Assembly (NCBI RefSeq): GCF_007748115.1
Contig: NZ_CP036289.1
Span: forward strand, 3,968,001 to 4,032,000
Direction of reading: 5' to 3'
From: Bremerella volcania
GTDB taxonomy: Bacteria > Planctomycetota > Planctomycetia > Pirellulales > Pirellulaceae
Length of the DNA stretch: 64,000 bases
Shown: positions 1-64,000 of the stretch, one piece after another
How the letters are laid out: the number at the start of each line of letters is the position of its first letter
Position numbering within the stretch: position 1 is the stretch's first letter
Notes under the pieces: generated by a model
The model's database searches: none
What the model saw: the letters and a program-made list of their open reading frames with translations, nothing else
What the model was told of the DNA's origin: nothing
Position numbers and translations under genes: made by a program

Positions 1-719
1 AGATCGTCATGAGCGGCACTTGGGATACCACCATCCTGATCGACAGCGTTGCCATCTCGCCAGCGGGGAACTGGGAACAGGTCGGCTGGCAGTCGGACGA
101 TGATGGCGATTACCTGGAACTGGAACAAGAGTGGACCGACGGCGTGAAGCTGCAGCGGCTCATCTTCCTGGCTCGCGAAGACAAGTTCCTGTGGGTGATG
201 GATACCGTTCTACTCGATAGTCCGGTGGGCAAGATTCAATACCAATCGCAGCCCCCGATCGTCTCGCATGCCAAGCTTGGTACCTCCGCGGAAACGAATG
301 AGGTCTTCGTGGAACTTCCCGGCTCGAAGGTCACGCTGCTGCCGGTGGGCATCAACGAATGGCAAAGCGATACGACCCTTGGCAAGATCGGCGTGGTCGA
401 CGACGAGCTTTCCTTGCAACAAACCAGCGGCGGCCGTGGATTAGTTGTCCCCATCTTCTTTGACTTGACGAGAAAAGGACAAGGCAAACCTCTGACCTGG
501 CGTCAGTTGACGGTCGCGGAAAAGCTGGTCATTCAGCCACGAGACCGAGCCGTTGCTTACCGAGTTCAGACCGGCACGGGTCATTGGGCTTTTTACCGGT
601 CGTTGACCGACAAAGCGAGCCGAACGTTCCTCGGCGTCAACTTGATTGCGGAAACGCTCGTCGCACGGTTTGACGAAAATGGCGATATCGAGAAACTCTT
701 GGAAGTGGAAGCTTCCTAA
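1..719 (+). CDS. C-terminal part of a large uncharacterised protein (5' end outside window)
   Basis: The reading frame is open to the first base of the window, so the ATG at position 9 is probably internal and this is the end of a longer protein. The visible 236 residues are rich in beta-strand-type sequence (alternating W, V, L, T and acidic residues) with no membrane segment and no motif that I recognise. The sequence resembles the beta-sandwich tail of a large secreted or polysaccharide-acting protein, but that is only an impression. The stop lies about 20 bases before the yggS start, so the two may be co-transcribed. No function is assigned. Confidence 0.6.
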   Translation, partial: IVMSGTWDTTILIDSVAISPAGNWEQVGWQSDDDGDYLELEQEWTDGVKLQRLIFLAREDKFLWVMDTVLLDSPVGKIQYQSQPPIVSHAKLGTSAETNEVFVELPGSKVTLLPVGINEWQSDTTLGKIGVVDDELSLQQTSGGRGLVVPIFFDLTRKGQGKPLTWRQLTVAEKLVIQPRDRAVAYRVQTGTGHWAFYRSLTDKASRTFLGVNLIAETLVARFDENGDIEKLLEVEAS

Positions 720-738
720 CTCTTTCCTCCGCAACCTC

Positions 739-1440
739 ATGCACATGCAACTTCGCGAAAATTTGGACCGCGTTCGTGAAAAGATCGCTGAGGCGGCCAA
801 GGCGTCTGGCCGAGTTGCCGATGATGTCTGCTTGATCGGCGTCACCAAGTATGTCGATGTCGAGACCACCAGGACCCTATACGAACTAGGCTGCCACGAC
901 CTGGGCGAGAGCCGCCCGCAGCAATTGTGGAGCAAGTCGGAAGCCATGGCGGACTTGTCACCCCGCTGGCACATGATCGGGCATCTGCAGCGGAATAAGA
1001 CCAAACGGACCATTCCCCTTCTTTCCTTCCTGCACTCAGGCGACAGTCTGCGTCTTTTAGAAGCTGCCAAAGAAGACTGGCCGCATGCAGAGCCACTGCC
1101 GGCGTTGATCGAAGTGAATATTTCTGGCGATAAGGCCAAGCACGGCTTTCCGCCCGCTGAAATCGCCCCGGCCCTGCGACAAATTGCCGCGTTGAGTCAC
1201 TTGAAAATTGTTGGTTTGATGGGAATGGCTTCGCTGGAGGGAGGTCGAGATCAGGCCCAAAGGGACTTCGCCGCCTTGCGTCAGTTACGCGATACGCTGC
1301 GAAATGAATGCCCCGATGAGATTTCGCTCGATGAACTCTCAATGGGCATGAGCCACGACTTCGACCTAGCGATCCTGGAAGGAGCGACGATGGTTCGTGT
1401 GGGGTCGACCCTGTTCGAGGGAATCGACGGTGGACATTAA
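739..1440 (+). CDS. yggS: YggS/PLPBP family pyridoxal phosphate homeostasis protein
   Basis: Single-domain PLP-binding protein of the alanine-racemase-like barrel fold. The family has no known catalytic activity and buffers PLP and amino-acid metabolism in the cytoplasm. From the ATG at 739 it is 233 residues, the usual family length. The PLP lysine is Lys37 in LIGVTKYV. Further family signatures are LGESRPQ, WHMIGHLQRNK, LIEVNISGDKAKHG, GLMGM and LSMGMSHDFDLAILEGATMVRVGS. A second in-frame ATG at 745 is an equally possible start; the longer frame back to 646 overlaps the upstream gene and is unlikely. Its last bases overlap the GTG start of the next gene, as in the widespread yggS-yggU arrangement. 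Confidence 0.93.
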   Translation: MHMQLRENLDRVREKIAEAAKASGRVADDVCLIGVTKYVDVETTRTLYELGCHDLGESRPQQLWSKSEAMADLSPRWHMIGHLQRNKTKRTIPLLSFLHSGDSLRLLEAAKEDWPHAEPLPALIEVNISGDKAKHGFPPAEIAPALRQIAALSHLKIVGLMGMASLEGGRDQAQRDFAALRQLRDTLRNECPDEISLDELSMGMSHDFDLAILEGATMVRVGSTLFEGIDGGH

Positions 1441-1738
1441 CGTCACGCCTCATCCCGAGGGTTGCCTTCTCGACTTGAAAGCTCAGCCAGGTGCCCGAAA
1501 AACCGAATTTCGGGGCATTCAAAACGGTGCCCTGAAGGTCTGTGTGACCGAAGTGGCCGAAAAAGGAAAAGCCAACAAGGCGATCCTGTCGTTCCTCCGA
1601 AAAACTTGGAGACTGAAAGGCTCGCAGTTGGAGATCATTTCCGGCCAGACGGCTTCGCACAAACGGCTGTTGATTCGTGATCTTTCTCCCCAAAAAGTAT
1701 TGCAACTTTTGAAAGATTGCGGCTTAGAGGACGAATAA
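1430..1738 (+). CDS. DUF167/YggU family protein
   Basis: Small cytoplasmic protein of the DUF167 (YggU) family, unknown biochemical function. From the GTG at 1430 it is 102 residues, close to the usual 95-100. The signatures LKAQPGARKTEF, LKVCVTEVAEKGKANKAI and SGQTASHKRLLI match the family. The GTG lies inside the last codons of yggS in another frame, so translation is probably coupled. An upstream in-frame ATG at 1397 would add 11 residues unlike the family N-terminus, so I prefer the GTG. Confidence 0.88.
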   Translation: MDINVTPHPEGCLLDLKAQPGARKTEFRGIQNGALKVCVTEVAEKGKANKAILSFLRKTWRLKGSQLEIISGQTASHKRLLIRDLSPQKVLQLLKDCGLEDE

Positions 1739-1740
1739 TG

Positions 1741-1776
1741 GACATTCCGTCCATTTCACCTTGATGACGGAATGTC
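1741..1776 (+). terminator. Inverted repeat just after yggU, possible terminator or operator
   Basis: Two perfect 11-base arms, GACATTCCGTC at 1741-1751 and GACGGAATGTC at 1766-1776, enclose a 14-base loop. The outer AAT/ATT pairs extend the stem after a one-base bulge. It begins two bases after the yggU stop. There is no T-run after the second arm, so it is either a weak terminator or a binding site. Confidence 0.45.
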
Positions 1777-1783
1777 ATTGAAA

Positions 1784-1804
1784 TAGCATGTGCTTAGCAT
1801 GCTA
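1784..1804 (+). terminator. Second small hairpin before the efflux operon
   Basis: Arms TAGCATG (1784-1790) and CATGCTA (1798-1804) enclose a 7-base loop and are followed by AATTTC. It lies 8 bases after the larger inverted repeat and 85 bases before the adaptor start. It may finish termination of the yggS-yggU transcript or act as an operator for the efflux genes. Confidence 0.3.
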
Positions 1805-1889
1805 AATTTCATGAAACTCCGAGCTTAAGTAGGCGGTAAGCTTGCGAGTTGATCCCCTATCCTAGTCTTTGTCTTTTCGCGGAAATCTC

Positions 1890-3227
1890 ATGAAGCGGCG
1901 GGTCGGAAAATTTGTCGGACTGTTCGTCGTCACTCTCTTTGCACTCGCCGTGATGTACGTCAGTGGCGGGCGGAATGATTTTGGTGCCCAGCAAAAGGAA
2001 ACGGATCCCACTGCGGTTGTGGAAACGCTCGCGCCGGTCACGGTGATGCCACTGAACCGGCAGCACATCGAGATCCTTGACAGCTATGCCGGCACGATTC
2101 AGCCACTGGAAAGCTTCTCGCTAGCTTTTCAACTGGCTGGGCAGGTTGAATCGCTTGGGACAAACCAGGAAGGACGTCCGCTAGACATTGGCGATCGTGT
2201 CAACACAGGTCAAATTCTCGCAACGCTCGATACACGGATCTTGATTGCCCGCCGCGAAGAAGCGAACGCCAATCTGGAAAACGCGCAAACCGAATTCCAG
2301 CGACTGGTGAGTCTGCGGGAGAGAAGCCCAGGTGCAGTCACGCAAACCGCCTTCCAACAAGCAACTCAAGTGCTGGCAGTCGCCAAGGCGATGAAAGACA
2401 TCGCCGAGAAGAACTTGGAAAACGCTCAACTGGTTGCCCCGGCTGACGGCGTCATCTCGGCCCGCATGATCAACCCTGGCGAGACGATCAACACACAACA
2501 GACGGTGTTCGAACTGGTTCAGGTCGACAAGGTATTGCTGACCGTGGGCGTCCCTGAGTCTCGCATCGTCGCGATGCAAAAACAGTTTAATGCAACGCGA
2601 CGCGCCGCCAGTGCCAACATGCAAACAGGCACGCCAGACCCGACGTCGAACTTCAAGGTCTACGTTCGCAGATTTGACACTTCGTCCAATTTGGAGAAAG
2701 ACACGGTTCTTGAAGGAACGGTCTATCGAATTGCCGAGACGGTTAATAATCGCAACGGCCTGTTTGAAGTGGAAGTTCTCTTGGATAACGCAAGCCGCTT
2801 GCTCAAGCCAGGTATTGTTGCCAAAGCCGATTTCGTGATTCGTGAAATCGATGGTTTTCAAGTACCGGTCGAAAGCGTGGTCTTCAACGATCGCGTCGCG
2901 AGCTTGTTCTTCGCCCAGCCGGCCACAGAACATCCCACTTCGACGGTTGATTTCGTTGGAATGGATGTCGCTGAGGTCCCAAACTTCGTGGCGCATCGCA
3001 TTGAGATCCCCAGCTATATCGAGCAAGGCAGGAATTTCATTCTGACGGATCTACCAAGCAAACATGACCTGTTGATTGTCCAAGGTCAGCATCGCCTGGT
3101 GGAAGGCCGCCCGCTTGAGATCATGAGCGGCACAACCAGCGCAGGCAACTCAGGCGTTTCACCTCTTTCCGAGATTCCTCCGATGGCGGAGGTCTCGCGT
3201 CTTGGTGGCCAGCCAGGGGGAAAGTAG
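1890..3227 (+). CDS. RND efflux periplasmic adaptor (HlyD/MFP family)
   Basis: Periplasmic adaptor that links an inner-membrane RND pump to an outer-membrane channel. From the ATG at 1890 it has 445 residues. An N-terminal membrane anchor (about residues 4-23) is followed by the lipoyl half-motif FQLAGQVESL...GDRVNTGQILATLD, a coiled-coil hairpin rich in A, E, Q and N (about 120-185), the second lipoyl half APADGVISARMINPGETIN, and a beta-barrel region. An upstream TTG at 1869 is in frame but lacks a better ribosome site. The gene ends 18 bases before the pump gene, so the two form one operon. The C-terminal 80 residues diverge from typical adaptors. Substrate cannot be predicted. Confidence 0.9.
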   Translation: MKRRVGKFVGLFVVTLFALAVMYVSGGRNDFGAQQKETDPTAVVETLAPVTVMPLNRQHIEILDSYAGTIQPLESFSLAFQLAGQVESLGTNQEGRPLDIGDRVNTGQILATLDTRILIARREEANANLENAQTEFQRLVSLRERSPGAVTQTAFQQATQVLAVAKAMKDIAEKNLENAQLVAPADGVISARMINPGETINTQQTVFELVQVDKVLLTVGVPESRIVAMQKQFNATRRAASANMQTGTPDPTSNFKVYVRRFDTSSNLEKDTVLEGTVYRIAETVNNRNGLFEVEVLLDNASRLLKPGIVAKADFVIREIDGFQVPVESVVFNDRVASLFFAQPATEHPTSTVDFVGMDVAEVPNFVAHRIEIPSYIEQGRNFILTDLPSKHDLLIVQGQHRLVEGRPLEIMSGTTSAGNSGVSPLSEIPPMAEVSRLGGQPGGK

Positions 3228-3245
3228 GCAGAGGGAACGCACACG

Positions 3246-6200
3246 ATGAAAATTAGCGCGAACGCGATCGATCAGCCTCGATTCGTGATTGTCTGCACGA
3301 TGATTCTGATGGTGGCCGTTGTGATGGTCGCCCTCAACATTCCCGTGCAGCGCACGCCTGCGATCTCCAAGGCCGTTGTCCTGGTAGCCGTTCCTTACCC
3401 TGGCGCTCAGCCGGTGGAAGTCGAAGAGCAGATCACTAGCAAGATCGAAGATGCCCTGCAAAAACTGAAGAACGTCGACTTCATCGCCTCGACCAGCATG
3501 CGAGGCTCGAGCGTTACCCAAATCATCTTCCTCGACGGAGTCGACCCCGATCAGGCACGCGGCGAAGTGAAGGACCTCGTCGATGAGATCCGGCGGGAAC
3601 TTCCAGTCGCCCGCGAAGTTCAACCTTCGGTTACCGATATCGACTTCGAAAACACTCCCTTGATGCTGGTCAACATGACCGCCCCCAAAGGGTTCGACGA
3701 AGCCGCACTCAAGACGCTTGCTGAAGAGGTTCAGGAAGAACTCGAAACCATTCCCGGCATCTCCAACACGCAGCTATTCGGCGGTCGAGAACGCGAGCTG
3801 CATGTGAACGTGAACGTCGATCTTGCGGCGGAGTATGGCTTGACCCTGGGTGACTTCCGCCGTGCCCTGTCCGACTTTCATGCTGAGATGCCCGCCGGTG
3901 AACTCGACACCGGCACTTTCGATTTCCGCGTCCGGAACGAAACGCAGTTCCGTGGTGTCGACGACATTCGCAACGCGATCATCAGCCAGATGGACGGCAA
4001 GGTGATCAAGATTGGCGACGTCGCGACCGTCGAGGACACCTACCGCCGTCTTAAGAACGTGGCGCTGCTCAACGGTGAGTCGTGCGCGACGATCATCGTC
4101 AACAAAGAAGCCGACATTAACACTCTGGCGGCCGCGATTGCGGTGAAGGAGAAGGTCAACGAACTTCGCCCGCAATATCCCAACATCAAGTTCCGGATTA
4201 CACGCGATACGTCGGCCGAAATCTCGATCATGTTTCGCGTTTTGGGTTCCAGCTTTATCTTTGGTGCCATGCTGGTGCTGGTGATCCTGGCTTGGACGAT
4301 GGGCCTGAGAATCTCCTTCCTGGTACTGACCGCCATTCCGCTCAGTTCGGCGGTGGGCTTGATCGCCCTGTACGCGCTGGGTATCCCGGTTTCCAACATG
4401 GTGATCTTTGCGTTCATCCTGGTGCTGGGCATGGTGGTGGACGGGGCGATTATCGTTGCCGAGAACATCCACCGTCACATCGAGCGGGGTGAAGACCCGG
4501 TCGACGCGGCCAAGATTGGCATTGAGGAAGTCGGCACGCCGGTGATCATGGCCGACCTGACTACCGTGGCGGCGTTTTTGCCGATGCTGCTTGTCCCTGG
4601 CATCATGGGGGACTTCATGCGGGTGATGCCGGAAGTGGTTAGTGTGTCGCTACTGGGTAGCGTGCTGGTCGACCATTTTTTCATTCCCGTCGTAGCGGCT
4701 CGCTGGTACGGGCGCCGCAAGGCCAGCGAAGTGGTGCCAGATAAGACCGTTCACGAGGCGATCGCTCGAGACGAAGACGAAGCAGAGATTCGCATCCGTC
4801 CGAACTTGGGGCTGTTCACCAAGATTTACATCTATATTCTCCGCTGGGCGCTGCAAAATCGCTGGGCGGTGAGCCTCAGCACGATTCTGGTTTTAGTCTG
4901 GGCCGGATTCATGATGGTGCACGTGGAGAAGGAGTTTTTCCCGCCCAGTGACCGTGGCCAGTTTGAGGTGAAGTACGAACTGCCGCTGGGGAGCAGCATC
5001 CACCAGACGATCGCCGCGGCGGAAGCTATCCAACAACCATTGCGTGAACTCGGTGCCCGTCCCAATAGCGAGTTGGTGAATTTCGTTTCGGCCCTGGGAT
5101 CGTCCGAGGGGCTCGCCAGTCGTTTAGAGAACGACCCGGCCGTCGGGCCTGAGTTCGGCACCGTCATGGTCGAACTGCTTTCCCCGTTGGATCGCGATCG
5201 GCACGAACGCTTGATCCTGGCCGAACTTCGCGAAAAGTTCGATCAAACGGTCAAGCAGTTTCCCGGCATGACCTACACCATCCAGGAAGTGGAGGAAGGC
5301 CCGCCGGGCGGCGCCAAGGTCGCCGTGCGTTTTACCGGGGATGACCTGGAACAGCTGGGCTTCGTCGCCGAAGCCACCACCGCCGGCATGCAGCAAATCG
5401 AAGGTGCCGTCGACGTAAAGACCGACTATCGCAACTTGAATCCGGAAATCGTCGTCGAGCCCTTCCCCGAGGTCGTCGGCATGTACGGCATGTCCGAAAT
5501 GCAGGTGGCCCAGGCCATTCAAACCGCCATCAACGGCGACACCACGATCGAACTCAACTTAGGGGACGAAGACGTCACGCTTCGCTTGCAAGCAATGAGC
5601 GACTATCGGGCCTCGAAAGAGCAACTCGAGCGAATCATGCTCACCAGTCCTACTGGCAAGAAGGCGACGATCGGCCAGATAGCCAGACTGGATCGCGCGA
5701 CAAGCCTGTTCGCTGTGAATCGCTACGACCGAAAGCGGGCCGTTACCGCCAAGTGCGACGTGATTGAGAATCCCGATACTGACAAAATTTTTACGCAACT
5801 CCGAGAAGAAATTCTCCCTTCGCTCGGCTTCCGTCCGGCGAATGAGACGGCCGTCAGCTTTATGGACATGGCATTCATCGGAACAGTTGGCACGCCGTCG
5901 GAAGGCCTTCGAGCGGAATTCACAGGCGAGAGTGAAGAGACCGCTAAGAACATGAACTACTTGAGCGCATCGATGATCATTGCCGTGATTCTTATCTTTG
6001 CGATCCTGGTGTATCAGTTCGCCAGCTTCCGCCAGGCATGCATCGTGATGCTGACGGTACCGCTCAGTTTCGTGGGCGTGGTCGCTGGCATGTTCATCAG
6101 CGACTTCCCCTTCAGCCTGGCTACGTTTATTGGGCTTGTCAGCTTGACTGGCATCGTGGTGAACGATGCGATCGTGGTGGTCGACTTCATCAACCAAGGC

Positions 6201-6467
6201 CGTAAACGAGGTCTGAAAGTTCGCGATGCGATCATCGAAGCAGGCATCAACCGACTTCGCCCGGTGATGCTGACCACCGCTACCACGGTTGGCGGTTTGC
6301 TGCCGCTGTTTTTGAATCTCAGCGGCGGGGCCGAATTCTGGCAGCCGCTCACAGGTGCGGTGATTTTCGGCCTGGCGTTCGCGACGATCCTGACCTTGTT
6401 GGTCATTCCCGTCGCGTATAGCCTGGCCTATTTCAATGCCGACAAGAAGGCCGCTTCAGCTGCGTAA
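3246..6467 (+). CDS. RND family efflux pump, inner-membrane permease (AcrB/MdtC type)
   Basis: Proton-driven RND transporter of 1073 residues, the normal length for the HAE1/AcrB group. The first membrane helix is at about residues 12-32, a first periplasmic loop reaches about 335, a block of helices follows (about 335-490 and 530-560), then a second periplasmic loop (about 560-890) and the last helices (about 895-1060). Helix 4 has LGMVVDGAIIVAENI, so only the first of the two AcrB proton-relay Asp residues is kept, as in several heavy-metal and unclassified RND pumps. The C-terminal relay region reads GIVVNDAIVVVDF. It is directly downstream of its adaptor. No outer-membrane channel gene is adjacent, so a shared channel is likely. 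Confidence 0.93.
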   Translation: MKISANAIDQPRFVIVCTMILMVAVVMVALNIPVQRTPAISKAVVLVAVPYPGAQPVEVEEQITSKIEDALQKLKNVDFIASTSMRGSSVTQIIFLDGVDPDQARGEVKDLVDEIRRELPVAREVQPSVTDIDFENTPLMLVNMTAPKGFDEAALKTLAEEVQEELETIPGISNTQLFGGRERELHVNVNVDLAAEYGLTLGDFRRALSDFHAEMPAGELDTGTFDFRVRNETQFRGVDDIRNAIISQMDGKVIKIGDVATVEDTYRRLKNVALLNGESCATIIVNKEADINTLAAAIAVKEKVNELRPQYPNIKFRITRDTSAEISIMFRVLGSSFIFGAMLVLVILAWTMGLRISFLVLTAIPLSSAVGLIALYALGIPVSNMVIFAFILVLGMVVDGAIIVAENIHRHIERGEDPVDAAKIGIEEVGTPVIMADLTTVAAFLPMLLVPGIMGDFMRVMPEVVSVSLLGSVLVDHFFIPVVAARWYGRRKASEVVPDKTVHEAIARDEDEAEIRIRPNLGLFTKIYIYILRWALQNRWAVSLSTILVLVWAGFMMVHVEKEFFPPSDRGQFEVKYELPLGSSIHQTIAAAEAIQQPLRELGARPNSELVNFVSALGSSEGLASRLENDPAVGPEFGTVMVELLSPLDRDRHERLILAELREKFDQTVKQFPGMTYTIQEVEEGPPGGAKVAVRFTGDDLEQLGFVAEATTAGMQQIEGAVDVKTDYRNLNPEIVVEPFPEVVGMYGMSEMQVAQAIQTAINGDTTIELNLGDEDVTLRLQAMSDYRASKEQLERIMLTSPTGKKATIGQIARLDRATSLFAVNRYDRKRAVTAKCDVIENPDTDKIFTQLREEILPSLGFRPANETAVSFMDMAFIGTVGTPSEGLRAEFTGESEETAKNMNYLSASMIIAVILIFAILVYQFASFRQACIVMLTVPLSFVGVVAGMFISDFPFSLATFIGLVSLTGIVVNDAIVVVDFINQGRKRGLKVRDAIIEAGINRLRPVMLTTATTVGGLLPLFLNLSGGAEFWQPLTGAVIFGLAFATILTLLVIPVAYSLAYFNADKKAASAA

Positions 6468-6479
6468 TGATGTAGCCGC

Positions 6480-7244
6480 TTAGTTACCTGTTTCTTGAAG
6501 CTGCGGATCGGAGGGAATTTCCACGGGAGTTTCTGGAATATTGATCTCTAATTCCTCTTCGTCAACCGTTGGTCCCATCAAAGCCTTATCGACGGCTTTC
6601 TTCAATTCGGCTGCCAGATCGATGTCGAAGTTCTGATCCGCCACTCCCTTCTCATCGGCTAAATCCTTGGCCGATGCGACAAGATCACGCAGATCTTCAT
6701 CAGGAACGTTGTCGCGGAACTGGAGGTTACCATCGGGCTGCTCGTCGGCGATACGTCCATCGAGCAAAGCCTTCAGTTCGTCTTCGCTGATTTTCTTCTC
6801 AAACGCGCCGTGGGCAATCCGCTGAAGCTGCTTCTTGGCGTCGGCTTTCTCTTCGTCACTCAATCCGGATGGCTCGATATATTTCGAGCGGGCAATCTCA
6901 ACCGGCACGGCGGTAAACGCAGGAGACTCCAAAATGTTTTCAGCCACGCTACCAAGCTGTTCCATCGAAATATCGCCGTCACGATACCCCTGGGCAACGC
7001 GGGACACCTGTTCTTTCATTCCCGCCTTTTGATCTTCGGGAAGATCAAATTCATCGATGGCGGCGTTCAGTTGAGATTCGGCCAGATTGGCAGCCATCAC
7101 ACCGATGTTAATGTAGACGTAGTAACCGACCCCGCAGGCAACGCCCGCCAGAACCAGGCACACCACCAGGCAGCCAATGATCGCGGTGGTACAACCGCCG
7201 CCAGATTTTTTCGGTTCTTCGACGGTAAATTGATCGTTGGACAT
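6480..7244 (-). CDS. Hypothetical membrane-anchored acidic protein
   Basis: 254 residues. A short hydrophilic N-terminus with KKSGGGCTT is followed by one strong membrane helix (about residues 20-48), then an acidic helical domain with repeated D/E/K-rich segments and two similar blocks of the type LPEDQKAGMKEQVSRVAQGYRDG and LSDEEKADAKKQLQRIAHG. These two blocks suggest an internal duplication in the extracytoplasmic part. The last 40 residues are Pro/Glu-rich and probably disordered. Its stop is 13 bases from the convergent RND gene. I do not recognise a family; the pattern of a Gly/Cys linker plus one helix is common in planctomycete proteins of unknown role. Confidence 0.7.
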   Translation of the reverse strand: MSNDQFTVEEPKKSGGGCTTAIIGCLVVCLVLAGVACGVGYYVYINIGVMAANLAESQLNAAIDEFDLPEDQKAGMKEQVSRVAQGYRDGDISMEQLGSVAENILESPAFTAVPVEIARSKYIEPSGLSDEEKADAKKQLQRIAHGAFEKKISEDELKALLDGRIADEQPDGNLQFRDNVPDEDLRDLVASAKDLADEKGVADQNFDIDLAAELKKAVDKALMGPTVDEEELEINIPETPVEIPSDPQLQETGN

Positions 7245-7326
7245 CGGTGCAAACTCCTTTTGTGTATAGCTTCAACGGCGCGGACGGCTAGTGCGAATCG
7301 CTGAATAATCCCCTGATTTCGGTTGA

Positions 7327-8295
7327 TTATCGCCGATTCTCTGGGGCGGGCAATAACAGCAGTTCGCGGAACACGGCAAAAGCTTGCTCAATTTTTTCGG
7401 TAGTGGGGACACCTGCGTGGACGTAGAGGCCATATCGTAGCGTGATCGACTCTCCCTGCTTCAGTTCAACTGGCTTCTGATACGACATAGTCGCTCCCAT
7501 CCAACCATCATTGCGAACGTGAAACGCACTAGGAAAAATTGGATTGTCGGGATGATTCATCAACGTGATCCCTTCATGGGCGTCGCGGGTAATCGGTCCC
7601 GAGTAATCAACCCAGCGTGCCGGCTGGCGGAAGACTTCTTTTTCGTCGACTTGCGCCTCGCTGTTGCGAATTGTCCCGCCCCCATCATGCACGCCGATCG
7701 TTTTCGCCATTCTTACTCCGAGCGGACCAAACGGCGTATCACCAAAGGTGACCGATCCATTCTTGGCGGTCAGCACCAGATCGATCGCCAGCAGCCACTG
7801 ATCGTCTTCCCATGGGATTACGGTCACTGTTCGCGTCTCGTCGAGCAGTTGCTTTTCGCTGCCGGTGTCGACCCAGACGTTGTGCATTCGAATAACTGCC
7901 TGATCGTCGCCGTCGATGAACTCGCCAACGCGCACATGGCGAATTTTCCCAGGCGAACGATCGGCCCAGAAGTCGACTCCATTCACATCATGGTGCGTCA
8001 CCCAGACCGAATTGTGATGACTGTGCCCGTTGGGATCGTGGGGATGTCCCATCCGGGTAAGGCTTCGCCCCGAAGGCCCCATGATGGGATAGAGAAATGG
8101 CCGCTCTAAGTCAGGTGCAAAGTGGTAGCGAGTCAACTCGACGCCATCGCGGGTGATCGAAACCTGGTCGTGCGGTAGCGGCAAGACCTGCATGCGTGGG
8201 ACTGGTTTGGCGCCTGGAAGTGTTTCGTCAGCTGCTGCAACGCTTGCGGCCAGCAGCAGAAAAAGAATCGGTAGGCAGCGAGCCATATTAAGCAC
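7327..8295 (-). CDS. Secreted DUF6807 family protein
   Basis: 322 residues with a Sec signal peptide (about residues 1-22, ending SVAAADE). The rest matches the DUF6807 family (older annotations 'PmoA', a misnomer): HFAPDLERPFLYPIMGPSGRSLTRMGHPHDPNGHSHHNSVWVTHHDVNGVDFWADR is typical, with a cluster of His residues (about 90-115) that could bind a metal or a sugar, and LMNHPDNPIFPSAFHVRNDGW near the C-terminus. Members are abundant in planctomycetes and Bacteroidetes and usually occur near sugar-acting genes; the biochemical role is not established. It stands alone here, followed by the RND-convergent membrane gene with an 82-base gap. Confidence 0.82.
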   Translation of the reverse strand: MLNMARCLPILFLLLAASVAAADETLPGAKPVPRMQVLPLPHDQVSITRDGVELTRYHFAPDLERPFLYPIMGPSGRSLTRMGHPHDPNGHSHHNSVWVTHHDVNGVDFWADRSPGKIRHVRVGEFIDGDDQAVIRMHNVWVDTGSEKQLLDETRTVTVIPWEDDQWLLAIDLVLTAKNGSVTFGDTPFGPLGVRMAKTIGVHDGGGTIRNSEAQVDEKEVFRQPARWVDYSGPITRDAHEGITLMNHPDNPIFPSAFHVRNDGWMGATMSYQKPVELKQGESITLRYGLYVHAGVPTTEKIEQAFAVFRELLLLPAPENRR

Positions 8296-8361
8296 TCCGA
8301 TGGGGGTAGGACATTTTGCGTAAGGTTCCTACAGCCTATCTTCCCCTGCGAGGTCGCTCAA

Positions 8362-8391
8362 ATAAAAACGGCCTCCCTAACCGGGAGGCCG
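8362..8391 (-). terminator. Rho-independent terminator of greA
   Basis: On the minus strand a perfect 9-bp stem (CGGCCTCCC / GGGAGGCCG, 8369-8391, 5-base loop) is followed by TTTTTATT. It lies 30 bases after the greA stop, in the correct orientation. Confidence 0.88.
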
Positions 8392-8420
8392 CTTGCATCG
8401 TCTCTGCATTGGAACTTCGA

Positions 8421-8918
8421 CTATTCTTCGTCGAAGTTGTATTCAATCTTCAGCACTTCCAGTTCGTACGTCCCTTTTGGTGCCGCGATCTCGACCACGT
8501 CGCCCACCTTCTTGCCGATAAGCTGCTGCGCCATGGGGCTGTCGACGAGGATCTTGTTATTCATGAAGTCCTCTTCGCCGGCACCGACTAACGAGTAGAC
8601 TTCCTCTTCGTCCATGTCAACGTCGCGAACGGTGACCGTGGCAAAGAAGCCAACCTTCGATGTATCGACCGAGGAAGGATCGACGATGAACGCCTTGCCC
8701 AGCTTCGACTTCAAGAGGTTGATCTTGGCTTGGATCATCCCCTGCGTCTCGCGCGAGCCGTGGTACTCGGCGTTTTCCTTCAGGTCCCCTTCAGCGCGAG
8801 CGTTGGCAACCTTTTCGGTGATGGCAGGCATTTCTACCTCTTCCAAATGGTGCAATTCGGCTCGCAGCTTTTCGTAACCCTTCCGGGACATGGGCATTCG
8901 ATCGGCCATGCTCGACAT
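8421..8918 (-). CDS. greA: Transcription elongation factor GreA
   Basis: Cytoplasmic factor that rescues backtracked RNA polymerase by stimulating transcript cleavage. From the ATG at 8918 it has 165 residues. The N-terminal coiled coil contains the family signature MSRKGYEKLRAELHHLE...ARAEGDLKENAEY, with the acidic tip residues D and E in EGDLKENAEY, and the C-terminal FKBP-like domain ends VVEIAAPKGTYELEVLKIEY. The start at 8918 is preceded by GAGGGAG at 8-base spacing; a longer frame back to 8969 adds 17 residues unlike GreA. It is monocistronic and ends in a strong terminator. Confidence 0.95.
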   Translation of the reverse strand: MSSMADRMPMSRKGYEKLRAELHHLEEVEMPAITEKVANARAEGDLKENAEYHGSRETQGMIQAKINLLKSKLGKAFIVDPSSVDTSKVGFFATVTVRDVDMDEEEVYSLVGAGEEDFMNNKILVDSPMAQQLIGKKVGDVVEIAAPKGTYELEVLKIEYNFDEE

Positions 8919-9051
8919 GTCAGGAACTCCCTCAATGGAAAAAAAAACGCGACCTGGGTCAGGCCGCATGACGTTCTGAGTTGGTTTGTTACTTTTATTG
9001 TTATTGAAAGATGAGGGGTTTGTAAAGCCAGCTTCTTTAGGGAGCTAGCTG

Positions 9052-9070
9052 TTTCGCAAAAACTGCGAAA
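9052..9070 (-). terminator. Weak hairpin after the zinc-ribbon gene
   Basis: Arms TTTCGCA and TGCGAAA enclose a 5-base loop 18 bases after the minus-strand stop at 9088. The expected T-run is absent after the second arm, so termination strength is doubtful. Confidence 0.3.
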
Positions 9071-9087
9071 AAACCCACAGGTTGGCT

Positions 9088-9795
9088 CTACTCAGGAAAA
9101 TAGAGAAAAGCCCCGCACGACGAACAAAACACAGGCTTACCGAGTTTGAGATCGCTGACGGTCTGAATTCGCAACTGGACATTGCACTGGCCGCAGTAAT
9201 TGTTGACCACCGCAGCCAAGGCCTCTTCTCCTCGGACTTTGACCACGCGTTTGTAGTCGGCCCGAACGTCTGGCGGGATGTCTTTCTCAACCCCTTCGAG
9301 AAGCTCCAACACGCGGGCAATTTCCGTTTCCAGGCCGGTTCGCTCTTTCTCCACTTCCGCTTCGATTTTTGCCTGATCTGCTTCGGCCGCTTCGACGCCT
9401 TTGATGGCTTCGGCCAGCTTGATTTCCAGCTGATCGACCTTTTCTAATGCTTCCAGAATTTCGTCGGACATGACGCTATTGGCCATCTGGGCCGCGGCGA
9501 TCTGCTCTTTGAAGATCTGAAACTCGTCGTTCGTCTTGGCTGCGTTGAGCTTTCCTTCGATGACCTCGATCTTGCTTTCACTTTCCCGCAATTGAAGCTG
9601 CTTGCGGTCTGCCGTCATTTTGGTGCTTTGGATCGACTCTTTGACCTCGGCGACGGTCTGCTGGGCGGTCGTCACACGATTTCGAGCAGCATTCACGCGA
9701 ATCGGACATCGCGCCAGACGACTCCTAAGGTCGCTCAATTGGCGATGGATTCGGTGAAGTTCCTGCAGAACTTCGCTGTAGGGTCGCTCGGACAT
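9088..9795 (-). CDS. Coiled-coil protein with C-terminal zinc ribbon (CT398/DUF164-like)
   Basis: 235 residues. About residues 5-170 form a long antiparallel coiled coil rich in E, K, A and Q. The C-terminus carries a C4 zinc ribbon: CGQC at about 201-204 and CSSCG at about 225-229. This architecture matches the zf-RING_7 / DUF164 family, which includes Chlamydia CT398; members have been linked to RNA polymerase sigma-54 or flagellar export components in some bacteria, but the role in planctomycetes is unknown. It lies between greA and rpoD and is separated from rpoD by a terminator, so it probably has its own promoter. Confidence 0.82.
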   Translation of the reverse strand: MSERPYSEVLQELHRIHRQLSDLRSRLARCPIRVNAARNRVTTAQQTVAEVKESIQSTKMTADRKQLQLRESESKIEVIEGKLNAAKTNDEFQIFKEQIAAAQMANSVMSDEILEALEKVDQLEIKLAEAIKGVEAAEADQAKIEAEVEKERTGLETEIARVLELLEGVEKDIPPDVRADYKRVVKVRGEEALAAVVNNYCGQCNVQLRIQTVSDLKLGKPVFCSSCGAFLYFPE

Positions 9796-9895
9796 GGGTG
9801 AACCACTCGGAAATGATCAGTTTTCAATAATGCAAACAATGTAGCAGCAGCGTGGGCTTTAGCACACGCCACCACCTCATTTTACCCCATAGGTC

Positions 9896-9935
9896 AAACA
9901 AAAAAGCCCGGGCCTGATGACAGGCTCCGGGCTTT
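9896..9935 (-). terminator. Rho-independent terminator of rpoD
   Basis: On the minus strand AAAGCCCGG and CCGGGCTTT, with an inner CCTG/CAGG pairing, form a long stem followed by TTTTTTG. It lies about 30 bases after the rpoD stop. Confidence 0.9.
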
Positions 9936-9965
9936 CCGGGTTCACACTTTCCACAATGAATTCAA

Positions 9966-11639
9966 TTACGCCGCGTCGGCCGTATGCAGGAAACCGGCCA
10001 ATTGCTGGCTGCGAACTGGATGTTGCAGCTTACGAACCGCTTTGGCTTCGATCTGGCGGACACGTTCGCGGGTGACCTTAAAAATTCGGCCGACTTCTTC
10101 CAGGGTATAGGTGTACCCGTCTTGCAGGCCGTATCGCAGCTTGATGATTTCGCGTTCGCGATAGGTCAGCGTTTTCAGCAAACCGCCGATTTTGTCTCGC
10201 AAGATTTCGTTCGAGGCCTTACGAATTGGGGTCTCTTCGTGACCATCCTCAATGAACTCACCGAACGAGCTGTCTTCGCTTTCGCCGATCGGACGATCGA
10301 GGCTAACCGGATGACGGCCGATGTCCATCACGCGGCGCACTTCCTCAACCGGAATTTCGCTACGGCGCGAGATTTCTTCCATGGTCGGTTCGCGGCGAAG
10401 TTCCTGCAGCAGGCGTTTCTGCACGTTACGCAGCTTCGACAACACATCGATCATGTGAACTGGAATTCGAATCGTACGAGCCTGATCGGCAATCGCCCGC
10501 GTAATGGCCTGACGAATCCACCAAGTGGCATACGTCGAGAACTTGAAGCCGCGGCGATATTCGTACTTATCAACCGCACGCATCAGGCCCGTGTTGCCTT
10601 CTTGAATCAGGTCCAGAAAGCTCAGGCCGCGGTTGCGGTACTTCTTGGCGATCGAAACGACCAAACGCAGGTTGCCGCTGGACAGTTCTCGCTTGACCCC
10701 TTCGTACTGATCGAACTGCTTGCGGAACTTATCGCAACGAGTTCGCAGGCTGCGTGGGCTTTCCAGCGTCAGCAGCATCAGGTCGCGAAGTTCCTTACGC
10801 AGGTTGGCTCGTTCATCCTTAGCGGCCGGCTCGTCACGGATCAGATTCAAACGTGCTCGGATTTCTTCCATGCGATCGGCGAAGTCTTCCAACTGGCTCA
10901 TCACCGGAATCACGCGGCGAGTTCGCAGCGACAGTTCTTCGACCAACTGCAAGCACTTTTGACGGCGGCGAATGAATCGCTTACGGGCAGCCAAACGCTC
11001 TTCACGTGGGGTACTTTTGCGAAGCAAACGTTGGAAGTCGCGACGATTTTCTTCCAGCATCACGCGCAGCGTCTTCAGGTTGTGCGGCATGCGCCCTTGG
11101 ATTTGCTCTTTGGTCAGATTCTCGGTCAGCGAGACCTTGATCGTCCGATCGAAAGGCAATTCACCTCGGTGGACCTTTTCCAGGATTTCGACCGTATGAC
11201 GCAGCGCGAAATCGCAACCTAGTACCAGCCGGCGGAACTGCTTGCGGGTGATTTCGATCTTCTTGGCCAGGGCAATCTCTTCCACCCGGGAAAGCAGAGG
11301 AATCGAAGCCATTTGCGACAGGTACATCCGAATCGGATCGTCGCTGCTCTTGGTGATTTCCTCAGAAGCGAAGGTCTCGGAGCCGCCATCTTCGTCCAGA
11401 GCTTCCGCGAATTCGCGAGCCGATGGAGCCTTGATGGCCGGAGCATCATCGAAATCGTCTTCCGGAGGATCGGTGACCAACTCGATGCCGCGGTTTTCGA
11501 GTTCGGTCAGTAGCGAGTCAAGTTTCTCGCTGCCACTGGCTTCATCGGGGAGATAGTTGTTGACTTCATCATAAGTCAACCAACCTTGCGACTTGCCTTT
11601 TTCCAGAAGTACGGCCAATTCTTGATCGGCAAATTCCAT
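9966..11639 (-). CDS. rpoD: RNA polymerase primary sigma factor (sigma-70)
   Basis: 557 residues. Region 1.1 is visible in the first 65 residues ([20 protein letters not shown]). An acidic linker follows, then region 1.2 ([19 protein letters not shown]), a non-conserved segment rich in R, E and L, and region 2 ([29 protein letters not shown] and [21 protein letters not shown]). Region 3 is [14 protein letters not shown], and region 4 ends with [27 protein letters not shown]. All residues used for -10 and -35 recognition look intact. It follows dnaG with a 101-base gap, the classic dnaG-rpoD order without rpsU, and ends in its own terminator. Confidence 0.96.
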
Positions 11640-11740
11640 AGTGAAGACCTCCTTGCCTTCCCATAAAATTCTCTTTGGTCATTTTCGCCTGCGATCGGGA
11701 TGCGGGTCATACCAACCGGGGCGACGTCAAGCGGTATCCT

Positions 11741-13609
11741 CTACCCATCCGTGGGAAAGGAAATACCCTGGCGATTTCTTTTCTGCTCGACAATTTCTTT
11801 GAGGACGTCGAGCTCGTCCTCTTCAGGAATCTCTTTTTGAATCATTGATGATTGTTGATTACCGCTAATACGATCCTCGTGATCGCCTCGGTATGCATTA
11901 ATGATCATCTTTAATTCTTCACTTGGATCACCAAACTTATGTTCGGTTGCCAACTCATCGAGTTCAATCAAAAGGAACCGAATAGACTCGCTTTCGACTG
12001 AATCCAAAATTCCGGGGAACCCACAATCCTGATGGGCATCACTCCGGGTTTTGAAAATTCTATAGATAACCCGACCGGTCTCGCTACGAAGTTCGTCAGG
12101 GCCAATTTCTTCAAGGCACCACTCGATCGTCTCGGGTAACGCCAACATCATTTTTAGTAAGGTTTTGTCCCAATTATCTAGATCGCCAATGCGATAAATT
12201 CGATCAGCCACACCAACCTTTTGTCCATGCGAGACCGGCGCTGCCGAACCATGGTGGTTTGTTTTTGTTGCTTTCCGCAAGGAAGACAACCGCGTGCGAA
12301 GTTCCGATTCGGCAACTTGAAACTGACGGGCAATCCGGGCCAGGAACTGATGCTCGCGAAGCCGTACTTCCGACGACGTTTCCGCCGCCAGGTTCGGGGC
12401 CTTGGCCAGCGTGTTCAGCACGTCCTCAAGGGCATCGTTGGCACTATGCAAGTCGTTCGCCAGGTCGATGCCGGCAGTGGCAATGCGAATCTTGTGTTCC
12501 AGTGCGTCCAGTGACTTGGCCAGGTGAGCACGAAACGCCTCGGCTCCTTGCTGCTGGACGAAATCGCATGGATCGAGCTTCTCAGGCAGCGTGCAAATCC
12601 GCAGGTCGACCTGCTGAGCGATGAACAGTTCCAGCACTTCGCTGGTTCGCTTCTGGCCAGCATCATCGCCGTCGAGCACCAGGTAAACGGTGTCGGCATA
12701 GCGACGCAGCAGTTGAATGTGTCGCGGCCCGAGGGCAGTCCCCAGCACGGCCACCGCGTTCTTCACGCCCGCTTCGTGCAGGGCAATCACGTCGGTGTAC
12801 CCTTCGACGACGATCACCTTCTTGCTGTTGGTGATATGGTCGCGTGCCAGGTCCAACGCGTAGACATTGTCGCTCTTGGAGAAGAGCCGGGTCTCAGGCG
12901 AGTTCACGTACTTCGCCGACTTCTCATCCGCATAGGCCGGCAAAATGCGACCGCCGAAAGCGATCGGACGGCTCTGGACGTCGCGAATCGGGAAGATTAC
13001 ACGTCCTTTGAAGCGATCGTACATCCGGCCGCCTTGCGACTGGCCGATGAGCCCGACCTTTTCCAGCACCGGCTGCGTGTATTGGCTTTGATTCGACTTA
13101 TTGCAGAGCCACTGCCAATCGTTGGGAGAGAAGCCGATATGGAAACGCTGAATCGCTTCCTTCGTCATCCCTCGATCATGCAGATAGCGGCGGGCCTCGT
13201 CGGCGATCGGGTCGTTTAGCAGCAGTTCGTGGAACAGCCGCTCGGCCCAGGCCAACGCGTTGTATTGGTATTTTTTATCGTCAGGACTGCCAGCGGGGGC
13301 AACCGGGCCTTGCGAGGGAAGCGCGATGTTGGCTCGTTCGGCCAGAAGTTCGAGCGCTTCGCGAAACTCGATGGACTCGCGACGCATCACGAAGCTAAAG
13401 ACGTCGCCGCCGATTCCGCAAACCCAGCATCGCCACGATTGGCGCTGTGGATTGACCTGAAAGCTAGGGCGGCTGTCATCGTGCCAAGGGCACAAAGCGA
13501 CGTAGCCACGTCCTTGCCGTCTCAGGTTCAGGTATCCACCCAGGACATCCACGATGTCCGAAGCGGCTCGCACCTGTTCTTTTACGTCGTTGTCTGGGGG
13601 AAAAGCCAA
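11741..13609 (-). CDS. dnaG: DNA primase
   Basis: 622 residues. It makes RNA primers for replication. The N-terminal CHC2-type zinc ribbon has Cys and His in LCPWHDDSRPSFQVNP and the pair CWVCG (about residues 40-63). The catalytic core contains the GRVIFPIRD and AFGGRIL segments, and the TOPRIM fold has IVVEGYTDVIAL and the metal-binding DGDDAG. The C-terminal DnaB-binding region is poorly conserved and ends in an acidic tail, as usual. Start MAFPPDNDVKEQV is the normal beginning of the family. The gene leads the dnaG-rpoD pair. A gap of about 480 bases lies upstream. Confidence 0.95.
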   Translation of the reverse strand: MAFPPDNDVKEQVRAASDIVDVLGGYLNLRRQGRGYVALCPWHDDSRPSFQVNPQRQSWRCWVCGIGGDVFSFVMRRESIEFREALELLAERANIALPSQGPVAPAGSPDDKKYQYNALAWAERLFHELLLNDPIADEARRYLHDRGMTKEAIQRFHIGFSPNDWQWLCNKSNQSQYTQPVLEKVGLIGQSQGGRMYDRFKGRVIFPIRDVQSRPIAFGGRILPAYADEKSAKYVNSPETRLFSKSDNVYALDLARDHITNSKKVIVVEGYTDVIALHEAGVKNAVAVLGTALGPRHIQLLRRYADTVYLVLDGDDAGQKRTSEVLELFIAQQVDLRICTLPEKLDPCDFVQQQGAEAFRAHLAKSLDALEHKIRIATAGIDLANDLHSANDALEDVLNTLAKAPNLAAETSSEVRLREHQFLARIARQFQVAESELRTRLSSLRKATKTNHHGSAAPVSHGQKVGVADRIYRIGDLDNWDKTLLKMMLALPETIEWCLEEIGPDELRSETGRVIYRIFKTRSDAHQDCGFPGILDSVESESIRFLLIELDELATEHKFGDPSEELKMIINAYRGDHEDRISGNQQSSMIQKEIPEEDELDVLKEIVEQKRNRQGISFPTDG

Positions 13610-14093
13610 CCTTTGGACTTCCTTCCAGGGTTTTGCGGGAACCCTATGCCCGAGAAATGTCAGCGTGACTTGCGCCCCGTCTCATGTCCCCTCGCCCCTG
13701 AGGGGAAGAGGGTTAGGGTGAGGGGCCATCTTGCTCCTCACAGCCCGAGTTCGACATTTTGGGCCGTGCCTTCCGTAGCACGTGGGAGCAATTTAGTCCA
13801 TTTCCCAATTTTAGGTCAAGTTCGCATTGACGCCTGCCGACAACCTTTTGGTTTCACGCTAGCAGATATCTTTTACAATATCGATTTTGGGACTTTTTGC
13901 GTAGTACTCGCGCCCCAATGAAAAGTCACAATCTGTGAGCCTTTCACCCACAAACGAAGGAAAATCTCGCTATTCTTGAGGGTGAAGCACGAAGTTTTTT
14001 GACAACTCGCTGCCCCTTATCCGACCGAAAACCGAACACTTCGACCTGAATACGAACTCCCAAAAAATCGAACACTGAACTTAGAGCGACAAC
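13610..14093. other. Non-coding region between divergent dnaG and aat
   Basis: This 484-base stretch must hold the dnaG-rpoD promoter on the minus strand and the aat promoter on the plus strand. I see one interspersed G/C-rich repeat (13687-13726) and an isolated TTGACA at 13999-14004 without a well-placed -10 hexamer. The short open frames here have no coding character. Confidence 0.6.
13687..13726 (+). repeat. Interspersed G-rich repeat (GAGGGTTAGGGTGAGGGG type)
   Basis: A C-rich segment (CCCCTCGCCCCTGAGGGG) is followed by GAGGGTTAGGGTGAGGGG. The outer CCCCTC and GAGGGG arms pair, and an inner CCCC/GGGG pair is also possible. The same kind of short element is found scattered between genes in many GC-rich bacteria. 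Only this one copy is visible in the window. Confidence 0.6.
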
Positions 14094-14792
14094 TTGGTTT
14101 CCCGATTTTTTCCTCCTGCCGAACAAGCCGACGAGAACGACCTGGTGATGGTAGGTGGTCGCCTTTCTTCCGAATGGCTATTAGACGCCTATCGCCACGG
14201 CATATTTCCCTGGCCGATGTGGGGCGACTGGATGCCAATGACGTGGTTCTCGCTCGATCCGCGAGCCATTATTCCCCTCGACGGCCTCTACGTGAGCAAG
14301 CGGCTGAAGCGAACCATTCGCAGCGGTAAGTTTCAAGTAACTTGCGACACCGCTTTTCGCGAGGTCATGCAGGGATGCTCGCAACCACGACATAAAAAAG
14401 ATGGCACGTGGATCACGCCGGCCATGCTGAAGGCCTACTGCAAACTGCACGAGGAAGGGCACTCCCACAGTGTCGAAGTATGGCACGAGGGACAACTGGC
14501 CGGTGGTATTTACGGCGTTGCGATTGGGGGACTCTTCGCCGGGGAGTCGATGTTTCACACCGTCCGAGATGCCTCGAAGGTTGCCTTGGCGGCACTGGTC
14601 TCCCACTTGAATCAACGCGGATACAAGCTGTTCGACATTCAGCAGTGGACCGCGCACACCGGCAGCATGGGAGCCATTGAGATCGCGCGTAGCGACTATC
14701 TGACGCTTCTTAAGAACGTGGTCGATCTTCCCGTGACCTTTGGGGACGAGCTTTGCGAAATCAAGTTTTTCGGGTCTACCTTAGCCGATTAG
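14094..14792 (+). CDS. aat: Leucyl/phenylalanyl-tRNA-protein transferase
   Basis: Transfers Leu or Phe from its tRNA to proteins with N-terminal Lys or Arg, marking them for ClpS-ClpAP degradation (N-degron pathway). 232 residues from a TTG start at 14094. Family signatures: RFFPPAEQADENDLVMVGGRLS, LLDAYRHGIFPWPMWGD, WFSLDPRAIIPLDGLYVSKRLKRTIR, GTWITPAMLKAYCKLHEEGHSHSVEVW, GGLFAGESMFH and LFDIQQWTAHTGSMGA. The TTG is chosen because the family N-terminus FPP...GG begins right after it; no in-frame ATG is available upstream. No clpS or clpA gene is in the window. Confidence 0.93.
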   Translation: MVSRFFPPAEQADENDLVMVGGRLSSEWLLDAYRHGIFPWPMWGDWMPMTWFSLDPRAIIPLDGLYVSKRLKRTIRSGKFQVTCDTAFREVMQGCSQPRHKKDGTWITPAMLKAYCKLHEEGHSHSVEVWHEGQLAGGIYGVAIGGLFAGESMFHTVRDASKVALAALVSHLNQRGYKLFDIQQWTAHTGSMGAIEIARSDYLTLLKNVVDLPVTFGDELCEIKFFGSTLAD

Positions 14793-15962
14793 CTTCTTTC
14801 GCAGCAGATCTAAACCTTGCTTCGCCATTCGCGGTCCCCAGATCTCGGGATGACCGGCCAAGCCGCTGCTGATCGATTCAACGCCATCTTTCGATGCCAA
14901 CGCAACGTAATATTGGTCGGCCGAGTCAGCTTTCGTCAGCGTCCCCAAGGCCAATCCATAGGTGGCGTTACCAACACTTCTGGCTTGGACCGCGGCTTTC
15001 TCGACACTCTCTTGAGAGACCAATTCGACCGGCATCTCAATAGTGCCACCGAGAAAAGCCTGGCGGTCGGTGTCGACGGTCCCTAACCAGAATGCCAACA
15101 TGCCAGACGTCGAAGATTCAACCGTCGCCAACGTTTCTCCACGAGCCAGTAGATCACGGATGACGACGTCTTGGAGCTCTTGCTCCCCTTCCCCGAACAC
15201 CAGATCACCGACGGCTGCCTGGATTTGCTGGACCGTATCCGCAATCGCTTCTTCGCACTGCTGGGCCGTCTGTCCCGTTGCTGTAATTCGGAGTGAAATC
15301 GTCGCTTGATGCACGGTGATGCCGACGCGAGGCTCCCTACCTCTCTTGATTAGGTCGGGCAGTAACGCCTCCATATGACTTTCTCCCACCCCAAAGCATT
15401 TTACGACGTGATGCCGGATGATCTTCTTCGCGGTTCCCTTGCCGGCCAGCGAAGGAACGACGGTGGTGGCCCACATTTCCTTCATCTCGGCAGGCACACC
15501 CGGCAAGGCAATAAAACGTGAGTGATGCAGCCCCACGCTGTAATCGAGATCGATTCCTGGGGCCGTTCCATTGGGATTGGGAATAATACGGCTGCCAACG
15601 GGAAACATGGCCTGAATCTGATTCTTCGGCGGCATCTCGCGTCCCCGCATGGTAAATCGCCGCTGAATATGCTCCAGGCTCTCGGCATCGAGCTTCAGCT
15701 CGGTACTGGTTGCGTTGGCCAGAGCCTGGCGGGTCAGGTCATCGTCGGTGGGGCCCAGACCTCCGGTCGAGATGACCAGGTTAGCCCGCGCCAAGGCATT
15801 CTTGATGACCTGAATGTTGGCCTCCAGATCGTCTCCCACCGTCGTATGAAAAAGGACTTCGATTCCAAGTGCCTCCAACTGCTGGCTAAGCCACTGCGTG
15901 TTGGTATCTAAGCGCTGTCCGCTAGTTAATTCGTCTCCGATGGCCATTATCTCTGCGATCAT
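14781..15962 (-). CDS. cinA: CinA family protein with a degenerate C-terminal domain
   Basis: 393 residues from the ATG at 15962 (MIAEIMAIGDELTSG), which matches the family N-terminus; the frame extends nine codons further to 15989. The N-terminal MoaB/MogA-like domain (ADP-ribose/nucleotide pyrophosphatase in characterised members) is intact, with GLGPTDDDLTRQAL and LPGVPAEMKEMW. The C-terminal domain (about 245-393) corresponds to the PncC nicotinamide-nucleotide amidase, but the AESCTGG active-site motif reads VESSTSG and the YSNxAK-type segment with the catalytic Lys is not recognisable. The protein is therefore likely to keep pyrophosphatase-type activity and to have lost deamidase activity. 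The stop overlaps the convergent aat end by 12 bases. Confidence 0.88.
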   Translation of the reverse strand: MIAEIMAIGDELTSGQRLDTNTQWLSQQLEALGIEVLFHTTVGDDLEANIQVIKNALARANLVISTGGLGPTDDDLTRQALANATSTELKLDAESLEHIQRRFTMRGREMPPKNQIQAMFPVGSRIIPNPNGTAPGIDLDYSVGLHHSRFIALPGVPAEMKEMWATTVVPSLAGKGTAKKIIRHHVVKCFGVGESHMEALLPDLIKRGREPRVGITVHQATISLRITATGQTAQQCEEAIADTVQQIQAAVGDLVFGEGEQELQDVVIRDLLARGETLATVESSTSGMLAFWLGTVDTDRQAFLGGTIEMPVELVSQESVEKAAVQARSVGNATYGLALGTLTKADSADQYYVALASKDGVESISSGLAGHPEIWGPRMAKQGLDLLRKKLIG

Positions 15963-16143
15963 TCCGCGTCTGGTCCTTCCTAGGTGCATCCACGATGAAG
16001 AGGTCTCTCTGCCCCCTTACGATAACCCAACCTCGCCATTTCGACACGACCCCGAAACTTTACCAAGGCACTAGGGTGGCCCCATTCCTTACGACTCACG
16101 GGTTGCAATCGCGAATCGTATCAACGGCTTAACCCATACCAGA

Positions 16144-17031
16144 ATGTCGGCCACCAAGACTGCCGATCTCACCAAGGGGGGAACAGTACCCACACCTTGC
16201 CCACAAATGACCTGTGTGCCGACGACTCAGGTAAACTTCGGATCAGGAATGTCTTCAAACTCTCCATCACCTGCAATAACCTCCATCTTTCGTGACGCTT
16301 CTCAGAAAGCACGAAACCTGGTGCAACGTCTCGTTGCTCAGGGTGGAGAGAGCCTTGACTGGGTCGATGAATTGCGTCAATTGCAGTTTGGCTATCTCGA
16401 CGAAAGCTCCCAGAAGGGGGACCGAGAGTGTCGTGCTGGCTGCTCGGGGTGCTGTTTATCGGCTCAAGTCGACGTGACAGGCATCGAGGCGATCGCTGTC
16501 AGCGACTATCTGCGAACCTGTGTCGATGCGTTGACGCTCAATCAGATCAAATCACGCTTGCAGCGCGTGACCAAACGCCGGATCGAACAGATTCAGGGAG
16601 TCACCCGTCAACGACCGCTTGCCTGTTCAATGCTGGGGGAAGATGGTCGCTGCATGGTTTATCCCGTTCGTCCGATTATCTGTTCCGGCGTCTTTTCCAC
16701 CAGACGCGACGCATGTCTGGATGCCGAACAAATGGCCCAGGCCGGGGATTTCTCCAGCACCATTCCCCTCGACAATGACGCCATCCAAGCCACGGGTGGA
16801 ATCTCGGGAACTTTGCAGCGAATCCTGGTTGAAAACGACCTGGACGGCAATTTATACGAGTTCAACTCGGCCGTTCTCACTGCCTTGCCACTAAAAAATG
16901 CCTTGAATCGTTTCCTGGCGGGCGAAGACCTGTTTCGAGATGCCATCTGCACTGACGCACACTCGCCCCCCAGAAAAAGGGCTGTCCGTAAACCTCACTT
17001 TCTCAAGTCGCAAGCTGTCAGACGAGCATGA
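16144..17031 (+). CDS. YkgJ-type cysteine cluster protein (putative metal-binding)
   Basis: 295 residues. The core matches the YkgJ / CxxxCxxCC zinc-or-iron-chelating family: CRAGCSGCC at residues 96-104, then a conserved second Cys block, CSML...CMVYPVRPIICSGV. Function is not established; members are proposed to bind a metal or Fe-S cluster. The first 35 residues have no counterpart in the family, and an in-frame ATG at 16249 (MSSNSPSP) gives a shorter 260-residue protein with an AGGA just before it, so the start is uncertain. The C-terminal 30 residues are basic and probably disordered. It precedes murB by 160 bases. Confidence 0.78.
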   Translation: MSATKTADLTKGGTVPTPCPQMTCVPTTQVNFGSGMSSNSPSPAITSIFRDASQKARNLVQRLVAQGGESLDWVDELRQLQFGYLDESSQKGDRECRAGCSGCCLSAQVDVTGIEAIAVSDYLRTCVDALTLNQIKSRLQRVTKRRIEQIQGVTRQRPLACSMLGEDGRCMVYPVRPIICSGVFSTRRDACLDAEQMAQAGDFSSTIPLDNDAIQATGGISGTLQRILVENDLDGNLYEFNSAVLTALPLKNALNRFLAGEDLFRDAICTDAHSPPRKRAVRKPHFLKSQAVRRA

Positions 17032-17190
17032 TCGGCTCGGTTTAAGCTCTTATCCCAGGTTGTCAAAGGGAAATCGTTGCTGGTACCGTAGGGGAATCGT
17101 CGCGACGTTGTCGGCACGCAAGGAGCGATCCACTGCTGCTGGGCAACAACGAAGCGTATTCGGGGTAAACTACTTGGGAACGATCGATCT

Positions 17191-18069
17191 ATGGAATTCA
17201 CCGCTGGCTTTGAGCACTTCGTTCGCACGGATGAGGCGTTGGCTCCTTATACATGGCTGAAACTGGGTGGCAGCGCCGAATACTTCGCAGAACCCACGAC
17301 CATCGATGAGTTGGCTGCCGTTGTAATACGTTGCCGCGAGAATGAAATCCCCGCTCGCGTGCTGGGCGGGGGCTCGAACCTGCTGGTCCACGACGAGGGT
17401 GTGCCTGGCTTGGTGATTCAGCTTAGCCATCCCACATTCAGCGGAATCAGTATCGGTGGCAATCGGATGACGGTCGGAGGTGGCGCAAAGCTATCTCACG
17501 CGGTAAGCACCGCCGTTGGCAGCGGATTGGCCGGTCTAGAGGCACTGGCCGGAATCCCAGGCACGATCGGCGGAGCGCTGCACGGTAATGCCGGCGCAAA
17601 TGGAGTCGACGTGGGTCAACGAGTCGTCGAAGCCACCGTGATGACGCGATCGGGGGAAGTTCAGACACGGACGGCCCAAGACCTGCAATTCACTTACCGG
17701 CAAAGCAGTCTTGACGAGTTGGTCATTCTGAGCGCTGTATTCGAGTTGGAATCAGCCGACTCGCAAGAGCTGACACGCCGGATGCAGAAATTCTGGATCG
17801 TGCAGAAGGCAACCCAACCGGGTGGCTCGGAAAGCGTGGGATATCTGTTCTTCGATCCTCCTGGGCTCGCGGCCAGTTCGTTGATTGAGCAGTCAGGTCT
17901 CAAAGGGACGAAGGTCGGGGGAGCCGAAATCTGCGCGGAACACGCTAACTTCGTCATCGCCGGTAAAGATGCGACCTCGAACGACGTCATTCGCCTGGCC
18001 GAACTCGTGCAGAGCCGAGTCAAAGAAGTGACTGGCATGGATCTTAAGTGCCAGCTGACCATTTGGTAG
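17191..18069 (+). CDS. murB: MurB-family UDP-N-acetylenolpyruvoylglucosamine reductase, atypical active site
   Basis: 292 residues, the length of type II MurB. The FAD-binding domain is clear: YTWLKLGGSAEYF, VLGGGSNLLVHDEGV, and LEALAGIPGTIGGALHGNAGANG. The substrate-orienting Tyr-Arg pair is kept (FTYRQSSL). The proton-donor Ser of MurB (Ser229 in E. coli, in GSFFKNP) is replaced: the sequence is GYLFFDP with Tyr218. The second acid (Glu325 in E. coli, LEPEV) is also replaced, by Gln288 in LKCQL. The rest of the domain (LIEQSGLKGTKVGGAEIC, HANFVI) is normal. It is followed 251 bases later by ftsQ, a remnant of a dcw cluster. It may be an altered reductase or a non-catalytic paralogue. Confidence 0.85.
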   Translation: MEFTAGFEHFVRTDEALAPYTWLKLGGSAEYFAEPTTIDELAAVVIRCRENEIPARVLGGGSNLLVHDEGVPGLVIQLSHPTFSGISIGGNRMTVGGGAKLSHAVSTAVGSGLAGLEALAGIPGTIGGALHGNAGANGVDVGQRVVEATVMTRSGEVQTRTAQDLQFTYRQSSLDELVILSAVFELESADSQELTRRMQKFWIVQKATQPGGSESVGYLFFDPPGLAASSLIEQSGLKGTKVGGAEICAEHANFVIAGKDATSNDVIRLAELVQSRVKEVTGMDLKCQLTIW

Positions 18070-18320
18070 CACCTGCCTGCCAGCAATCCAGGATGCCCTC
18101 GTAGGGGCTGCTTTGGAGGCGTTTCTTCCTTAGATCAAGTTTCCCCAATCGCTGGTCAAGTTGCCTGACTTGACCAGCCGATCTGATTTAAATGGGCAAG
18201 TCTTGAATTCCATAAAAGCGAGTAGAGACGCGTTTATTGGAATCGAAAGATTCATTATGCTCTTCGAAGTCGTAGCGGCGTATCTCGCCGCCAGCCAAGG
18301 ATTGGCCAACTTTCACAAGG

Positions 18321-19220
18321 ATGATTCCATTGGGTCGCAGCACTCAAACCCCGTCGGGTTTGCTGGGCTTGGGTTCACCAGCCGGGCGTCAGCTATTGCT
18401 GTGCGTCGTCATCACGGCAGCCTTCTTGCTGCTGATGATCGCTGGATGGAATCATTACGCGGAACAGTTCGCAGTTCGTGAGGAATTCCTGCTTTCCCCA
18501 CGCGAGATCTTAATTAGTACGCCTCCAGCTTGGATTCAATCGGACGTCTTAGCCGACGCCGTTGAAAAGGCGGATCTCCCCGACCAACTCGATCTGCGGG
18601 ACCGTGAACTCACCAACAAGGTAGCTTCAGCGATCTCGGCACATGCGTGGGTTCGCAGCGTTCAAAAAGTGGTGAAACAATACCCTGCCAAAGTGCTTGT
18701 TGAAGTCGAATACCGCCGACCGGTAGCGATGGTCGAGGTGGAATTCGTCGACGAAGGTGCCGTTCGCCGCGGCTTGATTCCGGTTGATATCGAAGGAACC
18801 GTACTTCCGCCTGGCGACTTCTCACGCATTCAAGCCAACGATCGTTATCCGCGGATTCAGATCGACCTTAAACGCCCCATGGTCGAGGCTGGCATGAAGT
18901 GGGACAACCCACGTGTGGCTGAAGCGGCCCTGATCGCTGCGGAGTTGCTCCCGCACTGGAGCGATCTCAAGCTTAACCGAATCATTTTGAAGGAAGATTC
19001 GGGGCAACATTACGAATTGGAACTGACCGATCAAACCCGGATCATCTGGGGAAGCCCTCCGGGCAAAGAATTACCTCAAGAAACGATTGCCAAGCATAAA
19101 GTCCAGGTCATGCTTCAGAAGGCGGCTGAATCGTCTCTTTCGAGTCATGAAGCACAGCCATCGCTCGACCTGCGCACCGCCGGCAGAGCGGTAACCGGGC
19201 TGAATCCCGTCCATCGATAA
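18321..19220 (+). CDS. ftsQ: FtsQ/DivIB-like cell division protein with POTRA domain
   Basis: 299 residues from the ATG at 18321. A short cytoplasmic N-terminus, one membrane helix (about residues 24-46), then a POTRA-like domain: LLSPREILISTPPAWIQSDVL, ISAHAWVRSVQKVVKQYPAKVLVEVEYRRPVAMVEV and the later PVDIEGTVLPP all match FtsQ. The C-terminal beta domain has ELELTDQTRIIWGSPPG. In most bacteria FtsQ joins the FtsBL complex at the septum. In Pirellulales FtsZ is absent, so its partner set must differ; this is known of the group, not seen here. It follows murB and ends 8 bases from the convergent csrA. A TTG at 18330 is an alternative start. Confidence 0.83.
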   Translation: MIPLGRSTQTPSGLLGLGSPAGRQLLLCVVITAAFLLLMIAGWNHYAEQFAVREEFLLSPREILISTPPAWIQSDVLADAVEKADLPDQLDLRDRELTNKVASAISAHAWVRSVQKVVKQYPAKVLVEVEYRRPVAMVEVEFVDEGAVRRGLIPVDIEGTVLPPGDFSRIQANDRYPRIQIDLKRPMVEAGMKWDNPRVAEAALIAAELLPHWSDLKLNRIILKEDSGQHYELELTDQTRIIWGSPPGKELPQETIAKHKVQVMLQKAAESSLSSHEAQPSLDLRTAGRAVTGLNPVHR

Positions 19221-19228
19221 AGCATCCG

Positions 19229-19459
19229 TTAAGTACTTCGTGACGGATCGGCCGAGTTGAACATCTCGGAGTCAGATGTCGAGATCGCCGGCGGAGTTGG
19301 CCAACGCTGATCGAGAGTAATTTCTGAGCGACGAATGGAAACACAATCGGGTGCTTCAATTCCAATTCTTACCGATTTGCCGGTGACTCTAAGCACAGTC
19401 ACCGTGATCCCATTGCCGATTTCGATCTTCTCACCGACCCGGCGACTTAGAACTAACAT
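19229..19459 (-). CDS. csrA: Carbon storage regulator CsrA
   Basis: 76 residues. Small dimeric RNA-binding regulator that binds GGA motifs near ribosome sites. The first 47 residues are typical: [23 protein letters not shown] and the RNA-contact Arg in SIRRSEI. The C-terminal tail (about 25 residues, Ser/Thr/Pro-rich) is longer than in E. coli, as in other planctomycetes. Upstream on the minus strand there are two ANGGA sequences, AAGGA at 19464-19468 overlapping the ribosome site and ACGGA at 19537-19541, which could support autoregulation. No fliW or flagellar gene is adjacent. Confidence 0.92.
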
Positions 19460-19619
19460 AGCGTCCTTGCCTCATACTGAGTGTTGCTGCGAAGCTACGC
19501 GCCTACTTGAAGGTGCCATGGCCTCTTGTCGCCGGTTCCGTGCAGCGAAGTAGTCTTGTAGCGGAGGATAAAAGAAGAGGGGGTGGAAGCGTAAAAGCTT
19601 CTCTTTTGAGTATAGAAAT

Positions 19620-19695
19620 CTCACCGCAAATCGCGCGCAGGAAAATCAGGGAAAACCGCAATTTCGTGGCAAAAAGTTAATAATTTTGCGGTGAG
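19620..19695. repeat. Perfect 11-base inverted repeat upstream of csrA
   Basis: CTCACCGCAAA at 19620-19630 and TTTGCGGTGAG at 19685-19695 are perfect inverse complements 54 bases apart, in the 263-base gap between csrA and the next gene's stop. The segment between them contains a partial third copy (ACCGCAATTTCG). It may be a looped regulator site or the ends of a small element. Confidence 0.45.
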
Positions 19696-19722
19696 CCTAT
19701 TGACATCAGCAGTCGTAAATAA

Positions 19723-21189
19723 TTAGCGATCTGGTATTTGATTCAATGTGTAGTAGAGCACATCATGCCAGAGAGGATCGCCACTTTTCTCGCGAATACC
19801 CGGGAAATGTATCTCGTGGATATGCCCTTCTTTAAGCTCGTCGAGCGTGATCTTTACGGACAAGTTATCCCCAGCCACTTCTACCTTTTTAATGGTTGGC
19901 TTGGCATGATCGACCTCGGGGCTGCCGTAGCTCGACTGATAAATATACGTATACGTTTCGATTTGAATGGCATCGGCCTTCGTGGCCGATTCGGGGTCGA
20001 TCGGCTTGGTGAAATGCACGGTAAATCCATCGGGATTGGCTTTTACGTCCAACAAGTCAAACGGCGTCGTCCCGGTCCAGTTGATACGTTCCAACGAGAA
20101 GGGCTTATTTCCCCGCGACCCCCAGCCACGGTTCGTACCGCCGACAAACAGATTGCCATCTTGGGTCATCCAAAGTGGCAACGTCCCTGATCCAATGCCT
20201 TGCAGGAAAGGAATGCAGGCTCCCTGGTATCGTCCTTTTACTTCTTCCAGGACGACACGCATGACCGTGCTATGTGATTGGTCTCCGACGAGCATCTGAC
20301 CGGCGAAAGGACCGAACTTCCCTTCGGAGCGGTCGTAGTCGATGCCGCTGGCCGACTTGCCCATCTTGTCGTACGGAAACAGAACGGCAGCCGGCATGTA
20401 TTCGGGGATCTTCTTGGCTTCGATATGGAATCGGCTGTTACTTTCGGGGTCTTGCGGACGCTTACCCATGTTGGGCGCCAATTTATACCAATCGTTGCCG
20501 CCTGGGTGCCCCACAAAGTGACCTGGCACCAGATGCTTCAAACCGCTCGTACCATTCCAGGGGCCTTGGTTGTCGGTATAGAAGATGTCACCGGCCGCGT
20601 TCATGCCGATTCCACCAGGACTGCGAACACCACTGACCGTCGGCGTGGTCGTACCATCTTCGTTAACACGCAGACACCATCCGCGGAACGGGACCTGGCT
20701 CGAGAACGAACCGGTCAGGCAAAGCGTGACCCAGATGTTACCTTCCTTATCAAAGCGTGATCCGAAGGCGTATTCGTGGTAATCGCCGGAGACACCCCAG
20801 CCATCGGACACCACTTCAAACTCATCGGCTTCTCCGTCACCGTCAGTATCTCGAATGCGTGAGACGTCGCAGCGCTGCGTGACGTAGAGCCATCCGTCGC
20901 GGTACGCGAGCCCCAACACTTCGTGCAGCCCGTGAGCATATCGTTTGATGGTCGTATCCGTTTCCGGAGAGCTTGCCTTAGGGTCCGAGACCATATAGAT
21001 TTCGCCGCGTCGCGTCGCGACCGCCAGTTTACCATCCGGCATCATTTCCATCGCGCCCACTTCCAACACCACGCCATCGGGAATTGGCAGCGGCGTAATC
21101 TTGTAGTACTTCTCTTGCTCGCTGTCCTGAGCGATCGCCACCACGGCGGAGAAAAGCACGATCAATAAGGTGGAGCTATATCGAAACAT
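19723..21189 (-). CDS. Secreted beta-propeller dehydrogenase-like protein
   Basis: 488 residues with a Sec signal peptide (1-20, ending AIAQ). Residues about 35-370 form an NHL/sugar-dehydrogenase-type propeller: MMPDGKLAVATRRGEIYMV, RYAHGLHEVLGLAYRDGWLYVTQRCDVSRIRDTDGDGEADEFEVV, GGIGMNAAGDIFYTDNQGPWNG and MLVGDQSHSTVMRVVLEE. The residues after about 375 form an Ig-like domain. DTDGDGEAD is a likely calcium loop. It lies 53 bases downstream of the penta-heme cytochrome gene on the same strand, so the pair probably work together as a periplasmic dehydrogenase and electron acceptor. The substrate is unknown; a sugar or alcohol is a family-based guess. Confidence 0.8.
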   Translation of the reverse strand: MFRYSSTLLIVLFSAVVAIAQDSEQEKYYKITPLPIPDGVVLEVGAMEMMPDGKLAVATRRGEIYMVSDPKASSPETDTTIKRYAHGLHEVLGLAYRDGWLYVTQRCDVSRIRDTDGDGEADEFEVVSDGWGVSGDYHEYAFGSRFDKEGNIWVTLCLTGSFSSQVPFRGWCLRVNEDGTTTPTVSGVRSPGGIGMNAAGDIFYTDNQGPWNGTSGLKHLVPGHFVGHPGGNDWYKLAPNMGKRPQDPESNSRFHIEAKKIPEYMPAAVLFPYDKMGKSASGIDYDRSEGKFGPFAGQMLVGDQSHSTVMRVVLEEVKGRYQGACIPFLQGIGSGTLPLWMTQDGNLFVGGTNRGWGSRGNKPFSLERINWTGTTPFDLLDVKANPDGFTVHFTKPIDPESATKADAIQIETYTYIYQSSYGSPEVDHAKPTIKKVEVAGDNLSVKITLDELKEGHIHEIHFPGIREKSGDPLWHDVLYYTLNQIPDR

Positions 21190-21242
21190 CGGCCAATGCC
21201 TTTAATGCGTACGGATGAATGACTTTGAATTTGCAGGGTGGA

Positions 21243-23975
21243 TTACCAAACGTACTTCAGTTGGAAGGTCGCAGGTTGACTGCCCGTGGGGACCTCGACC
21301 AGCAAGTCATTCTGTTCAGGTCGAACCGCTGCGTTGGCTCCGACGACTTGCAGTTTGAGTCCCTCGCCCATCTGGTACCAGCCATCTTCCAGGGCATGAA
21401 TTCCACCGCCAGACAAGGCTCGGAACACGACCGGCTTCGCGGTGGATGGCCCTTCGATCGTGAACTCGCGAACCAGCGATGGGAACTCATTGACCTTTTC
21501 GGCCTTGATCGTATCGGAAATCGTTTGTTCGTCGAAGCGATAACGGAACGTCGGGTTATTGGCTGCATCAAGTCGATAGCCCAGGAACTGGTAACCAGCT
21601 TCTTTTCCACTGGCATCAGGCCACTTGACGGATGGATCTTCCAGGACCGCGAACGGAGCACCTCCGGGTAGCTGAACGACGTTGTCCCCCAGGGGCGGCT
21701 GAAATCCTTGCCCACGTCCCGTCCAGTGACGCGACGCGTCCATGAACGCACCCTGCCAGATCAGAGCCAGTCGCAAGTCATTCGCGTCAAACGCGATGTT
21801 GGCCTTCTCCGGGTAGCCAATACCAATCGCCCGGCTGCCGGCTCCTTGGATGAAATTGCGGTAGATAACGGCCTTTCGCCATGCCACCAATTCGATCGGC
21901 TGCTCGCCCACACCGTAGGGCTTGGCTGCTTTTTCCTGATCGTTCAGATAAATCCAGATCGCCTCGATTTGCTGATCGGCGTCACCACTGAGAATGCTTC
22001 GCATGACCGACTTGCCATTGGGCCAGGCCGTTGGCATGCGTGTCCCTTTACGGAACCGAGGAGGATCTTTCACATACGCTAAGAACCAATCGTGATTCAG
22101 CCGCCGGGTCATCAGGGTCATGTCAATCCCTTGAACGCCGGAAGCTTTCTCGCCTGCAAAGGTATGACACTTGATGCAGCCGAATACCTTGTCCCCAACC
22201 ATGTGCCGACCGGTGGCTTTGATACGCCCTTCCGTTTCCGGAATTTCGATCGGGGGATGCTCGGGTAAGGTATCAAGGCTTGCAAAGAGATCTTTCAACT
22301 GCCCCACGTTTTGTCCGCCGAAGTTCGGCATCACGGTCTTCATGTAGGGACGATCCTTGGCTCCTTCACGCAAAATCTTGGCCATCCAGTTCTCGGTAAG
22401 CTTGGCCCCCACGCCATCGAGCGTCGGCGGAATGCGTCCCTCGTCCCCCATTTCCGCTTGCGTTGTATGGAAGTAGGAGTTCAGGTCGGCATTGACGCCG
22501 CCGATTTCGTCCCGCTGGTGGCAGGCATAGCAGTTGAACGTAGCGAGATGACGGCGAACGCGTTGCTCGGGTTCCCAGGCTGCCACCTTGGGCTGTTGCC
22601 GCCGCTTGATGGCCGATGCCAGGCTCTGACGCTGGCCATCCGTCAACTTGAAGTCAGGGGCTTTCCCAGGCGAAGCAGCCAAACACCCTTGGCTGGTATT
22701 GAGATCGGCCAAACTTGGCCCATGCAAGGCCATCGCATCTGGCTTGACGTCTCCTAAGCGATGACAATTGGCACATCCCAGGGAAGCAAACTGAATTCGC
22801 CCTTTCTCCGCTTTTTGTTGATCGACCTGAAACTGATTCGAATTCTCAGCAGGCGCCGACTTCTTAGGGTCGAGAAACACGAAATCGGAAACGTAGGCAT
22901 TTCGCAAGCCATTAGGCCCGTCCATCATCACATCGAACTCGGCTTCTCCACCTCCTTCGAAGTATTCAACTCGCAGTTCGTGCATGCCTGGCTCAAGACG
23001 AATCTTGCCAGAGCGGCGACTTTTGGGATGAATTCCATCGTTGATGACGACCTGCTTCCCGTCGACTTCCAGGCGGCTACCGTCATCCGAATCGAGATGG
23101 AACGTGTAATCTCCCTTCTGCGTGACATTCAGGTATCCTTCGAACACGAAAGCAAAATTGTCCGATCGTTTCGCCAGACCAATATCAAACGACATGGCCT
23201 CGCCCGTCTCTTTGGGTTTCAGCTTGGAAAAGTCCGGCAGCTTGCTGAAGTTGCCTTCGTAATACGTGTACTGCAAGTTGGCAGGCACTTCGACGTCTAA
23301 TTCCTGCAGCAGATACTGTGCGAGTTTCGTGGCCTGATCGGTATCAAGTCGCAGCGCCGGCATGCGGCCAGAGGCTCGGACCTTGAGTGGGTCTTGCAGA
23401 AAAGCGGCCAGCGAGGGAATCGAGTACTTCGCTTCGAGCGTTCCCAGCGGCTTCAAGTTTGCCGCTTCGGAAGGGCTTCCCTCACGTGGGCCATGGCAGG
23501 CAACGCAGCCGATCTCGTGGTAAAGCTTCTTGCCTTCGTTGATCTCGCGCGAGCGTTTGCGCGACTCTTGGAGCCGCCCCGTGGAAGCAAGGAAGTGGGT
23601 TAAGTTTTCAACCGCCTCTTCCCGCTCTGCTTGCGAAAGACTGCCCAGCACGTCGGGCATAGTCGCCCCCGGTTTAAGCAGGTGCGGGTCTTTCAAGTAA
23701 GCGCTCAAATACTCGGGTCGTACGCGACTACCAACCAGCGACAAGTCAGGAGCGGCCTTGGCGGAGAGATTGCCAAGCTCAGCTTGGGACTGTTGGTGAC
23801 AAGCGACGCAATTCAGTTCGCTCCACAGAATTTCGCCCCCGGCAGCATCTGGCGATTGGCTATGAAACTGCTGATAACCAGGAATGATGGGACCCGACTG
23901 CGCCCAAAGAGGATCGACGCTGACGACCGCCAAAATCCATGCGGCCATGCTAGTCCAGCGAAACAAGCTCATCAT
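21243..23975 (-). CDS. Multi-domain c-type cytochrome with PA14 domain (five CxxCH motifs)
   Basis: 910 residues from the ATG at 23975 (MMSLFRWTSM), giving a Sec signal peptide ending at LWAQS; the frame to 24095 adds 40 residues that are not signal-like. Five heme motifs: CVACH and CVACH in the first 180 residues, CANCH at about 400, CYACH at about 480 and CIKCH at about 600. A PA14-type domain (YTYYEGNFSKLPDF, FHLDSDDGSRLEVDGKQVVIND, ELRVEYFEGGGEAEF) lies between the second and third hemes. The last 250 residues form a beta-rich domain. This architecture is typical of planctomycetes. It is upstream of the beta-propeller gene and probably accepts its electrons. Confidence 0.87.
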   Translation of the reverse strand: MMSLFRWTSMAAWILAVVSVDPLWAQSGPIIPGYQQFHSQSPDAAGGEILWSELNCVACHQQSQAELGNLSAKAAPDLSLVGSRVRPEYLSAYLKDPHLLKPGATMPDVLGSLSQAEREEAVENLTHFLASTGRLQESRKRSREINEGKKLYHEIGCVACHGPREGSPSEAANLKPLGTLEAKYSIPSLAAFLQDPLKVRASGRMPALRLDTDQATKLAQYLLQELDVEVPANLQYTYYEGNFSKLPDFSKLKPKETGEAMSFDIGLAKRSDNFAFVFEGYLNVTQKGDYTFHLDSDDGSRLEVDGKQVVINDGIHPKSRRSGKIRLEPGMHELRVEYFEGGGEAEFDVMMDGPNGLRNAYVSDFVFLDPKKSAPAENSNQFQVDQQKAEKGRIQFASLGCANCHRLGDVKPDAMALHGPSLADLNTSQGCLAASPGKAPDFKLTDGQRQSLASAIKRRQQPKVAAWEPEQRVRRHLATFNCYACHQRDEIGGVNADLNSYFHTTQAEMGDEGRIPPTLDGVGAKLTENWMAKILREGAKDRPYMKTVMPNFGGQNVGQLKDLFASLDTLPEHPPIEIPETEGRIKATGRHMVGDKVFGCIKCHTFAGEKASGVQGIDMTLMTRRLNHDWFLAYVKDPPRFRKGTRMPTAWPNGKSVMRSILSGDADQQIEAIWIYLNDQEKAAKPYGVGEQPIELVAWRKAVIYRNFIQGAGSRAIGIGYPEKANIAFDANDLRLALIWQGAFMDASRHWTGRGQGFQPPLGDNVVQLPGGAPFAVLEDPSVKWPDASGKEAGYQFLGYRLDAANNPTFRYRFDEQTISDTIKAEKVNEFPSLVREFTIEGPSTAKPVVFRALSGGGIHALEDGWYQMGEGLKLQVVGANAAVRPEQNDLLVEVPTGSQPATFQLKYVW

Positions 23976-24189
23976 GCGTGTTGCCAAAAGTGGAAAATAT
24001 GGAAGGGGAGAATCCGTGGTGCATAGGTAGGAAATTAAGGCACCACAGACAGAAAGGTCATGGCCTATTTCATCGCGACAAATCGCGAGTGTCAACTAAG
24101 GCAGCAATATTTATTCTTTAGATTATTCAGATATTCAATTCGGTTGAACCATTTTACGTCGCAAAAAACCAACCCGCTGGCAAGCCGAA

Positions 24190-26460
24190 CTAGTGGGTTG
24201 TTTTCTTGTAGACTCGATCGGCCAAATCATCCAAGTCATCACGAACGGACTCTAAACTGGCTGGCAGGGTCGGGGCTGCGAGGTCGATTTGTTCGTCGTC
24301 TAACTCTCGCAACTTAATGACGACTGGACTCACTCCAAAATTAACCACCATGCCTAACAACTTGTGGGCCGCAAAGGCAAATCGCTTTGGATCATTTGAT
24401 TCTTTGGCGGAAACCAACTCGGCGAATTGTTGCTGATAGTGCTCGCAATAATCTAGCATCAACTTCACCCGAAGCTCTTCTGGATAGGAAGCCAGTGGAT
24501 CCTCACTATCTTCACCTAACTCCATCACGGACGACTTATCGGCTGCTGCTGGAGTAATCGGCTCGTCTTCCAGAGAATGTTCGCCGGGACTCACCAACTG
24601 GAGGACCGATCGGAGCCCTTCGAGCGTTACCGGCTTCGTCAGAAATCCATCCATGCCTGCGGCTTCCGTTTTCTCACGAAACTCATCGGTCGCATGAGCG
24701 GTCAGCGCGACTACCGTGGGGCGAGGACGATCGGATGCGAGACACCGATCGATCAATTTCTGGAAGAAGTCGAAACCAGTCCCGTCGGGCAATTCAAGAT
24801 CGAGCAGAATAATTTCAGGCCACTGCTCGTCGAGCTTGTCGAAACCGTCTGCAATCGAAACAGCGAACCGATGAGGCACTGCCAATTCGTCGAGCATCGA
24901 TCCAACGACCAGGCGATTCGCCTCGACGTCTTCGATGACCAATAAGTTCGATTTCGCCAACGATAACATGACTTCCGCCGGGGCAGACTTATCGTGCCGC
25001 CACTGATCGGTCATTTCGATATCGCGGAAAGACTTTTGAAACGGAATCTCGAGGATGAACGTCGTGCCGGCCCCCAGTTGACTGACGACCCGCATCCGGC
25101 CATTCATCGCTTCGACCAGGCGATAGGCAATGCTCAAGCCCAGCCCCGCGCCGCCATGCTTGTCACGATCGCGTTCGGCTTGCTTGAACGGCTCGAAGAT
25201 CGACTTCTGGTCCTCGGGCGAGATGCCTGGCCCCGTGTCGGTCACCGTGATCATGGCGAGGATTTCATGGGCATGATGTCGCTGCACTTCAGCTTCGACA
25301 ACCACTTTCCCTTGGGCGGTAAACTTCAGCGCATTCTGGATCAGATTCACCAGAACCTGCCGCAAGCGGTTTTCGTCTCCCAGCACCCACAAATCGAGAT
25401 CGTCAGAGACCATCAACTCCATTTCCAAGCCACGTTGCCGGGCCTGGTAGCTGAACATCTCGACAACTTTATCCAACGTCTGCTTTGGATTAAGAGGATC
25501 CCGCCGAAGCTTAAAGTCCGAGTCAACTTCCAGCTTCGACATATCTAAAAGGTCGGTCAGCAATCCCATCAAGGACTGAGCAGAATCATGGATCGTGTTC
25601 AGGAGGTTCTTCTGGTTACCTACCAGCCGACCGCGAAGCAGCACCTCGGATAGCCCCAGAATGGCATTCATTGGAGTACGCAGTTCGTGACTCATCTTGG
25701 CTAGGAAACGTGTTTTTTCCTGGTTCGCCGCCTCGGCGGAATCCCTCGCCGTTTCCAACGCTTCGGCATTCTCTCGCAGACGAGTGACCATCCGCTGTAT
25801 TTGACTGACCGCCGGCCGGAAGATGAATAGCCCCTCGAACAGAAGCACCACCAAGGTAATAAACAGCAGCCCTCGTTCTACCTGTTTCAAACTGGCGACA
25901 CGGCTTTCGGCTTCCTGATCGTACGTATAAACGATCTGATCCATGCCTGAAAGAAAGGTCTTTTCGTTCGCCAGAATGATTTCCAATTCAGAAGCGATCC
26001 TCTGATCGTCTTGTTCCTTGCCATCTTCAGCGAGTATCGTTACCGCTGCTTCCCGGATCTCCTGATAACTTGGCTCGAGCCTGTCGTATAAACTTGTCAC
26101 CGTGTCGCTATTATTACCAGGCAAACCCAGTTCTTGATCGCCAACCTGAAGCCCCAGATGGCAGGTCTCCCATAGCTCTAGGGACTCACGAAGATCGTTT
26201 CGGGCTTCGGCCTTCTGATAGGGGTTGTCGCTGATATCGATTTGCAGAGCCAGTTTGGTGATCTTTTGACTCAACATCCGCTGGCGTCCAGCGATGTTAA
26301 TGACGGTCGAATCACTCAACTGCTGCTCTAAGCTTCGCTGAACCAGAACCTGTCCCAAAATGGTGAGCAGGGCCACGGCACTCAGCGCGAGCACATATAG
26401 AACGGTCAAGCGATTAGCGGAGGACCTTGCGGTGGGAATGCCTTTTCCCGAATCGGTCAT
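24190..26460 (-). CDS. Hybrid sensor histidine kinase with PilJ-type sensor, REC and HPt domains
   Basis: 756 residues. Membrane helices at about 18-40 and 198-216 enclose an extracytoplasmic four-helix domain that begins with INIAGRQRMLSQKITKLALQ, the signature of the PilJ/NarX-like N-terminal sensor. HisKA has the phospho-acceptor His258 in AKMSHELRTPMNAILGL. The HATPase has N-box NLIQNALKF, G1 DTGPGIS and G2 GGAGLGLSI. The receiver domain has Asp554 (ILLDLELPDG) and the Lys of TKP. A C-terminal HPt domain has His699 in AFAAHKLLG. The whole phosphorelay is in one protein. It follows the response-regulator gene by 5 bases, so they are one operon and probably partners. NarX-like sensors detect nitrate, but the ligand here is unknown. 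Confidence 0.92.
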   Translation of the reverse strand: MTDSGKGIPTARSSANRLTVLYVLALSAVALLTILGQVLVQRSLEQQLSDSTVINIAGRQRMLSQKITKLALQIDISDNPYQKAEARNDLRESLELWETCHLGLQVGDQELGLPGNNSDTVTSLYDRLEPSYQEIREAAVTILAEDGKEQDDQRIASELEIILANEKTFLSGMDQIVYTYDQEAESRVASLKQVERGLLFITLVVLLFEGLFIFRPAVSQIQRMVTRLRENAEALETARDSAEAANQEKTRFLAKMSHELRTPMNAILGLSEVLLRGRLVGNQKNLLNTIHDSAQSLMGLLTDLLDMSKLEVDSDFKLRRDPLNPKQTLDKVVEMFSYQARQRGLEMELMVSDDLDLWVLGDENRLRQVLVNLIQNALKFTAQGKVVVEAEVQRHHAHEILAMITVTDTGPGISPEDQKSIFEPFKQAERDRDKHGGAGLGLSIAYRLVEAMNGRMRVVSQLGAGTTFILEIPFQKSFRDIEMTDQWRHDKSAPAEVMLSLAKSNLLVIEDVEANRLVVGSMLDELAVPHRFAVSIADGFDKLDEQWPEIILLDLELPDGTGFDFFQKLIDRCLASDRPRPTVVALTAHATDEFREKTEAAGMDGFLTKPVTLEGLRSVLQLVSPGEHSLEDEPITPAAADKSSVMELGEDSEDPLASYPEELRVKLMLDYCEHYQQQFAELVSAKESNDPKRFAFAAHKLLGMVVNFGVSPVVIKLRELDDEQIDLAAPTLPASLESVRDDLDDLADRVYKKTTH

Positions 26461-26465
26461 GAGGA

Positions 26466-27953
26466 TTAAACCGTGCTCACGAACTCTTCGATCGCCAGCC
26501 CAAGATAGTGGATCTTCTTACGGAGACTGGTACGCGTAATCCCTAGCATACGGGCCGCCTTGGCCTGATTACCAGACGTTTTCCGCAGAATAATGGTTAG
26601 AACGTGACGTTCCATTTCCATCACCGAGTCGGCGTAAAGATCATTCGAGCCGGCCTCCATTTTCTCCATAATGAAGTCCTCCCAGTCGCAAACATGGGAG
26701 GAAAGCACCTTGGTTTCCAAGCTGTCGTCACTTCGCGGCATGTCCCGCAAGGCATTTCGCAGGTAATCGCCGGCAATGACGGTGCCACGAGACTCAATGA
26801 GTGCCCGACGGAGGACACTACGAAGCTCGGCAACATTGCCTGGCCAAGGGTAGTCGGTCAACAGCCGCAAGGCCTCGGGCGAGGTGCGGACGGCTCCTGA
26901 CTGGGCGATACGTTCCACGCGGCAAAATTGCCCGACGAAGTGATCCACCAACTTGGGCAGGTCGGCACCACGTTCGCGCAGGGGAGGAATGCGAATCATG
27001 AAGGCGCTCAGCAGATAAAATAAATCGTGCCGAATCACCCCTTCCGCAGTCAGCCGTTCGGCGTTTCTGCTGGAAGTGAAAATAAGCGTGGTATTGACCT
27101 GAACCGGTTCGTGACCACCGACTCGCTCGAAGGTTTTGTCCTGAATATAGCGAACCAACTTGCTTTGCAGCGGCTGCGGAATCGCGGAAACCTCTTCTAG
27201 CAAGACGGTCCCGCCATGGCACTGCTCGAGCTTGCCAATGCGGCGTTCGACGGCTCCCGCCAAAGAATTCGGCTCGTGGCCGAACAACTCACTTTCCAAC
27301 CATTCGGCGTTGAAGTCGCTGCACACGACCTTGACGAAGGGTCGGTCTTTACGACGTCCGTGCTGATAGATCGCTCGCGCGACCAGCTCTTTCCCTGTGC
27401 CGATCTCTCCTTCGATCAGCACCGGAACATCGTGCGCCGCGGCACGACCGATCGCTTTGTAGACTTCCTGCATCTCGGGGCACTGGCCGATCAGGTGGTC
27501 CGCGCCATCGATCATCGGATCGACCTGCGATGGCAGTTGGACCGGCATCAACATCAAGCGGCGGCTTTCGAGCGCCTGCTGGGTTTTTTCGGCCACCTTT
27601 TCGAGTTGAAGCGGCTTGGCAAGAAAGTCAAACGCCCCCTGCTTCATCGCCTCGATGGCCAAGTCACTCGAATTTCGCGCGGTGACGAACAGAACCGGCA
27701 ATCGCGCATCGATTCGGTTGACCCGCCCAAGGATCTGCAGACCTTCCCCATCGGGCAGAAGATGATCGAGAATAAGCACGTCGGGGCGAAACTGCACGAG
27801 TTGCTGAAGTCCGGTGGTTCCCGTTTCCGCATGCTGGACCCGAATGTCCTCTTGGCTTAATGCCGTACTCACCACGGTGGCGACGCTGGGATCGTCATCA
27901 ATCACCAAGACGCGGCGTTCACGTTTCGTCCCGAGATAATTTTGCGTTGTCAA
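26466..27953 (-). CDS. Response regulator of the sigma-54-activator type lacking GAFTGA
   Basis: 495 residues. The N-terminal receiver domain has DD at about 19-20, phospho-acceptor Asp63 (ILDHLLPDG) and the conserved Lys at about 113 (AKP). The AAA+ domain has Walker A GEIGTGKE (182-189) and Walker B GGTVLLEEV (247-255, E for the usual D). The sigma-54-contacting GAFTGA loop reads NSLAGA (229-234), and the Arg in the FYRL segment (Arg168 of PspF) is Leu (HDLFYLLSAF). The Fis-type helix-turn-helix (NQAKAARMLGITRTSLRKKIHYLGL) is intact. It can probably be phosphorylated and bind DNA but is unlikely to activate sigma-54 in the usual way. It is first in an operon with the hybrid kinase. Confidence 0.9.
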   Translation of the reverse strand: MTTQNYLGTKRERRVLVIDDDPSVATVVSTALSQEDIRVQHAETGTTGLQQLVQFRPDVLILDHLLPDGEGLQILGRVNRIDARLPVLFVTARNSSDLAIEAMKQGAFDFLAKPLQLEKVAEKTQQALESRRLMLMPVQLPSQVDPMIDGADHLIGQCPEMQEVYKAIGRAAAHDVPVLIEGEIGTGKELVARAIYQHGRRKDRPFVKVVCSDFNAEWLESELFGHEPNSLAGAVERRIGKLEQCHGGTVLLEEVSAIPQPLQSKLVRYIQDKTFERVGGHEPVQVNTTLIFTSSRNAERLTAEGVIRHDLFYLLSAFMIRIPPLRERGADLPKLVDHFVGQFCRVERIAQSGAVRTSPEALRLLTDYPWPGNVAELRSVLRRALIESRGTVIAGDYLRNALRDMPRSDDSLETKVLSSHVCDWEDFIMEKMEAGSNDLYADSVMEMERHVLTIILRKTSGNQAKAARMLGITRTSLRKKIHYLGLAIEEFVSTV

Positions 27954-28174
27954 TTTGTTGCAGTATCAAAGAAATAGAGAGAGGTTCCGCCTGTCCAACT
28001 CAATGGTTGATCGCAAAGCATGCAACTCATGTACCAGCGGCTCACACGAACAACGCAGCACTGGCCTATCTGTTTTCTGGCAAACAACTTACAAAACATG
28101 CATTTGCGACATTCGTGTACAATTTTCCGCAGTGCCCAATTTCTTACGCGATGCGTGCGCTCTTTTTAGGCACG

Positions 28175-28205
28175 AAAAAAGGGATGGCGATCGGGTCGCC
28201 ATCCC
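28175..28205 (-). terminator. Rho-independent terminator of the porin gene
   Basis: On the minus strand a perfect 10-bp stem (GGGATGGCGA / TCGCCATCCC, 5-base loop, 28181-28205) is followed by TTTTTTCG. It lies 35 bases after the porin stop. Confidence 0.92.
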
Positions 28206-28239
28206 TCTAGGGAGTCATCTTCGTTTTGGCTGCTAACTC

Positions 28240-29823
28240 TTAAAACTGCAGGCTGTACTGCGTCCAGAAAAAGTCGGCGTCTCCGTCGAACACGGCGGGA
28301 TTAATCGCGTTCTGATCCTGGAAGTAAGTTCCGGTGAAGAAGTGCGAGTAACCAAAGATGATGTCCGACCGTGGCGTTAGTTGGCACTTGGCAAGGAAGT
28401 CGATTTCCTGACCCAGGTAACGCGAACCAGCCGGCGTGGTGTTCGGATAAGGATTGTTCGTCACGGTGTACGGAACGTCATCCGAGTCTTGTCGATTGAA
28501 GACATGATACCAGGCAATCAGCGTCCACGCATCGCAAGGCTTGGCCGTCAGTTGGACGTTCAAGTCTTCAATGTTGTTCCGAGCAAACAAGTCCATCCAG
28601 CCCAGGTAGGCGTGCCCCAGTGGGAACAATTGGTTGAAGCCGTTGCTTTGGATCGCGTCGCCAGATGCCCAGTCGTAATAGACCATGACCTTTGGCTTCC
28701 AGGCCATCTCTTTGAACTGGTGACCAAACCCGAGGGTAAAGAACCCTGCGTTGTGATCGTTACCCATGAACTCGCCAAACTGATAGGCACCTTCCATGTC
28801 GTAAAGAATCGAGTGCTTCTCACCGTTCACGCGGCTACCGAACGTTTGGTAACGAAACGGTGCGGCATTGTTCTCGTAACCCAACCAGTACAGGTCAATC
28901 GTGCCAAGTTCGCTTTTCTTGTAGGTAGTCCAAAGTCCGTAGAACGATTGGTCCTGGTTTTCCGAGTCCCAGTCGCGGAGGTCCTTCTTCAGCGGACGGG
29001 TCAGGAAACCGTCGATGTCCAAGGCATCGCTGCGGTAGTAGACCTTGAAACCGTCGAATCGTCGACGAATGTTCGCCCAGTCCAGGGGCGAAACGAGACG
29101 TTGGCTGCCATATAGCAGTTCTTGACGACCAACGCGGCCATACCAGGCACCATCGCAGGTTTCCATCAACTTCCCGTCGATGAAGAAGTTGTTCATTTCC
29201 CAGTAGTTTTCATCGATCGGGCGAGGCGGAGCGGTCTCGAACTCACTCACGGCATGCAGCATTTCTGCATAAACGCGAATGTTTTCGTTCACTTCGTAAT
29301 TCGCAAACAGACGCAAGCGATGCAGCAGAAAGTCATCGTCGACGCCGTTCAGGAAGGGCTTCATGTTCTGTTCGTGATGATATCGAGCACGATATTCACC
29401 ACCGATATCCAGAGCACCGCAATCACCAACACAGATTCGCTTGAGGTCTTCGCCCAACAGGCAACCGTCATAGCACGGATCACACAGATAGGTGAAGTCG
29501 TTGTCGAAGTAGAGTGGCTTGTAAGCGCTGGCTGCTTTCTTATTCAACTCGGCGACCTTTTTGGGATCACAGCCAGGGACGCCCGACATGTCCATCGTCG
29601 ACGATTCAGCGTATTCGACGTTGGAAGTGCTCGTGGCAATGGGCACGGCCGGAATCATGTCCGACGGCGAGGCAATGGTCTCGTCCGAGACACGCGTTAC
29701 CGGGGCGTTCTCAAGAAGTGCCGATTGAGGCGGTACCAAGTCTTGCGCATGAAGTAGAAATGGCGTAGCCCCACCATAGCAAACTGCCAAAGCAGTCAGC
29801 CATGAAGTCATGGAATGGGTCAT
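28240..29823 (-). CDS. Alginate-export-type outer-membrane porin
   Basis: 527 residues from the ATG at 29823 (MTHSMTSWLTAL), preceded by AAGGA at 10 bases; a second in-frame ATG at 29841 is possible. A Sec signal peptide ends near LLHAQ. After a linker containing a Cys-pair segment (CDPKK, CDPCYDGCLLGEDLKRICVGDCG), the body is an AlgE-like beta barrel: DIGGEYRARYHHEQNMKPF, DDFLLHRLRLFANYEVNENIRVYAEMLHAVS, WYGRVGRQELLYGSQRLVSPLDWANIRR and a C-terminal FFWTQYSLQF ending in an aromatic residue, as expected for a barrel. It is divergent from the nitrate cluster; a role in uptake of an anionic substrate is possible but not shown. Confidence 0.83.
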   Translation of the reverse strand: MTHSMTSWLTALAVCYGGATPFLLHAQDLVPPQSALLENAPVTRVSDETIASPSDMIPAVPIATSTSNVEYAESSTMDMSGVPGCDPKKVAELNKKAASAYKPLYFDNDFTYLCDPCYDGCLLGEDLKRICVGDCGALDIGGEYRARYHHEQNMKPFLNGVDDDFLLHRLRLFANYEVNENIRVYAEMLHAVSEFETAPPRPIDENYWEMNNFFIDGKLMETCDGAWYGRVGRQELLYGSQRLVSPLDWANIRRRFDGFKVYYRSDALDIDGFLTRPLKKDLRDWDSENQDQSFYGLWTTYKKSELGTIDLYWLGYENNAAPFRYQTFGSRVNGEKHSILYDMEGAYQFGEFMGNDHNAGFFTLGFGHQFKEMAWKPKVMVYYDWASGDAIQSNGFNQLFPLGHAYLGWMDLFARNNIEDLNVQLTAKPCDAWTLIAWYHVFNRQDSDDVPYTVTNNPYPNTTPAGSRYLGQEIDFLAKCQLTPRSDIIFGYSHFFTGTYFQDQNAINPAVFDGDADFFWTQYSLQF

Positions 29824-30284
29824 TGGTCGTTGTTCCTTCAACGAATAGTCAATCCGCAGGTCAGTCCGTTTCGTGGGGTATTGCAGATTTCGTCCTCACC
29901 AATTGCGGTTCTCCAGGGGATTTGGGAAGGATGTTGCAAATACGTTCTTTTGGTGGTTGGGCTGAGCAACCTTTGTCCGCAGGTGGTGTCAGAATGACCG
30001 CGCATCTGAGGTGGCCGCGCAAATAATGCGCTCCATGAATGCCGCACATGCTGACTGGGGTTGCATGGTAGCGCGGTCATTTTCTTCTCTTCGGAGAAAG
30101 ACAATACAAGCGTAACCCTATGCAAAACAAAGTGTTACGAAGTGGTCGTTTTGTTTTGGCACACTCGTTGCGATTCCAACCAGTGCCACGTCAGCCACGT
30201 TGCACTGCGCATCAATGCCGCTCATTGCACCATTGTCAGAAACCTTGCCCCTCCCTTACTCCGAATCATTTGCAGGAATCGAGC
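29824..30284. promoter_or_regulatory. Divergent regulatory region between porin and nitrate cluster
   Basis: 461 bases without a supported gene. It holds the porin promoter on the minus strand (not identified) and the sigma-54 promoter of the nitrate cluster. A pair CAAAACAAA (30123-30131) / TTTGTTTTG (30150-30158) forms an inverted repeat whose right arm overlaps the -24 element. A small TTCTC-TTCG-GAGAA hairpin lies near 30085. I cannot identify an activator binding site with confidence. Confidence 0.55.
30156..30173 (+). promoter_or_regulatory. Sigma-54 (-24/-12) promoter of the nitrate uptake/reduction operon
   Basis: TTGGCACACTCGTTGCGA matches the sigma-54 consensus TGGCAC-N5-TTGC. The GG (30158-30159) and GC (30170-30171) are separated by exactly 10 bases, the strict sigma-54 spacing. 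Transcription would begin near 30183, giving a leader of about 100 bases to the ATG at 30285. This rules out the upstream in-frame start at 30120. Confidence 0.85.
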
Positions 30285-31778
30285 ATGAACTGGACTGGAC
30301 TTTGGAATCGCCACGCTCTTACCGCTGGACTGCTAGCGGTTGTTCTGTTGGCAGGCTGCGCGGAATCGAAACCGACTGGCCCCAGCTTGGATGAGCTAGA
30401 TCTAAGTGCCTTGGCGGCGACCGTCGACGCTGAAGCGACAACATCGACAGACGACGCGAAGCCAACGGAAACGGAAACCGTGGCCACGCTTGCCGCCCCG
30501 GAAAAGAACAACCTGAAGTTGGGCTTCATCAAGTTGACCGACTGCGCTCCGCTGGTGATCGCCAAAGAAAAAGGGTTCTTCGCCGACGAAGGCCTTCAGG
30601 TCGATGTGGAAGCCCAGCCGAACTGGAAAACGCTGCTCGACCGTGTGATCAACGGCGAACTGGACGGAGCCCACATGCTGTCCGGCCAGCCGATCGCCGC
30701 GACGATCGGCATCGGCACCGAGGCCCACATCATTACCGCCTTCACGATGGATTTGAATGGCAACGGCATCACCGTCTCGAACAACATCTGGCAGAAGATG
30801 CAAGAAAACGATGCCAAGCTGAAAAGCCCTACCCCGCCCCATCCGATTTCGGCCGACTCCCTTCGCCCGGTCGTCGACGAGTACAAGGCCAGCGGAACGC
30901 CCCTGAAGATGGGCATGGTCTTTCCCGTTTCCACGCATAACTACGAACTACGGTACTGGCTCGCCGCGTCGGGTATTCACCCCGGCATGTATACCGAAAC
31001 CGACACCGTCGGTGAGACCAACGCCGACGTCCTGCTTTCGGTGACGCCCCCTCCGATGATGCCCACCGTACTGGAAGCCGGCAATATCCAAGGCTACTGC
31101 GTCGGTGAACCATGGAATCAGCAAGCGGTCGCCAAAGGGATCGGTGTTCCAGTGACCACCAACTACGACGTCTGGAAGAACAATCCGGAAAAGGTGTTTG
31201 GCGTTACCAAACGCTGGAACGACGAAAACCCCAACACCCACATCGCCGTCGTCAAAGCACTGATTCGTGCTGGCAAGTGGCTGGACGAAACCGATGCGGA
31301 CGGCAAGTTGGTCAATCGCGAAGAAGCCTGCCGCATCCTGGCCAAACCAAACTACGTGGGTGCCGACTACGACGTGATTAAGAACTCGATGACCGGCTTC
31401 TTCTACTTTCAGAAGTCGGATAAGCGTCCGATGCCTGACTTCAATGTCTTCTTCAAGTATCACTGCACCTACCCTTGGTACAGCGACGGCGTCTGGTTCC
31501 TGACGCAGATGCGACGCTGGGGACAGATCACCGAGCCCAAATCGGCCCAGTGGTATGACGAAACGGCCAAGAAGATCTACCGACCTGACGTCTACCGGAA
31601 GGCCGCCGAAACGCTGGTTACCGCAGGTCAAATGACCGCAGACGAGATCCCACCCAAGGACACTGACGGCTACAAGCCACCAACCGAAAAGGGAGATTTC
31701 ATCGACGGCATCGTCTACGACGGCCATGATCCGATTGGTTATCTCAACTCGCACACCATTGGCAACAAAGATAACTAA
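30285..31778 (+). CDS. nrtA: Nitrate-type ABC transporter substrate-binding lipoprotein (NrtA/CmpA family)
   Basis: 497 residues from the ATG at 30285. A lipoprotein signal peptide with lipobox LLAGC (Cys near residue 25) is followed by a Thr/Ala-rich linker and then the NrtA/CmpA fold: [78 protein letters not shown] and [18 protein letters not shown]. In cyanobacteria this family captures nitrate/nitrite or bicarbonate; the nitrate reductase gene downstream favours nitrate. It is the first gene after the sigma-54 promoter, and a GC-rich hairpin lies between it and the permease. Confidence 0.92.
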
Positions 31779-31792
31779 CCGCGTAGTGGGGT

Positions 31793-31828
31793 GGCCGGGG
31801 GAGGCGCAGGCGGAAGCCACCTCCGGCC
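31793..31828 (+). terminator. GC-rich hairpin between binding protein and permease (possible attenuator)
   Basis: GGCCGG...AGG (31793-31804) pairs with CCTCCGGCC (31820-31828), with a 3-base bulge. No T-run follows. Such hairpins after a binding-protein gene often stabilise its mRNA 3' end, so that more binding protein than permease is made. Confidence 0.4.
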
Positions 31829-31885
31829 CGTTACCACGACGCCAGCGATACCCACGACATCGATCAAACCGTACGAAAGATTCGC

Positions 31886-33589
31886 ATGAAGTACAAAATC
31901 ATCCGCATTCTGGACGTCGCCGGACTCCGCGTCTTCGAGCCGGTCGTGCTGCTTTGCTACGGCGAAGATCCGAAGCAGCAGCTCAAACAAATTGGCCTCT
32001 ACATCGCCATTCCCATCCTGGTGATGGTTGCCTGCGTAGTCGCCTGGGACCAGATCGGCCCGCGCATTAAAACGCGTGCCGGCGAGGTTCCCACGCCAGG
32101 TCAGGTCGTCAAAGCGTACGACGGCATCGCCGATTTCCACAATCGAGAATACACCAAGGTCAGCGACTACAACGAAGCAGGCGAAGGTCGAGAGAAAGCG
32201 TTGGCGGCGACCCAGGAAGAAATCAAATCGTTGGACGCTGACTGGGAAGCCATCAGCCAGGAAAGCGAAGCGCTGCTCAACAAATTGATCGCCAAGATTC
32301 CCGCAGCCGCTTCCAGCGAGAAGGCAACCATCGAAAACGATTGGAAGAAGCTGAACGACGATCTGGCCGCAGCCACGGCGACCGCGACCGACGAGGCTCG
32401 CCAGAAGTTCGCCTTCGTTGAAGGGATATCCGCTCAATTCGTTTCGGCCAGCCTGTCCAAACTTGCCGACGCAGTAAGTTCGCAAGAGCAAGCCTACAAG
32501 CAGGAACAACAAACACGAGCCAAGGCCTTGGTCGCCCTGGCCAGTAAGATTCCCGCGGACGACTACAAACAGAAGGTCGAGTACGTTCAGTTGGTCAATC
32601 AGCATTTGCAGAAGACCAATGATGAGAACGAACACCTCAAAGCACTCCGTTCGGAGCTTTCCGAGCGACGCGGAAAATCGCTGCCGGAAGTGGAGTCATT
32701 GAGACAACTAATCAGCGCCACTGGCCAGAAGGCCGAGTTCCTGAAAACGCGCGTCAACCTGCTGACCGAAGGCAACCGCGAGCAAAAGGTCGCCAAGGCG
32801 TCGTCTGAAATGGAAGGCCTCAAGCGGAAGTACGCCACTGCCAGCGGTCCAGAGATGTTCGCCTTGGCTCAGCAGTTGATTCAGCGTGAAGAACGAATCA
32901 ACACGATTGCCGGCTCCGAGTTCGCGAAGCCGCCGACCTTCTTCGATCAGATCTGGACGAGCCTCAAGTGTGTGTTCACCGGCTTCTTCATTGCCACGGC
33001 CATCGCCATTCCGATCGGCGTTTGCTGCGGTATGAGTCGGGTGTTCATGGCCTCGATGACTCCGCTGATCTCGCTGTTCAAACCGGTATCCCCCATCGTC
33101 TGGCTACCAATCGTGTTCTTCATCGTGGGGGCCTTCATTACCCGGCCGGACGAAGCGTGGATTCAACCGTCGTTTCTTAGCTCGGCCATCACCGTGGCAC
33201 TTTGCTCGCTGTGGCCCACGCTGGTCAATACGGCCCTGGGTGTTTCGGCAATTGACCAGGACCACCTGAATGTGGCGCGAGTTTTGCGACTCGGGCTCTG
33301 GGATCGCCTGACCAAAATCATCATCCCCTCCGCCCTGCCGCTAATATTCACCGGTCTGCGAATCTCGCTGGGCGTGGGCTGGATGGTGCTGATTGCCGCG
33401 GAACTTCTTTCCAGTAGCCCAGGGCTCGGGAAGTTCGTGTGGGACATGTTCAATAACGGGTCGTCGGCAACGTTCGCCCAAATGTTTGTTGCCTGCGGTT
33501 TTGTGGGCGTCATTGGGCTATTGCTCGATCGAATCATGATCGTCTTCCAACGGATGGTCAGCTTCGACGGCGCTCCAACGGCCCTGTAA
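31886..33589 (+). CDS. nrtB: Nitrate-type ABC transporter permease with large coiled-coil insert (NrtB family)
   Basis: 567 residues, about twice the length of ordinary NrtB (about 270). A first membrane helix at about 36-54 ([19 protein letters not shown]) is followed by roughly 290 residues that are hydrophilic, rich in E, K, A and Q, and predicted coiled coil (about 85-345). Then comes a complete BPD_transp_1 permease domain (about 350-555) with [30 protein letters not shown] and the ATPase-contact loop [37 protein letters not shown]. The insert lies between helices 1 and 2, probably on the periplasmic side if helix 1 enters from the cytoplasm. It sits between the binding-protein and ATPase genes. 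Confidence 0.9.
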
Positions 33590-33628
33590 ACCATGATTGC
33601 CAACGCCATACCTGAAGGAAAACGCCAC

Positions 33629-34474
33629 ATGGCAATCCTCGAACTCGACAATGCCACCGTCGGATTTGGCGAATCGCACCGTCGCTATACGGTGCTCGAA
33701 GAAGCCAATTTACAGGTTCGTGAAAATGAATTCGTCGCGATCATTGGATTCTCTGGCAGCGGGAAGTCGACCCTGATTTCCCTGCTGGCAGGGCTCCTTC
33801 TGCCTGATGAAGGGGCAGCCCGCTTCAAAGGTAAGCAGATGAAGGGGCCGGGTCCTGATCGCGGGATCGTTTTTCAGAATTATTCTCTGCTTCCCTGGCT
33901 GACCGTTCATGGCAACATCGAACTGGCCGTGAAGCAGGTCTTTCCGAAGATGAAACGGGGTGAGCGACGCGATTACGTCCAGCATTACATCGACATGGTC
34001 AGCCTGACCGGTAGTGAAGGAAAGCGTCCCTCCGAGCTATCCGGCGGGATGCGACAGCGATTGTCTCTCGCGCGAACGTTGTCGATGCAGCCGGAAGTGC
34101 TTCTGCTGGATGAACCGCTGAGCGCCTTGGATGCCCTCACGCGAAGCGTTCTGCAAGACGAAATCATTCGTCTCTGGGAAGAAGATCGCCGGACCGTGGT
34201 GATGGTGACCAACGACGTCGACGAAGCCGTCCTTATGGCCGACCGCATCGTTCCGCTAACCCCGGGACCTTCGGCCAGGCTAGGGCGGGAGTTTCCCGTC
34301 ACGCTCGATCGACCGCGCGATCGTGCCACGCTGAACTTCAATCCCGAGTTCAAGAAGCTCCGCAACGAGATTACACGCTACATGATGGGGATCAACGAAG
34401 AGGCGAAGCAGCTTCGCGTCGCTTCAGATGTGGTCCTTCCCGATGTCGAGCCCATTCGTATCGGCGTCGCCTAA
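33629..34474 (+). CDS. Nitrate-type ABC transporter ATPase (NrtC/NrtD family), first copy
   Basis: 281 residues from the ATG at 33629, preceded by AAGGAA at 8 bases; the in-frame ATG at 33593 would add 12 residues. Walker [11 protein letters not shown]-loop [11 protein letters not shown], signature [14 protein letters not shown], Walker [13 protein letters not shown] and the switch region [10 protein letters not shown] (Asn where most ATPases have His) are visible. The His-to-Asn change in the switch suggests that one of the two nucleotide sites of a heterodimer with the next gene is less active. It ends 20 bases before the second ATPase. Confidence 0.92.
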
Positions 34475-34494
34475 CGTTCACCCAAGGAAACGTC

Positions 34495-35397
34495 ATGTCA
34501 CAAGAGAACCGCTTCGTCGAAATGTACCGCCTCGTCAAGGCGTACCCCAATCCGTTCGGCGATGACGTGAAAGTGGTTGACGGCTTCAACCTGATTTTGA
34601 AAAAGGGGGAAGTCGTCAGTCTGATCGGCCACTCAGGCTGCGGCAAGTCGACCGTGCTGACCATGGTATCGGGGCTCAATCCGATCACCTCCGGCAGCGT
34701 CGTCGTGGCCGGCAAGGAAATCTCCGGCCCTGGTCCGGATCGCAGTGTGGTGTTTCAAGCTCCGTGCCTGCTTCCCTGGATGACGGCCATGCAAAACGTA
34801 CGGATGGGGGTCGACCGTGTTTACCCGCATGCGACTCGTAGCGAGCGCCGCCAGATTTGCGAATACTACCTGAGCGTCGTCGGCCTAGCCGATTCGATGG
34901 ACAAGTACCCTCGCGAAATGTCGGGCGGCATGCAGCAGCGCGTCGGCATCGCCCGCGCGATTGCCCTGAAGCCCAACATGCTGCTTTTGGACGAACCGTT
35001 TGGGCGACTCGATTCGCTCACCCGCATGGAACTGCAGGACGTCATCCTAGGCATTCTCGATAAAGAAAAGATCACGACCATGCTCGTCACGCACGACGTC
35101 GACGAAGCAATCTACATGGCCGACCGCATCTGCATGATGACCAACGGCCCCGCCGCCAAGGTGGGTCAGGTGCTGGAGCTTCCTTTGCCGCGTCCACGAA
35201 ATCGCGCCGAGACGCTCGAGCATCCGTTGTATTACGAACTCCGCGGCTCGCTTGTTTCCTTCCTGGAGGAACAGGAACGCCACAAGCATCACAAACCGAA
35301 GACGGAAGAGCCAGAGAAGCCCGCACAACAGCTGAACGTTACCCTGAGCGACGAAGAGGATGCGCCGGTATCCGAAAACGTCACCGCCAACGCTTAG
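34495..35397 (+). CDS. Nitrate-type ABC transporter ATPase (NrtD family), second copy
   Basis: 300 residues. Walker [11 protein letters not shown]-loop [11 protein letters not shown], signature [16 protein letters not shown], Walker [13 protein letters not shown] and switch [10 protein letters not shown] with the normal His. The C-terminal 45 residues are charged and probably disordered. Together with the first ATPase it forms the NrtC-NrtD-type heterodimer; unlike cyanobacterial NrtC neither copy has a C-terminal binding-protein-like regulatory domain. Start ATG at 34495 follows AAGGAAACGTC. Confidence 0.92.
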
Positions 35398-35421
35398 TCT
35401 TCAAAGAGGTACAAAAAGAAC

Positions 35422-36285
35422 ATGACGACAACGATGGCACCTTCGGTGTTGACGAGCGTATCGGTCTGGATTCATAACGAAACCGCCGGACAACTGACGT
35501 CTGCTTACGGCTACCCGGCAGCACCGGAAGGCCCACTAACCCATGATCTGATTCAAACGTCAATCCACGACAGGCGTTCGGCGATTCGTAGCGTCGACGA
35601 CGGCACGCTCGAGATTGCTTTGCCGATTCTAATCACCAGCGAAGTCGTCGCTGCTGTTTTGTTTACCGTCCACACGTCGGACGACTGCAAGATCGCGCTC
35701 GAACGTTGGTCGCGTACCGATCGCGATGAACTGGGGCTCGCCGAATCGGCTTACCGTGGCCTGGCGCACTTTGAAACGATCAGCCCCTATGTCAAGTTTC
35801 CGCGCGGGTCGGGCCTGCCGGGCGAAACCTGGGACGATCGCAAGTGTCGCATCATCGCGCGGATCGATCAAGCGAAAGCGTTCATGCGTGCCGCAGGGGC
35901 TCGCAAGGAAGGTTTGCGTTACGGCCTGGGCATTCCCGTCATGGCCACCGAGCACGAATTGGAATGCGTGCTGGTCATCCTCAGCACGGTCGACTTCCCC
36001 TTTCAACAAGCCATGGAAACGTGGCTTCCCAGTGAAGACCAAACCGAGCTTTCGCTGGTGCAAACAAGCTATGCCGTGGGCATTTCCTCGCCCCAGCGAT
36101 CAAACGTCAGCTACGGCGACGGCATCGTCGGCAGGTGCTATGCGTCACGTGTTCCCGTGATGATGCACAATGCCGATGAGGACGCATCGCTTGTCCCGCT
36201 GTTCGACCAGGGGACCCGCTTTGCCTTGGCGTTGCCGATCTTCAACGGCGATCGATTGGTCCAAGTTCTCACTCTCTTTGGCTAA
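35422..36285 (+). CDS. GAF-like domain protein of the nitrate operon
   Basis: 287 residues, no signal or membrane segment. It looks like two consecutive GAF-type folds: the first contains FPRGSGLPGETWDDRK and EGLRYGLGIPVMATEHELECVLVILS (about 115-200), the second contains VSYGDGIVGRCYASRVPVMMHNADED and GTRFALALPIFNGDRLVQVLTLF (about 230-287). No DNA-binding, kinase or cyclase output domain is present. Given its place between the transporter and reductase genes, it may be a cytoplasmic sensor of nitrate or redox state that acts on another regulator; this is inference. An AGAGG ribosome site precedes the ATG. Confidence 0.7.
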   Translation: MTTTMAPSVLTSVSVWIHNETAGQLTSAYGYPAAPEGPLTHDLIQTSIHDRRSAIRSVDDGTLEIALPILITSEVVAAVLFTVHTSDDCKIALERWSRTDRDELGLAESAYRGLAHFETISPYVKFPRGSGLPGETWDDRKCRIIARIDQAKAFMRAAGARKEGLRYGLGIPVMATEHELECVLVILSTVDFPFQQAMETWLPSEDQTELSLVQTSYAVGISSPQRSNVSYGDGIVGRCYASRVPVMMHNADEDASLVPLFDQGTRFALALPIFNGDRLVQVLTLFG

Positions 36286-36300
36286 GTTAACGGAATTCGC

Positions 36301-37911
36301 ATGGCCATTGGCGAACAAAACTCGGAGCTGCTAATTGCACCAGAATTCAACCTGGTCGAGATGCTGCTGTCCGAACAACGCGACCTGACGGCCGTCGAGC
36401 GATTCTCGCAGCGGCACGATCAACACGCGGATCCCCTGTTGGCTCCGACCTATCGCGAACTGATTCCCCTCTCCGAACCTGGTCCCGGAGAGCAGTACGC
36501 GTTCGAGGTCGACCTCGACGCCTGTTCTGGCTGCAAAGCGTGCGTCGTCGCCTGTCACAACATGAATGGCCTGGAAGAATCCGAGACCTGGCGGCGCGTC
36601 GGCACGCTGCAAAGCTCGGTTCCTTCCAAACCAGTCGTCCAGCACGTAACGACCGCCTGCCATCACTGCGTCGACCCAGGCTGCCTGTCGGGGTGCCCCG
36701 TTCAAGCTTACGAGAAAGACCCAAAGCTAGGCATCGTCGTTCATCTCGACGATCAGTGCATCGGTTGCAAGTACTGCACGCTGATGTGCCCCTACGACGT
36801 CCCCAAGTTCAGCGAAGCGAAAGGCATCGTTCGCAAATGCGACATGTGCCGCCATCGTCTGGCCGAAGGAGAAGCACCGGCGTGCGTTCAGTCATGCCCC
36901 AACAGCGCCATCAAGATCACCGTCGTCAACCAGGAAGCCATCCGCAGCGAAGCGAAGGACGGGCACTTCCTCCGCGGAGCAGCGAATCCCCGAATCACCA
37001 ATCCAGCGACACGTTACGTCGGCAAGCATCGCCTGGATGCCGAGATGGTTTCGGCCGGGTCCCAAGAGGTCGTCCCCAACCATGCTCACTTGCCGCTAGT
37101 CGGTTTGCTGACCCTCACCCAGGCCGCACTCGGCATGCTTGTCGCCAGCGTGGTTTGTCAATGGGCAGGCACTGGCGGCATGGTCAGCGCGGTGCTGGCG
37201 ACGCTTGCCGCCATGGCAGGCCTCGCGGCCTCGGGGGCTCACCTCGGCAGACCCATGTACGGCTTCCGAGTGTTCCTCGGTTTACGCACCTCGTGGCTCA
37301 GCCGCGAAGCCGTCCTCATGCCGGCTTTCGCAGGCCCACTTGTCGGTTACACGGCGTCGTACTTCATTCCATTTTTAGAGCCATTCCAAGGCATGATGGC
37401 CTTGGCGGCCATCGGCGGCGGGGCAATCACGATCTTCTGTTCTGCGATGATTTACATCGTCACGAAGCGTCCGTTCTGGCAGTCCTCACTCACGTTCAGC
37501 AAGTTCGGCACGACGATCGTCTTGTCGGGTCTGGCCGTTTGGAACTTGGAAAGTGCGCTGGCTGACCAATCCCCTTCGATCATCAGCTTGGCCCTGATCA
37601 TCGCCGTAACCATGGCCCGGCTAGCATTGGAATATCAAGTCCTTTCGCACGTCTCGCGTCCGACGACCGATCCGATTGCCCGCTCGGCGCGGTTATTACT
37701 TGGCCCACTCAAAGCATGGCACCTGGCACGGATCGGGTTGTGGATACTCGGCGGAATCATCTTGCCGGCAGTAACCATGGCCCTAGCAAGCCCCGCTTCA
37801 GTGATCTGTGCGGCCGTCGCGCTGGCCAGCCTGGCCGCGGCAGAGCTGATTGATCGCGGGCTCTACTTCGCTGCTGAATCCACTCCAGCCATGCCCAATT
37901 TACCTAAGTAG
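36301..37911 (+). CDS. Fused Fe-S (DmsB-like) and membrane-anchor (DmsC-like) subunit
   Basis: 536 residues. After about 65 residues comes a ferredoxin-type domain with four [4Fe-4S] sites: CSGCKACVVACH (Cys75, 78, 81, 85), CHHCVDPGCLSGCP, CIGCKYCTLMCP, and CDMCRHRLAEG...CVQSCP. From about residue 263 there are eight or so membrane helices of the DmsC type. In DMSO reductase the two parts are separate subunits that carry electrons from quinol to a molybdoenzyme. Here they are one chain, directly upstream of the nitrate reductase (13-base gap), so the reductase is probably quinol-driven and membrane-bound with its catalytic side in the cytoplasm. Confidence 0.9.
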   Translation: MAIGEQNSELLIAPEFNLVEMLLSEQRDLTAVERFSQRHDQHADPLLAPTYRELIPLSEPGPGEQYAFEVDLDACSGCKACVVACHNMNGLEESETWRRVGTLQSSVPSKPVVQHVTTACHHCVDPGCLSGCPVQAYEKDPKLGIVVHLDDQCIGCKYCTLMCPYDVPKFSEAKGIVRKCDMCRHRLAEGEAPACVQSCPNSAIKITVVNQEAIRSEAKDGHFLRGAANPRITNPATRYVGKHRLDAEMVSAGSQEVVPNHAHLPLVGLLTLTQAALGMLVASVVCQWAGTGGMVSAVLATLAAMAGLAASGAHLGRPMYGFRVFLGLRTSWLSREAVLMPAFAGPLVGYTASYFIPFLEPFQGMMALAAIGGGAITIFCSAMIYIVTKRPFWQSSLTFSKFGTTIVLSGLAVWNLESALADQSPSIISLALIIAVTMARLALEYQVLSHVSRPTTDPIARSARLLLGPLKAWHLARIGLWILGGIILPAVTMALASPASVICAAVALASLAAAELIDRGLYFAAESTPAMPNLPK

Positions 37912-37923
37912 AAAGAGGCCAAC

Positions 37924-40149
37924 ATGTCGACCGTAACTCCACCCAGCCGGCTACAGCAGTTGATTTACGCCAAGGATGGAAGTCTCACTCGCGACTTGCT
38001 GCTCTACCCTGGGGAATATGGCCTGGGGAAGGTTCCCGCTGGAGCGAAACCCAACGGCACAACGACCTCGGTCTGCGGTTTCTGCTCGACCGGCTGCGGA
38101 CTCGAGTTGCACATGAAGGATGGCCAGGCAGTCAATCTCAGCCCAGCGGTCGACTGGCCGGTGAATCTGGGCATGGCTTGTCCCAAGGGATGGGAATCGA
38201 TCACGGTTCTCAAAGCCCACGACCGCGCCACGCAGCCGCTGCTCAAGGGTGCCGATGGGAAGCTGGCTCCTGTCTCGTGGGACGAGGCGATGAAGACCTT
38301 CTGCGCGCGGTTCAAAGACATTCAAGCCAAACACGGCAACGATTCGGTGGCGTTCCTCAGCACGGGGCAGATCGCGACCGAAGAGATGTTCTTCCTGGGC
38401 TCGCTCGCCAAGTTCGGAATGGGCATGCTGCATGGCGACGGCAACACTCGGCAATGCATGGCCACCGCTGTGGTCTCCTACAAAGAGTCCTTCGGCTTCG
38501 ACGCGCCACCGTTTACCTACGCCGACTTTGAAGAATCCGACGTCCTGGTCTTCGTCGGTTCCAATCTCTGCATCGCCCATCCGATCATGTGGGAACGGGT
38601 TCTCCGCAATCCGCACGATCCGAAGATCATCGTCATCGATCCCCGCCGCACCGAGACCGCGGTTGCGGCAACGCACCACTTGCCGCTGCGTCCCAAGACC
38701 GACATGGCATTGCTCTACACGATCGCCAATGAACTGATCCAAAGAGGCTGGATCGACGAGTCGTACATCGCCAGCCACACCAACGGCTTCGACCAGTTCA
38801 AACAGCATGTCGCACCGTACCAACTGGAAGACAGCTTGGCCAACTGCGGGCTCGAACCTTCGGCCGTCATGGAAGTCATCCAGGCCATTCACGATGGCCA
38901 GCGAGTCTCTTTCTGGTGGACCATGGGGGTCAACCAAAGCCACCAAGGAGTCCGCACCGCCCAGGCGATCATCAACCTGGCCCTGATGACCGGCAACATC
39001 GGCCGCCCTGGCACCGGTGCCAACAGCATCACCGGGCAATGCAACGCGATGGGGTCTCGTCTGTTCAGCAACACGACCAACCTGGTCGGCGGTCACGACT
39101 TCACCAAGGAAGAAGACCGGCAGAAGATCGCCGACATTCTCGACATCCCGGTCGTCAACATCCCGACCGAAAACAGTTGGTCGTACGACGGCATCATGGA
39201 AGGGATTCGGCGCGGCGATATACGGGGCCTGTGGGTGATCGCCACCAATCCGGCTCATTCATGGATTCATCAACAGGAAGCCAAGGAAACACTCGAAAAG
39301 CTCGACTTCCTCGTGGTTCAAGACATGTACCACTCGACCGAAACGGCTGTCCTTGCCGATCTGATGTTGCCCGCGGCCGGCTGGGGAGAGAAAGAAGGAA
39401 CGTTCATCAACTCCGAGCGTCGCCATGGTCTGCATAAGAAAGTGGTACCAGCGCCGGGCGAGGCCTTGGCCGACTTCCAGATCTTCCGCCTGGTGTCTCA
39501 CTACTGGGGCTGCGATTCGATGTTTTCCGACTGGAAGACACCGGAAGACGTGTTTCAAGTGATGAAAAAGTGCTCGGCAGGACAGCCCTGCGATATCACC
39601 GGAATTCGTGACTATCGGATGTTAGACGATGCCCGCGGCATTCAATGGCCCACCAAAGAGGCAGAAAGTAGCGGCGACGATTGGATGCCTCAGCCGCAGC
39701 GGCGCCTGTTTGAAGATGGTCAGTACTTCCACCCAGATGGCAAAGCACGCTTTATCTTCGAACAACCGGAAGCCCCTGGCGAGGTGCCTAATGATGCCTT
39801 CCCGCTACATCTGTTGACCGGTCGTGGTACGGCAGCGCAGTGGCATACGCAAACCAAGACGTCCAAGTCGGCCGTGCTGCGAACGCTTTACTCGACCACC
39901 CTGCTCGTCGATATCAACCCGCAAGATGCCGATGCCCTCATGATCGAGCCGCACGATTGGGTCCAGGTGCAATCGGCTCGTGGTGAGATTCGCGCTCGCG
40001 CCAACGTCACCTCCAGCGTCCAGCCAGGGCACGTCTTTCTGCCGATGCATAACGAGGTAACCAATCAGTTGACGTACCCTCAATTCGATGCCTATTCGCG
40101 TCAGCCGTCTTACAAAAACGCAGCCGTTCGCATCGTCAAAAGCGTCTAG
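37924..40149 (+). CDS. nasA: Molybdopterin nitrate reductase, catalytic subunit (NasA/NarB type)
   Basis: 741 residues. The N-terminal [4Fe-4S] motif is Cys51, Cys54, Cys58 (CGFCSTGCG) and Cys86 (CPKG). The molybdenum ligand is probably Cys178 in [10 protein letters not shown], as in NasA/NarB/NapA. Other family signatures are [58 protein letters not shown] and the C-terminal [17 protein letters not shown]. There is no Tat or Sec signal, so it is cytoplasmic. It lacks the C-terminal BFD domain of proteobacterial NasA, in line with receiving electrons from the upstream Fe-S/DmsC-type subunit. It is the last gene of the first transcription unit. Confidence 0.92.
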
Positions 40150-40244
40150 GAATTGGGCATTCTGCCACCAAGACAGGCAGCGTTTTGCCTCTGCCTTTTG
40201 CACTGAACACAAAATGACCACGTCAATTGGGAGGCCAACAAAAT

Positions 40245-40270
40245 AAAATAGGACCACATGGTCCTATTTT
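40245..40270 (+). terminator. Perfect 12-bp dyad after the nitrate reductase gene (terminator or operator)
   Basis: AAAATAGGACCA (40245-40256) and TGGTCCTATTTT (40259-40270) are perfect inverse complements separated by 2 bases. As RNA this gives an 11-bp stem with an ACAT loop and U-rich 3' end, which fits a bidirectional terminator between the two units. It also lies 42 bases upstream of the next sigma-54 promoter, so an operator is possible. Confidence 0.6.
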
Positions 40271-40310
40271 AAAGGCGAATCGACTTGCTTCAGGTTTCGC
40301 CGCTGATCAA

Positions 40311-40328
40311 GTGGCACATTCTTTGCAT
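40311..40328 (+). promoter_or_regulatory. Sigma-54 (-24/-12) promoter of the redox-protein unit
   Basis: GTGGCACATTCTTTGCAT fits TGGCAC-N5-TTGCA exactly, with GG (40313-40314) and GC (40325-40326) 10 bases apart. A start near 40338 leaves about 42 bases before the GTG at 40380 and excludes the in-frame start at 40227. Confidence 0.87.
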
Positions 40329-40379
40329 TCACGCTCATTCAATTCATCGCTGCGAGAATGCCGCCGGGAAAGACTCCAC

Positions 40380-42380
40380 GTGCACAAGTTACAGCCACAA
40401 AACGACAGCCCCACGTTGGCCTCTACCAAGGCGGCCCGAATGGTGGTCGTTGGTAACGGCATGGTGGGACACGCATTCTGTCAGTCGCTGGTTCGTCGCG
40501 GTGCGATGCAACAGTGGCAGGTCGATATCTTCGGCGAAGAACCGCACGTCGCCTACGACCGCGTCCGCTTGACCAAACTGTTTAGCGACACCCAATCCTC
40601 CCTTACCCTTTCCCCCAAGGTCTGGTACGAACAAGTCGGACTGAACCTGGTTACCTCGCAAAAGATCAATGCGATCGATCGGATCAACCGAGAGGTCCTT
40701 GGCCAAGACGGTAAGCGTTATCCCTACGATCGTCTCGTGCTGGCAACCGGCAGCCGTCCCTTTGTTCCCCCAATTGAAGGTGTGAATCTACCAGGCGTCT
40801 TTCTCTATCGCACGATCGACGACCTGCAGAAGATACGCGATTACGCCGAGAACTGCCGCTCGGCCGCCGTCATGGGTGGCGGATTATTGGGCTTGGAAGC
40901 CGGCAAGGCGGCACTCGATCTGGGACTGGAAGCACACGTCCTGGAGGTCGCTCCGACTCTGATGCCGCGGCAACTCGATACGGCCGGTGGAGCACTTTTG
41001 AAATCGCGCGTCGAATCGCTGGGCGTGCGCGTCCATGTTCTATGTCGCTGCGAACGCATCGAGCCCTGTAGCAAAGGCTTGCAACTCCACTTCACTAACG
41101 GCGAGACGCTTCATGTGGATATGCTCATCATTTCGGCCGGCATTCTCCCCCGCGATGAACTGGCACGCGAAGCGGAACTAGAGATTGCCCATCGCGGCGG
41201 GATCGTGGTCGACGATCAGCTTCGCACGTCCGATCCTCACATCTATGCGATCGGCGAGTGCGCCGTGCATCGCGAGAAGCATTACGGGCTCGTCGGTCCC
41301 GGTATCCAAATGGCCGAGGTCCTGGCGGCCAACTGCTGCGGGGAAAACCAGCAGTTCCTCTACGGCGATCAGTCGGCCAAGCTGAAGTTAATGGGGGTCG
41401 ACGTCGCGGCCCTTGGCGATGCCCTGGGTGAAACGCCCAACTCGCTCATCATCTCTCACAGCACGAACGACGCCTATCGCAAACTCATTTTCGCTGGCAA
41501 TTGCGTTGTTGGTGCAACATCCGTGGGGGAGTGGAACGAAATCGATCGCATTCGCGACTTGATCACCCATGCGCGTCGCTTGTGGCCATGGCAGATTTCC
41601 CGCTTCCGCCGCACCGGCAGACTTTGGCCGGAAGACACCCTGAACAGCCCCTGGGACTGGCCCGACAGCGCTGTGATTTGCAGCTGCGTGGGGGTCACCA
41701 AGGGACAGATTGGCGAAGTGACTCGCGACGGCGCCGCGGATGCTTCGGCGGTGACCACACTTACCCGAGCCTCGAGCGTCTGTGGAACGTGCCGACCCCT
41801 CGTCCAACAACTATGTGGCGAACGCCAGGCTCCTCCCCAGACGATGTCGTGGAAGATCCTCTTGGCCAGCAGCCTGGCGACCTTCGTCTTCATCATCGCG
41901 ATGCTTGGGCTCGGTCCCCTCCCCTTTGCTGATTCGGTTCAGTCGACATGGCATACGATTGATGCCCTGTGGCGCAGCGAAACTCCGAAACAGATCACCG
42001 GCTACACGATCTTCGGTTTAACGGCCCTGGGTCTGGCTTTTTCACTGCGCAAACGGATTGCCCGAATTACCTGGGGTGACTTTGCCTGGTGGCGTGTCGC
42101 GCACGCGATTCTAGCGACCCTTGCCGTTGTGGGGCTCCTGCTGCACACCGGGTTTCACTTTGGTTCCAACTTGAACTTCGCGCTGGCGGTCACCTTCGTG
42201 GCGGTCAACTTCACCGGCAGCCTGACCGGGATGCTTGTCTCGCTCGAGAACCGCATTACGGGGGTCCTGGGCATTTGGATTCGCCGCTGGCGTCCGCGCC
42301 TGGTGTGGCTGCACCTGATGTTGTCTTGGCCGCTGCCGGTCTTGCTGCTGTTTCACGTCATTACGGTCTATTACTTTTAA
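40380..42380 (+). CDS. FAD/NAD(P) oxidoreductase fused to [2Fe-2S] BFD domain and cytochrome b-like membrane domain
   Basis: 666 residues from a GTG at 40380 preceded by GGGAAAG; an ATG at 40440 is an alternative. Residues about 20-320 are the NirB-like FAD/NAD module (VVGNGMVGHAF, LATGSRPFVPPI, VMGGGLLGLEAGKAAL, DPHIYAIGECAVH). A BFD-type [2Fe-2S] domain follows (CSCVGVTKGQI...CGTC, about 430-480). The C-terminal 180 residues have about five membrane helices with paired His residues (WWRVAHAIL, LLLHTGFHFG, LVWLHLML, LLLFHVITV), like a two-heme cytochrome b. The siroheme domain of NirB is absent. It could pass electrons between NAD(P)H and the membrane or periplasmic hemes encoded next. Confidence 0.87.
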   Translation: MHKLQPQNDSPTLASTKAARMVVVGNGMVGHAFCQSLVRRGAMQQWQVDIFGEEPHVAYDRVRLTKLFSDTQSSLTLSPKVWYEQVGLNLVTSQKINAIDRINREVLGQDGKRYPYDRLVLATGSRPFVPPIEGVNLPGVFLYRTIDDLQKIRDYAENCRSAAVMGGGLLGLEAGKAALDLGLEAHVLEVAPTLMPRQLDTAGGALLKSRVESLGVRVHVLCRCERIEPCSKGLQLHFTNGETLHVDMLIISAGILPRDELAREAELEIAHRGGIVVDDQLRTSDPHIYAIGECAVHREKHYGLVGPGIQMAEVLAANCCGENQQFLYGDQSAKLKLMGVDVAALGDALGETPNSLIISHSTNDAYRKLIFAGNCVVGATSVGEWNEIDRIRDLITHARRLWPWQISRFRRTGRLWPEDTLNSPWDWPDSAVICSCVGVTKGQIGEVTRDGAADASAVTTLTRASSVCGTCRPLVQQLCGERQAPPQTMSWKILLASSLATFVFIIAMLGLGPLPFADSVQSTWHTIDALWRSETPKQITGYTIFGLTALGLAFSLRKRIARITWGDFAWWRVAHAILATLAVVGLLLHTGFHFGSNLNFALAVTFVAVNFTGSLTGMLVSLENRITGVLGIWIRRWRPRLVWLHLMLSWPLPVLLLFHVITVYYF

Positions 42381-42384
42381 GCTC

Positions 42385-43740
42385 ATGTCGTCCTGGATTT
42401 ACGCCCTCGTCTGGCTGGCTCTCTCGCTACTGGTTGGTAGTAGCCTGGGGGTTGTTCTGTTGTCGGACGACAGCGCCCTGAAGCAGACCTATTTGCCTGG
42501 CAAGACGACGCACGGCCACTATCAAATCGAAATGAAATGCTCGGCCTGTCACGATCCCGACCTGGGCGTCACCAGCAAATCATGTCTTGAATGTCACGAA
42601 AACGAACTGCGGGAAGCGTTGGACACCCATCCGGCCAGCAAATTCAACGACCCAACCAATGCCCCACGACTGGCCGTCCTAGATGCTCAGAACTGTATTG
42701 CCTGTCACAAGGAACACGTCCCGCACGAGACACACCCCATGGGAGTCACGCTGCCGCAAGACTTTTGTTTCCATTGCCATCAAGAGATCGCCGACGAGCG
42801 TCCCAGCCATAAGAACCTCGACTTCCACACCTGCCAGACCAGCGGCTGTCACAACTACCACGACAATCGCACGCTCAACGAGAACTTCCTCCACAAGAAT
42901 CTCGACCAGCCTGATCATCTGGTCGAGCAAGTCGTCCCCGAGCGCAACGCTTTAGCCCGCTACCTGGCCAGCCAGGACGAGCCTGTCAAACCGCTGCAGG
43001 CGCAAGACGCGGCCTTCCATTCGAGCGTCGCCAGAGACGAAGCATTGATCGACGCCTGGGCCGGCTCCGTGCATGCTCAAGTCGGCGTGAACTGCAACGA
43101 TTGCCATACCCAGGATCAAAAGCCCGAGACGTGGCAGAACCACGTGACGCACGAAACCTGTCAAAAGTGCCATGCAGACGAAACGAGCGGCTTTTTAAGC
43201 GGCATGCACGGAATGCGTCTGTCCCAAGGGCTTTCCCCCATGTCGCCAGGTGATGCACGCTTGCCGATGAAGCACTCCTCGGTGCATGCCGAGTTGACGT
43301 GCAGTTCGTGCCACTCGCCTCACGATGCCGACGTGCGCGTCGCGGCGGTTGACTCGTGTGTGAAGTGCCACAACGACGAACACACGCTGGCCTATCAGCA
43401 GTCCCCTCACGCTCGACTCTGGCGGGACGAACTAGCAGGCGATCTGCCGCCTGGCAGCGGCGTTTCGTGTGCGACCTGTCACATGCCGCGCGAAGAGCAC
43501 GGCAGTAGCAAGGCCCCTAAGGTCAAAGTGCAGCACAATCAAAACGACAACTTACAGCCCAACGAGAAGATGGTCCGTGGCGTCTGCATGCATTGCCACA
43601 GCCTTCAGTACAGTCTCGACGCGATGCACGATCCACACCAGATCGAAAGCAACTTCAGCTCCACGCCGCAACAGCCGTCGGTCGAGAGTCTGGAGATGGT
43701 TCGCCGCTGGTTCGACGAGCGGAAGTCGCGACGTCCATGA
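42385..43740 (+). CDS. Membrane-anchored multiheme cytochrome c (10 CxxCH plus one CX4CH)
   Basis: 451 residues. An N-terminal signal anchor (about 5-26) is followed by heme motifs in order: CSACH, CLECH, CIACH, CFHCH, CQTSGCH (CX4CH), CNDCH, CQKCH, CSSCH, CVKCH, CATCH and CMHCH. Many extra His residues can be distal ligands. The first seven and the last four form two groups separated by a hydrophilic linker at about 180-225. It is not a plain NrfA (no CxxCK) or NapC. It starts 4 bases after the FAD-cytochrome b gene, so an electron chain between them is likely. Whether it reduces nitrite, stores electrons, or donates to the quinone pool is open. Confidence 0.88.
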   Translation: MSSWIYALVWLALSLLVGSSLGVVLLSDDSALKQTYLPGKTTHGHYQIEMKCSACHDPDLGVTSKSCLECHENELREALDTHPASKFNDPTNAPRLAVLDAQNCIACHKEHVPHETHPMGVTLPQDFCFHCHQEIADERPSHKNLDFHTCQTSGCHNYHDNRTLNENFLHKNLDQPDHLVEQVVPERNALARYLASQDEPVKPLQAQDAAFHSSVARDEALIDAWAGSVHAQVGVNCNDCHTQDQKPETWQNHVTHETCQKCHADETSGFLSGMHGMRLSQGLSPMSPGDARLPMKHSSVHAELTCSSCHSPHDADVRVAAVDSCVKCHNDEHTLAYQQSPHARLWRDELAGDLPPGSGVSCATCHMPREEHGSSKAPKVKVQHNQNDNLQPNEKMVRGVCMHCHSLQYSLDAMHDPHQIESNFSSTPQQPSVESLEMVRRWFDERKSRRP

Positions 43741-43809
43741 TTCATTCCGACCCATCGCTAACTGTTGTTCCCCTTTTGCCACGCAACCCTTGAATTTGGG
43801 AGTCTATCT

Positions 43810-44418
43810 ATGAGCAAGTTCCTCGCTTTGGCCTGTGGAGTGATCATCGGCGGGGGTGCCGCCGCGGCACTGACAGGCTGCGGCAACAGCACACCACAGC
43901 CCGTAGAAGCCGACGGTGGAATCACGCCCAGGCAATTCGCCAACGCCGTGCACGCGGTGATGATGGCTGACCGTACGGTTTACGCCAAGCACATCGTGAC
44001 CCGCCTGAAGGAGCAAGGAAGCGAGGTCAGTGCCAGCGAGTATTGGCAAGACGAAGAAGGAACGATTCCCTTGCCCGCGCAAATGTTTCGCATGGGCGCC
44101 GAGATCGTCGACGGCAACGAGGAAGCAGGTTTCACCTACGCGCTGAAATCGCTCTGGCCGCTCAATCCGCAGAATGAACCGAAGTCTCCGCAGGAGATCG
44201 AGGGGCTGAAATACATCGTCGATCACCCAGGCGAGAACTTCTACGGCGAAGAGAAACTGGGAGACAAGACCTACTTCACCGCCGTTTACGCCGACAAAGC
44301 CGTCGCGAAAGCATGCTGGGATTGCCACAACAACCACGCCGATCGCGGCGACGATTACCCCGAATTCAAAGAAGGGGACGTCATGGGAGGCGTCGTCGTT
44401 CGCATTCCTTTGGATTAA
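43810..44418 (+). CDS. DUF3365-type single-heme lipoprotein (putative redox sensor)
   Basis: 202 residues from the ATG at 43810, preceded by GGGAG. A lipoprotein signal ends with LTGC (Cys near residue 21). The body matches the DUF3365 / Tll0287-like heme domain: KYIVDHPGENFYGEEKLGDKTYFTAVYADKAVAKACWDCHNNH, with one CWDCH heme motif, and a C-terminal GDVMGGVVVRIPL. Such domains usually sit at the extracytoplasmic end of sensor proteins. Here it is a separate lipoprotein, next to a HAMP-like membrane protein. Confidence 0.83.
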   Translation: MSKFLALACGVIIGGGAAAALTGCGNSTPQPVEADGGITPRQFANAVHAVMMADRTVYAKHIVTRLKEQGSEVSASEYWQDEEGTIPLPAQMFRMGAEIVDGNEEAGFTYALKSLWPLNPQNEPKSPQEIEGLKYIVDHPGENFYGEEKLGDKTYFTAVYADKAVAKACWDCHNNHADRGDDYPEFKEGDVMGGVVVRIPLD

Positions 44419-44583
44419 GAAACAGCGAAGGCCACGTCGTCACAATCACTATGTTCCACACGACCCGATACGCGGCGGAACTGTTTGCGAAGCAATGTCC
44501 TCTGCCCGGGCTTGACGGTGGCGACCTGGCCGAGAAATCGTAGTCTTCCTAAGGACACCTACTGGGACCTTGGGAGCAAACCA

Positions 44584-45069
44584 ATGTCGAAGCGAGAGAA
44601 GCACGAACGACGGCGGCTGTTTTGGGTAGACCCGAAACTCCAAGGCGGTCTCGTCCTGCGTGCGGTCATGCACTGGGGCATCTGCCTGTTGAGCGTCGGC
44701 ACGGTGCTGGTCGTGGGCGCGGCGTTTAGTGACCTGCATGCACCGGTCAGCGCGGTAATGCGAATGGTGTTCGACTACTTTGTTCCGGCCGTGCTGGTAA
44801 GTCTATTGGTGCTGCCGATCATCGTGCTCGACACGATTCGACATAGCAACCGTCTTGTCGGATCGGTGGCCCGCTTTCGAAATGCCATGCAGCGATTAGC
44901 TGACGGAGAAACGACAAGCCCCTTGATCGTCCGGGACGGGGATTGCTGGAAGACCTTGGCCGACCAGTTCAATCGAATTGCCTTGCGTCTGGAAGAGTTG
45001 GAGACCGCTTCCAGCACGAGCCAAAAGAAAACCTCTTCCTGCCATCAGGAAGAGGTCGTTTCTACTTAG
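44584..45069 (+). CDS. Two-helix membrane protein with HAMP-like segment and no output domain
   Basis: 161 residues from the ATG at 44584 (GGGAG ribosome site). Basic N-terminus, two membrane helices (about 23-47 and 60-80), then a HAMP-like stretch (VARFRNAMQRLADGETTSPLIVRDGDCWKTLADQFNRIALRLEELE). No kinase, cyclase or chemotaxis output follows. The last 13 codons run through a strong terminator hairpin (45031-45056), so the tail SSCHQEEVV is unlikely to be a conserved sequence; an ancestral stop may have been lost. With the preceding DUF3365 lipoprotein it could form a split sensor. Confidence 0.72.
   Translation: MSKREKHERRRLFWVDPKLQGGLVLRAVMHWGICLLSVGTVLVVGAAFSDLHAPVSAVMRMVFDYFVPAVLVSLLVLPIIVLDTIRHSNRLVGSVARFRNAMQRLADGETTSPLIVRDGDCWKTLADQFNRIALRLEELETASSTSQKKTSSCHQEEVVST
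45023..45056 (-). terminator. Terminator of the minus-strand acidic-protein gene, inside the convergent gene
   Basis: A perfect 11-bp stem (ACCTCTTCCTG / CAGGAAGAGGT, 4-base loop, 45031-45056) is followed on the minus strand by TTTTCTTTT. It lies 28 bases after the minus-strand stop at 45085. It overlaps the last codons of the plus-strand gene that ends at 45069. Confidence 0.85.
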
Positions 45070-45084
45070 TCTCCGAGGATCGGC

Positions 45085-46521
45085 CTAGCGCCGATCGCGT
45101 CCACCACCGCCGCTGCCTCCGCGGCGGCGACGACCGCCACCACTGTTGCGGCCGCCTCGCTCATGAGGCCGGGACGGCGGAGCGTTCTCGTGACGCTCGA
45201 TGTTCTTGTCGACCATTGCCGTCACGGCATCGGTCCACGAAGGAATCTTCTTGTGCTTGTCCTTCGGTTTGTCTTCCTCATCGGAATCGCCGCGACGGCG
45301 ACGTGAGGGGCGACGACGACCGCGTGGTGCTTCGTCGAGATCGTCTTCGTTGTCGATATCGATATCGCTATCGAGATCGCTATCAAGATCCAAGTCGTCA
45401 TCGTCATCGTCGTAGTCATCTTCCGAGCGGCTCGGCCGACGACCGCGAGGAGCTTCTTCCTGCGTCGACTCCGATTCGGAGGCCTTACGCGAACGACGGC
45501 GACGACGACGGCGGCGCGTGGGACGTTGCTCTTCGTCGGTATCATCCTGGTCGGAACGAGAATCGCGGCTCTCGACTTCGTCGTTCAGGTCATCGTCCTG
45601 ATCATCGTCGTCCGGCGTTGCTTCGCGAACCTTCACTTCTTCATCGCTGCGCGTGCGTCGACCACGACGGCGACCACGCGTCCGGCCGCGACGTTCCTTG
45701 CGCGGTGCACGTTCTTCGTCTTCCTCTTGATCGTCATCGCCGACATCGGCGTCCATCACGTCGCTTTCGCGGGTTCCTTCGTCGAGGAAGATGCCGTCAA
45801 AGCCTTCGAAGTCGTCATCACTGGTCGGACGCAACTTGGCTGCCGGGCTGCCTATGATCTCGGAAGCTCGGGTTTCTTCCGGCGAACGTTCCAGCGGCTG
45901 CTTGAAAGCCGCCAGGTGAGGGCTTTCTTCCTTCTCCTGGGCTTTCGCCGGCTGTGGCTTTTCGGCCTTGGCCGTTACCGGTTTATCTTCTACCTGGGTG
46001 TCTTCGTCGGCCTGAGCCTCTTCCTCGTACTCCTCGTCTTCCTCTTCCTCAGGCGAGGCAAGTCCGAGCATGGAAGAGAGCGAAGCCCAATGGCTGCGTT
46101 TCTTCGGCTTCTTCTTTTTGGGCTTCGGAGGTTCTTCGGCGACGACTTCTTCCGTTGCGGCGACCGGCTCTTCGTGCGGCGGCTCGACGATCTCTTGATT
46201 GTCGACAGGGCCGTCGGAAACCTGTGAAAGTTCGTCCTCCGGTTCGACTGCGTCCTGGAACGCGTCTTCGGCAGCTTCGATGTCGGAAGCGGCGTCTTCC
46301 GCTGCTTGTTCGGCCGACTGCTGCGAGGCTTCTACTTGGGCTGCTTCTTCGGCAGCTGCCTTTTCAGCGGCCTCCTTTGCGGCGGCTTCTTCCGCGGCTT
46401 TTTGCTCGGCCTCTTTCGCAGCGGCTTCGGCGGCTTCGGCCTGTTCCAGTTCTTCTTTCGAGATGGCGCCAATTTCGGCGGCGAGAGATCGCCAATGCCC
46501 AGCTTTGTTCGAATTGCTCAT
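45085..46521 (-). CDS. Large disordered acidic/Arg-rich protein with repeated HWxSL motifs
   Basis: 478 residues, almost entirely low-complexity. Three short ordered motifs stand out: GHWRSLAAEIGA (about 8-19), SHWASLSSMLGL (about 143-154) and IPSWTDAVTAMVDKNIE near the C-terminus. Between them are an Ala/Glu helix (about 22-90), an acidic stretch, several Arg runs (RGRTRGRRRGRRTR, RRRRRRRR) and long Asp runs; the tail is Arg/Gly-rich (RGG-like). The pattern suggests an RNA- or DNA-binding scaffold, possibly a condensate-forming protein. No family assignment; similar proteins with the W motif seem common in planctomycetes. It ends in a strong terminator. Confidence 0.75.
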   Translation of the reverse strand: MSNSNKAGHWRSLAAEIGAISKEELEQAEAAEAAAKEAEQKAAEEAAAKEAAEKAAAEEAAQVEASQQSAEQAAEDAASDIEAAEDAFQDAVEPEDELSQVSDGPVDNQEIVEPPHEEPVAATEEVVAEEPPKPKKKKPKKRSHWASLSSMLGLASPEEEEDEEYEEEAQADEDTQVEDKPVTAKAEKPQPAKAQEKEESPHLAAFKQPLERSPEETRASEIIGSPAAKLRPTSDDDFEGFDGIFLDEGTRESDVMDADVGDDDQEEDEERAPRKERRGRTRGRRRGRRTRSDEEVKVREATPDDDDQDDDLNDEVESRDSRSDQDDTDEEQRPTRRRRRRRRSRKASESESTQEEAPRGRRPSRSEDDYDDDDDDLDLDSDLDSDIDIDNEDDLDEAPRGRRRPSRRRRGDSDEEDKPKDKHKKIPSWTDAVTAMVDKNIERHENAPPSRPHERGGRNSGGGRRRRGGSGGGGRDRR

Positions 46522-46854
46522 GTATTAAGTCAACGATTGCCCGGATTACGGGCCATGCCTTCCTGCATAAAGGGGACCCCCCCGCTTTGGGTGATTGCGG
46601 GCCATTAGACGGCTCTTCGCGGCGACCTCACGCTACCTACGACAATTTCTGTGGTCGCCAACCCTCATGGCGGGGATGCTTGCATAGTCTTGCTTATCAT
46701 ACCGCGGCCGTAGAATCTTGGGAAGGTGATTCGCTGTTTGAAGATACGACACGCTCAGGCGAGCCCGCACAAGCCTCGCAGCCCCCAAGAACGACAGCAA
46801 GCCGAGTCCCCTCGCAAAGGACTCGACTTGCTAAATCCCCCAACGGATTGCCGA
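46522..46854. other. Non-coding gap between two minus-strand genes
   Basis: 333 bases. It contains the inverted repeat at 46797-46831 and must hold the promoter of the disordered-protein gene. I see no coding sequence and no clear promoter hexamers. Confidence 0.5.
46797..46831 (-). terminator. Inverted repeat after the outer-membrane protein gene
   Basis: GCAAGCCGAGTCC (46797-46809) and GGACTCGACTTGC (46819-46831) form a 13-bp stem with one mismatch and a 9-base loop, 24 bases after the minus-strand stop. There is no T-run, so it is a probable but not certain terminator. Confidence 0.55.
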
Positions 46855-48144
46855 TTACTCGGTCGGATACATCGAGAACGTACCGTTATTCGCCACATTA
46901 AACAGTGGGCGATAGTAGTTCTTGCCCGCACTGGCTGAGCTGCATGCGCGGGGGTACCAAACCAAATTGATTCCGATATTCCAGGTTTCGGAGGTGTAAG
47001 CCCCTCCGATGTCCTCGTTGTCGTTGCGCGGAATCAGGTATAGGAAATTCGTTTCCACGGCCAGGCACTTGGTGATCGGCACGTTCAGGTCCGCGCCCAC
47101 CAAGCCGAGTTCGTTGTCGGTCCAACCGCCGGAGAATCGCATTTCACCGCCGCAAACTTCCAACGGAGTTCGGTAGAAGAACGCGAACATGTTGTGCGGC
47201 TGGTACGAACCATTGACGATGGTCGGGGCCGAAGCACCTGGCAGCAGGATTTGTTCGTTGATATCGCTCGTTTCGTCGGAAGCCGTGAACCAGAAGCCGA
47301 ATTCACCCTTGCATTGGAACTTCCAGCTGAGTTCACCGCGGATCTGGCTGGCATCGATATCGTAGTACCAGTGATCGCTCATGTGGTCGTAAACCAGACC
47401 GCCTTGCCAGCCCCAGTCAACGCGACGGAAGATACCGGCCGTCAAAAAGAACTGATCGCGGCTATCATCGGTGAAGCTGGCTCCATGCAAATTGGCGTTG
47501 CTGCCGTTGGCGCCCAACTGAACGCCGAAACCGTGGTCTCGCGAAAACAGCGGGGCCCCCCAGTTCACGCCGTACAGAAAACCAAAGCTGCCATCCATGC
47601 CTGCATTTAAAGGCCCTTTAAAGCCTTCGACGCCGGCTCGGAACGAAAGGTTTTCCAGCGGCAGACGGAAGCAAAGCGGAAAGCAGATCGTTTCGCAGGG
47701 ACCGCAAACACCACACGAATCACACCCGCCGCCGCAGTGGCTACCACCCTGGCAAGACGAACAGCCAGGGCCGCCGTGGTAGGTCGCCGGATCATGAATG
47801 CCAGCCACGGCGGGGCCTTCCATGATGATTTCACCTTCCATAGGCATTTCGCCGGAAGCTTCACTCAAGACGGAATAATCGACCGTATCAATGTCGCCGG
47901 CTTGCACCTTCGAAGCGACATAGCTTGCCCGGGCAACGCGTTGCCGAGCAGCGAAGACGCGATCTTGATCGGTCGAGAACAGGCTCCGAATCGCCTTGGT
48001 GGGCGAAGGGGGAAGATTGTAGTCATCCGAAACCACGTGCTGCAGCTTAGCAGGTTCACGCGGTTCTGCTGCGGTCGCGAGATCCGCAAACACACTACCG
48101 CATGACGCGGTCAGCAAGGTCAGAATCCAGGGGAAGACTCGCAT
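46855..48144 (-). CDS. Predicted outer-membrane beta-barrel protein (planctomycete-specific, DUF6666-like)
   Basis: 429 residues from the ATG at 48144 (MRVFPWILTLLTASCGSVFA), preceded by AAGGAAAGG; the frame extends 10 codons further. A Sec signal peptide is followed by an unstructured region and a Cys/Gly/His-rich segment (CSSCQGGSHCGGGCDSCGVCGPC, given as pairs of Cys near residues 128-160). The second half has alternating hydrophobic strands typical of a barrel (FRAGVEGFKGPLNAG, WGWQGGLVYDHMSDHWYYD, LGLVGADLNVPITK), ending IGINLVWYPR plus a short tail. The family name is a tentative recollection. Function unknown. Confidence 0.72.
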   Translation of the reverse strand: MRVFPWILTLLTASCGSVFADLATAAEPREPAKLQHVVSDDYNLPPSPTKAIRSLFSTDQDRVFAARQRVARASYVASKVQAGDIDTVDYSVLSEASGEMPMEGEIIMEGPAVAGIHDPATYHGGPGCSSCQGGSHCGGGCDSCGVCGPCETICFPLCFRLPLENLSFRAGVEGFKGPLNAGMDGSFGFLYGVNWGAPLFSRDHGFGVQLGANGSNANLHGASFTDDSRDQFFLTAGIFRRVDWGWQGGLVYDHMSDHWYYDIDASQIRGELSWKFQCKGEFGFWFTASDETSDINEQILLPGASAPTIVNGSYQPHNMFAFFYRTPLEVCGGEMRFSGGWTDNELGLVGADLNVPITKCLAVETNFLYLIPRNDNEDIGGAYTSETWNIGINLVWYPRACSSASAGKNYYRPLFNVANNGTFSMYPTE

Positions 48145-48508
48145 GGCCTTTCCTTCCTTCGACAATTGAAACACCGGGGGGGAGACGGTCAGTGGACGCG
48201 CAACTGGGCGCTGTCCATTTCTGGTATCGTCACCGGCAAAGTCAGCACTTTCAGAAAAGTCGAGATAATCCGCAAAGTTTTCCCAGTCTTCCGCTCAGAA
48301 GCCTCGACAGCAGCTATACACTTGTCGCATATCTCCCAGTCAACCAGATTTTGGGGCAATGGATAAAATGGCAGGGGATTGCCGGTTGATCGGATTATTC
48401 TGTTTTTTTGTGTGGTAGGGGCTCGATAAACACTACCGTCAACGAAAATTTGATATCCGACATGCCGCGTCGACCTGACGCTTCAACTTTCGAGAAGGAT
48501 CTCAACCC
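48145..48508. other. Non-coding region between divergent secreted-protein genes
   Basis: 364 bases between the minus-strand outer-membrane gene and the plus-strand Cys-rich gene. I see no gene, repeat or recognisable promoter in it. Confidence 0.5.
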
Positions 48509-49072
48509 ATGAAAACGCAACTTCTGGCTGCCGCCGTCGTGCTGGCTACCAGCATCCAGGCCTACGGCCAATCGTGTGGCTGCGAAAGCAATCATGTTGT
48601 CTCCCACCACCACGTTGCTAGCTGCGGGTGCGATCGCTGCTGCACGCCATGCTTTAATCCACTGGGCGAGTTGGTCCAAGGGGTTGGCTTTACCCTGAAG
48701 CATGGTGCCTGTGCCGTAAAACGCACGGTTCATAGCCTGTTCCATCCGATCCGTTTCAACGGCTGCGGCTGCGACACGACTCCCTCGTGCGGCTGTGATA
48801 CCTGCGGATGTGGATCGAACTGGGATGGCTACGAGTCGCATCACCCCGGCGTGGAATACATCGAACAAGGTCATCCTACCGCCCCATCGATTCCCGGCCC
48901 GCCGATGGTTCCAACCGCCGAACCCACCCCAATGCGTGAACCTGGCAAATGGCAACCGGTCGGCACCCAGGCCCACCGATCGCCCAACCAGGTCTCCCAT
49001 TACTCGAAGCGAGTCGCAGCGAAACCAACGACGCGACCTGCTACGTACTACGCTCCCACGCCAGCCAAGTAA
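48509..49072 (+). CDS. Small secreted Cys/His/Gly-rich protein
   Basis: 187 residues. Sec signal peptide (1-21, ending AYGQ). The mature part has repeated CGC and CGCD units (SCGCESNH, SCGCDRCCTPCF, GCGCDTT, SCGCDTCGCGSN), 17 or so Cys in about 80 residues, then a Pro-rich tail. The Cys spacing suggests metal binding or disulphide cross-linking, similar to proteins thought to form part of the planctomycete envelope. It resembles in style the Cys-rich segment of the divergent neighbour, so the two may act together. It ends in a strong terminator. Confidence 0.75.
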   Translation: MKTQLLAAAVVLATSIQAYGQSCGCESNHVVSHHHVASCGCDRCCTPCFNPLGELVQGVGFTLKHGACAVKRTVHSLFHPIRFNGCGCDTTPSCGCDTCGCGSNWDGYESHHPGVEYIEQGHPTAPSIPGPPMVPTAEPTPMREPGKWQPVGTQAHRSPNQVSHYSKRVAAKPTTRPATYYAPTPAK

Positions 49073-49117
49073 TCGCCCCTACCTGGTTAGCGAGAAGGCG
49101 TCCTGCCAAACTAAAAG

Positions 49118-49147
49118 AAGGGGAGTCCGATGGGACTCCCCTTTTTT
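49118..49147 (+). terminator. Rho-independent terminator of the Cys-rich protein gene
   Basis: A 9-bp stem (GGGGAGTCC at 49120-49128, GGACTCCCC at 49133-49141) is followed by TTTTTT. It lies about 46 bases after the stop at 49072. Confidence 0.92.
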
Positions 49148-49185
49148 GCATGCGTGGGTACTAGTACCTCGATACTAACGGGTAG

Positions 49186-49325
49186 CCCAGAGAGCATTCT
49201 CTGGGTCGGCTTGCCGACAAGCGGCTCATGCATGGACGTTGAATTCGATAGAAAGATGCCATTTGATCCACGCCGGCACCATGAGCCGCTTGTGGCCTGT
49301 GGCCACCCAGAGAATGCTCTCTGGG
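49186..49325. repeat. REPIN-like inverted pair of palindromic repeats
   Basis: Left copy 49186-49230, right copy 49280-49325, inverted to each other. Each copy starts with an 8-bp palindrome (CCCAGAGA-GCAT-TCTCTGGG), continues with a second small palindrome and ends with ACAAGCGGCTCATG or its near match. The second palindromes differ (GTCGGC-TT-GCCGAC on the left, GTGGCC-TGT-GGCCAC on the right) but each can still fold on itself. The whole lies between convergent genes. This is the structure of REP/BIME or REPIN elements. Confidence 0.75.
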
Positions 49326-49339
49326 TCACCCTCCTATCT

Positions 49340-50485
49340 CTAGATCTGATCGAGTACCTGGCCCAGATCAGCAATCAAATCTTCGGCAGCTTCCAGGCCC
49401 ACCGAAATTCGGATCAGTTCATCTTTGATCCCATGCGCCAGGCGGTCGGCTTTGTCGTAGCTGGCATGTGACATCGAGGCTGGCTGCTCGATCAACGATT
49501 CGACCGCGCCCAGGCTCACCGCAAGCTGAAAGAGCTTCGTGTCGTCGCACACCTTCTTCGCCGCGGCAAACCCCCCTTCGACCTCAAAGCTCATCATGGC
49601 CCCGAAGCCGCCGTCCATCTGCCTGGCGGCGATGTCGTGGCCGGGATGGGTCTTAAGGCCAGGGTAAAGAACGCGGGTTACCTTAGGGTGCTCGTTCAAG
49701 TACTCGGCGATCTTCTGAGCCGTACGGCATTGCTCGCGGACGCGCAGTTCCAGCGTTTTAATCCCGCGTGAAGCCAGGAACGAACCAAATGGATCGAGTA
49801 CGGCCCCGGTCGCGTTTTGAATGAAGTAGAGTCGATCGTACAGTTCTTTATCCTTCACGACCAACGCCCCGCCGAGCACATCGCTGTGACCGGCCAGGTA
49901 CTTGGTAACCGAGTGCTGCACGATATCGATGCCCAGTTCCAGCGGTCGCGTCAGCACCGGCGTGGCAAACGTGCTGTCGACGCCTAGCAGCACGCCGGCA
50001 TTCTTCGCCACCTCGGCACACGCGGCCAAGTCGGTGATCGACATCAGCGGGTTGCCGGGGCTTTCGACCCACATCATCTTCGTGTTGGGGCGAACCGCCG
50101 CGGCCAGGTTTTCGGGATTGGTGGCGTCGACCAGCGTGATCCCAATATTGTTCTTCTGCGTAATCTTATGCAGCAGGCGATAGGTGCCGCCGTAGATGTC
50201 GGTGCCGGCGACGATATGATCGCCCGCTTCCAGCAGCATCGTCGCGCAGTGCGTCGCGGCCATGCCGGAGGCAAACGCCAGGGCTCCACAGCCCCCTTCC
50301 AGTTCGGCGAGGGTGGTCTCCAGGTTCTTGCGAGTCGGGTTGCCGCTCCGCGAATAATCGAACTCGCCCCACTCCCCCGCCCCAGGCTGGACGAAGGTGG
50401 AAGCGACATGGATCGGTGGAACAACCGCCCCGGTCTGCGGATCCTTCTTGTTGCCGACGTGGATGGCCTTGGTTCGAAAATGCAT
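49340..50485 (-). CDS. PLP-dependent trans-sulfuration enzyme (cystathionine gamma-lyase/synthase family)
   Basis: 381 residues of the Cys/Met metabolism PLP family. The PLP lysine is in HSVTKYLAGHSDVLGG. Other signatures are YSRSGNPTRKNLE, FASGMAATHCAT, DIYGGTYRLL, VESPGNPLMSITDL and SLGAVESLIEQPASMSH. The usual Ser and the two Arg residues are kept, but the sequence alone does not separate gamma-lyase from gamma-synthase or beta-lyase. It starts 15 bases after its paralogue at 50501-51700; together they could run the two-step exchange between homocysteine and cysteine (synthase/lyase pair). Confidence 0.9.
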   Translation of the reverse strand: MHFRTKAIHVGNKKDPQTGAVVPPIHVASTFVQPGAGEWGEFDYSRSGNPTRKNLETTLAELEGGCGALAFASGMAATHCATMLLEAGDHIVAGTDIYGGTYRLLHKITQKNNIGITLVDATNPENLAAAVRPNTKMMWVESPGNPLMSITDLAACAEVAKNAGVLLGVDSTFATPVLTRPLELGIDIVQHSVTKYLAGHSDVLGGALVVKDKELYDRLYFIQNATGAVLDPFGSFLASRGIKTLELRVREQCRTAQKIAEYLNEHPKVTRVLYPGLKTHPGHDIAARQMDGGFGAMMSFEVEGGFAAAKKVCDDTKLFQLAVSLGAVESLIEQPASMSHASYDKADRLAHGIKDELIRISVGLEAAEDLIADLGQVLDQI

Positions 50486-50500
50486 CAGGTGGATTCCCTT

Positions 50501-51700
50501 CTATGCGTTGTCCAACGCTTGCTTCAGGTCTGCGATCAGATCTTCCGTGTCTTCAATACCACAGGCGATGCGGATCATGTTGTCGTAGATGCCGAACTTG
50601 GCTCGGTTCTCAGGCGTCTGCTGGTAGTAGCTCATCACCAGCGGCTGCTCGATCAACGATTCCACGCCCCCCAGGCTCGGAGCGATCTTGAAGATCTTGG
50701 CATTGTCGACCACGTTGGCCGTCTTTCGCCAGTCGGCGTCCTTCACGTTGAACGTCACCAGGCCGCCGTAGCCGCGCATCGTGGCTTTTGCGATTTCGTG
50801 ATAGGGATGCGAGGGAAGCCCAGGGTAATAGACCTTTTCGACCATCGGATGATCTTCCAGGAACTGGGCGACCGCCATGCCGTTGGCGTTGTGACGTTCC
50901 ATTCGCAGCGAGAACGTCTTCAGGCCACGAAGCAAAAGGTAACAGTTGTGCGGAGCGTTAATGCCCCCCATCACGCCGCGCAGCTGACGCACGTCGGCCA
51001 GTTTCTCTTCGCTGCCGATAATCGCCCCGGCGAGAAGATCGTTGTGGCCGGCCAGGTACTTCGTGGCCGAGTGCAACACGTAGTCGACCCCATACTCCAG
51101 CGGACGCAGGTTGTATGGCGTGGCCAGCGTGGCATCGATCAACGTTTCCACGCCGTGCTTCTTACCAATCTCGGTAAACTTTTCCAGGTCGACACAGCTT
51201 AAATGCGGGTTGGTCGGCGACTCACTGATCAGCATCTTGGTGTTGGCGTCGATGGCCTTTTCCATTGCGTCATAATCGCCGGTCTTCACGGTCTTAGTTT
51301 CGACACCGAAGCGAGCCAGGTGCTTGCCGCAGAACTCACGACTACGGTGGTAACACTCGTCGAAGAAGACGACGTTGTCGCCGGAACTGACCTTGGCCAT
51401 CAACAGCCCGACGAATGCCGCCATGCCACACGAGTAAAGGACGGCCGATTCGCCTCCTTCAATAGCGGCCAACTTGGCTTCGGCCGTTTTCTCGCCGGGG
51501 TTGCCGTAACGGCCGTACTCTTCGCGGACCTGGTTTTCTTCGATATAGCGAATGATCGCCTCGGTATTGTCGAAGGTGTAGGTCGACGCACAGAAGATGG
51601 CATCGGTGATCGCGTTACCCGGCTTCATGCGGGCCTCACCCCCTTGGACGGCGATGGTGGAGGTGCCTACGTTTGCTTTTTGTTCTGGAGCCACTGACAT
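50501..51700 (-). CDS. PLP-dependent trans-sulfuration enzyme, second copy
   Basis: 399 residues from the ATG at 51700 (MSVAPEQKANVGT); the frame continues 59 codons upstream without family similarity. The PLP lysine is in HSATKYLAGHNDLLAGA. Further motifs: YGRYGNPGEKTAEAKLA, YSCGMAAFVGLL, FFDECYHRSREFCGKHL, ISESPTNPHLSCVDLE and SLGGVESLIEQPLVMSYY. The N-terminal half differs more from typical gamma-lyases than the neighbour does, including FFDECYHRS in place of the usual DxYGGT, so it may use a different substrate. It is the first gene of the pair. Confidence 0.88.
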   Translation of the reverse strand: MSVAPEQKANVGTSTIAVQGGEARMKPGNAITDAIFCASTYTFDNTEAIIRYIEENQVREEYGRYGNPGEKTAEAKLAAIEGGESAVLYSCGMAAFVGLLMAKVSSGDNVVFFDECYHRSREFCGKHLARFGVETKTVKTGDYDAMEKAIDANTKMLISESPTNPHLSCVDLEKFTEIGKKHGVETLIDATLATPYNLRPLEYGVDYVLHSATKYLAGHNDLLAGAIIGSEEKLADVRQLRGVMGGINAPHNCYLLLRGLKTFSLRMERHNANGMAVAQFLEDHPMVEKVYYPGLPSHPYHEIAKATMRGYGGLVTFNVKDADWRKTANVVDNAKIFKIAPSLGGVESLIEQPLVMSYYQQTPENRAKFGIYDNMIRIACGIEDTEDLIADLKQALDNA

Positions 51701-52032
51701 GACGGGTGTTCTCGCAAGCGATGCGGGTACGTGGCAGATCGAAGGCAGCACGCCTTGCAAGAACGCCACGGATCCCAAATGTTCGATAGGGCCGCAGCAT
51801 GTGATCTGTTCTAAGAAAAATTGCCGCTGGGAGGAGCGACAACGGCACTTTAGCAGATAGGCTGCAAGCGGCCACAAATCCCTATTAAACCAGCTTAGAG
51901 TGTAACCGAGCGCAATCTGCCCCGCAACGGGCTGCTTTCTCTATTTTGTCGCGGGTCTACGCATTTCAACATCGTCCCATAAACTCCCATGAATCCGAGG
52001 CGAGTCCCCCTTAAGGGTCAGGGAGTATCAGC
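51701..52032. other. Upstream region of the trans-sulfuration pair
   Basis: 332 bases containing the promoter of the minus-strand PLP genes. A minus-strand GCTAAAG with nearby CGCTTGCAGC loosely recalls SAM-II riboswitch elements, but the pairing does not hold, so I do not call a riboswitch. Nothing else is seen. Confidence 0.4.
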
Positions 52033-52137
52033 ATGAAAGTTTACCTAATCGTCAAATCCAACTACTTGCGAGCGAGCATGAATGCCTTTAAAACCGGTGA
52101 TTCGTTTACCGTCCCCGACACGGATTTCGGATGGTAA
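52033..52137 (+). CDS. Possible small protein of 34 residues
   Basis: Open frame ATG at 52033 to TAA at 52135-52137, encoding 34 residues (MKVYLIVKSNYLRASMNAF at the start, ending PDTDFGW). It is preceded by AGGGAG at 7 bases, a good ribosome site. It lies 40 bases before the CAP-domain gene in the same direction, so it may be a leader peptide or a small partner. There is no similarity that I recognise, and short frames with a chance ribosome site do occur. Confidence 0.4.
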   Translation: MKVYLIVKSNYLRASMNAFKTGDSFTVPDTDFGW

Positions 52138-52177
52138 GGCCCGCTTCCATTCCCGCCCACGGAGGTTGTTCTCCCCC

Positions 52178-52705
52178 ATGACCCGATTGCCCCTAGCCCT
52201 ATTGTTGACGCTGACCTTGTCCGCGTCGCTCGTTGCCGCACCGACCACCACCGAGTCCAAAGCCGACGAGAAGAAGGAAGTGGAAACCAAGAAAGCAGAC
52301 GCCCAAGCACCCGGCGACAACTTTCTCCACAAGCACCCCACCCTGGTAAAGATGTGGCATCACTCGAACCAGGTTCGTGCCCGGTATCAACTGCCGGCCC
52401 AGCGAATCAGCCCGGAACTGACCAAAGCCGCCCAGGACCATGCCTGGTACATGGCCCGTACCGGCCAGTTCAGCCACTCGGTCAACGGTGGCTTCGTCTC
52501 GCGTGCTCGACGTCACCACTACCCAGGCTCGCCGTACGGCGAGATCATCCTGTACGGTTCGCCCAGCATTTCCGAATGCTTCAACGGCTGGCTCAACAGC
52601 CCAGGCCATCGAGCCATCCTGCTCAGCGGGGCGCGAGAAGTTGGCTACGGCTACGCCATTGGACGCAACGGCACCGCCTATTGGGTTGGCGTGTTTGGCA
52701 ACTAA
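52178..52705 (+). CDS. Secreted CAP-domain (SCP-like) protein
   Basis: 175 residues from the ATG at 52178, preceded by GGAGG at 12 bases. Sec signal peptide (1-21, ending LVAAP), then a Lys/Glu-rich linker and a CAP domain: MWHHSNQVRARYQLPAQRISPELTKAAQDHAWYMA, FSHSVNG, YGEIILYGS, FNGWLNSPGHRAILLSGAREVGYGYAIG and YWVGVFG. The cavity His and Glu residues of the family (HS, GEI, GH) are present. The function of bacterial CAP proteins is generally unknown. It ends with a terminator. Confidence 0.88.
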   Translation: MTRLPLALLLTLTLSASLVAAPTTTESKADEKKEVETKKADAQAPGDNFLHKHPTLVKMWHHSNQVRARYQLPAQRISPELTKAAQDHAWYMARTGQFSHSVNGGFVSRARRHHYPGSPYGEIILYGSPSISECFNGWLNSPGHRAILLSGAREVGYGYAIGRNGTAYWVGVFGN

Positions 52706-52731
52706 CACGCTTGGCGATTAAACAAACCAAT

Positions 52732-52772
52732 GAAAAGGGGCATCGAAGCCATAGTTTCGGTGCCCCTTTTTC
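52732..52772 (+). terminator. Rho-independent terminator of the CAP-domain gene
   Basis: GAAAAGGGGCA (52732-52742) pairs with TGCCCCTTTTTC (52761-52772), with further inner pairing (TCGAA/TTTCGG), and runs into TTTTT. It lies 27 bases after the stop at 52705 and 28 bases before the convergent lipoprotein stop, so it may serve both. Confidence 0.9.
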
Positions 52773-52799
52773 GTCTCCAAAAGAGAACCGTCATTCGGT

Positions 52800-53276
52800 C
52801 TAATCGACCAGTTCGATCACACCGACATCGTTGTCGGTTTCTTTCACGACGATTTCGATTCCCGACTTCTTGAAGTCGGCGTAACGTTTGGGCACGAGGT
52901 TCTTTTCGCGCAGTCCGCCTGGCTCGCGGATCTCGGTCACGACATTGCCACTGGCGTCGACCAGTTGCACCTTGTGGATCGCGACACGATGCGTCCCCGG
53001 CGTAAGCCCATCACCTGGGTCGAACGTTTGTGCTTCGAAGTAGCCGCTGCTATCGGTAATCGCCGAACCACCTCGGCCGGTAGCTTCGACCGGCTGAAAG
53101 GTAACCACGGCGTCGGCGACTGGCTGGCCTTGATAGGTGACCTGGCCGGTGACCTCGTAGACCGGCGGTCGCCCGCGCGTCCATTTGTCTTCTCGCTTGC
53201 CACTACAGCCGACCAGCAAGACGGATACGACGGCAGCAATGACCAGGCACTTGAGGGCATGTGAAATGCGGTTCAT
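52800..53276 (-). CDS. Small lipoprotein with carboxypeptidase-regulatory-like (Ig) fold
   Basis: 158 residues. Lipoprotein signal peptide with lipobox VLLVGC (Cys at about residue 24). The rest is one beta-sandwich domain: VYEVTGQVTYQGQPVADAVVTFQPV, SGYFEAQTF, GTHRVAIHKVQ and VPKRYADFKKSGIEIVV, the pattern found in planctomycete proteins encoded next to DUF1559 genes. A very strong ribosome site (AGGAGG) precedes the ATG. It lies 30 bases downstream of the broken DUF1559 gene on the same strand, probably as one operon. Confidence 0.85.
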   Translation of the reverse strand: MNRISHALKCLVIAAVVSVLLVGCSGKREDKWTRGRPPVYEVTGQVTYQGQPVADAVVTFQPVEATGRGGSAITDSSGYFEAQTFDPGDGLTPGTHRVAIHKVQLVDASGNVVTEIREPGGLREKNLVPKRYADFKKSGIEIVVKETDNDVGVIELVD

Positions 53277-53305
53277 AAGACGTCCTCCTGTTGGGATCCA
53301 ACGCG

Positions 53306-54338
53306 TTACAAGGAGGCGTTCGTTTCGCCGCCGGCCTTCGATCCAATCGCTCCCCAGACCCCAAAAGGACTGATGCCGGAGGTGACCGGGGCCGTCGACA
53401 GGTTACCGGTGTCGATCGTTTCCGGGACGAACCGTACCGATCCGTCGGCAAACATCGACAACACGCCACCTGGGTGCCGGCTCGATGCCGAGTAAACGCC
53501 GGCACCGGCTTGCGAACTACAGGTCGCACTGTTGGGCGGCAACACAGTGGTAATCCCACAATAGCCAGGACGACCATCTTGCCAGCGTTGTCCGTGGCAG
53601 CGGTACTGCGCGATGAGCGTGCCGGACGTGTAATTGTTGCCGGTCAGATACGCTCGGCAGGCCAACGGATTGTTGGTCGACGCCCCAACTGCCCGGCCCA
53701 GTTGGTCGCTGGCCGGCGCGACGATGATTTCCGACATGGCCATCGTATTGCTCAGCCCATCGGTAATATCACGGAAGCGTGTGTAGAGTAAGATAACCAA
53801 AGATGCCACGCACGTTGGTTTCGGGATCGACTGCGGTCGACGATCCACCGAAACTGAAGTTATCCCCCATGCACAAACCGTAATTCAGGGGCGAATACTG
53901 GGCACTACGATCCGCTCCCGATGGCGAAAACAGGCCATCGGACGGGCAAATAAATGCATCAATTTCCCCCACGTAGCCTGAGGTCGCACTGCCGCTCCAG
54001 GCAATTTGCGTATTGGCAACAATCTGATCGTAGCGCGTGTTCGCTTCGATGAACGGCAATAGGTTCACAAACGCACTGTGCCGGGTTGCCGGAGCCGCCG
54101 TCACGGTTGTCCAATCGGCGCCACCCTGCCGCGGAGGAAGGGCCAGAAACGTATCGTGGTAGTTGTGCATTGCGATTCCGAGTTGCTTCAAATTGTTCGA
54201 GCAACTCATCCGGCGAGCAGCCTCGCGGGCCTGCTGGACGGCGGGAAGAAGCAAAGCGATGAGAACGCCAATGATCGCAATCACAACCAACAATTCGACC
54301 AAGGTGAAGCCCCAACGGCCTCGACGAGCGCGTAACAT
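53306..54338 (-). pseudogene. DUF1559 prepilin-type protein broken by a frameshift
   Basis: The gene begins at 54338 with a class III signal, [39 protein letters not shown] (key residues Gly-Phe-Thr-Leu-Val-Glu), and runs 189 residues to a TGA at 53769. The rest of the family ([18 protein letters not shown] and RHPGGVLSMFADGSVRFV) continues in another frame from at most 53848 to 53306. Joined, the parts give about 340 residues, the normal length. One extra base (or two missing) between about 53775 and 53830 explains the break. It could be a true mutation or a sequence error. Such proteins form pseudopilin-like structures of unknown role and are highly multiplied in planctomycetes. Confidence 0.85.
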
Positions 54339-54635
54339 TTTGCCTGACCTTCGCTAGAGATGATGATAGGGAAAAATATGGGAGGGAAGCCAAGACGGAG
54401 CGTAACCAGAGTTTTTGGAAACCCTTATATCCGTAAGCCAGCCATTACGGCATTTTCTCGTCTACTAATATATTTAACAATAACAAAATTCTCTATCTCC
54501 ATGAATTTCCTTGTCAACCAGAGCGATTGCGAGAGCCCCATGAGAACGGCTCGCTTAGCTGAATCCAGATCGGAAGGACATTGCGGCCCAATCGACTTGA
54601 TTGCCTGACGGGTAGCGCCGTGCTACCCTTTAGAT
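54339..54635. other. AT-rich gap before the toxin-antitoxin pair
   Basis: 297 bases, with a noticeably AT-rich segment at about 54410-54510. It must carry the minus-strand DUF1559 promoter and the plus-strand toxin-antitoxin promoter. A short open frame at 54360-54608 has no coding character. The AT-rich stretch may mark a junction of acquired DNA. Confidence 0.4.
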
Positions 54636-55034
54636 ATGAGTCAGCCTGTCAAACTTTCCGATGCGCTAGTGAATGATGCCCGAGCGACGAGCGCGGTAGC
54701 CGAGCGTTCCATCGCCGGTCAGATCGAGTTCTGGGCCCGGCTCGGCAAGGCGATCGAGCCGATCCTCGACGGCGACCAGGTCCTCAAGCTTCGCCAAAGC
54801 GGCGACCAACTTTCGCTGGCTCACATTCTGCAAACCGTCGACTCCCCTGAGGGGCGCGAGCGGCTGAAAAAGCACCTAGACCAGATACCCTTTCCTCACT
54901 TCGAAGCGGCTGACCAGCCGGGCTATCTGATTCGTATTGATGAAGATGGAACGAAGACCACCGGCCAATTCGTCGATGGAACGTTCGTTACCGAGCAGCC
55001 AGCGAATCACGAAAACCGCGCCGAGCAATCGTGA
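54636..55034 (+). CDS. ParD-like antitoxin (putative)
   Basis: 132 residues. The N-terminal half (PVKLSDALVNDARATSAVAERSIAGQIEFWARLGKAIEPILDGDQVLKL) matches the ParD-like family of type II antitoxins, with a ribbon-helix-helix type DNA-binding segment. The C-terminal half (FPHFEAADQPGYLIRIDEDGTKTTGQFVDGTFV) is probably the toxin-binding part. The stop overlaps the GTG of the next gene by 4 bases, the tight coupling expected of a toxin-antitoxin pair. Confidence 0.83.
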   Translation: MSQPVKLSDALVNDARATSAVAERSIAGQIEFWARLGKAIEPILDGDQVLKLRQSGDQLSLAHILQTVDSPEGRERLKKHLDQIPFPHFEAADQPGYLIRIDEDGTKTTGQFVDGTFVTEQPANHENRAEQS

Positions 55035-55627
55035 GTGATCCATTTCAACTCCAACTTGGATCACCGCCGCACTTGGTTGCCATTGCTGGCCCAAACGGTG
55101 CCGGGAAGTCGACCTTTTACCAATCCCAACTATCGCATTCCGGTCTCCGGTGGGTGAACGCGGATGTGATTGCAGCCCAACTCAATCTCGATCCTTACGC
55201 TGCTGCCAGCGTCGCTGATCGTATCCGTCGGCTGCTAGTCCGTCAGCGGGAAAGTTTCGTGTTCGAGACCGTCTTCTCGGATCCGATCGGAGACAAAGTG
55301 CAGTTTCTCTTCGACACGGCTGCGGACGGATATGACGTCACGCTTTGCTATATCGGTTTGTCATCTGCGGAACAATCGATTGAGCGCGTGAGCATGAGGG
55401 TTTCGCAGGGGGGCCACGATGTGCCGATCGACAAACTCAAGTCGCGTTATCTACGCACGCTTGAAAACTTGGGACGGGCGATCCAGCGACTGCCCCGGGT
55501 GCTCGTCTTCGATCAAAGCGATCTTCGATATCCCTTTCGATTCCTGGCACACCTTGAATCGGGCAAGTTGATCGATTCGACCGAAGAGCTAGCTAACTGG
55601 CTACGTAACGCCTTGCCTGAAACCTAG
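55031..55627 (+). CDS. Zeta-toxin-like P-loop kinase
   Basis: 198 residues from a GTG at 55031 that overlaps the antitoxin stop. P-loop GPNGAGKST (about 20-28), then ADVIAAQLNLDP and FVFETVFSDP, which match the zeta-toxin / AAA_33 family. Zeta toxins phosphorylate UDP-N-acetylglucosamine and block cell-wall synthesis; whether that activity applies here is unknown. A ParD-like antitoxin paired with a zeta-like kinase has been annotated in several genomes but is not the classical epsilon-zeta system. Confidence 0.83.
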   Translation: MSDPFQLQLGSPPHLVAIAGPNGAGKSTFYQSQLSHSGLRWVNADVIAAQLNLDPYAAASVADRIRRLLVRQRESFVFETVFSDPIGDKVQFLFDTAADGYDVTLCYIGLSSAEQSIERVSMRVSQGGHDVPIDKLKSRYLRTLENLGRAIQRLPRVLVFDQSDLRYPFRFLAHLESGKLIDSTEELANWLRNALPET

Positions 55628-56304
55628 CGAACAGATTGGGCCGACAGCGCCGCGCGAAGTGGACAACTTCGCGAGATCTCTCTTCCCACCCGATATTGGT
55701 GTAGCACTTCCTTCGACCTTTGGGCCAGCATCCGGCGGACTTCGCGTCGCTTTCCCTTGACGCGGGGAATCGTCATTGTGTCGTAGGCGGTCGTTTGATG
55801 CCGCATCCAGGCAATCACCGCCGACTCGGCTCTTCGCTCGATCGGTATCCGCTGGGTTCGTGCCACCGTCCCGCTGCCGACCGGCGTGGCATGGGTGGTC
55901 ACGGCTTTCGCTAAACGATTGGACAGGCCGGCGTAGTCGGGGTGAAAGTCCAAAAAAGCAACCACGGCTCCGAAGAAGTCTTCGACGTATTCCGCTTGTT
56001 GTTTGTCGCGGCGCGCGGCGGCCGCTTGTTGCTTCTTGGCATAAGCGTCGGTCGAACGTTCGGCATCGAGTTCACTTTTGATCTTGCGAATCGTAGCCGT
56101 CGGCGCCCAGACGCCGCGCGAGAACATCCGGCGTCCCTTCTTTTCCTGAACGGCCAAATACTTGCCGGCAGCTTTCACGCGCCGCGTCAGGCCGGCATCG
56201 CCTGGCGGCAAAAGAGACCAATCGGCCGGCACCTGAAGCACGTTACCTTGGGTATCGCGGACGGTGCGTTCTCTGGGGCCAGGAGCATAAGCTGACTGGG
56301 GCAT
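55624..56304 (-). CDS. DUF2293 family protein
   Basis: 226 residues. The C-terminal half has the family signature ERRAESAVIAWMRHQTTAYDTMTIPRVKGKRREVRRMLAQRS. The N-terminal part (RDTQGNVLQVPADWSLLPPGDAGLTRRVKAAGKYLAVQEKKGRRMFSRGVWAPTATI, shown in outline) is basic and is also seen in the long form of the family. No signal or membrane segment, high pI; a nucleic-acid role is plausible but not shown. An AAAGGAAA ribosome site precedes the start. Its stop overlaps the end of the convergent zeta-like gene by 4 bases. Confidence 0.83.
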   Translation of the reverse strand: MPQSAYAPGPRERTVRDTQGNVLQVPADWSLLPPGDAGLTRRVKAAGKYLAVQEKKGRRMFSRGVWAPTATIRKIKSELDAERSTDAYAKKQQAAAARRDKQQAEYVEDFFGAVVAFLDFHPDYAGLSNRLAKAVTTHATPVGSGTVARTQRIPIERRAESAVIAWMRHQTTAYDTMTIPRVKGKRREVRRMLAQRSKEVLHQYRVGREISRSCPLRAALSAQSVR

Positions 56305-56354
56305 CGATTTCCTTTCGACGACTCGCGGATCCTTCGTACGGACAAACTACCCAC

Positions 56355-57692
56355 TTAGACGTGGTGCAGGTGATCTTCCTCTTCCGGCAAGACGCCTGCC
56401 ATGAGACGCCCGATGGGCTCGGTGGTCTTGAATCGCATCAGCACTATTCGCACGATCGCGGTAATCGGGGCGGCAAGCAGCATGCCAACCGGTCCCCACA
56501 GCATCCCGAAAAATGCCAACGCCAGTAGAATGGTCGCCGGATGCAACTGCAGCCCATCTCCCATGATTTTAGGCTCGATCACATTGCCCATCGTCATTTG
56601 GACCGCCCCCGGCAGCACGATCGCCAGCGTGATCATCAGGGCCGAATCAAACTGCACGATGGCAATCGGAATGGGCAGCAGCGTCGCGATGATCGAACCG
56701 ATCGACGGAATGAAGTTCAGGCAAAACGCAATCAGGCCAAACATCGAAGCGAACTGCATCCCGATCATCGCCAGGCAACCCCAAACCAGAAGGCCGGTGA
56801 TTGCCGAAATGAAGAACTTCGTGGCGATGTACTTGCGAACGTTGCGATCGATCTCGGCATAGATCCCTTTGGAAACCTTGTACGGGTCGCGACCGGCGAG
56901 CATGAAGCCGACGAAGATCGAAGTCAGCACCGTACTGCTGATCAAATTCAAAAGGGTCGCCCCGGCTTGGGTCGCCAGTTGAGGCGACTCTTGGCGAATC
57001 TGCGCGACGAGCGTCCGCAATAGTTGCTGCGTTCGGTTGATGTCGTTACGAGGCGCTACCGGTATGGCCAGCGAGCCGGATTCGCCTTCCACCACATCGT
57101 CCGATTGCTCCTCCAATGGCTGATTGGGTTCCCCTTCAGAGTCCATAGACTCGTCATCGGTCACCAAGGGCTCACCAACATCGTCTGGACCGGCCATGGG
57201 GTCGTCGGTAACTGCGTCTTCGGTTGAAAGTTCTCCCGAACCATCCGGCGTAGCGTCTGGCGAGCCAACGAACGGCGGCTTATCTCCTTCGTCCAAACCG
57301 CTGATACGGTCCATTAGCTTCGAGGCGGCCTCAAGCGGACCTTCCAGACGCCGCTCGAACTTGGCCATAAAGGTCTTATCGTTGGCAACCGTCGTGACGT
57401 TTTGAATGACGGTCGTCACCAGAAAGCTCATCAACACCAGCACGAGAACAACCAGCAGCAGCGTCAACGTCACGGAGATGAACTTGCTGAACTTCAGCCG
57501 GATCATCTGAAAGTCGACGATCGGCGCGACCAGGTAATTCAGAAACAATGCCAGCGTGAACGGCACCAGAACCGCTCGGGCATACATGAGCCCGAACGAA
57601 AACGCGATGAAGGCCAACACGAGAAGCGCGCCTGTCTGAAGCCACGATTGTTCTTCGGTGAGCTTCTTGACCGACAGTCCTTCTTGATTCAT
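56355..57692 (-). CDS. AI-2E family transporter (PerM-type) with acidic insert
   Basis: 445 residues. Membrane helices near 16-36, 40-60 and 68-92, and a second group of five from about 245 to 430, as in the AI-2E/PerM family (VLTSIFVGFMLAGRDPYKV, FISAITGLLVWGCLAMIGMQFA, FIPSIGSIIATLLPIPIA and MGDGLQLHPATILLALAFFGMLWGPVGMLLAAP). Between them, about residues 135-215, is an acidic insert rich in D, E, G and S that normal members lack. Members act as ion- or autoinducer-transporting permeases; the substrate is unknown. GGGGAG precedes the start. Confidence 0.88.
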   Translation of the reverse strand: MNQEGLSVKKLTEEQSWLQTGALLVLAFIAFSFGLMYARAVLVPFTLALFLNYLVAPIVDFQMIRLKFSKFISVTLTLLLVVLVLVLMSFLVTTVIQNVTTVANDKTFMAKFERRLEGPLEAASKLMDRISGLDEGDKPPFVGSPDATPDGSGELSTEDAVTDDPMAGPDDVGEPLVTDDESMDSEGEPNQPLEEQSDDVVEGESGSLAIPVAPRNDINRTQQLLRTLVAQIRQESPQLATQAGATLLNLISSTVLTSIFVGFMLAGRDPYKVSKGIYAEIDRNVRKYIATKFFISAITGLLVWGCLAMIGMQFASMFGLIAFCLNFIPSIGSIIATLLPIPIAIVQFDSALMITLAIVLPGAVQMTMGNVIEPKIMGDGLQLHPATILLALAFFGMLWGPVGMLLAAPITAIVRIVLMRFKTTEPIGRLMAGVLPEEEDHLHHV

Positions 57693-57782
57693 CGATTCTC
57701 CCCTGTTCGCAAAACTCGCCGGTGTCGCGGTTCATTATCTCCGCGACCTACCCCGGCGTGCAATGGGACGGAAAGCGATGAA

Positions 57783-59642
57783 TTACTTACTCAATTCTTT
57801 CTTGAGGTCCTGCAAGAGCCGCGGAACATAGCCGCCGGTCCGTGGCGGAGCCTGTTTGGCGCCATCGGGTAGCTTCGCCAGCACTGGGGCCAGCGGCTTG
57901 GCCTTTTCGTCCATGGCATCGATCGAATTGAGTGCCAGCATCGACACGTAGACGCCGTTCTCGGTCGGATCGGCCAATTTGCCGAGCGTATCGAGCGCCA
58001 GCTTGACGTCCTCTTGGTTGCCATAGCAGCCCAGCGCCTCGGCCGCGATACAGCGCACGCTGGGGGACTTGTCCTCGAGCGCCGCACGCAGTTGCGAGCG
58101 AGCCTGGTCCACGGCCGGTTCTTTCTGCATCAAGATGCCCAGCGCTGCCCAGTACCGAATGGCGCTTTCCTCCGACGAAAGCTGCTTGATCAGCACCGGC
58201 AGCATCTTCGGATCACGGCTCGAGGCGATGATGGCCGCTCCCATGATTTGATTCATCGGGTACGCAGGCTTCTGATGACCGATCTCGTACGGAGAAAGAC
58301 CGTCGCCACGCGAGTGAATCTCATCTTCCGGCAAAAAGCCGACGTCGCGGATGACCGACTGCCAGCTGTGCAGAGCGTTCTTCAGTTGCAGATGCTGCTC
58401 GGCGTACTTCGGATCGCCGGCCAGGTTGTTCACTTCGTCCGGATCGCTCGTCAGATCGTACAGTTCCTCTGACGGTTTCTCTTCCCAGAAGTGGCTCTGG
58501 GCTTCGTTCAACTTGCCCTCGTCGTACATTTTCTTCCAGACCTGAGTAGTCGGCGTCTGGAACATATAGTCGATGTGCTGGCCGTAGATCTTGTGCGGCA
58601 TATAATTGCGAATGTAGACGAACCGTCCGTCGGTGACTGAGCGAACCATGTCGTAACGTTCGTCCATGCGGCCACGGAAACCGAACATATACTTCGGCGG
58701 CTTCGTTTCATACTGACCCATGAACGCGTGCCCCTGCATCCAATCCTTCGGCTCGATACCAGCCAGGCTCAAAACGGTTGGGGCCAGATCGATGAACCCG
58801 ACCAGTCGCTCAGAAGTTCCGCCCACTTCATATTCCTTCGGAGCCAACTTCTTAAACTTCTCCGGCACATGGACGATCATCGGCACGTGCAAGCCCGAGT
58901 CGTAAGGCCAACGCTTACTGCGAGGCATGCCGCTGCCGTGATCGCCATAGTAGAAGATGATGGTGTCTTCTTCCAGGCCGTCTTCCTTCAACTGAGCAAG
59001 CACCTTGCCGACCTGCTTATCCATCTCGGTGATCTTGTCATAATACTGGGCCCAGTCGCGACGCACTTCCGGCGTATCGGGGTGATACGCCGGCACACGG
59101 ACTTTCGCGGGATCATGCACCGGCGTGTGCGGACGCTTGCGCAATTGGCTTTCGTGGCTGGTCGTGAAGTTGAAGACCGCAAAGAACGGCTGGCCCTCTT
59201 TGCGATTCCGCCAATGGGCCTTGCCGTTGGATTGGTCCCACACGAAGCCCTCTTTGGCTAGGTTGTAGTCTTCCTTCGAGTTGTTCGTGCAGTAGTAACC
59301 AGCTTCGTGCAAGTAGTACGGGAACATGTGGAAGTCCTCTGGCAGCACGGTCTGGCTACGCATGTGCTCGGCCCCAAGTGCCGGTGGATAAATGCCGGAA
59401 ATGATCGTCGTTCGGGCCGGAGCACAAACCGGAGCGTTCGACCACGCTCGCTTATACTTCATTCCCTTGGCGGCAATCGAATCGATGTTCGGCGAGTCGG
59501 CGTACGTGTCGCCGTAGCAGCCCAGTTCAGGGCCGTTGTCTTCGCTGGTAATCCACAAAATGTTTGGGAGATCCGCTGCGCGCAGCGTGCCGGAAAAGAC
59601 AAGCAGGCTGCTGACCGTGATCAGTAGTAGATATCGCATCAT
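57783..59642 (-). CDS. Secreted sulfatase with C-terminal HEAT-like repeats
   Basis: 619 residues. Sec signal peptide (1-22, ending LRAAD). The sulfatase active site is CAPAR (Cys in APVCAPARTTIISG, about residue 72), of the type matured to formylglycine by a sulfatase-modifying enzyme. Metal ligands are in WITSEDNGPELGCYGD and FYYGDHGSGM. After about residue 470 there is a helical HEAT-like region (SAIRYWAALGILMQKE, SVRCIAAEALGCYG). Planctomycetes use many sulfatases on algal polysaccharides; the substrate of this one is not predictable. No sulfatase-maturing enzyme is in the window. Confidence 0.92.
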   Translation of the reverse strand: MMRYLLLITVSSLLVFSGTLRAADLPNILWITSEDNGPELGCYGDTYADSPNIDSIAAKGMKYKRAWSNAPVCAPARTTIISGIYPPALGAEHMRSQTVLPEDFHMFPYYLHEAGYYCTNNSKEDYNLAKEGFVWDQSNGKAHWRNRKEGQPFFAVFNFTTSHESQLRKRPHTPVHDPAKVRVPAYHPDTPEVRRDWAQYYDKITEMDKQVGKVLAQLKEDGLEEDTIIFYYGDHGSGMPRSKRWPYDSGLHVPMIVHVPEKFKKLAPKEYEVGGTSERLVGFIDLAPTVLSLAGIEPKDWMQGHAFMGQYETKPPKYMFGFRGRMDERYDMVRSVTDGRFVYIRNYMPHKIYGQHIDYMFQTPTTQVWKKMYDEGKLNEAQSHFWEEKPSEELYDLTSDPDEVNNLAGDPKYAEQHLQLKNALHSWQSVIRDVGFLPEDEIHSRGDGLSPYEIGHQKPAYPMNQIMGAAIIASSRDPKMLPVLIKQLSSEESAIRYWAALGILMQKEPAVDQARSQLRAALEDKSPSVRCIAAEALGCYGNQEDVKLALDTLGKLADPTENGVYVSMLALNSIDAMDEKAKPLAPVLAKLPDGAKQAPPRTGGYVPRLLQDLKKELSK

Positions 59643-59774
59643 GAGGTAAAGCTCTTATTGAAGTAGGTTGGGGGCTGGCAAGAAGAGGACAAGGTTCTCA
59701 ATCGAGAATCTCTATATTACCTCTTCCCCAGGCGTTTGTCATTTTTCACGAATCACGAAATTTCCTTGTTGAAT

Positions 59775-59802
59775 TGAGCCAATTTCATGAAAATGGGGCT
59801 CA
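59775..59802. promoter_or_regulatory. Dyad-symmetric site upstream of the amidohydrolase gene
   Basis: TGAGCC (59775-59780) and GGCTCA (59797-59802) flank an inner ATTT/AAAT pair, giving a 6+4 bp interrupted palindrome with a small central loop. It lies 38 bases before the start of the amidohydrolase, in the gap between divergent genes, where an operator would be expected. Confidence 0.35.
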
Positions 59803-59839
59803 GTTCTAGCCTCCGCACCTCTTTAACCCCGCCTTACGC

Positions 59840-60742
59840 ATGCCAAAAACTGAATACCCGATCGTCGATACGCACCAGCACCTGTGGGATCCGAAACGGC
59901 TGAACCTGCCCTGGCTCGAGGGTGCAGGCTCCCATCTGAATCGAAAGAACGCCATCGAGGAGTACAACGCGGCGGTCGAGGGCCTGCCGATTGCCTCGGC
60001 GATCTACATGGAAGTGAACGCGGCCCCTGATCAAAAGCTGAAGGAAGCCAAGTTGGTTCGTCAACTGATTGACGCTGGCACTTACGTCACCTCGGCGGCC
60101 ATCCTCTCAGCCGACCCAGGCAGTCCGAACTTCCGCGACTTCGTCGATCAATTCGAATCCCACGCTTGGGTGAAAGGGTATCGCCAGGTGCTGCATGGCG
60201 GCGCGACTCCGCCGGGCGATTGCCTTAAGGCCCGGTTCATTAACAACTGCCGACATCTCGGATCGAGCGGGAAGACATTCGATCTTTGCATGCGACCGGC
60301 GGAACTCAAGGATGCCGTTCGCCTGGCCGACGCCTGTCCCGATACCCGCTTCGTGCTCGATCATTGCGGCAACATCGATCCCAAGGCTTTTTTCGCCCCG
60401 AACGACCCACGCGGCGGGTCGAACCCCAACGACGTGGCCCGTTGGAAAAAGGACATGGCTGAACTGGCCGGTCACCCCAACGTCGTTTGTAAGATCTCCG
60501 GCATCATCGCTCGCGTGCCCAAACAGTGGACGCCTGATGACCTTCGCCCCGTCGTAATGCACTGCCTCGAAGCGTTCGGAGACCAACGCATCGTCTTTGG
60601 CACCAACTGGCCGGTGTGCAACGCGGGGGGCACCGCTCGCCAGTGGGTCAAGGCACTTCAGCAGATCACTTCCGACTGGTCTCCCGAAGCCCAACAGCGT
60701 CTGTGGAGCGAGAACGCGAAGTCGATCTACAAGCTTGCCTAG
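59840..60742 (+). CDS. Amidohydrolase family 2 (TIM-barrel) protein
   Basis: 300 residues. The N-terminal metal motif is VDTHQHLWD, followed by IYMEVNAAP, VKGYRQVLHGG, FVLDHCGN, CKISG and the C-terminal FGTNWPVCN that supplies the last acidic ligand region. The family includes lactonases and decarboxylases (COG3618); the L-fuconolactone or 2-pyrone-4,6-dicarboxylate lactonase group is the nearest in pattern, so a sugar-lactone substrate is a reasonable guess next to a sulfatase. No signal peptide, so cytoplasmic. Ends with a hairpin. Confidence 0.87.
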   Translation: MPKTEYPIVDTHQHLWDPKRLNLPWLEGAGSHLNRKNAIEEYNAAVEGLPIASAIYMEVNAAPDQKLKEAKLVRQLIDAGTYVTSAAILSADPGSPNFRDFVDQFESHAWVKGYRQVLHGGATPPGDCLKARFINNCRHLGSSGKTFDLCMRPAELKDAVRLADACPDTRFVLDHCGNIDPKAFFAPNDPRGGSNPNDVARWKKDMAELAGHPNVVCKISGIIARVPKQWTPDDLRPVVMHCLEAFGDQRIVFGTNWPVCNAGGTARQWVKALQQITSDWSPEAQQRLWSENAKSIYKLA

Positions 60743-60765
60743 TTCGGCTTGCCTCATCCAACGAA

Positions 60766-60798
60766 GCAAGGGCACTCCGATTCACGAGGTGCCCTTGC
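60766..60798 (+). terminator. Hairpin after the amidohydrolase gene
   Basis: GCAAGGGCAC (60766-60775) and GTGCCCTTGC (60789-60798) form a perfect 10-bp stem with a 13-base loop, 24 bases after the stop. The following sequence is only weakly T-rich, so it may serve both converging genes. Confidence 0.65.
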
Positions 60799-60848
60799 CG
60801 TTCAGGTTGACTTGTCACCGCGATCAAGCGGCGATATGGCAGTCGCGA

Positions 60849-63800
60849 CTATGCCATCTGGCATGGATTGAAGAGGTCGTCGACTTCGTCTTCGTCCTCG
60901 GCAATCACGTCAATCCCTTCTCCTTCCGGCTGACCTTCCACGCCGGTCACGGCGGCTGCCGAGACGGCGATCAGGATGCTGTCGGCGTCAGCCTTGGCAC
61001 CACCGAAGCCGGTGTTACCCAGGTCGTCGGTCACGATCGTCAGGGTCGCGGTGCCCTCGAAGGCTGCGTCTGGCGTGTAAACCAGGCCGGTCAGCAGCGA
61101 GTTGATCTGATCGATCGAACCCAACAGCTTGTGGCGGTCACTCTCGAAACCGTTGGAAAGGGTCAGCATCCCGCTATCGACGCTGATGGTCACTTGAACC
61201 ATCGCATCGGCCGCATCCGGATCGGAAACCGAGATGGCGTTACCGTTGGCCTGGTCGAAGACGATCGGGGTTGCCGAGTCGGTCGACTGCTCGCCTGGCA
61301 CCGAGTTGATCGGTGCCGCGTTCTCGTTCTCTACACCACTTGGAGCGGAAACGGTGATCGTCACGGTCGCATCGGAAGTCAGACCCAAGGCGTCCGAAAC
61401 GGTGTAACCGAACTGAACCGTTGCTGGTTCGACCAGGTCTTCAAACTCACCGTTAGGATCGAAGGTCATGCTGCCATCGGCATTGAGCGTCAGCATGCCG
61501 CCCCCTTCCAGGGCGATCGGCTGACCGACGCTGGAGGCTTCACCATTGACCGCGGAAACGGTCATCGTGTCGCCGTTGTCGACGTCGCTATCGTTCATCA
61601 GAACGCCAGCCACGGTCAACGTCAGCGCGGTGTCCGACTCGGTCGCGAACGCATCGTCCTGGGCCACCGGAGCGTCGTTCACACCAGCGATGGTGATTTC
61701 AACGTCCGCAGAAGCGGTGCCCGCTGCCGAATCGGAGGTCGTGTACGAAACGGTTTCCGTTGCCGACTCACCCTCGGCCAAACCATCGTACTTGCCAACC
61801 GGATCGAAGCTCAGGCTGCCATCGGCATTGATGACAACCGTCGCTCCGGAAGCCAGTTCAACCGCCGCACCGACGTTGGCTGCGTCGCCATTGACTTCGG
61901 AAACAACGAGTGCGTCACCAGTATCGTTCGCGAGAACACCACTCGCTTCGACTTCCAGCGGCGTGCCGGCATCGGTGGCGAAGCTATCCGCCTCGGCTGT
62001 TGGTCCAGTGACCACTTCATTCACGGTCAGCACGAACGACTCGGTGGTGACCAGTTCGCCATCGCTCACGCTGATGGTGATGTTGGCCGTACCAAATGCG
62101 CCCGCCAGCGGAGTGACGATCAAGGTCTTGTCGGCACCGTCACCAGCGACGATGATGCCGGCGGCATCGACCAACGCAGGGTTATCCGATTCGACGCTGA
62201 CCACCAGGCCTTCCGCGGCCGACTCAGCATCGGAAACGGAAAACTCGAGGGGAGCAGTCGCCGAGTCCTGGTCGATCACCTGGTCCTCGACCGCACTGAT
62301 CGTCGGGGCAGTATTCTCCCCCGCGAGTTCGGTCACCGTCAGCAGAAACGACTCGGTGGTGATTTCCTCGCCATCGCTCACACTAATGGTAATGTTGGCG
62401 GTACCAAATGCACCTGCCAGCGGAGTGACGATCAACGTCTTATCGGCACCGTCACCGGCGACGATGATGCCAGCGGCATCGACCAGAACCGGGTTGTCCG
62501 ATTCGACGCTAACGATCAGGTCTTCGACCGCCGACTCGGCATCACCCACGGTGAACGCCAGCGGATCGGTCGCCGAGTCTTGCTCGATCGTTTGGTCTTC
62601 GACCGCACTTACCGTCGGAGCCGTATTTTCGGCGACCACTTCGGTGACGGTCAGCACGAACGACTCGGTCGTCGTCAGCTCGCCATCGCTCACGCTGATG
62701 GTGATGTTGGCCGAGCCTGTCGCACCGGCCAGCGGCGTGATGACCAACGATTTGTCGGCGCCGTCACCGGCGACGAGAATACCTGCGGCATCCACCAAGG
62801 CAGGGTTATCCGATTCGACGCTGACGATCAGATCTTCGACCGCCGTTTCGGCGTCACCGACGGTGAAGGTCAACGGATCGGTCGCCGAATCTTGATCGAT
62901 CTCCATGTCGTCCATCGGCGAAACGGTTGGCGCCGAGTTCTCGGCAATCACTTCGTTGACCGTCAGCAGGAACGACTCGGTCGTCGTCATTTCCCCATCG
63001 GTCACACTGATGGTGATGTTGGCCGAACCGGTCATACCAGCCAGCGGCGTGACCACGAGTTCGCGATCAGCACCGTCGCCGGTGATGACCAGTCCGGCTG
63101 CGTCCACCAATGCCTGGTTGTCCGACTCGACGCTGACCGTCAGGTCTGCGGCTGCCGATTCGGCATCACCCACGCTGAAAGCCAGCGGATCGGTGGCGGT
63201 GTCCTGATCGATGCTCTGGTCTTCCACAGGGCTGATGGTCGGTGCCGTGTTGGCGGCCTGCGAAACGGTCAGCGTGAAGTACTGGGCATCGGCCAATCCG
63301 TACTGGTCGACCGCGAGAATACGAATCGTGTATTCGCCTGGCTCGACTCCTTCGCCAGGGGCGATCGAAAGGGTCGCTTCCCGGGTGCCAGCCTCCTGCG
63401 TCAGCGTGACGTATTCCGGCGTTTCGACGTCGAGCAGCATGTAAATCTCGTCGCTCTCGTTCTTATCGGTCGCCGTAATCAGGAACTCTTCGGCCTGACC
63501 AATCTCGACGGCCTGATCCGCGATCGGCAGCAGGTCCGGTGCGTGATTCACCGCGATGGTGCTGGTCGCGACGGCACTGTCGTACTCACCATCGCTGACG
63601 GTGATCTCGACCAGACGCGAGGTCGGATCAGCATCGGCGTTGGTGTTGTTGTAGGTCAGCGTCTTCAAGGCGCTCGCATAATTCTCGGCGGTGTCTTCAC
63701 CGGTCAAGATGATCGAGCCATCGGCATATTCGACACTGATATTGGTCCCTTCCACGTCGATGGAAAGGGATTCCTCGGCGCCATCCAGCGGGTTGGTCAG

Positions 63801-64000
63801 GGTGACCTTCGCCGACTGCAGCATGTCGTCGTTTTCGTCCGAAACCGTCAAGTCGCTATCGACGACGCTGACCGGACCGTGACCAACCTGAAAGACGGCG
63901 TCGTAGTCGATCCCTTCCTGGTCTTCACCATTGAGGTCGACGACGGGACGACCGACGCGCACGTCGATCATCAGTTCTTCCACGTCAGCGCTGGAAGGCT
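60849..64000 (-). CDS. C-terminal part of a giant cadherin-like repeat surface protein (5' end outside window)
   Basis: The frame is open to the window end, so the GTG at 63983 is internal. About 1050 residues are visible. Two partial cadherin-like units (SVSVVDSDLTVSDENDDMLQSAKVTL and PDLLPIADQAVEIGQAEEF, shown as outlines) are followed by four tandem copies of a unit of about 103 residues that each begin NxAPT(I/V)S. Two VCBS/cadherin-like units with VLANDTGDAL and VLMNDSDVDNGD and a last DPDAADAMVQVTISVDSGML unit follow. The C-terminus is acidic and ends FNPCQMA. Many D/E/N residues would bind calcium. Such proteins are secreted adhesins or envelope parts in planctomycetes. Confidence 0.85.
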   Translation of the reverse strand, partial: PSSADVEELMIDVRVGRPVVDLNGEDQEGIDYDAVFQVGHGPVSVVDSDLTVSDENDDMLQSAKVTLTNPLDGAEESLSIDVEGTNISVEYADGSIILTGEDTAENYASALKTLTYNNTNADADPTSRLVEITVSDGEYDSAVATSTIAVNHAPDLLPIADQAVEIGQAEEFLITATDKNESDEIYMLLDVETPEYVTLTQEAGTREATLSIAPGEGVEPGEYTIRILAVDQYGLADAQYFTLTVSQAANTAPTISPVEDQSIDQDTATDPLAFSVGDAESAAADLTVSVESDNQALVDAAGLVITGDGADRELVVTPLAGMTGSANITISVTDGEMTTTESFLLTVNEVIAENSAPTVSPMDDMEIDQDSATDPLTFTVGDAETAVEDLIVSVESDNPALVDAAGILVAGDGADKSLVITPLAGATGSANITISVSDGELTTTESFVLTVTEVVAENTAPTVSAVEDQTIEQDSATDPLAFTVGDAESAVEDLIVSVESDNPVLVDAAGIIVAGDGADKTLIVTPLAGAFGTANITISVSDGEEITTESFLLTVTELAGENTAPTISAVEDQVIDQDSATAPLEFSVSDAESAAEGLVVSVESDNPALVDAAGIIVAGDGADKTLIVTPLAGAFGTANITISVSDGELVTTESFVLTVNEVVTGPTAEADSFATDAGTPLEVEASGVLANDTGDALVVSEVNGDAANVGAAVELASGATVVINADGSLSFDPVGKYDGLAEGESATETVSYTTSDSAAGTASADVEITIAGVNDAPVAQDDAFATESDTALTLTVAGVLMNDSDVDNGDTMTVSAVNGEASSVGQPIALEGGGMLTLNADGSMTFDPNGEFEDLVEPATVQFGYTVSDALGLTSDATVTITVSAPSGVENENAAPINSVPGEQSTDSATPIVFDQANGNAISVSDPDAADAMVQVTISVDSGMLTLSNGFESDRHKLLGSIDQINSLLTGLVYTPDAAFEGTATLTIVTDDLGNTGFGGAKADADSILIAVSAAAVTGVEGQPEGEGIDVIAEDEDEVDDLFNPCQMA
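62010..63250 (-). repeat. Four tandem ~309-base repeats in the surface-protein gene
   Basis: Four head-to-tail copies, with boundaries near 63250, 62940, 62630, 62316 and 62010. Each encodes about 103 residues containing SDNxALVDAAG, VAGDGADK and ITISVSDGE. The copies are similar at DNA level (for example the segment encoding SVESDN and DGADK), which allows expansion or loss by recombination. Confidence 0.8.

Follow-up and report, generated by a model that had tools for sequence, protein, structure and literature searches.

A putative NADH-driven electron-export module beside nitrate assimilation genes in Bremerella volcania

Introduction

Nitrate assimilation is usually pictured as taking place entirely in the cytoplasm. 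Assimilatory nitrate reductases are known to receive electrons from NirB-half/BFD proteins, and transmembrane reductases of the ferric reductase/NOX type carry paired histidines in their membrane helices, with two stacked b hemes. In Bradyrhizobium, a single-domain globin and a flavoprotein are described as paired with NasC for NO detoxification (PMC4724949). A preprint ascribes NO-sensor properties to heme-Cache domains that are fused to HAMP, and presents the stand-alone Tll0287-domain members as weak NO binders suited to redox roles (PMC12889525).

Here we analyse a window of 64,000 nt (the whole stretch of DNA considered, to which coordinates refer) from Bremerella volcania, in which a first-pass annotation had placed a nitrate cluster with an unusual electron-transfer module. 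Unit 1 (30157-40149) encodes a nitrate ABC transporter, a GAF protein, a fused Fe-S/DmsC anchor and a cytoplasmic NasA-like enzyme. In unit 2 (40312-45069), a gene for a NirB-type FAD/BFD head joined to a membrane domain precedes those for an 11-heme cytochrome, a Tll0287-type heme lipoprotein and a small protein predicted to lie in the membrane. A published description of the unit-2 module was not found in the literature.

Results

Unit 1 is best read as an operon for nitrate uptake and cytoplasmic nitrate reduction

The gene inventory and order given for both units in the first-pass annotation were borne out by domain searches (Table 1). Unit 1 holds the nitrate ABC transporter of a nas cluster, as seen from P0001 (PF13379) and P0004 (TIGR01184); P0002 scored 147 bits against the NtrB model, under the NCBIfam cut-off of 209. 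Conservation makes ATG 30285 a more likely start for P0001 than 30120. The GAF protein recurs in nitrate clusters across the family. No Tat-like signal was seen at the N terminus of P0007, and none of its NCBIfam scores reached the cut-off (Fdh-alpha 481/666, NasA_Halo 453/1000, NasC 427/1100), so that the label 'nitrate reductase' is largely based on gene context. In other genera DmsBC adjoins NasA, and the P0006 fusion is a probable quinol-to-NasA link, whose DmsC-type anchor could use quinol. Upstream, the hybrid kinase is a candidate sensor, with nitrate as its presumed signal, and the NtrC-type regulator, a homologue of which adjoins unit 1 in the sister species G043 and G090, is a candidate activator of both units. 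Nitrate is possibly the cargo of the neighbouring porin. An Rfam scan of the window gave no match. Nitrate uptake and cytoplasmic reduction is our best reading of unit 1, within an overall explanation that we put at a little under even.

Table 1. Features of the locus in window coordinates
Feature	Position	Strand	Evidence
Hybrid sensor histidine kinase, N-terminal PilJ/NarX-like sensor region	24190..26460	-	Pfam PilJ 75 bits, HisKA, HATPase_c, Response_reg
NtrC-type response regulator, sigma-54 interaction domain and Fis HTH	26466..27953	-	Pfam Response_reg, Sigma54_activat 170.7 bits, HTH_8
-24/-12-like site TGGTACATGAGTTGCA, upstream of regulator gene	28021..28036	-	Pattern search; matching site kept in G090
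Outer-membrane porin, Alginate_exp family	28240..29841	-	Pfam PF13372 251 bits
Predicted unit-1 sigma-54-type promoter TGGCACACTCGTTGCG	30157..30172	+	Pattern search; conserved in genus
P0001, nitrate-type ABC substrate-binding lipoprotein (NMT1_2)	30285..31778	+	Pfam PF13379 320 bits
P0002, ABC permease, NtrB-like C-terminal part, long N-terminal extension	31886..33589	+	Domain searches
P0003, ABC ATPase, NtrC/D-like	33593..34474	+	TIGR01184 289.7 bits, just under cut-off 291.8
P0004, ABC ATPase, NtrC/D	34495..35397	+	TIGR01184 314.7 bits, above cut-off 291.8
GAF-domain protein	35422..36285	+	Pfam GAF_2; homologues adjoin NasA in other genera
P0006, four-cluster Fe-S protein fused to DmsC-type membrane anchor	36301..37911	+	Pfam Fer4_11, DmsC
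P0007, NasA-like cytoplasmic molybdopterin [4Fe-4S] oxidoreductase	37924..40149	+	Pfam Molybdopterin 218 bits
Perfect hairpin AAAATAGGACC-ACAT-GGTCCTATTTT between units	40245..40270	.	Sequence
Predicted unit-2 sigma-54-type promoter TGGCACATTCTTTGCA	40312..40327	+	Pattern search; also in G114, and as a truncated scar in G043
P0008, NirB N-terminal half (FAD, NAD-binding, Rubredoxin_C, BFD [2Fe-2S]) and membrane domain with two His pairs	40380..42380	+	Pfam Pyr_redox_2, Rubredoxin_C, Fer2_BFD
P0009, membrane-anchored periplasmic 11-heme cytochrome c	42385..43740	+	11 heme motifs
P0010, Tll0287-type (heme c Cache) lipoprotein	43810..44418	+	Pfam PF11845 67.5 bits, cut-off 24.1
P0011, small protein, predicted membrane segment(s), weak HAMP/PilJ-like region	44584..45069	+	Pfam matches below cut-off

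Predicted sigma-54 sites head both units

The pattern TGGCAC-N5-TTGC occurred three times in the window compared with 0.10 expected, and 0 of 100 shuffles reached three. Two copies head the units (30157 and 40312) and the third lies within the regulator gene (26773-26787, minus strand). With one mismatch allowed the enrichment was mild (5 compared with 1.58 expected in the window). The unit-1 site is kept in four examined species of the genus, including G043 and G090, and has the form CGGCACACCTCTTGCG in G114. The unit-2 site is conserved, as CGGCGCATTCTTTGCA, in G114, the sole other species of the genus with unit 2, and persists as a truncated scar in G043. The proposal that each unit has its own sigma-54 promoter is thus upheld at the level of predicted sites conserved in the genus. 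The genome has a single RpoN gene, which together with the -24/-12 sites and an enhancer-binding activator makes up the expected parts of a putative sigma-54 regulon. TGGYAY-N5-TTGC stood upstream of the flavocytochrome gene at 16 of 78 loci, a raw count that includes duplicate genomes. The hairpin between the units is terminator-like and may act as one.

The unit-2 flavocytochrome joins half of NirB to a membrane domain

P0008 probably starts near GTG 40380, 3′ of its own promoter, in a frame open from 40227. Its head, which extends from 40380 to about 41830, aligned with positions 1-466 of the 794 in the NirB model TIGR02374 (450 bits), and Pfam gave no PF01077 or PF03460 match for a siroheme half. 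Conservation was followed in the window's own sequence together with those from the loci that met length filters (52 of 62 for the flavocytochrome, 56 of 59 for the 11-heme protein). All four BFD cysteines were present in 53/53 sequences, and the four histidines of the membrane domain, which form two pairs 14 residues apart, in 53, 53, 53 and 52 of the 53. These pairs would supply the ligands of two putative b hemes. The AF2 model has a pLDDT of 89.8, and among the 50 Foldseek matches listed only the FAD part was matched. A terminal acid on the second strand, found in 41/53 sequences, only suggests a preference for NADH over NADPH.

The 11-heme cytochrome looks like a wire

P0009 has ten CXXCH motifs and one CX4CH, which brings the 'up to 11 hemes' of the first-pass annotation to a count of 11; it has no CXXCK motif. 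The 11 motifs were invariant in 57 sequences, in which exactly 11 further histidines were also invariant, and therefore the protein appears wire-like and not nitrite-reductase-like. Its AF2 model has a pLDDT of 83.2. The sequence match to DmsE was weak (59.5 bits, cut-off 192), no family cut-off was reached, a PDB sequence search gave weak matches, and Foldseek gave weak fold matches to HAO (E 1.7e-3 to 4.9e-3, TM 0.23-0.31). Judged indirectly, from the equal numbers of hemes and further invariant histidines, P0009 shows no sign of the open-site heme of an NrfA/ONR/HAO-type enzyme.

The annotated heme-lipoprotein/HAMP pair stood for the lipoprotein P0010, which is well above its PF11845 cut-off, but only weakly for HAMP, since the P0011 match (16.1 bits) is under the Pfam cut-off of 25. 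The CXXCH of P0010 was kept in 58/59 module homologues. The window protein has no cysteine beyond this motif and the lipobox region, and none other past residue 45, so it lacks the Cys/His axial ligation of Tll0287; a PDB sequence search gave nothing useful. A PHROGs search with P0011 was equally uninformative. Among the loci compared, its only homologue is in G114, and in other genera a globin occupies its slot. Indeed, the fourth gene encodes a single-domain globin in 10/12 family genomes outside the genus (10/14 family genomes with unit 2 overall), and a globin lies near the module at 37/80 loci (best 80 of 282). The window genome has no PF00042 match. Other possible NO- or O2-binding partners are found at L126, where a truncated globin accompanies a Fer2/FAD/NAD reductase, and at L113, which has a hemerythrin.

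Siroheme enzymes lie elsewhere in the genome

The first-pass annotation saw no siroheme enzyme in the cluster and suggested a search for nirA or nirB elsewhere. Its observation holds for the cluster but not for the genome, in which three PF01077 matches fall in two genes outside the window: a NirB-like 1043-aa frame at 2.11 Mb, whose NirB half was confirmed by homology to P0008, and a 572-aa protein of the NirA/sulfite-reductase type at 2.18 Mb. The genome thereby contains the siroheme nitrite reductase expected alongside a nas cluster. PF01077, which also covers sulfite reductases, matched in each of the 14 unit-2 genomes of the family. Among the matches listed, a NirB-length protein was found in six of these and a PF01077 gene within ~2 kb of NasA in eight; G034 has both and G067 neither. 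We rejected the 11-heme protein as a stand-in for a missing siroheme nitrite reductase because of these 14/14 matches, which are not proof for each genome.

Unit 2 is associated with nitrate genes across phyla

Unit 2 was present in 14/119 genomes of the family sample. NasA (at least 570 bits) was found in 13/14 genomes with unit 2 compared with 33/105 without it (Fisher p 1.3e-5, too small a value since the genomes are kin). In the phylum sample of 294 genomes, the full-length 11-heme cytochrome occurred in four, all among the 25 with NasA of at least 560 bits. Two carriers are common to both samples, and both thresholds were chosen after the score gap was seen. In 50 genomes from several phyla, hand-picked as 50 of the 80 loci, a nitrate-binding-protein gene lay within ~10 kb of the module in 19, whereas copy number and genome size would predict 0.29. 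The link of the module to nitrate genes is thus real and spans phyla. NF047855 was discarded as a cross-phylum NasA marker because it also matches formate-dehydrogenase genomes; 0/50 passed the cut-off and the 41/50 matches were left unused.

By genome content, unit 2 is not found mostly without nitrate genes, whereas by location the picture is mixed. It adjoins nitrate genes or lies within ~5 kb of them in 3/14 family genomes (G000, G114 and G086), and a nitrate gene lay in the fetched stretch at 26/80 loci, all phyla taken together (best 80 of 282, many on short contigs). NasT-like ANTAR regulators, recognised by clustering and motif with one checked by Pfam, were near 8 of the best 80 of 282 loci. 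The sister species G043 and G090 have unit 1 without unit 2 and keep NasA with 94 and 92% identity, and 33 of the 46 NasA genomes in the family sample have no unit 2. We therefore rejected unit 2 as a requirement for NasA function or a necessary part of the nitrate pathway.

The module had been suggested to be a system of planctomycetes, but 11-heme homologues occur in Poribacteria, Verrucomicrobia, Lentisphaerae, Pseudomonadota, Myxococcota and others. In the tree, a branch (100/95, with the bootstrap not fully settled) separates 19 named planctomycete sequences from the other phyla. This branch and the homologues in other phyla led us to reject both a planctomycete invention and a recent transfer.

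Discussion

We tentatively favour unit 2 as an NADH-driven electron-export module that accompanies nitrate assimilation, perhaps in defence against NO or nitrite, at odds somewhat short of even. That its anatomy is an NADH-to-periplasm conduit is considerably more secure, and we consider it likely. Electrons would pass from NADH to the FAD of the P0008 head, through the BFD [2Fe-2S] cluster to the pair of b hemes in its membrane domain, and from there into the periplasm, to the 11-heme cytochrome and then the heme-c Cache lipoprotein. The NAD(P)H side of the conduit first proposed for the locus agrees with this anatomy; for the quinol side, unit 2 offered no evidence. Cofactor binding, the direction of electron flow, induction by nitrate and a role in NO or nitrite chemistry are all predictions here. 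In the most likely role, unit 2 would be co-expressed with the nitrate genes and would reduce or buffer NO and nitrite arising from nitrate assimilation, with the usual companion globin dealing with NO in the cytoplasm and perhaps drawing electrons from the same flavin head. NO/nitrite handling as the purpose is a more doubtful proposal than the conduit, and one we hold at rather less than even strength. Unit 2 is best read as an accessory separate from unit 1, mobile in evolution and dispensable.

Several observations count against this explanation. Because the window genome is without the globin, the NO argument is indirect for it, and stand-alone Tll0287 members are described as binding NO weakly (PMC12889525). 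A nitrate gene is near only the 26 loci counted above among the best 80 of 282, and some carriers seem to be without nitrate genes: 9/50 genomes, including the isolate Pleionea (G445), had no NasC/FDH-type match at 1e-100, and 10/50 had no binding protein.

An unlikely, though the least unlikely, alternative is that the P0008 head is a NasB/Flp-like donor to NasA or a globin, with the membrane and periplasmic hemes passing electrons, one way or the other, between this pool and the respiratory chain. The known role of NirB-half/BFD proteins and the strong co-occurrence of unit 2 with NasA favour a donor, as does the report that Bradyrhizobium flp is needed for growth on nitrate and not on nitrite (PMC4724949). 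However, an Fe-S/DmsC partner is already present in unit 1, and NasA persists without unit 2 in both sister species and in the 33 family genomes noted above. Less probable still is an NADH:cytochrome c bypass to a terminal oxidase and oxygen, which would balance redox as nitrate assimilation or N limitation shifts NADH demand. A small c-type cytochrome gene is near 10/80 loci (best 80 of 282), and in the beta-proteobacterium L090 the module is followed by such a gene and heme-copper-oxidase-like genes (COX2 and COX1-like), which point to oxygen and also weigh against the NO/nitrite reading. Yet oxidase genes were next door in only this one inspected locus, and the bypass leaves the nitrate transporter and NasT neighbours unexplained.

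We regard reduction of metal or another extracellular acceptor as improbable. It would explain co-expression with nitrate genes by the iron needs of NasA and siroheme enzymes, and the His-pair spacing of P0008 resembles ferric reductase/NOX, with Alginate_exp-like porins near 19/80 loci (best 80 of 282). In contrast, P0008 had no Pfam ferric-reductase match at E <= 0.1, the porins are not of the MtrB kind, and no iron genes were noticed among the recurrent neighbours of the module. A split redox/NO sensor made of P0010 and P0011 and fed by the conduit, suggested by the HAMP-fused heme-Cache domains (PMC12889525) and the weak HAMP match, is similarly improbable, since, of the loci compared, G000 and G114 alone have a P0011-like protein and neither P0010 nor P0011 has an output domain.

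The electron-export reading may extend further, though we doubt its boldest form: an undescribed, ancient and phylum-spanning export system, in which a NirB-derived head, a diheme domain and an 11-heme wire would clear NO and nitrite in the envelope, with the globin as a second line. If a companion of nitrate assimilation does spend NADH on periplasmic hemes, it would follow that many aerobic heterotrophs deal with reactive nitrogen, or balance their redox state, beyond the cell membrane. The genes are directly testable in cultured bacteria; Blastopirellula marina DSM 3645 (L068) and Alcanivorax nanhaiticus (L119) are among the cultured carriers of the module.

Among known systems, the Bradyrhizobium japonicum narK-bjgb-flp-nasC set (PMC4724949) is alike in its nitrate ABC transporter, assimilatory reductase, flavoprotein, single-domain globin and nitrate regulation, and its NasT control has a possible parallel, suggested by the ANTAR genes near some module loci. 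As described there, it is without a membrane cytochrome b, a multiheme cytochrome and a heme-Cache lipoprotein; the globin, absent from the window genome, stands beside the module in the 10/14 family genomes. P0010 shares PF11845 and a conserved CXXCH with the Tll0287/DUF3365 heme-Cache proteins but has no candidate for the axial cysteine described for Tll0287 (PMC12889525). Compared with HAO/NrfA/ONR and DmsE/MtrA, P0009 shares the weak DmsE sequence and HAO fold matches and differs in its eleven hemes, membrane anchor and candidate second histidine per heme. With ferric reductase/NOX, P0008 would share the NAD(P)H-FAD order and a path outward through two stacked b hemes, whereas its flavin part is NirB-type, it has an extra [2Fe-2S] domain and it lacks the Pfam FRD match. 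With NirB, the large subunit of NADH-dependent nitrite reductase, P0008 shares the FAD, Rubredoxin_C and BFD parts; in place of the siroheme/NIR_SIR half it carries the membrane domain with two His pairs, as if the catalytic half of NirB had been swapped for a membrane wire.

Gene content and control of the two units

The genome holding the window is a single contig of 6.5 Mb. Unit 1 comprises genes for a nitrate-type ABC transporter, a GAF protein, an Fe-S/DmsC fusion and a NasA-like enzyme (P0007). The products of unit 2, here also called the module, are a flavocytochrome (P0008), an 11-heme cytochrome (P0009), a Tll0287-type lipoprotein (P0010) and a small membrane protein (P0011). Gene calls, domain searches and heme motifs bore out this inventory from the first-pass annotation, but its labels of HAMP for P0011 and nitrate reductase for P0007 correspond to matches below curated cut-offs. 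In several genera of the family the GAF gene again lies between those for the transporter and NasA, and its product is possibly a nitrogen or redox sensor. Elsewhere in the window, a 950-aa protein resembles the large planctomycete cytochrome c proteins of membrane type.

The motif TGGCAC-N5-TTGC occurs three times in the 64 kb (0.10 expected): one copy leads each unit and the third lies within the activator gene. Three other species of the genus retain the unit-1 site (G043 and G090, TGGCACACCCATTGCG; G114, CGGCACACCTCTTGCG), and G114 also retains the unit-2 site (CGGCGCATTCTTTGCA). RpoN is encoded once in the genome. We infer that the NtrC-type activator works on the sites of both units.

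The first-pass annotation had also built on the lack of a siroheme enzyme. PF01077 was found outside the window in the same genome, at 2.11 Mb in a frame of 1043 aa (45% identity to the P0008 head, which is of NirB type) and at 2.18 Mb in one of 572 aa, and the absence is therefore local only.

Features of the window and of compared loci
Sequence	Position	Strand	Feature
Window	30157-40149		Unit 1
Window	40312-45069		Unit 2
Window		opposite to units	Hybrid kinase with PilJ/NarX-like sensor region, upstream of units
Window		opposite to units	NtrC-type activator, upstream of units
Window	40245-40270		Perfect hairpin between units
Window	35422-36285	+	GAF protein
Window	21243-24095	-	950-aa protein, several CXXCH motifs, adjoins sensor kinase gene
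L034 (own genome, ~2.115 Mb)	11497-13206		569-aa Cytochrome_C554-type protein just upstream of NirB-like gene
L126 (Neptuniibacter MAG)	12296-14075		Truncated globin and Fer2/FAD/NAD reductase (split flavohemoglobin-like pair) after module
L113 (Pleionea)	7139-7663		Hemerythrin-domain gene before module
L090	12034-14455		Small cytochrome c, COX2-like and COX1-like genes after module
L037	5698-6561		SoxA/TsdA-like diheme cytochrome gene near module (Pfam on this copy only)
L068	6743-7600		SoxA/TsdA-like diheme cytochrome gene near module

Unit 2 across the family, and its dispensability

P0008 with its membrane domain was found in 14/119 family genomes (split over two frames in G036). In the 13 other carriers the 11-heme gene comes next in 13/13, followed by the Tll0287 gene in 12/13. 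A single-domain globin follows in 10 of the 12 carriers outside the genus; of the others, G107 has no globin at that place and the G034 contig stops. This globin is similar to flavohemoglobin's globin part (PRK13289, 69.8 bits, under the cut-off; one sequence tested). P0011 stands there instead in the window genome and G114, where genome-wide searches found no globin.

Unit 2 is dispensable. G043 and G090 (NasA identity 94% and 92%) keep the order of the regulator, porin, transporter, GAF and DmsBC genes, and their NasA region is joined directly to the acidic-protein gene that stands 3′ of unit 2 in the window. In G043 the post-NasA sequence matches the window through AAGTGGC[A/G]CA of the unit-2 promoter, where the alignment ends (local score 63, against a maximum of 35 in 200 shuffles), and this remnant looks like a deletion scar; in G090 no remnant was seen (score 14). 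Because G114, though more distant, carries unit 2 at this position, a loss is the more economical history.

The module is linked to nitrate genes and seems also to occur without them

NasA (at least 570 bits) is present in 46/119 family genomes: 13/14 with unit 2 versus 33/105 without (Fisher p 1.3e-5, with no correction for kinship). The one carrier that departs from this, G063, is a draft that is 82% complete. In the phylum sample (n = 294), all four genomes with a full-length cytochrome are among the 25 having NasA. Eight further genomes, all of the planctomycete family f44 (G167, G188, G224, G239, G270, G285, G333, G407), have cytochromes that match the 11-heme protein weakly and in its C-terminal half alone, which may have originated there.

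Named genomes, when scanned, gave 282 relatives. The best 80 loci came from Planctomycetota, Poribacteria, Verrucomicrobiota, Lentisphaerota, Pseudomonadota and Myxococcota, with other groups as single records. Scripts picked out, among these 80, the flavocytochrome and the cytochrome in 70 loci each, Tll0287 in 58, globin in 37, an Alginate_exp-like porin in 19 and a small cytochrome c in 10. The nitrate binding protein was picked out in 22, NasA in 4 and NirB in 4, and at least one nitrate gene in 26; part of the misses in all these counts stem from short contigs or frame calling. NasT-like ANTAR genes are present in 8. In Polyangium (L092, L093) the flavocytochrome lies inside long frames of 1297 and 1252 aa.

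In 50 genomes chosen by hand from these loci, a binding-protein gene lies near the module in 19, against 0.29 expected by chance from binding-protein copy numbers. The binding protein is missing from 10 and a NasC/FDH-type match from 9; thus, the module seems also to occur without nitrate genes. The Pleionea isolate genome gave neither a NasC-type nor a binding-protein match.

A proposed electron path and purpose

The four BFD cysteines of the flavocytochrome are invariant in 53 sequences, and its membrane domain has two histidine pairs 14 residues apart (conserved in 53, 53, 53 and 52 of 53). In 57 sequences of the 11-heme cytochrome, 11/11 heme motifs and exactly 11 further histidines are invariant, a pattern that would fit bis-His hemes arranged in a chain and speaks, indirectly, against an open catalytic site. 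Its nearest Foldseek match was hydroxylamine oxidoreductase, weakly, with nothing at E ≤ 0.001. Together with confident models (pLDDT 89.8 for the flavocytochrome, 83.2 for the cytochrome), these residues suggest a path in which electrons would pass from NADH through FAD, [2Fe-2S], two b hemes and 11 c hemes to the heme-Cache lipoprotein.

No description of the module was found in the openly accessible literature, and we therefore regard it as undescribed only provisionally. Three points count against a purpose in NO or nitrite handling: stand-alone heme-Cache proteins bind NO weakly, according to PMC12889525; the window genome lacks the globin; and the L090 module has oxidase-like neighbours. 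We propose such a purpose tentatively, because of the nitrate linkage, the globins, truncated globin with reductase and hemerythrin near the module, and the precedent of the Bradyrhizobium system (PMC4724949).
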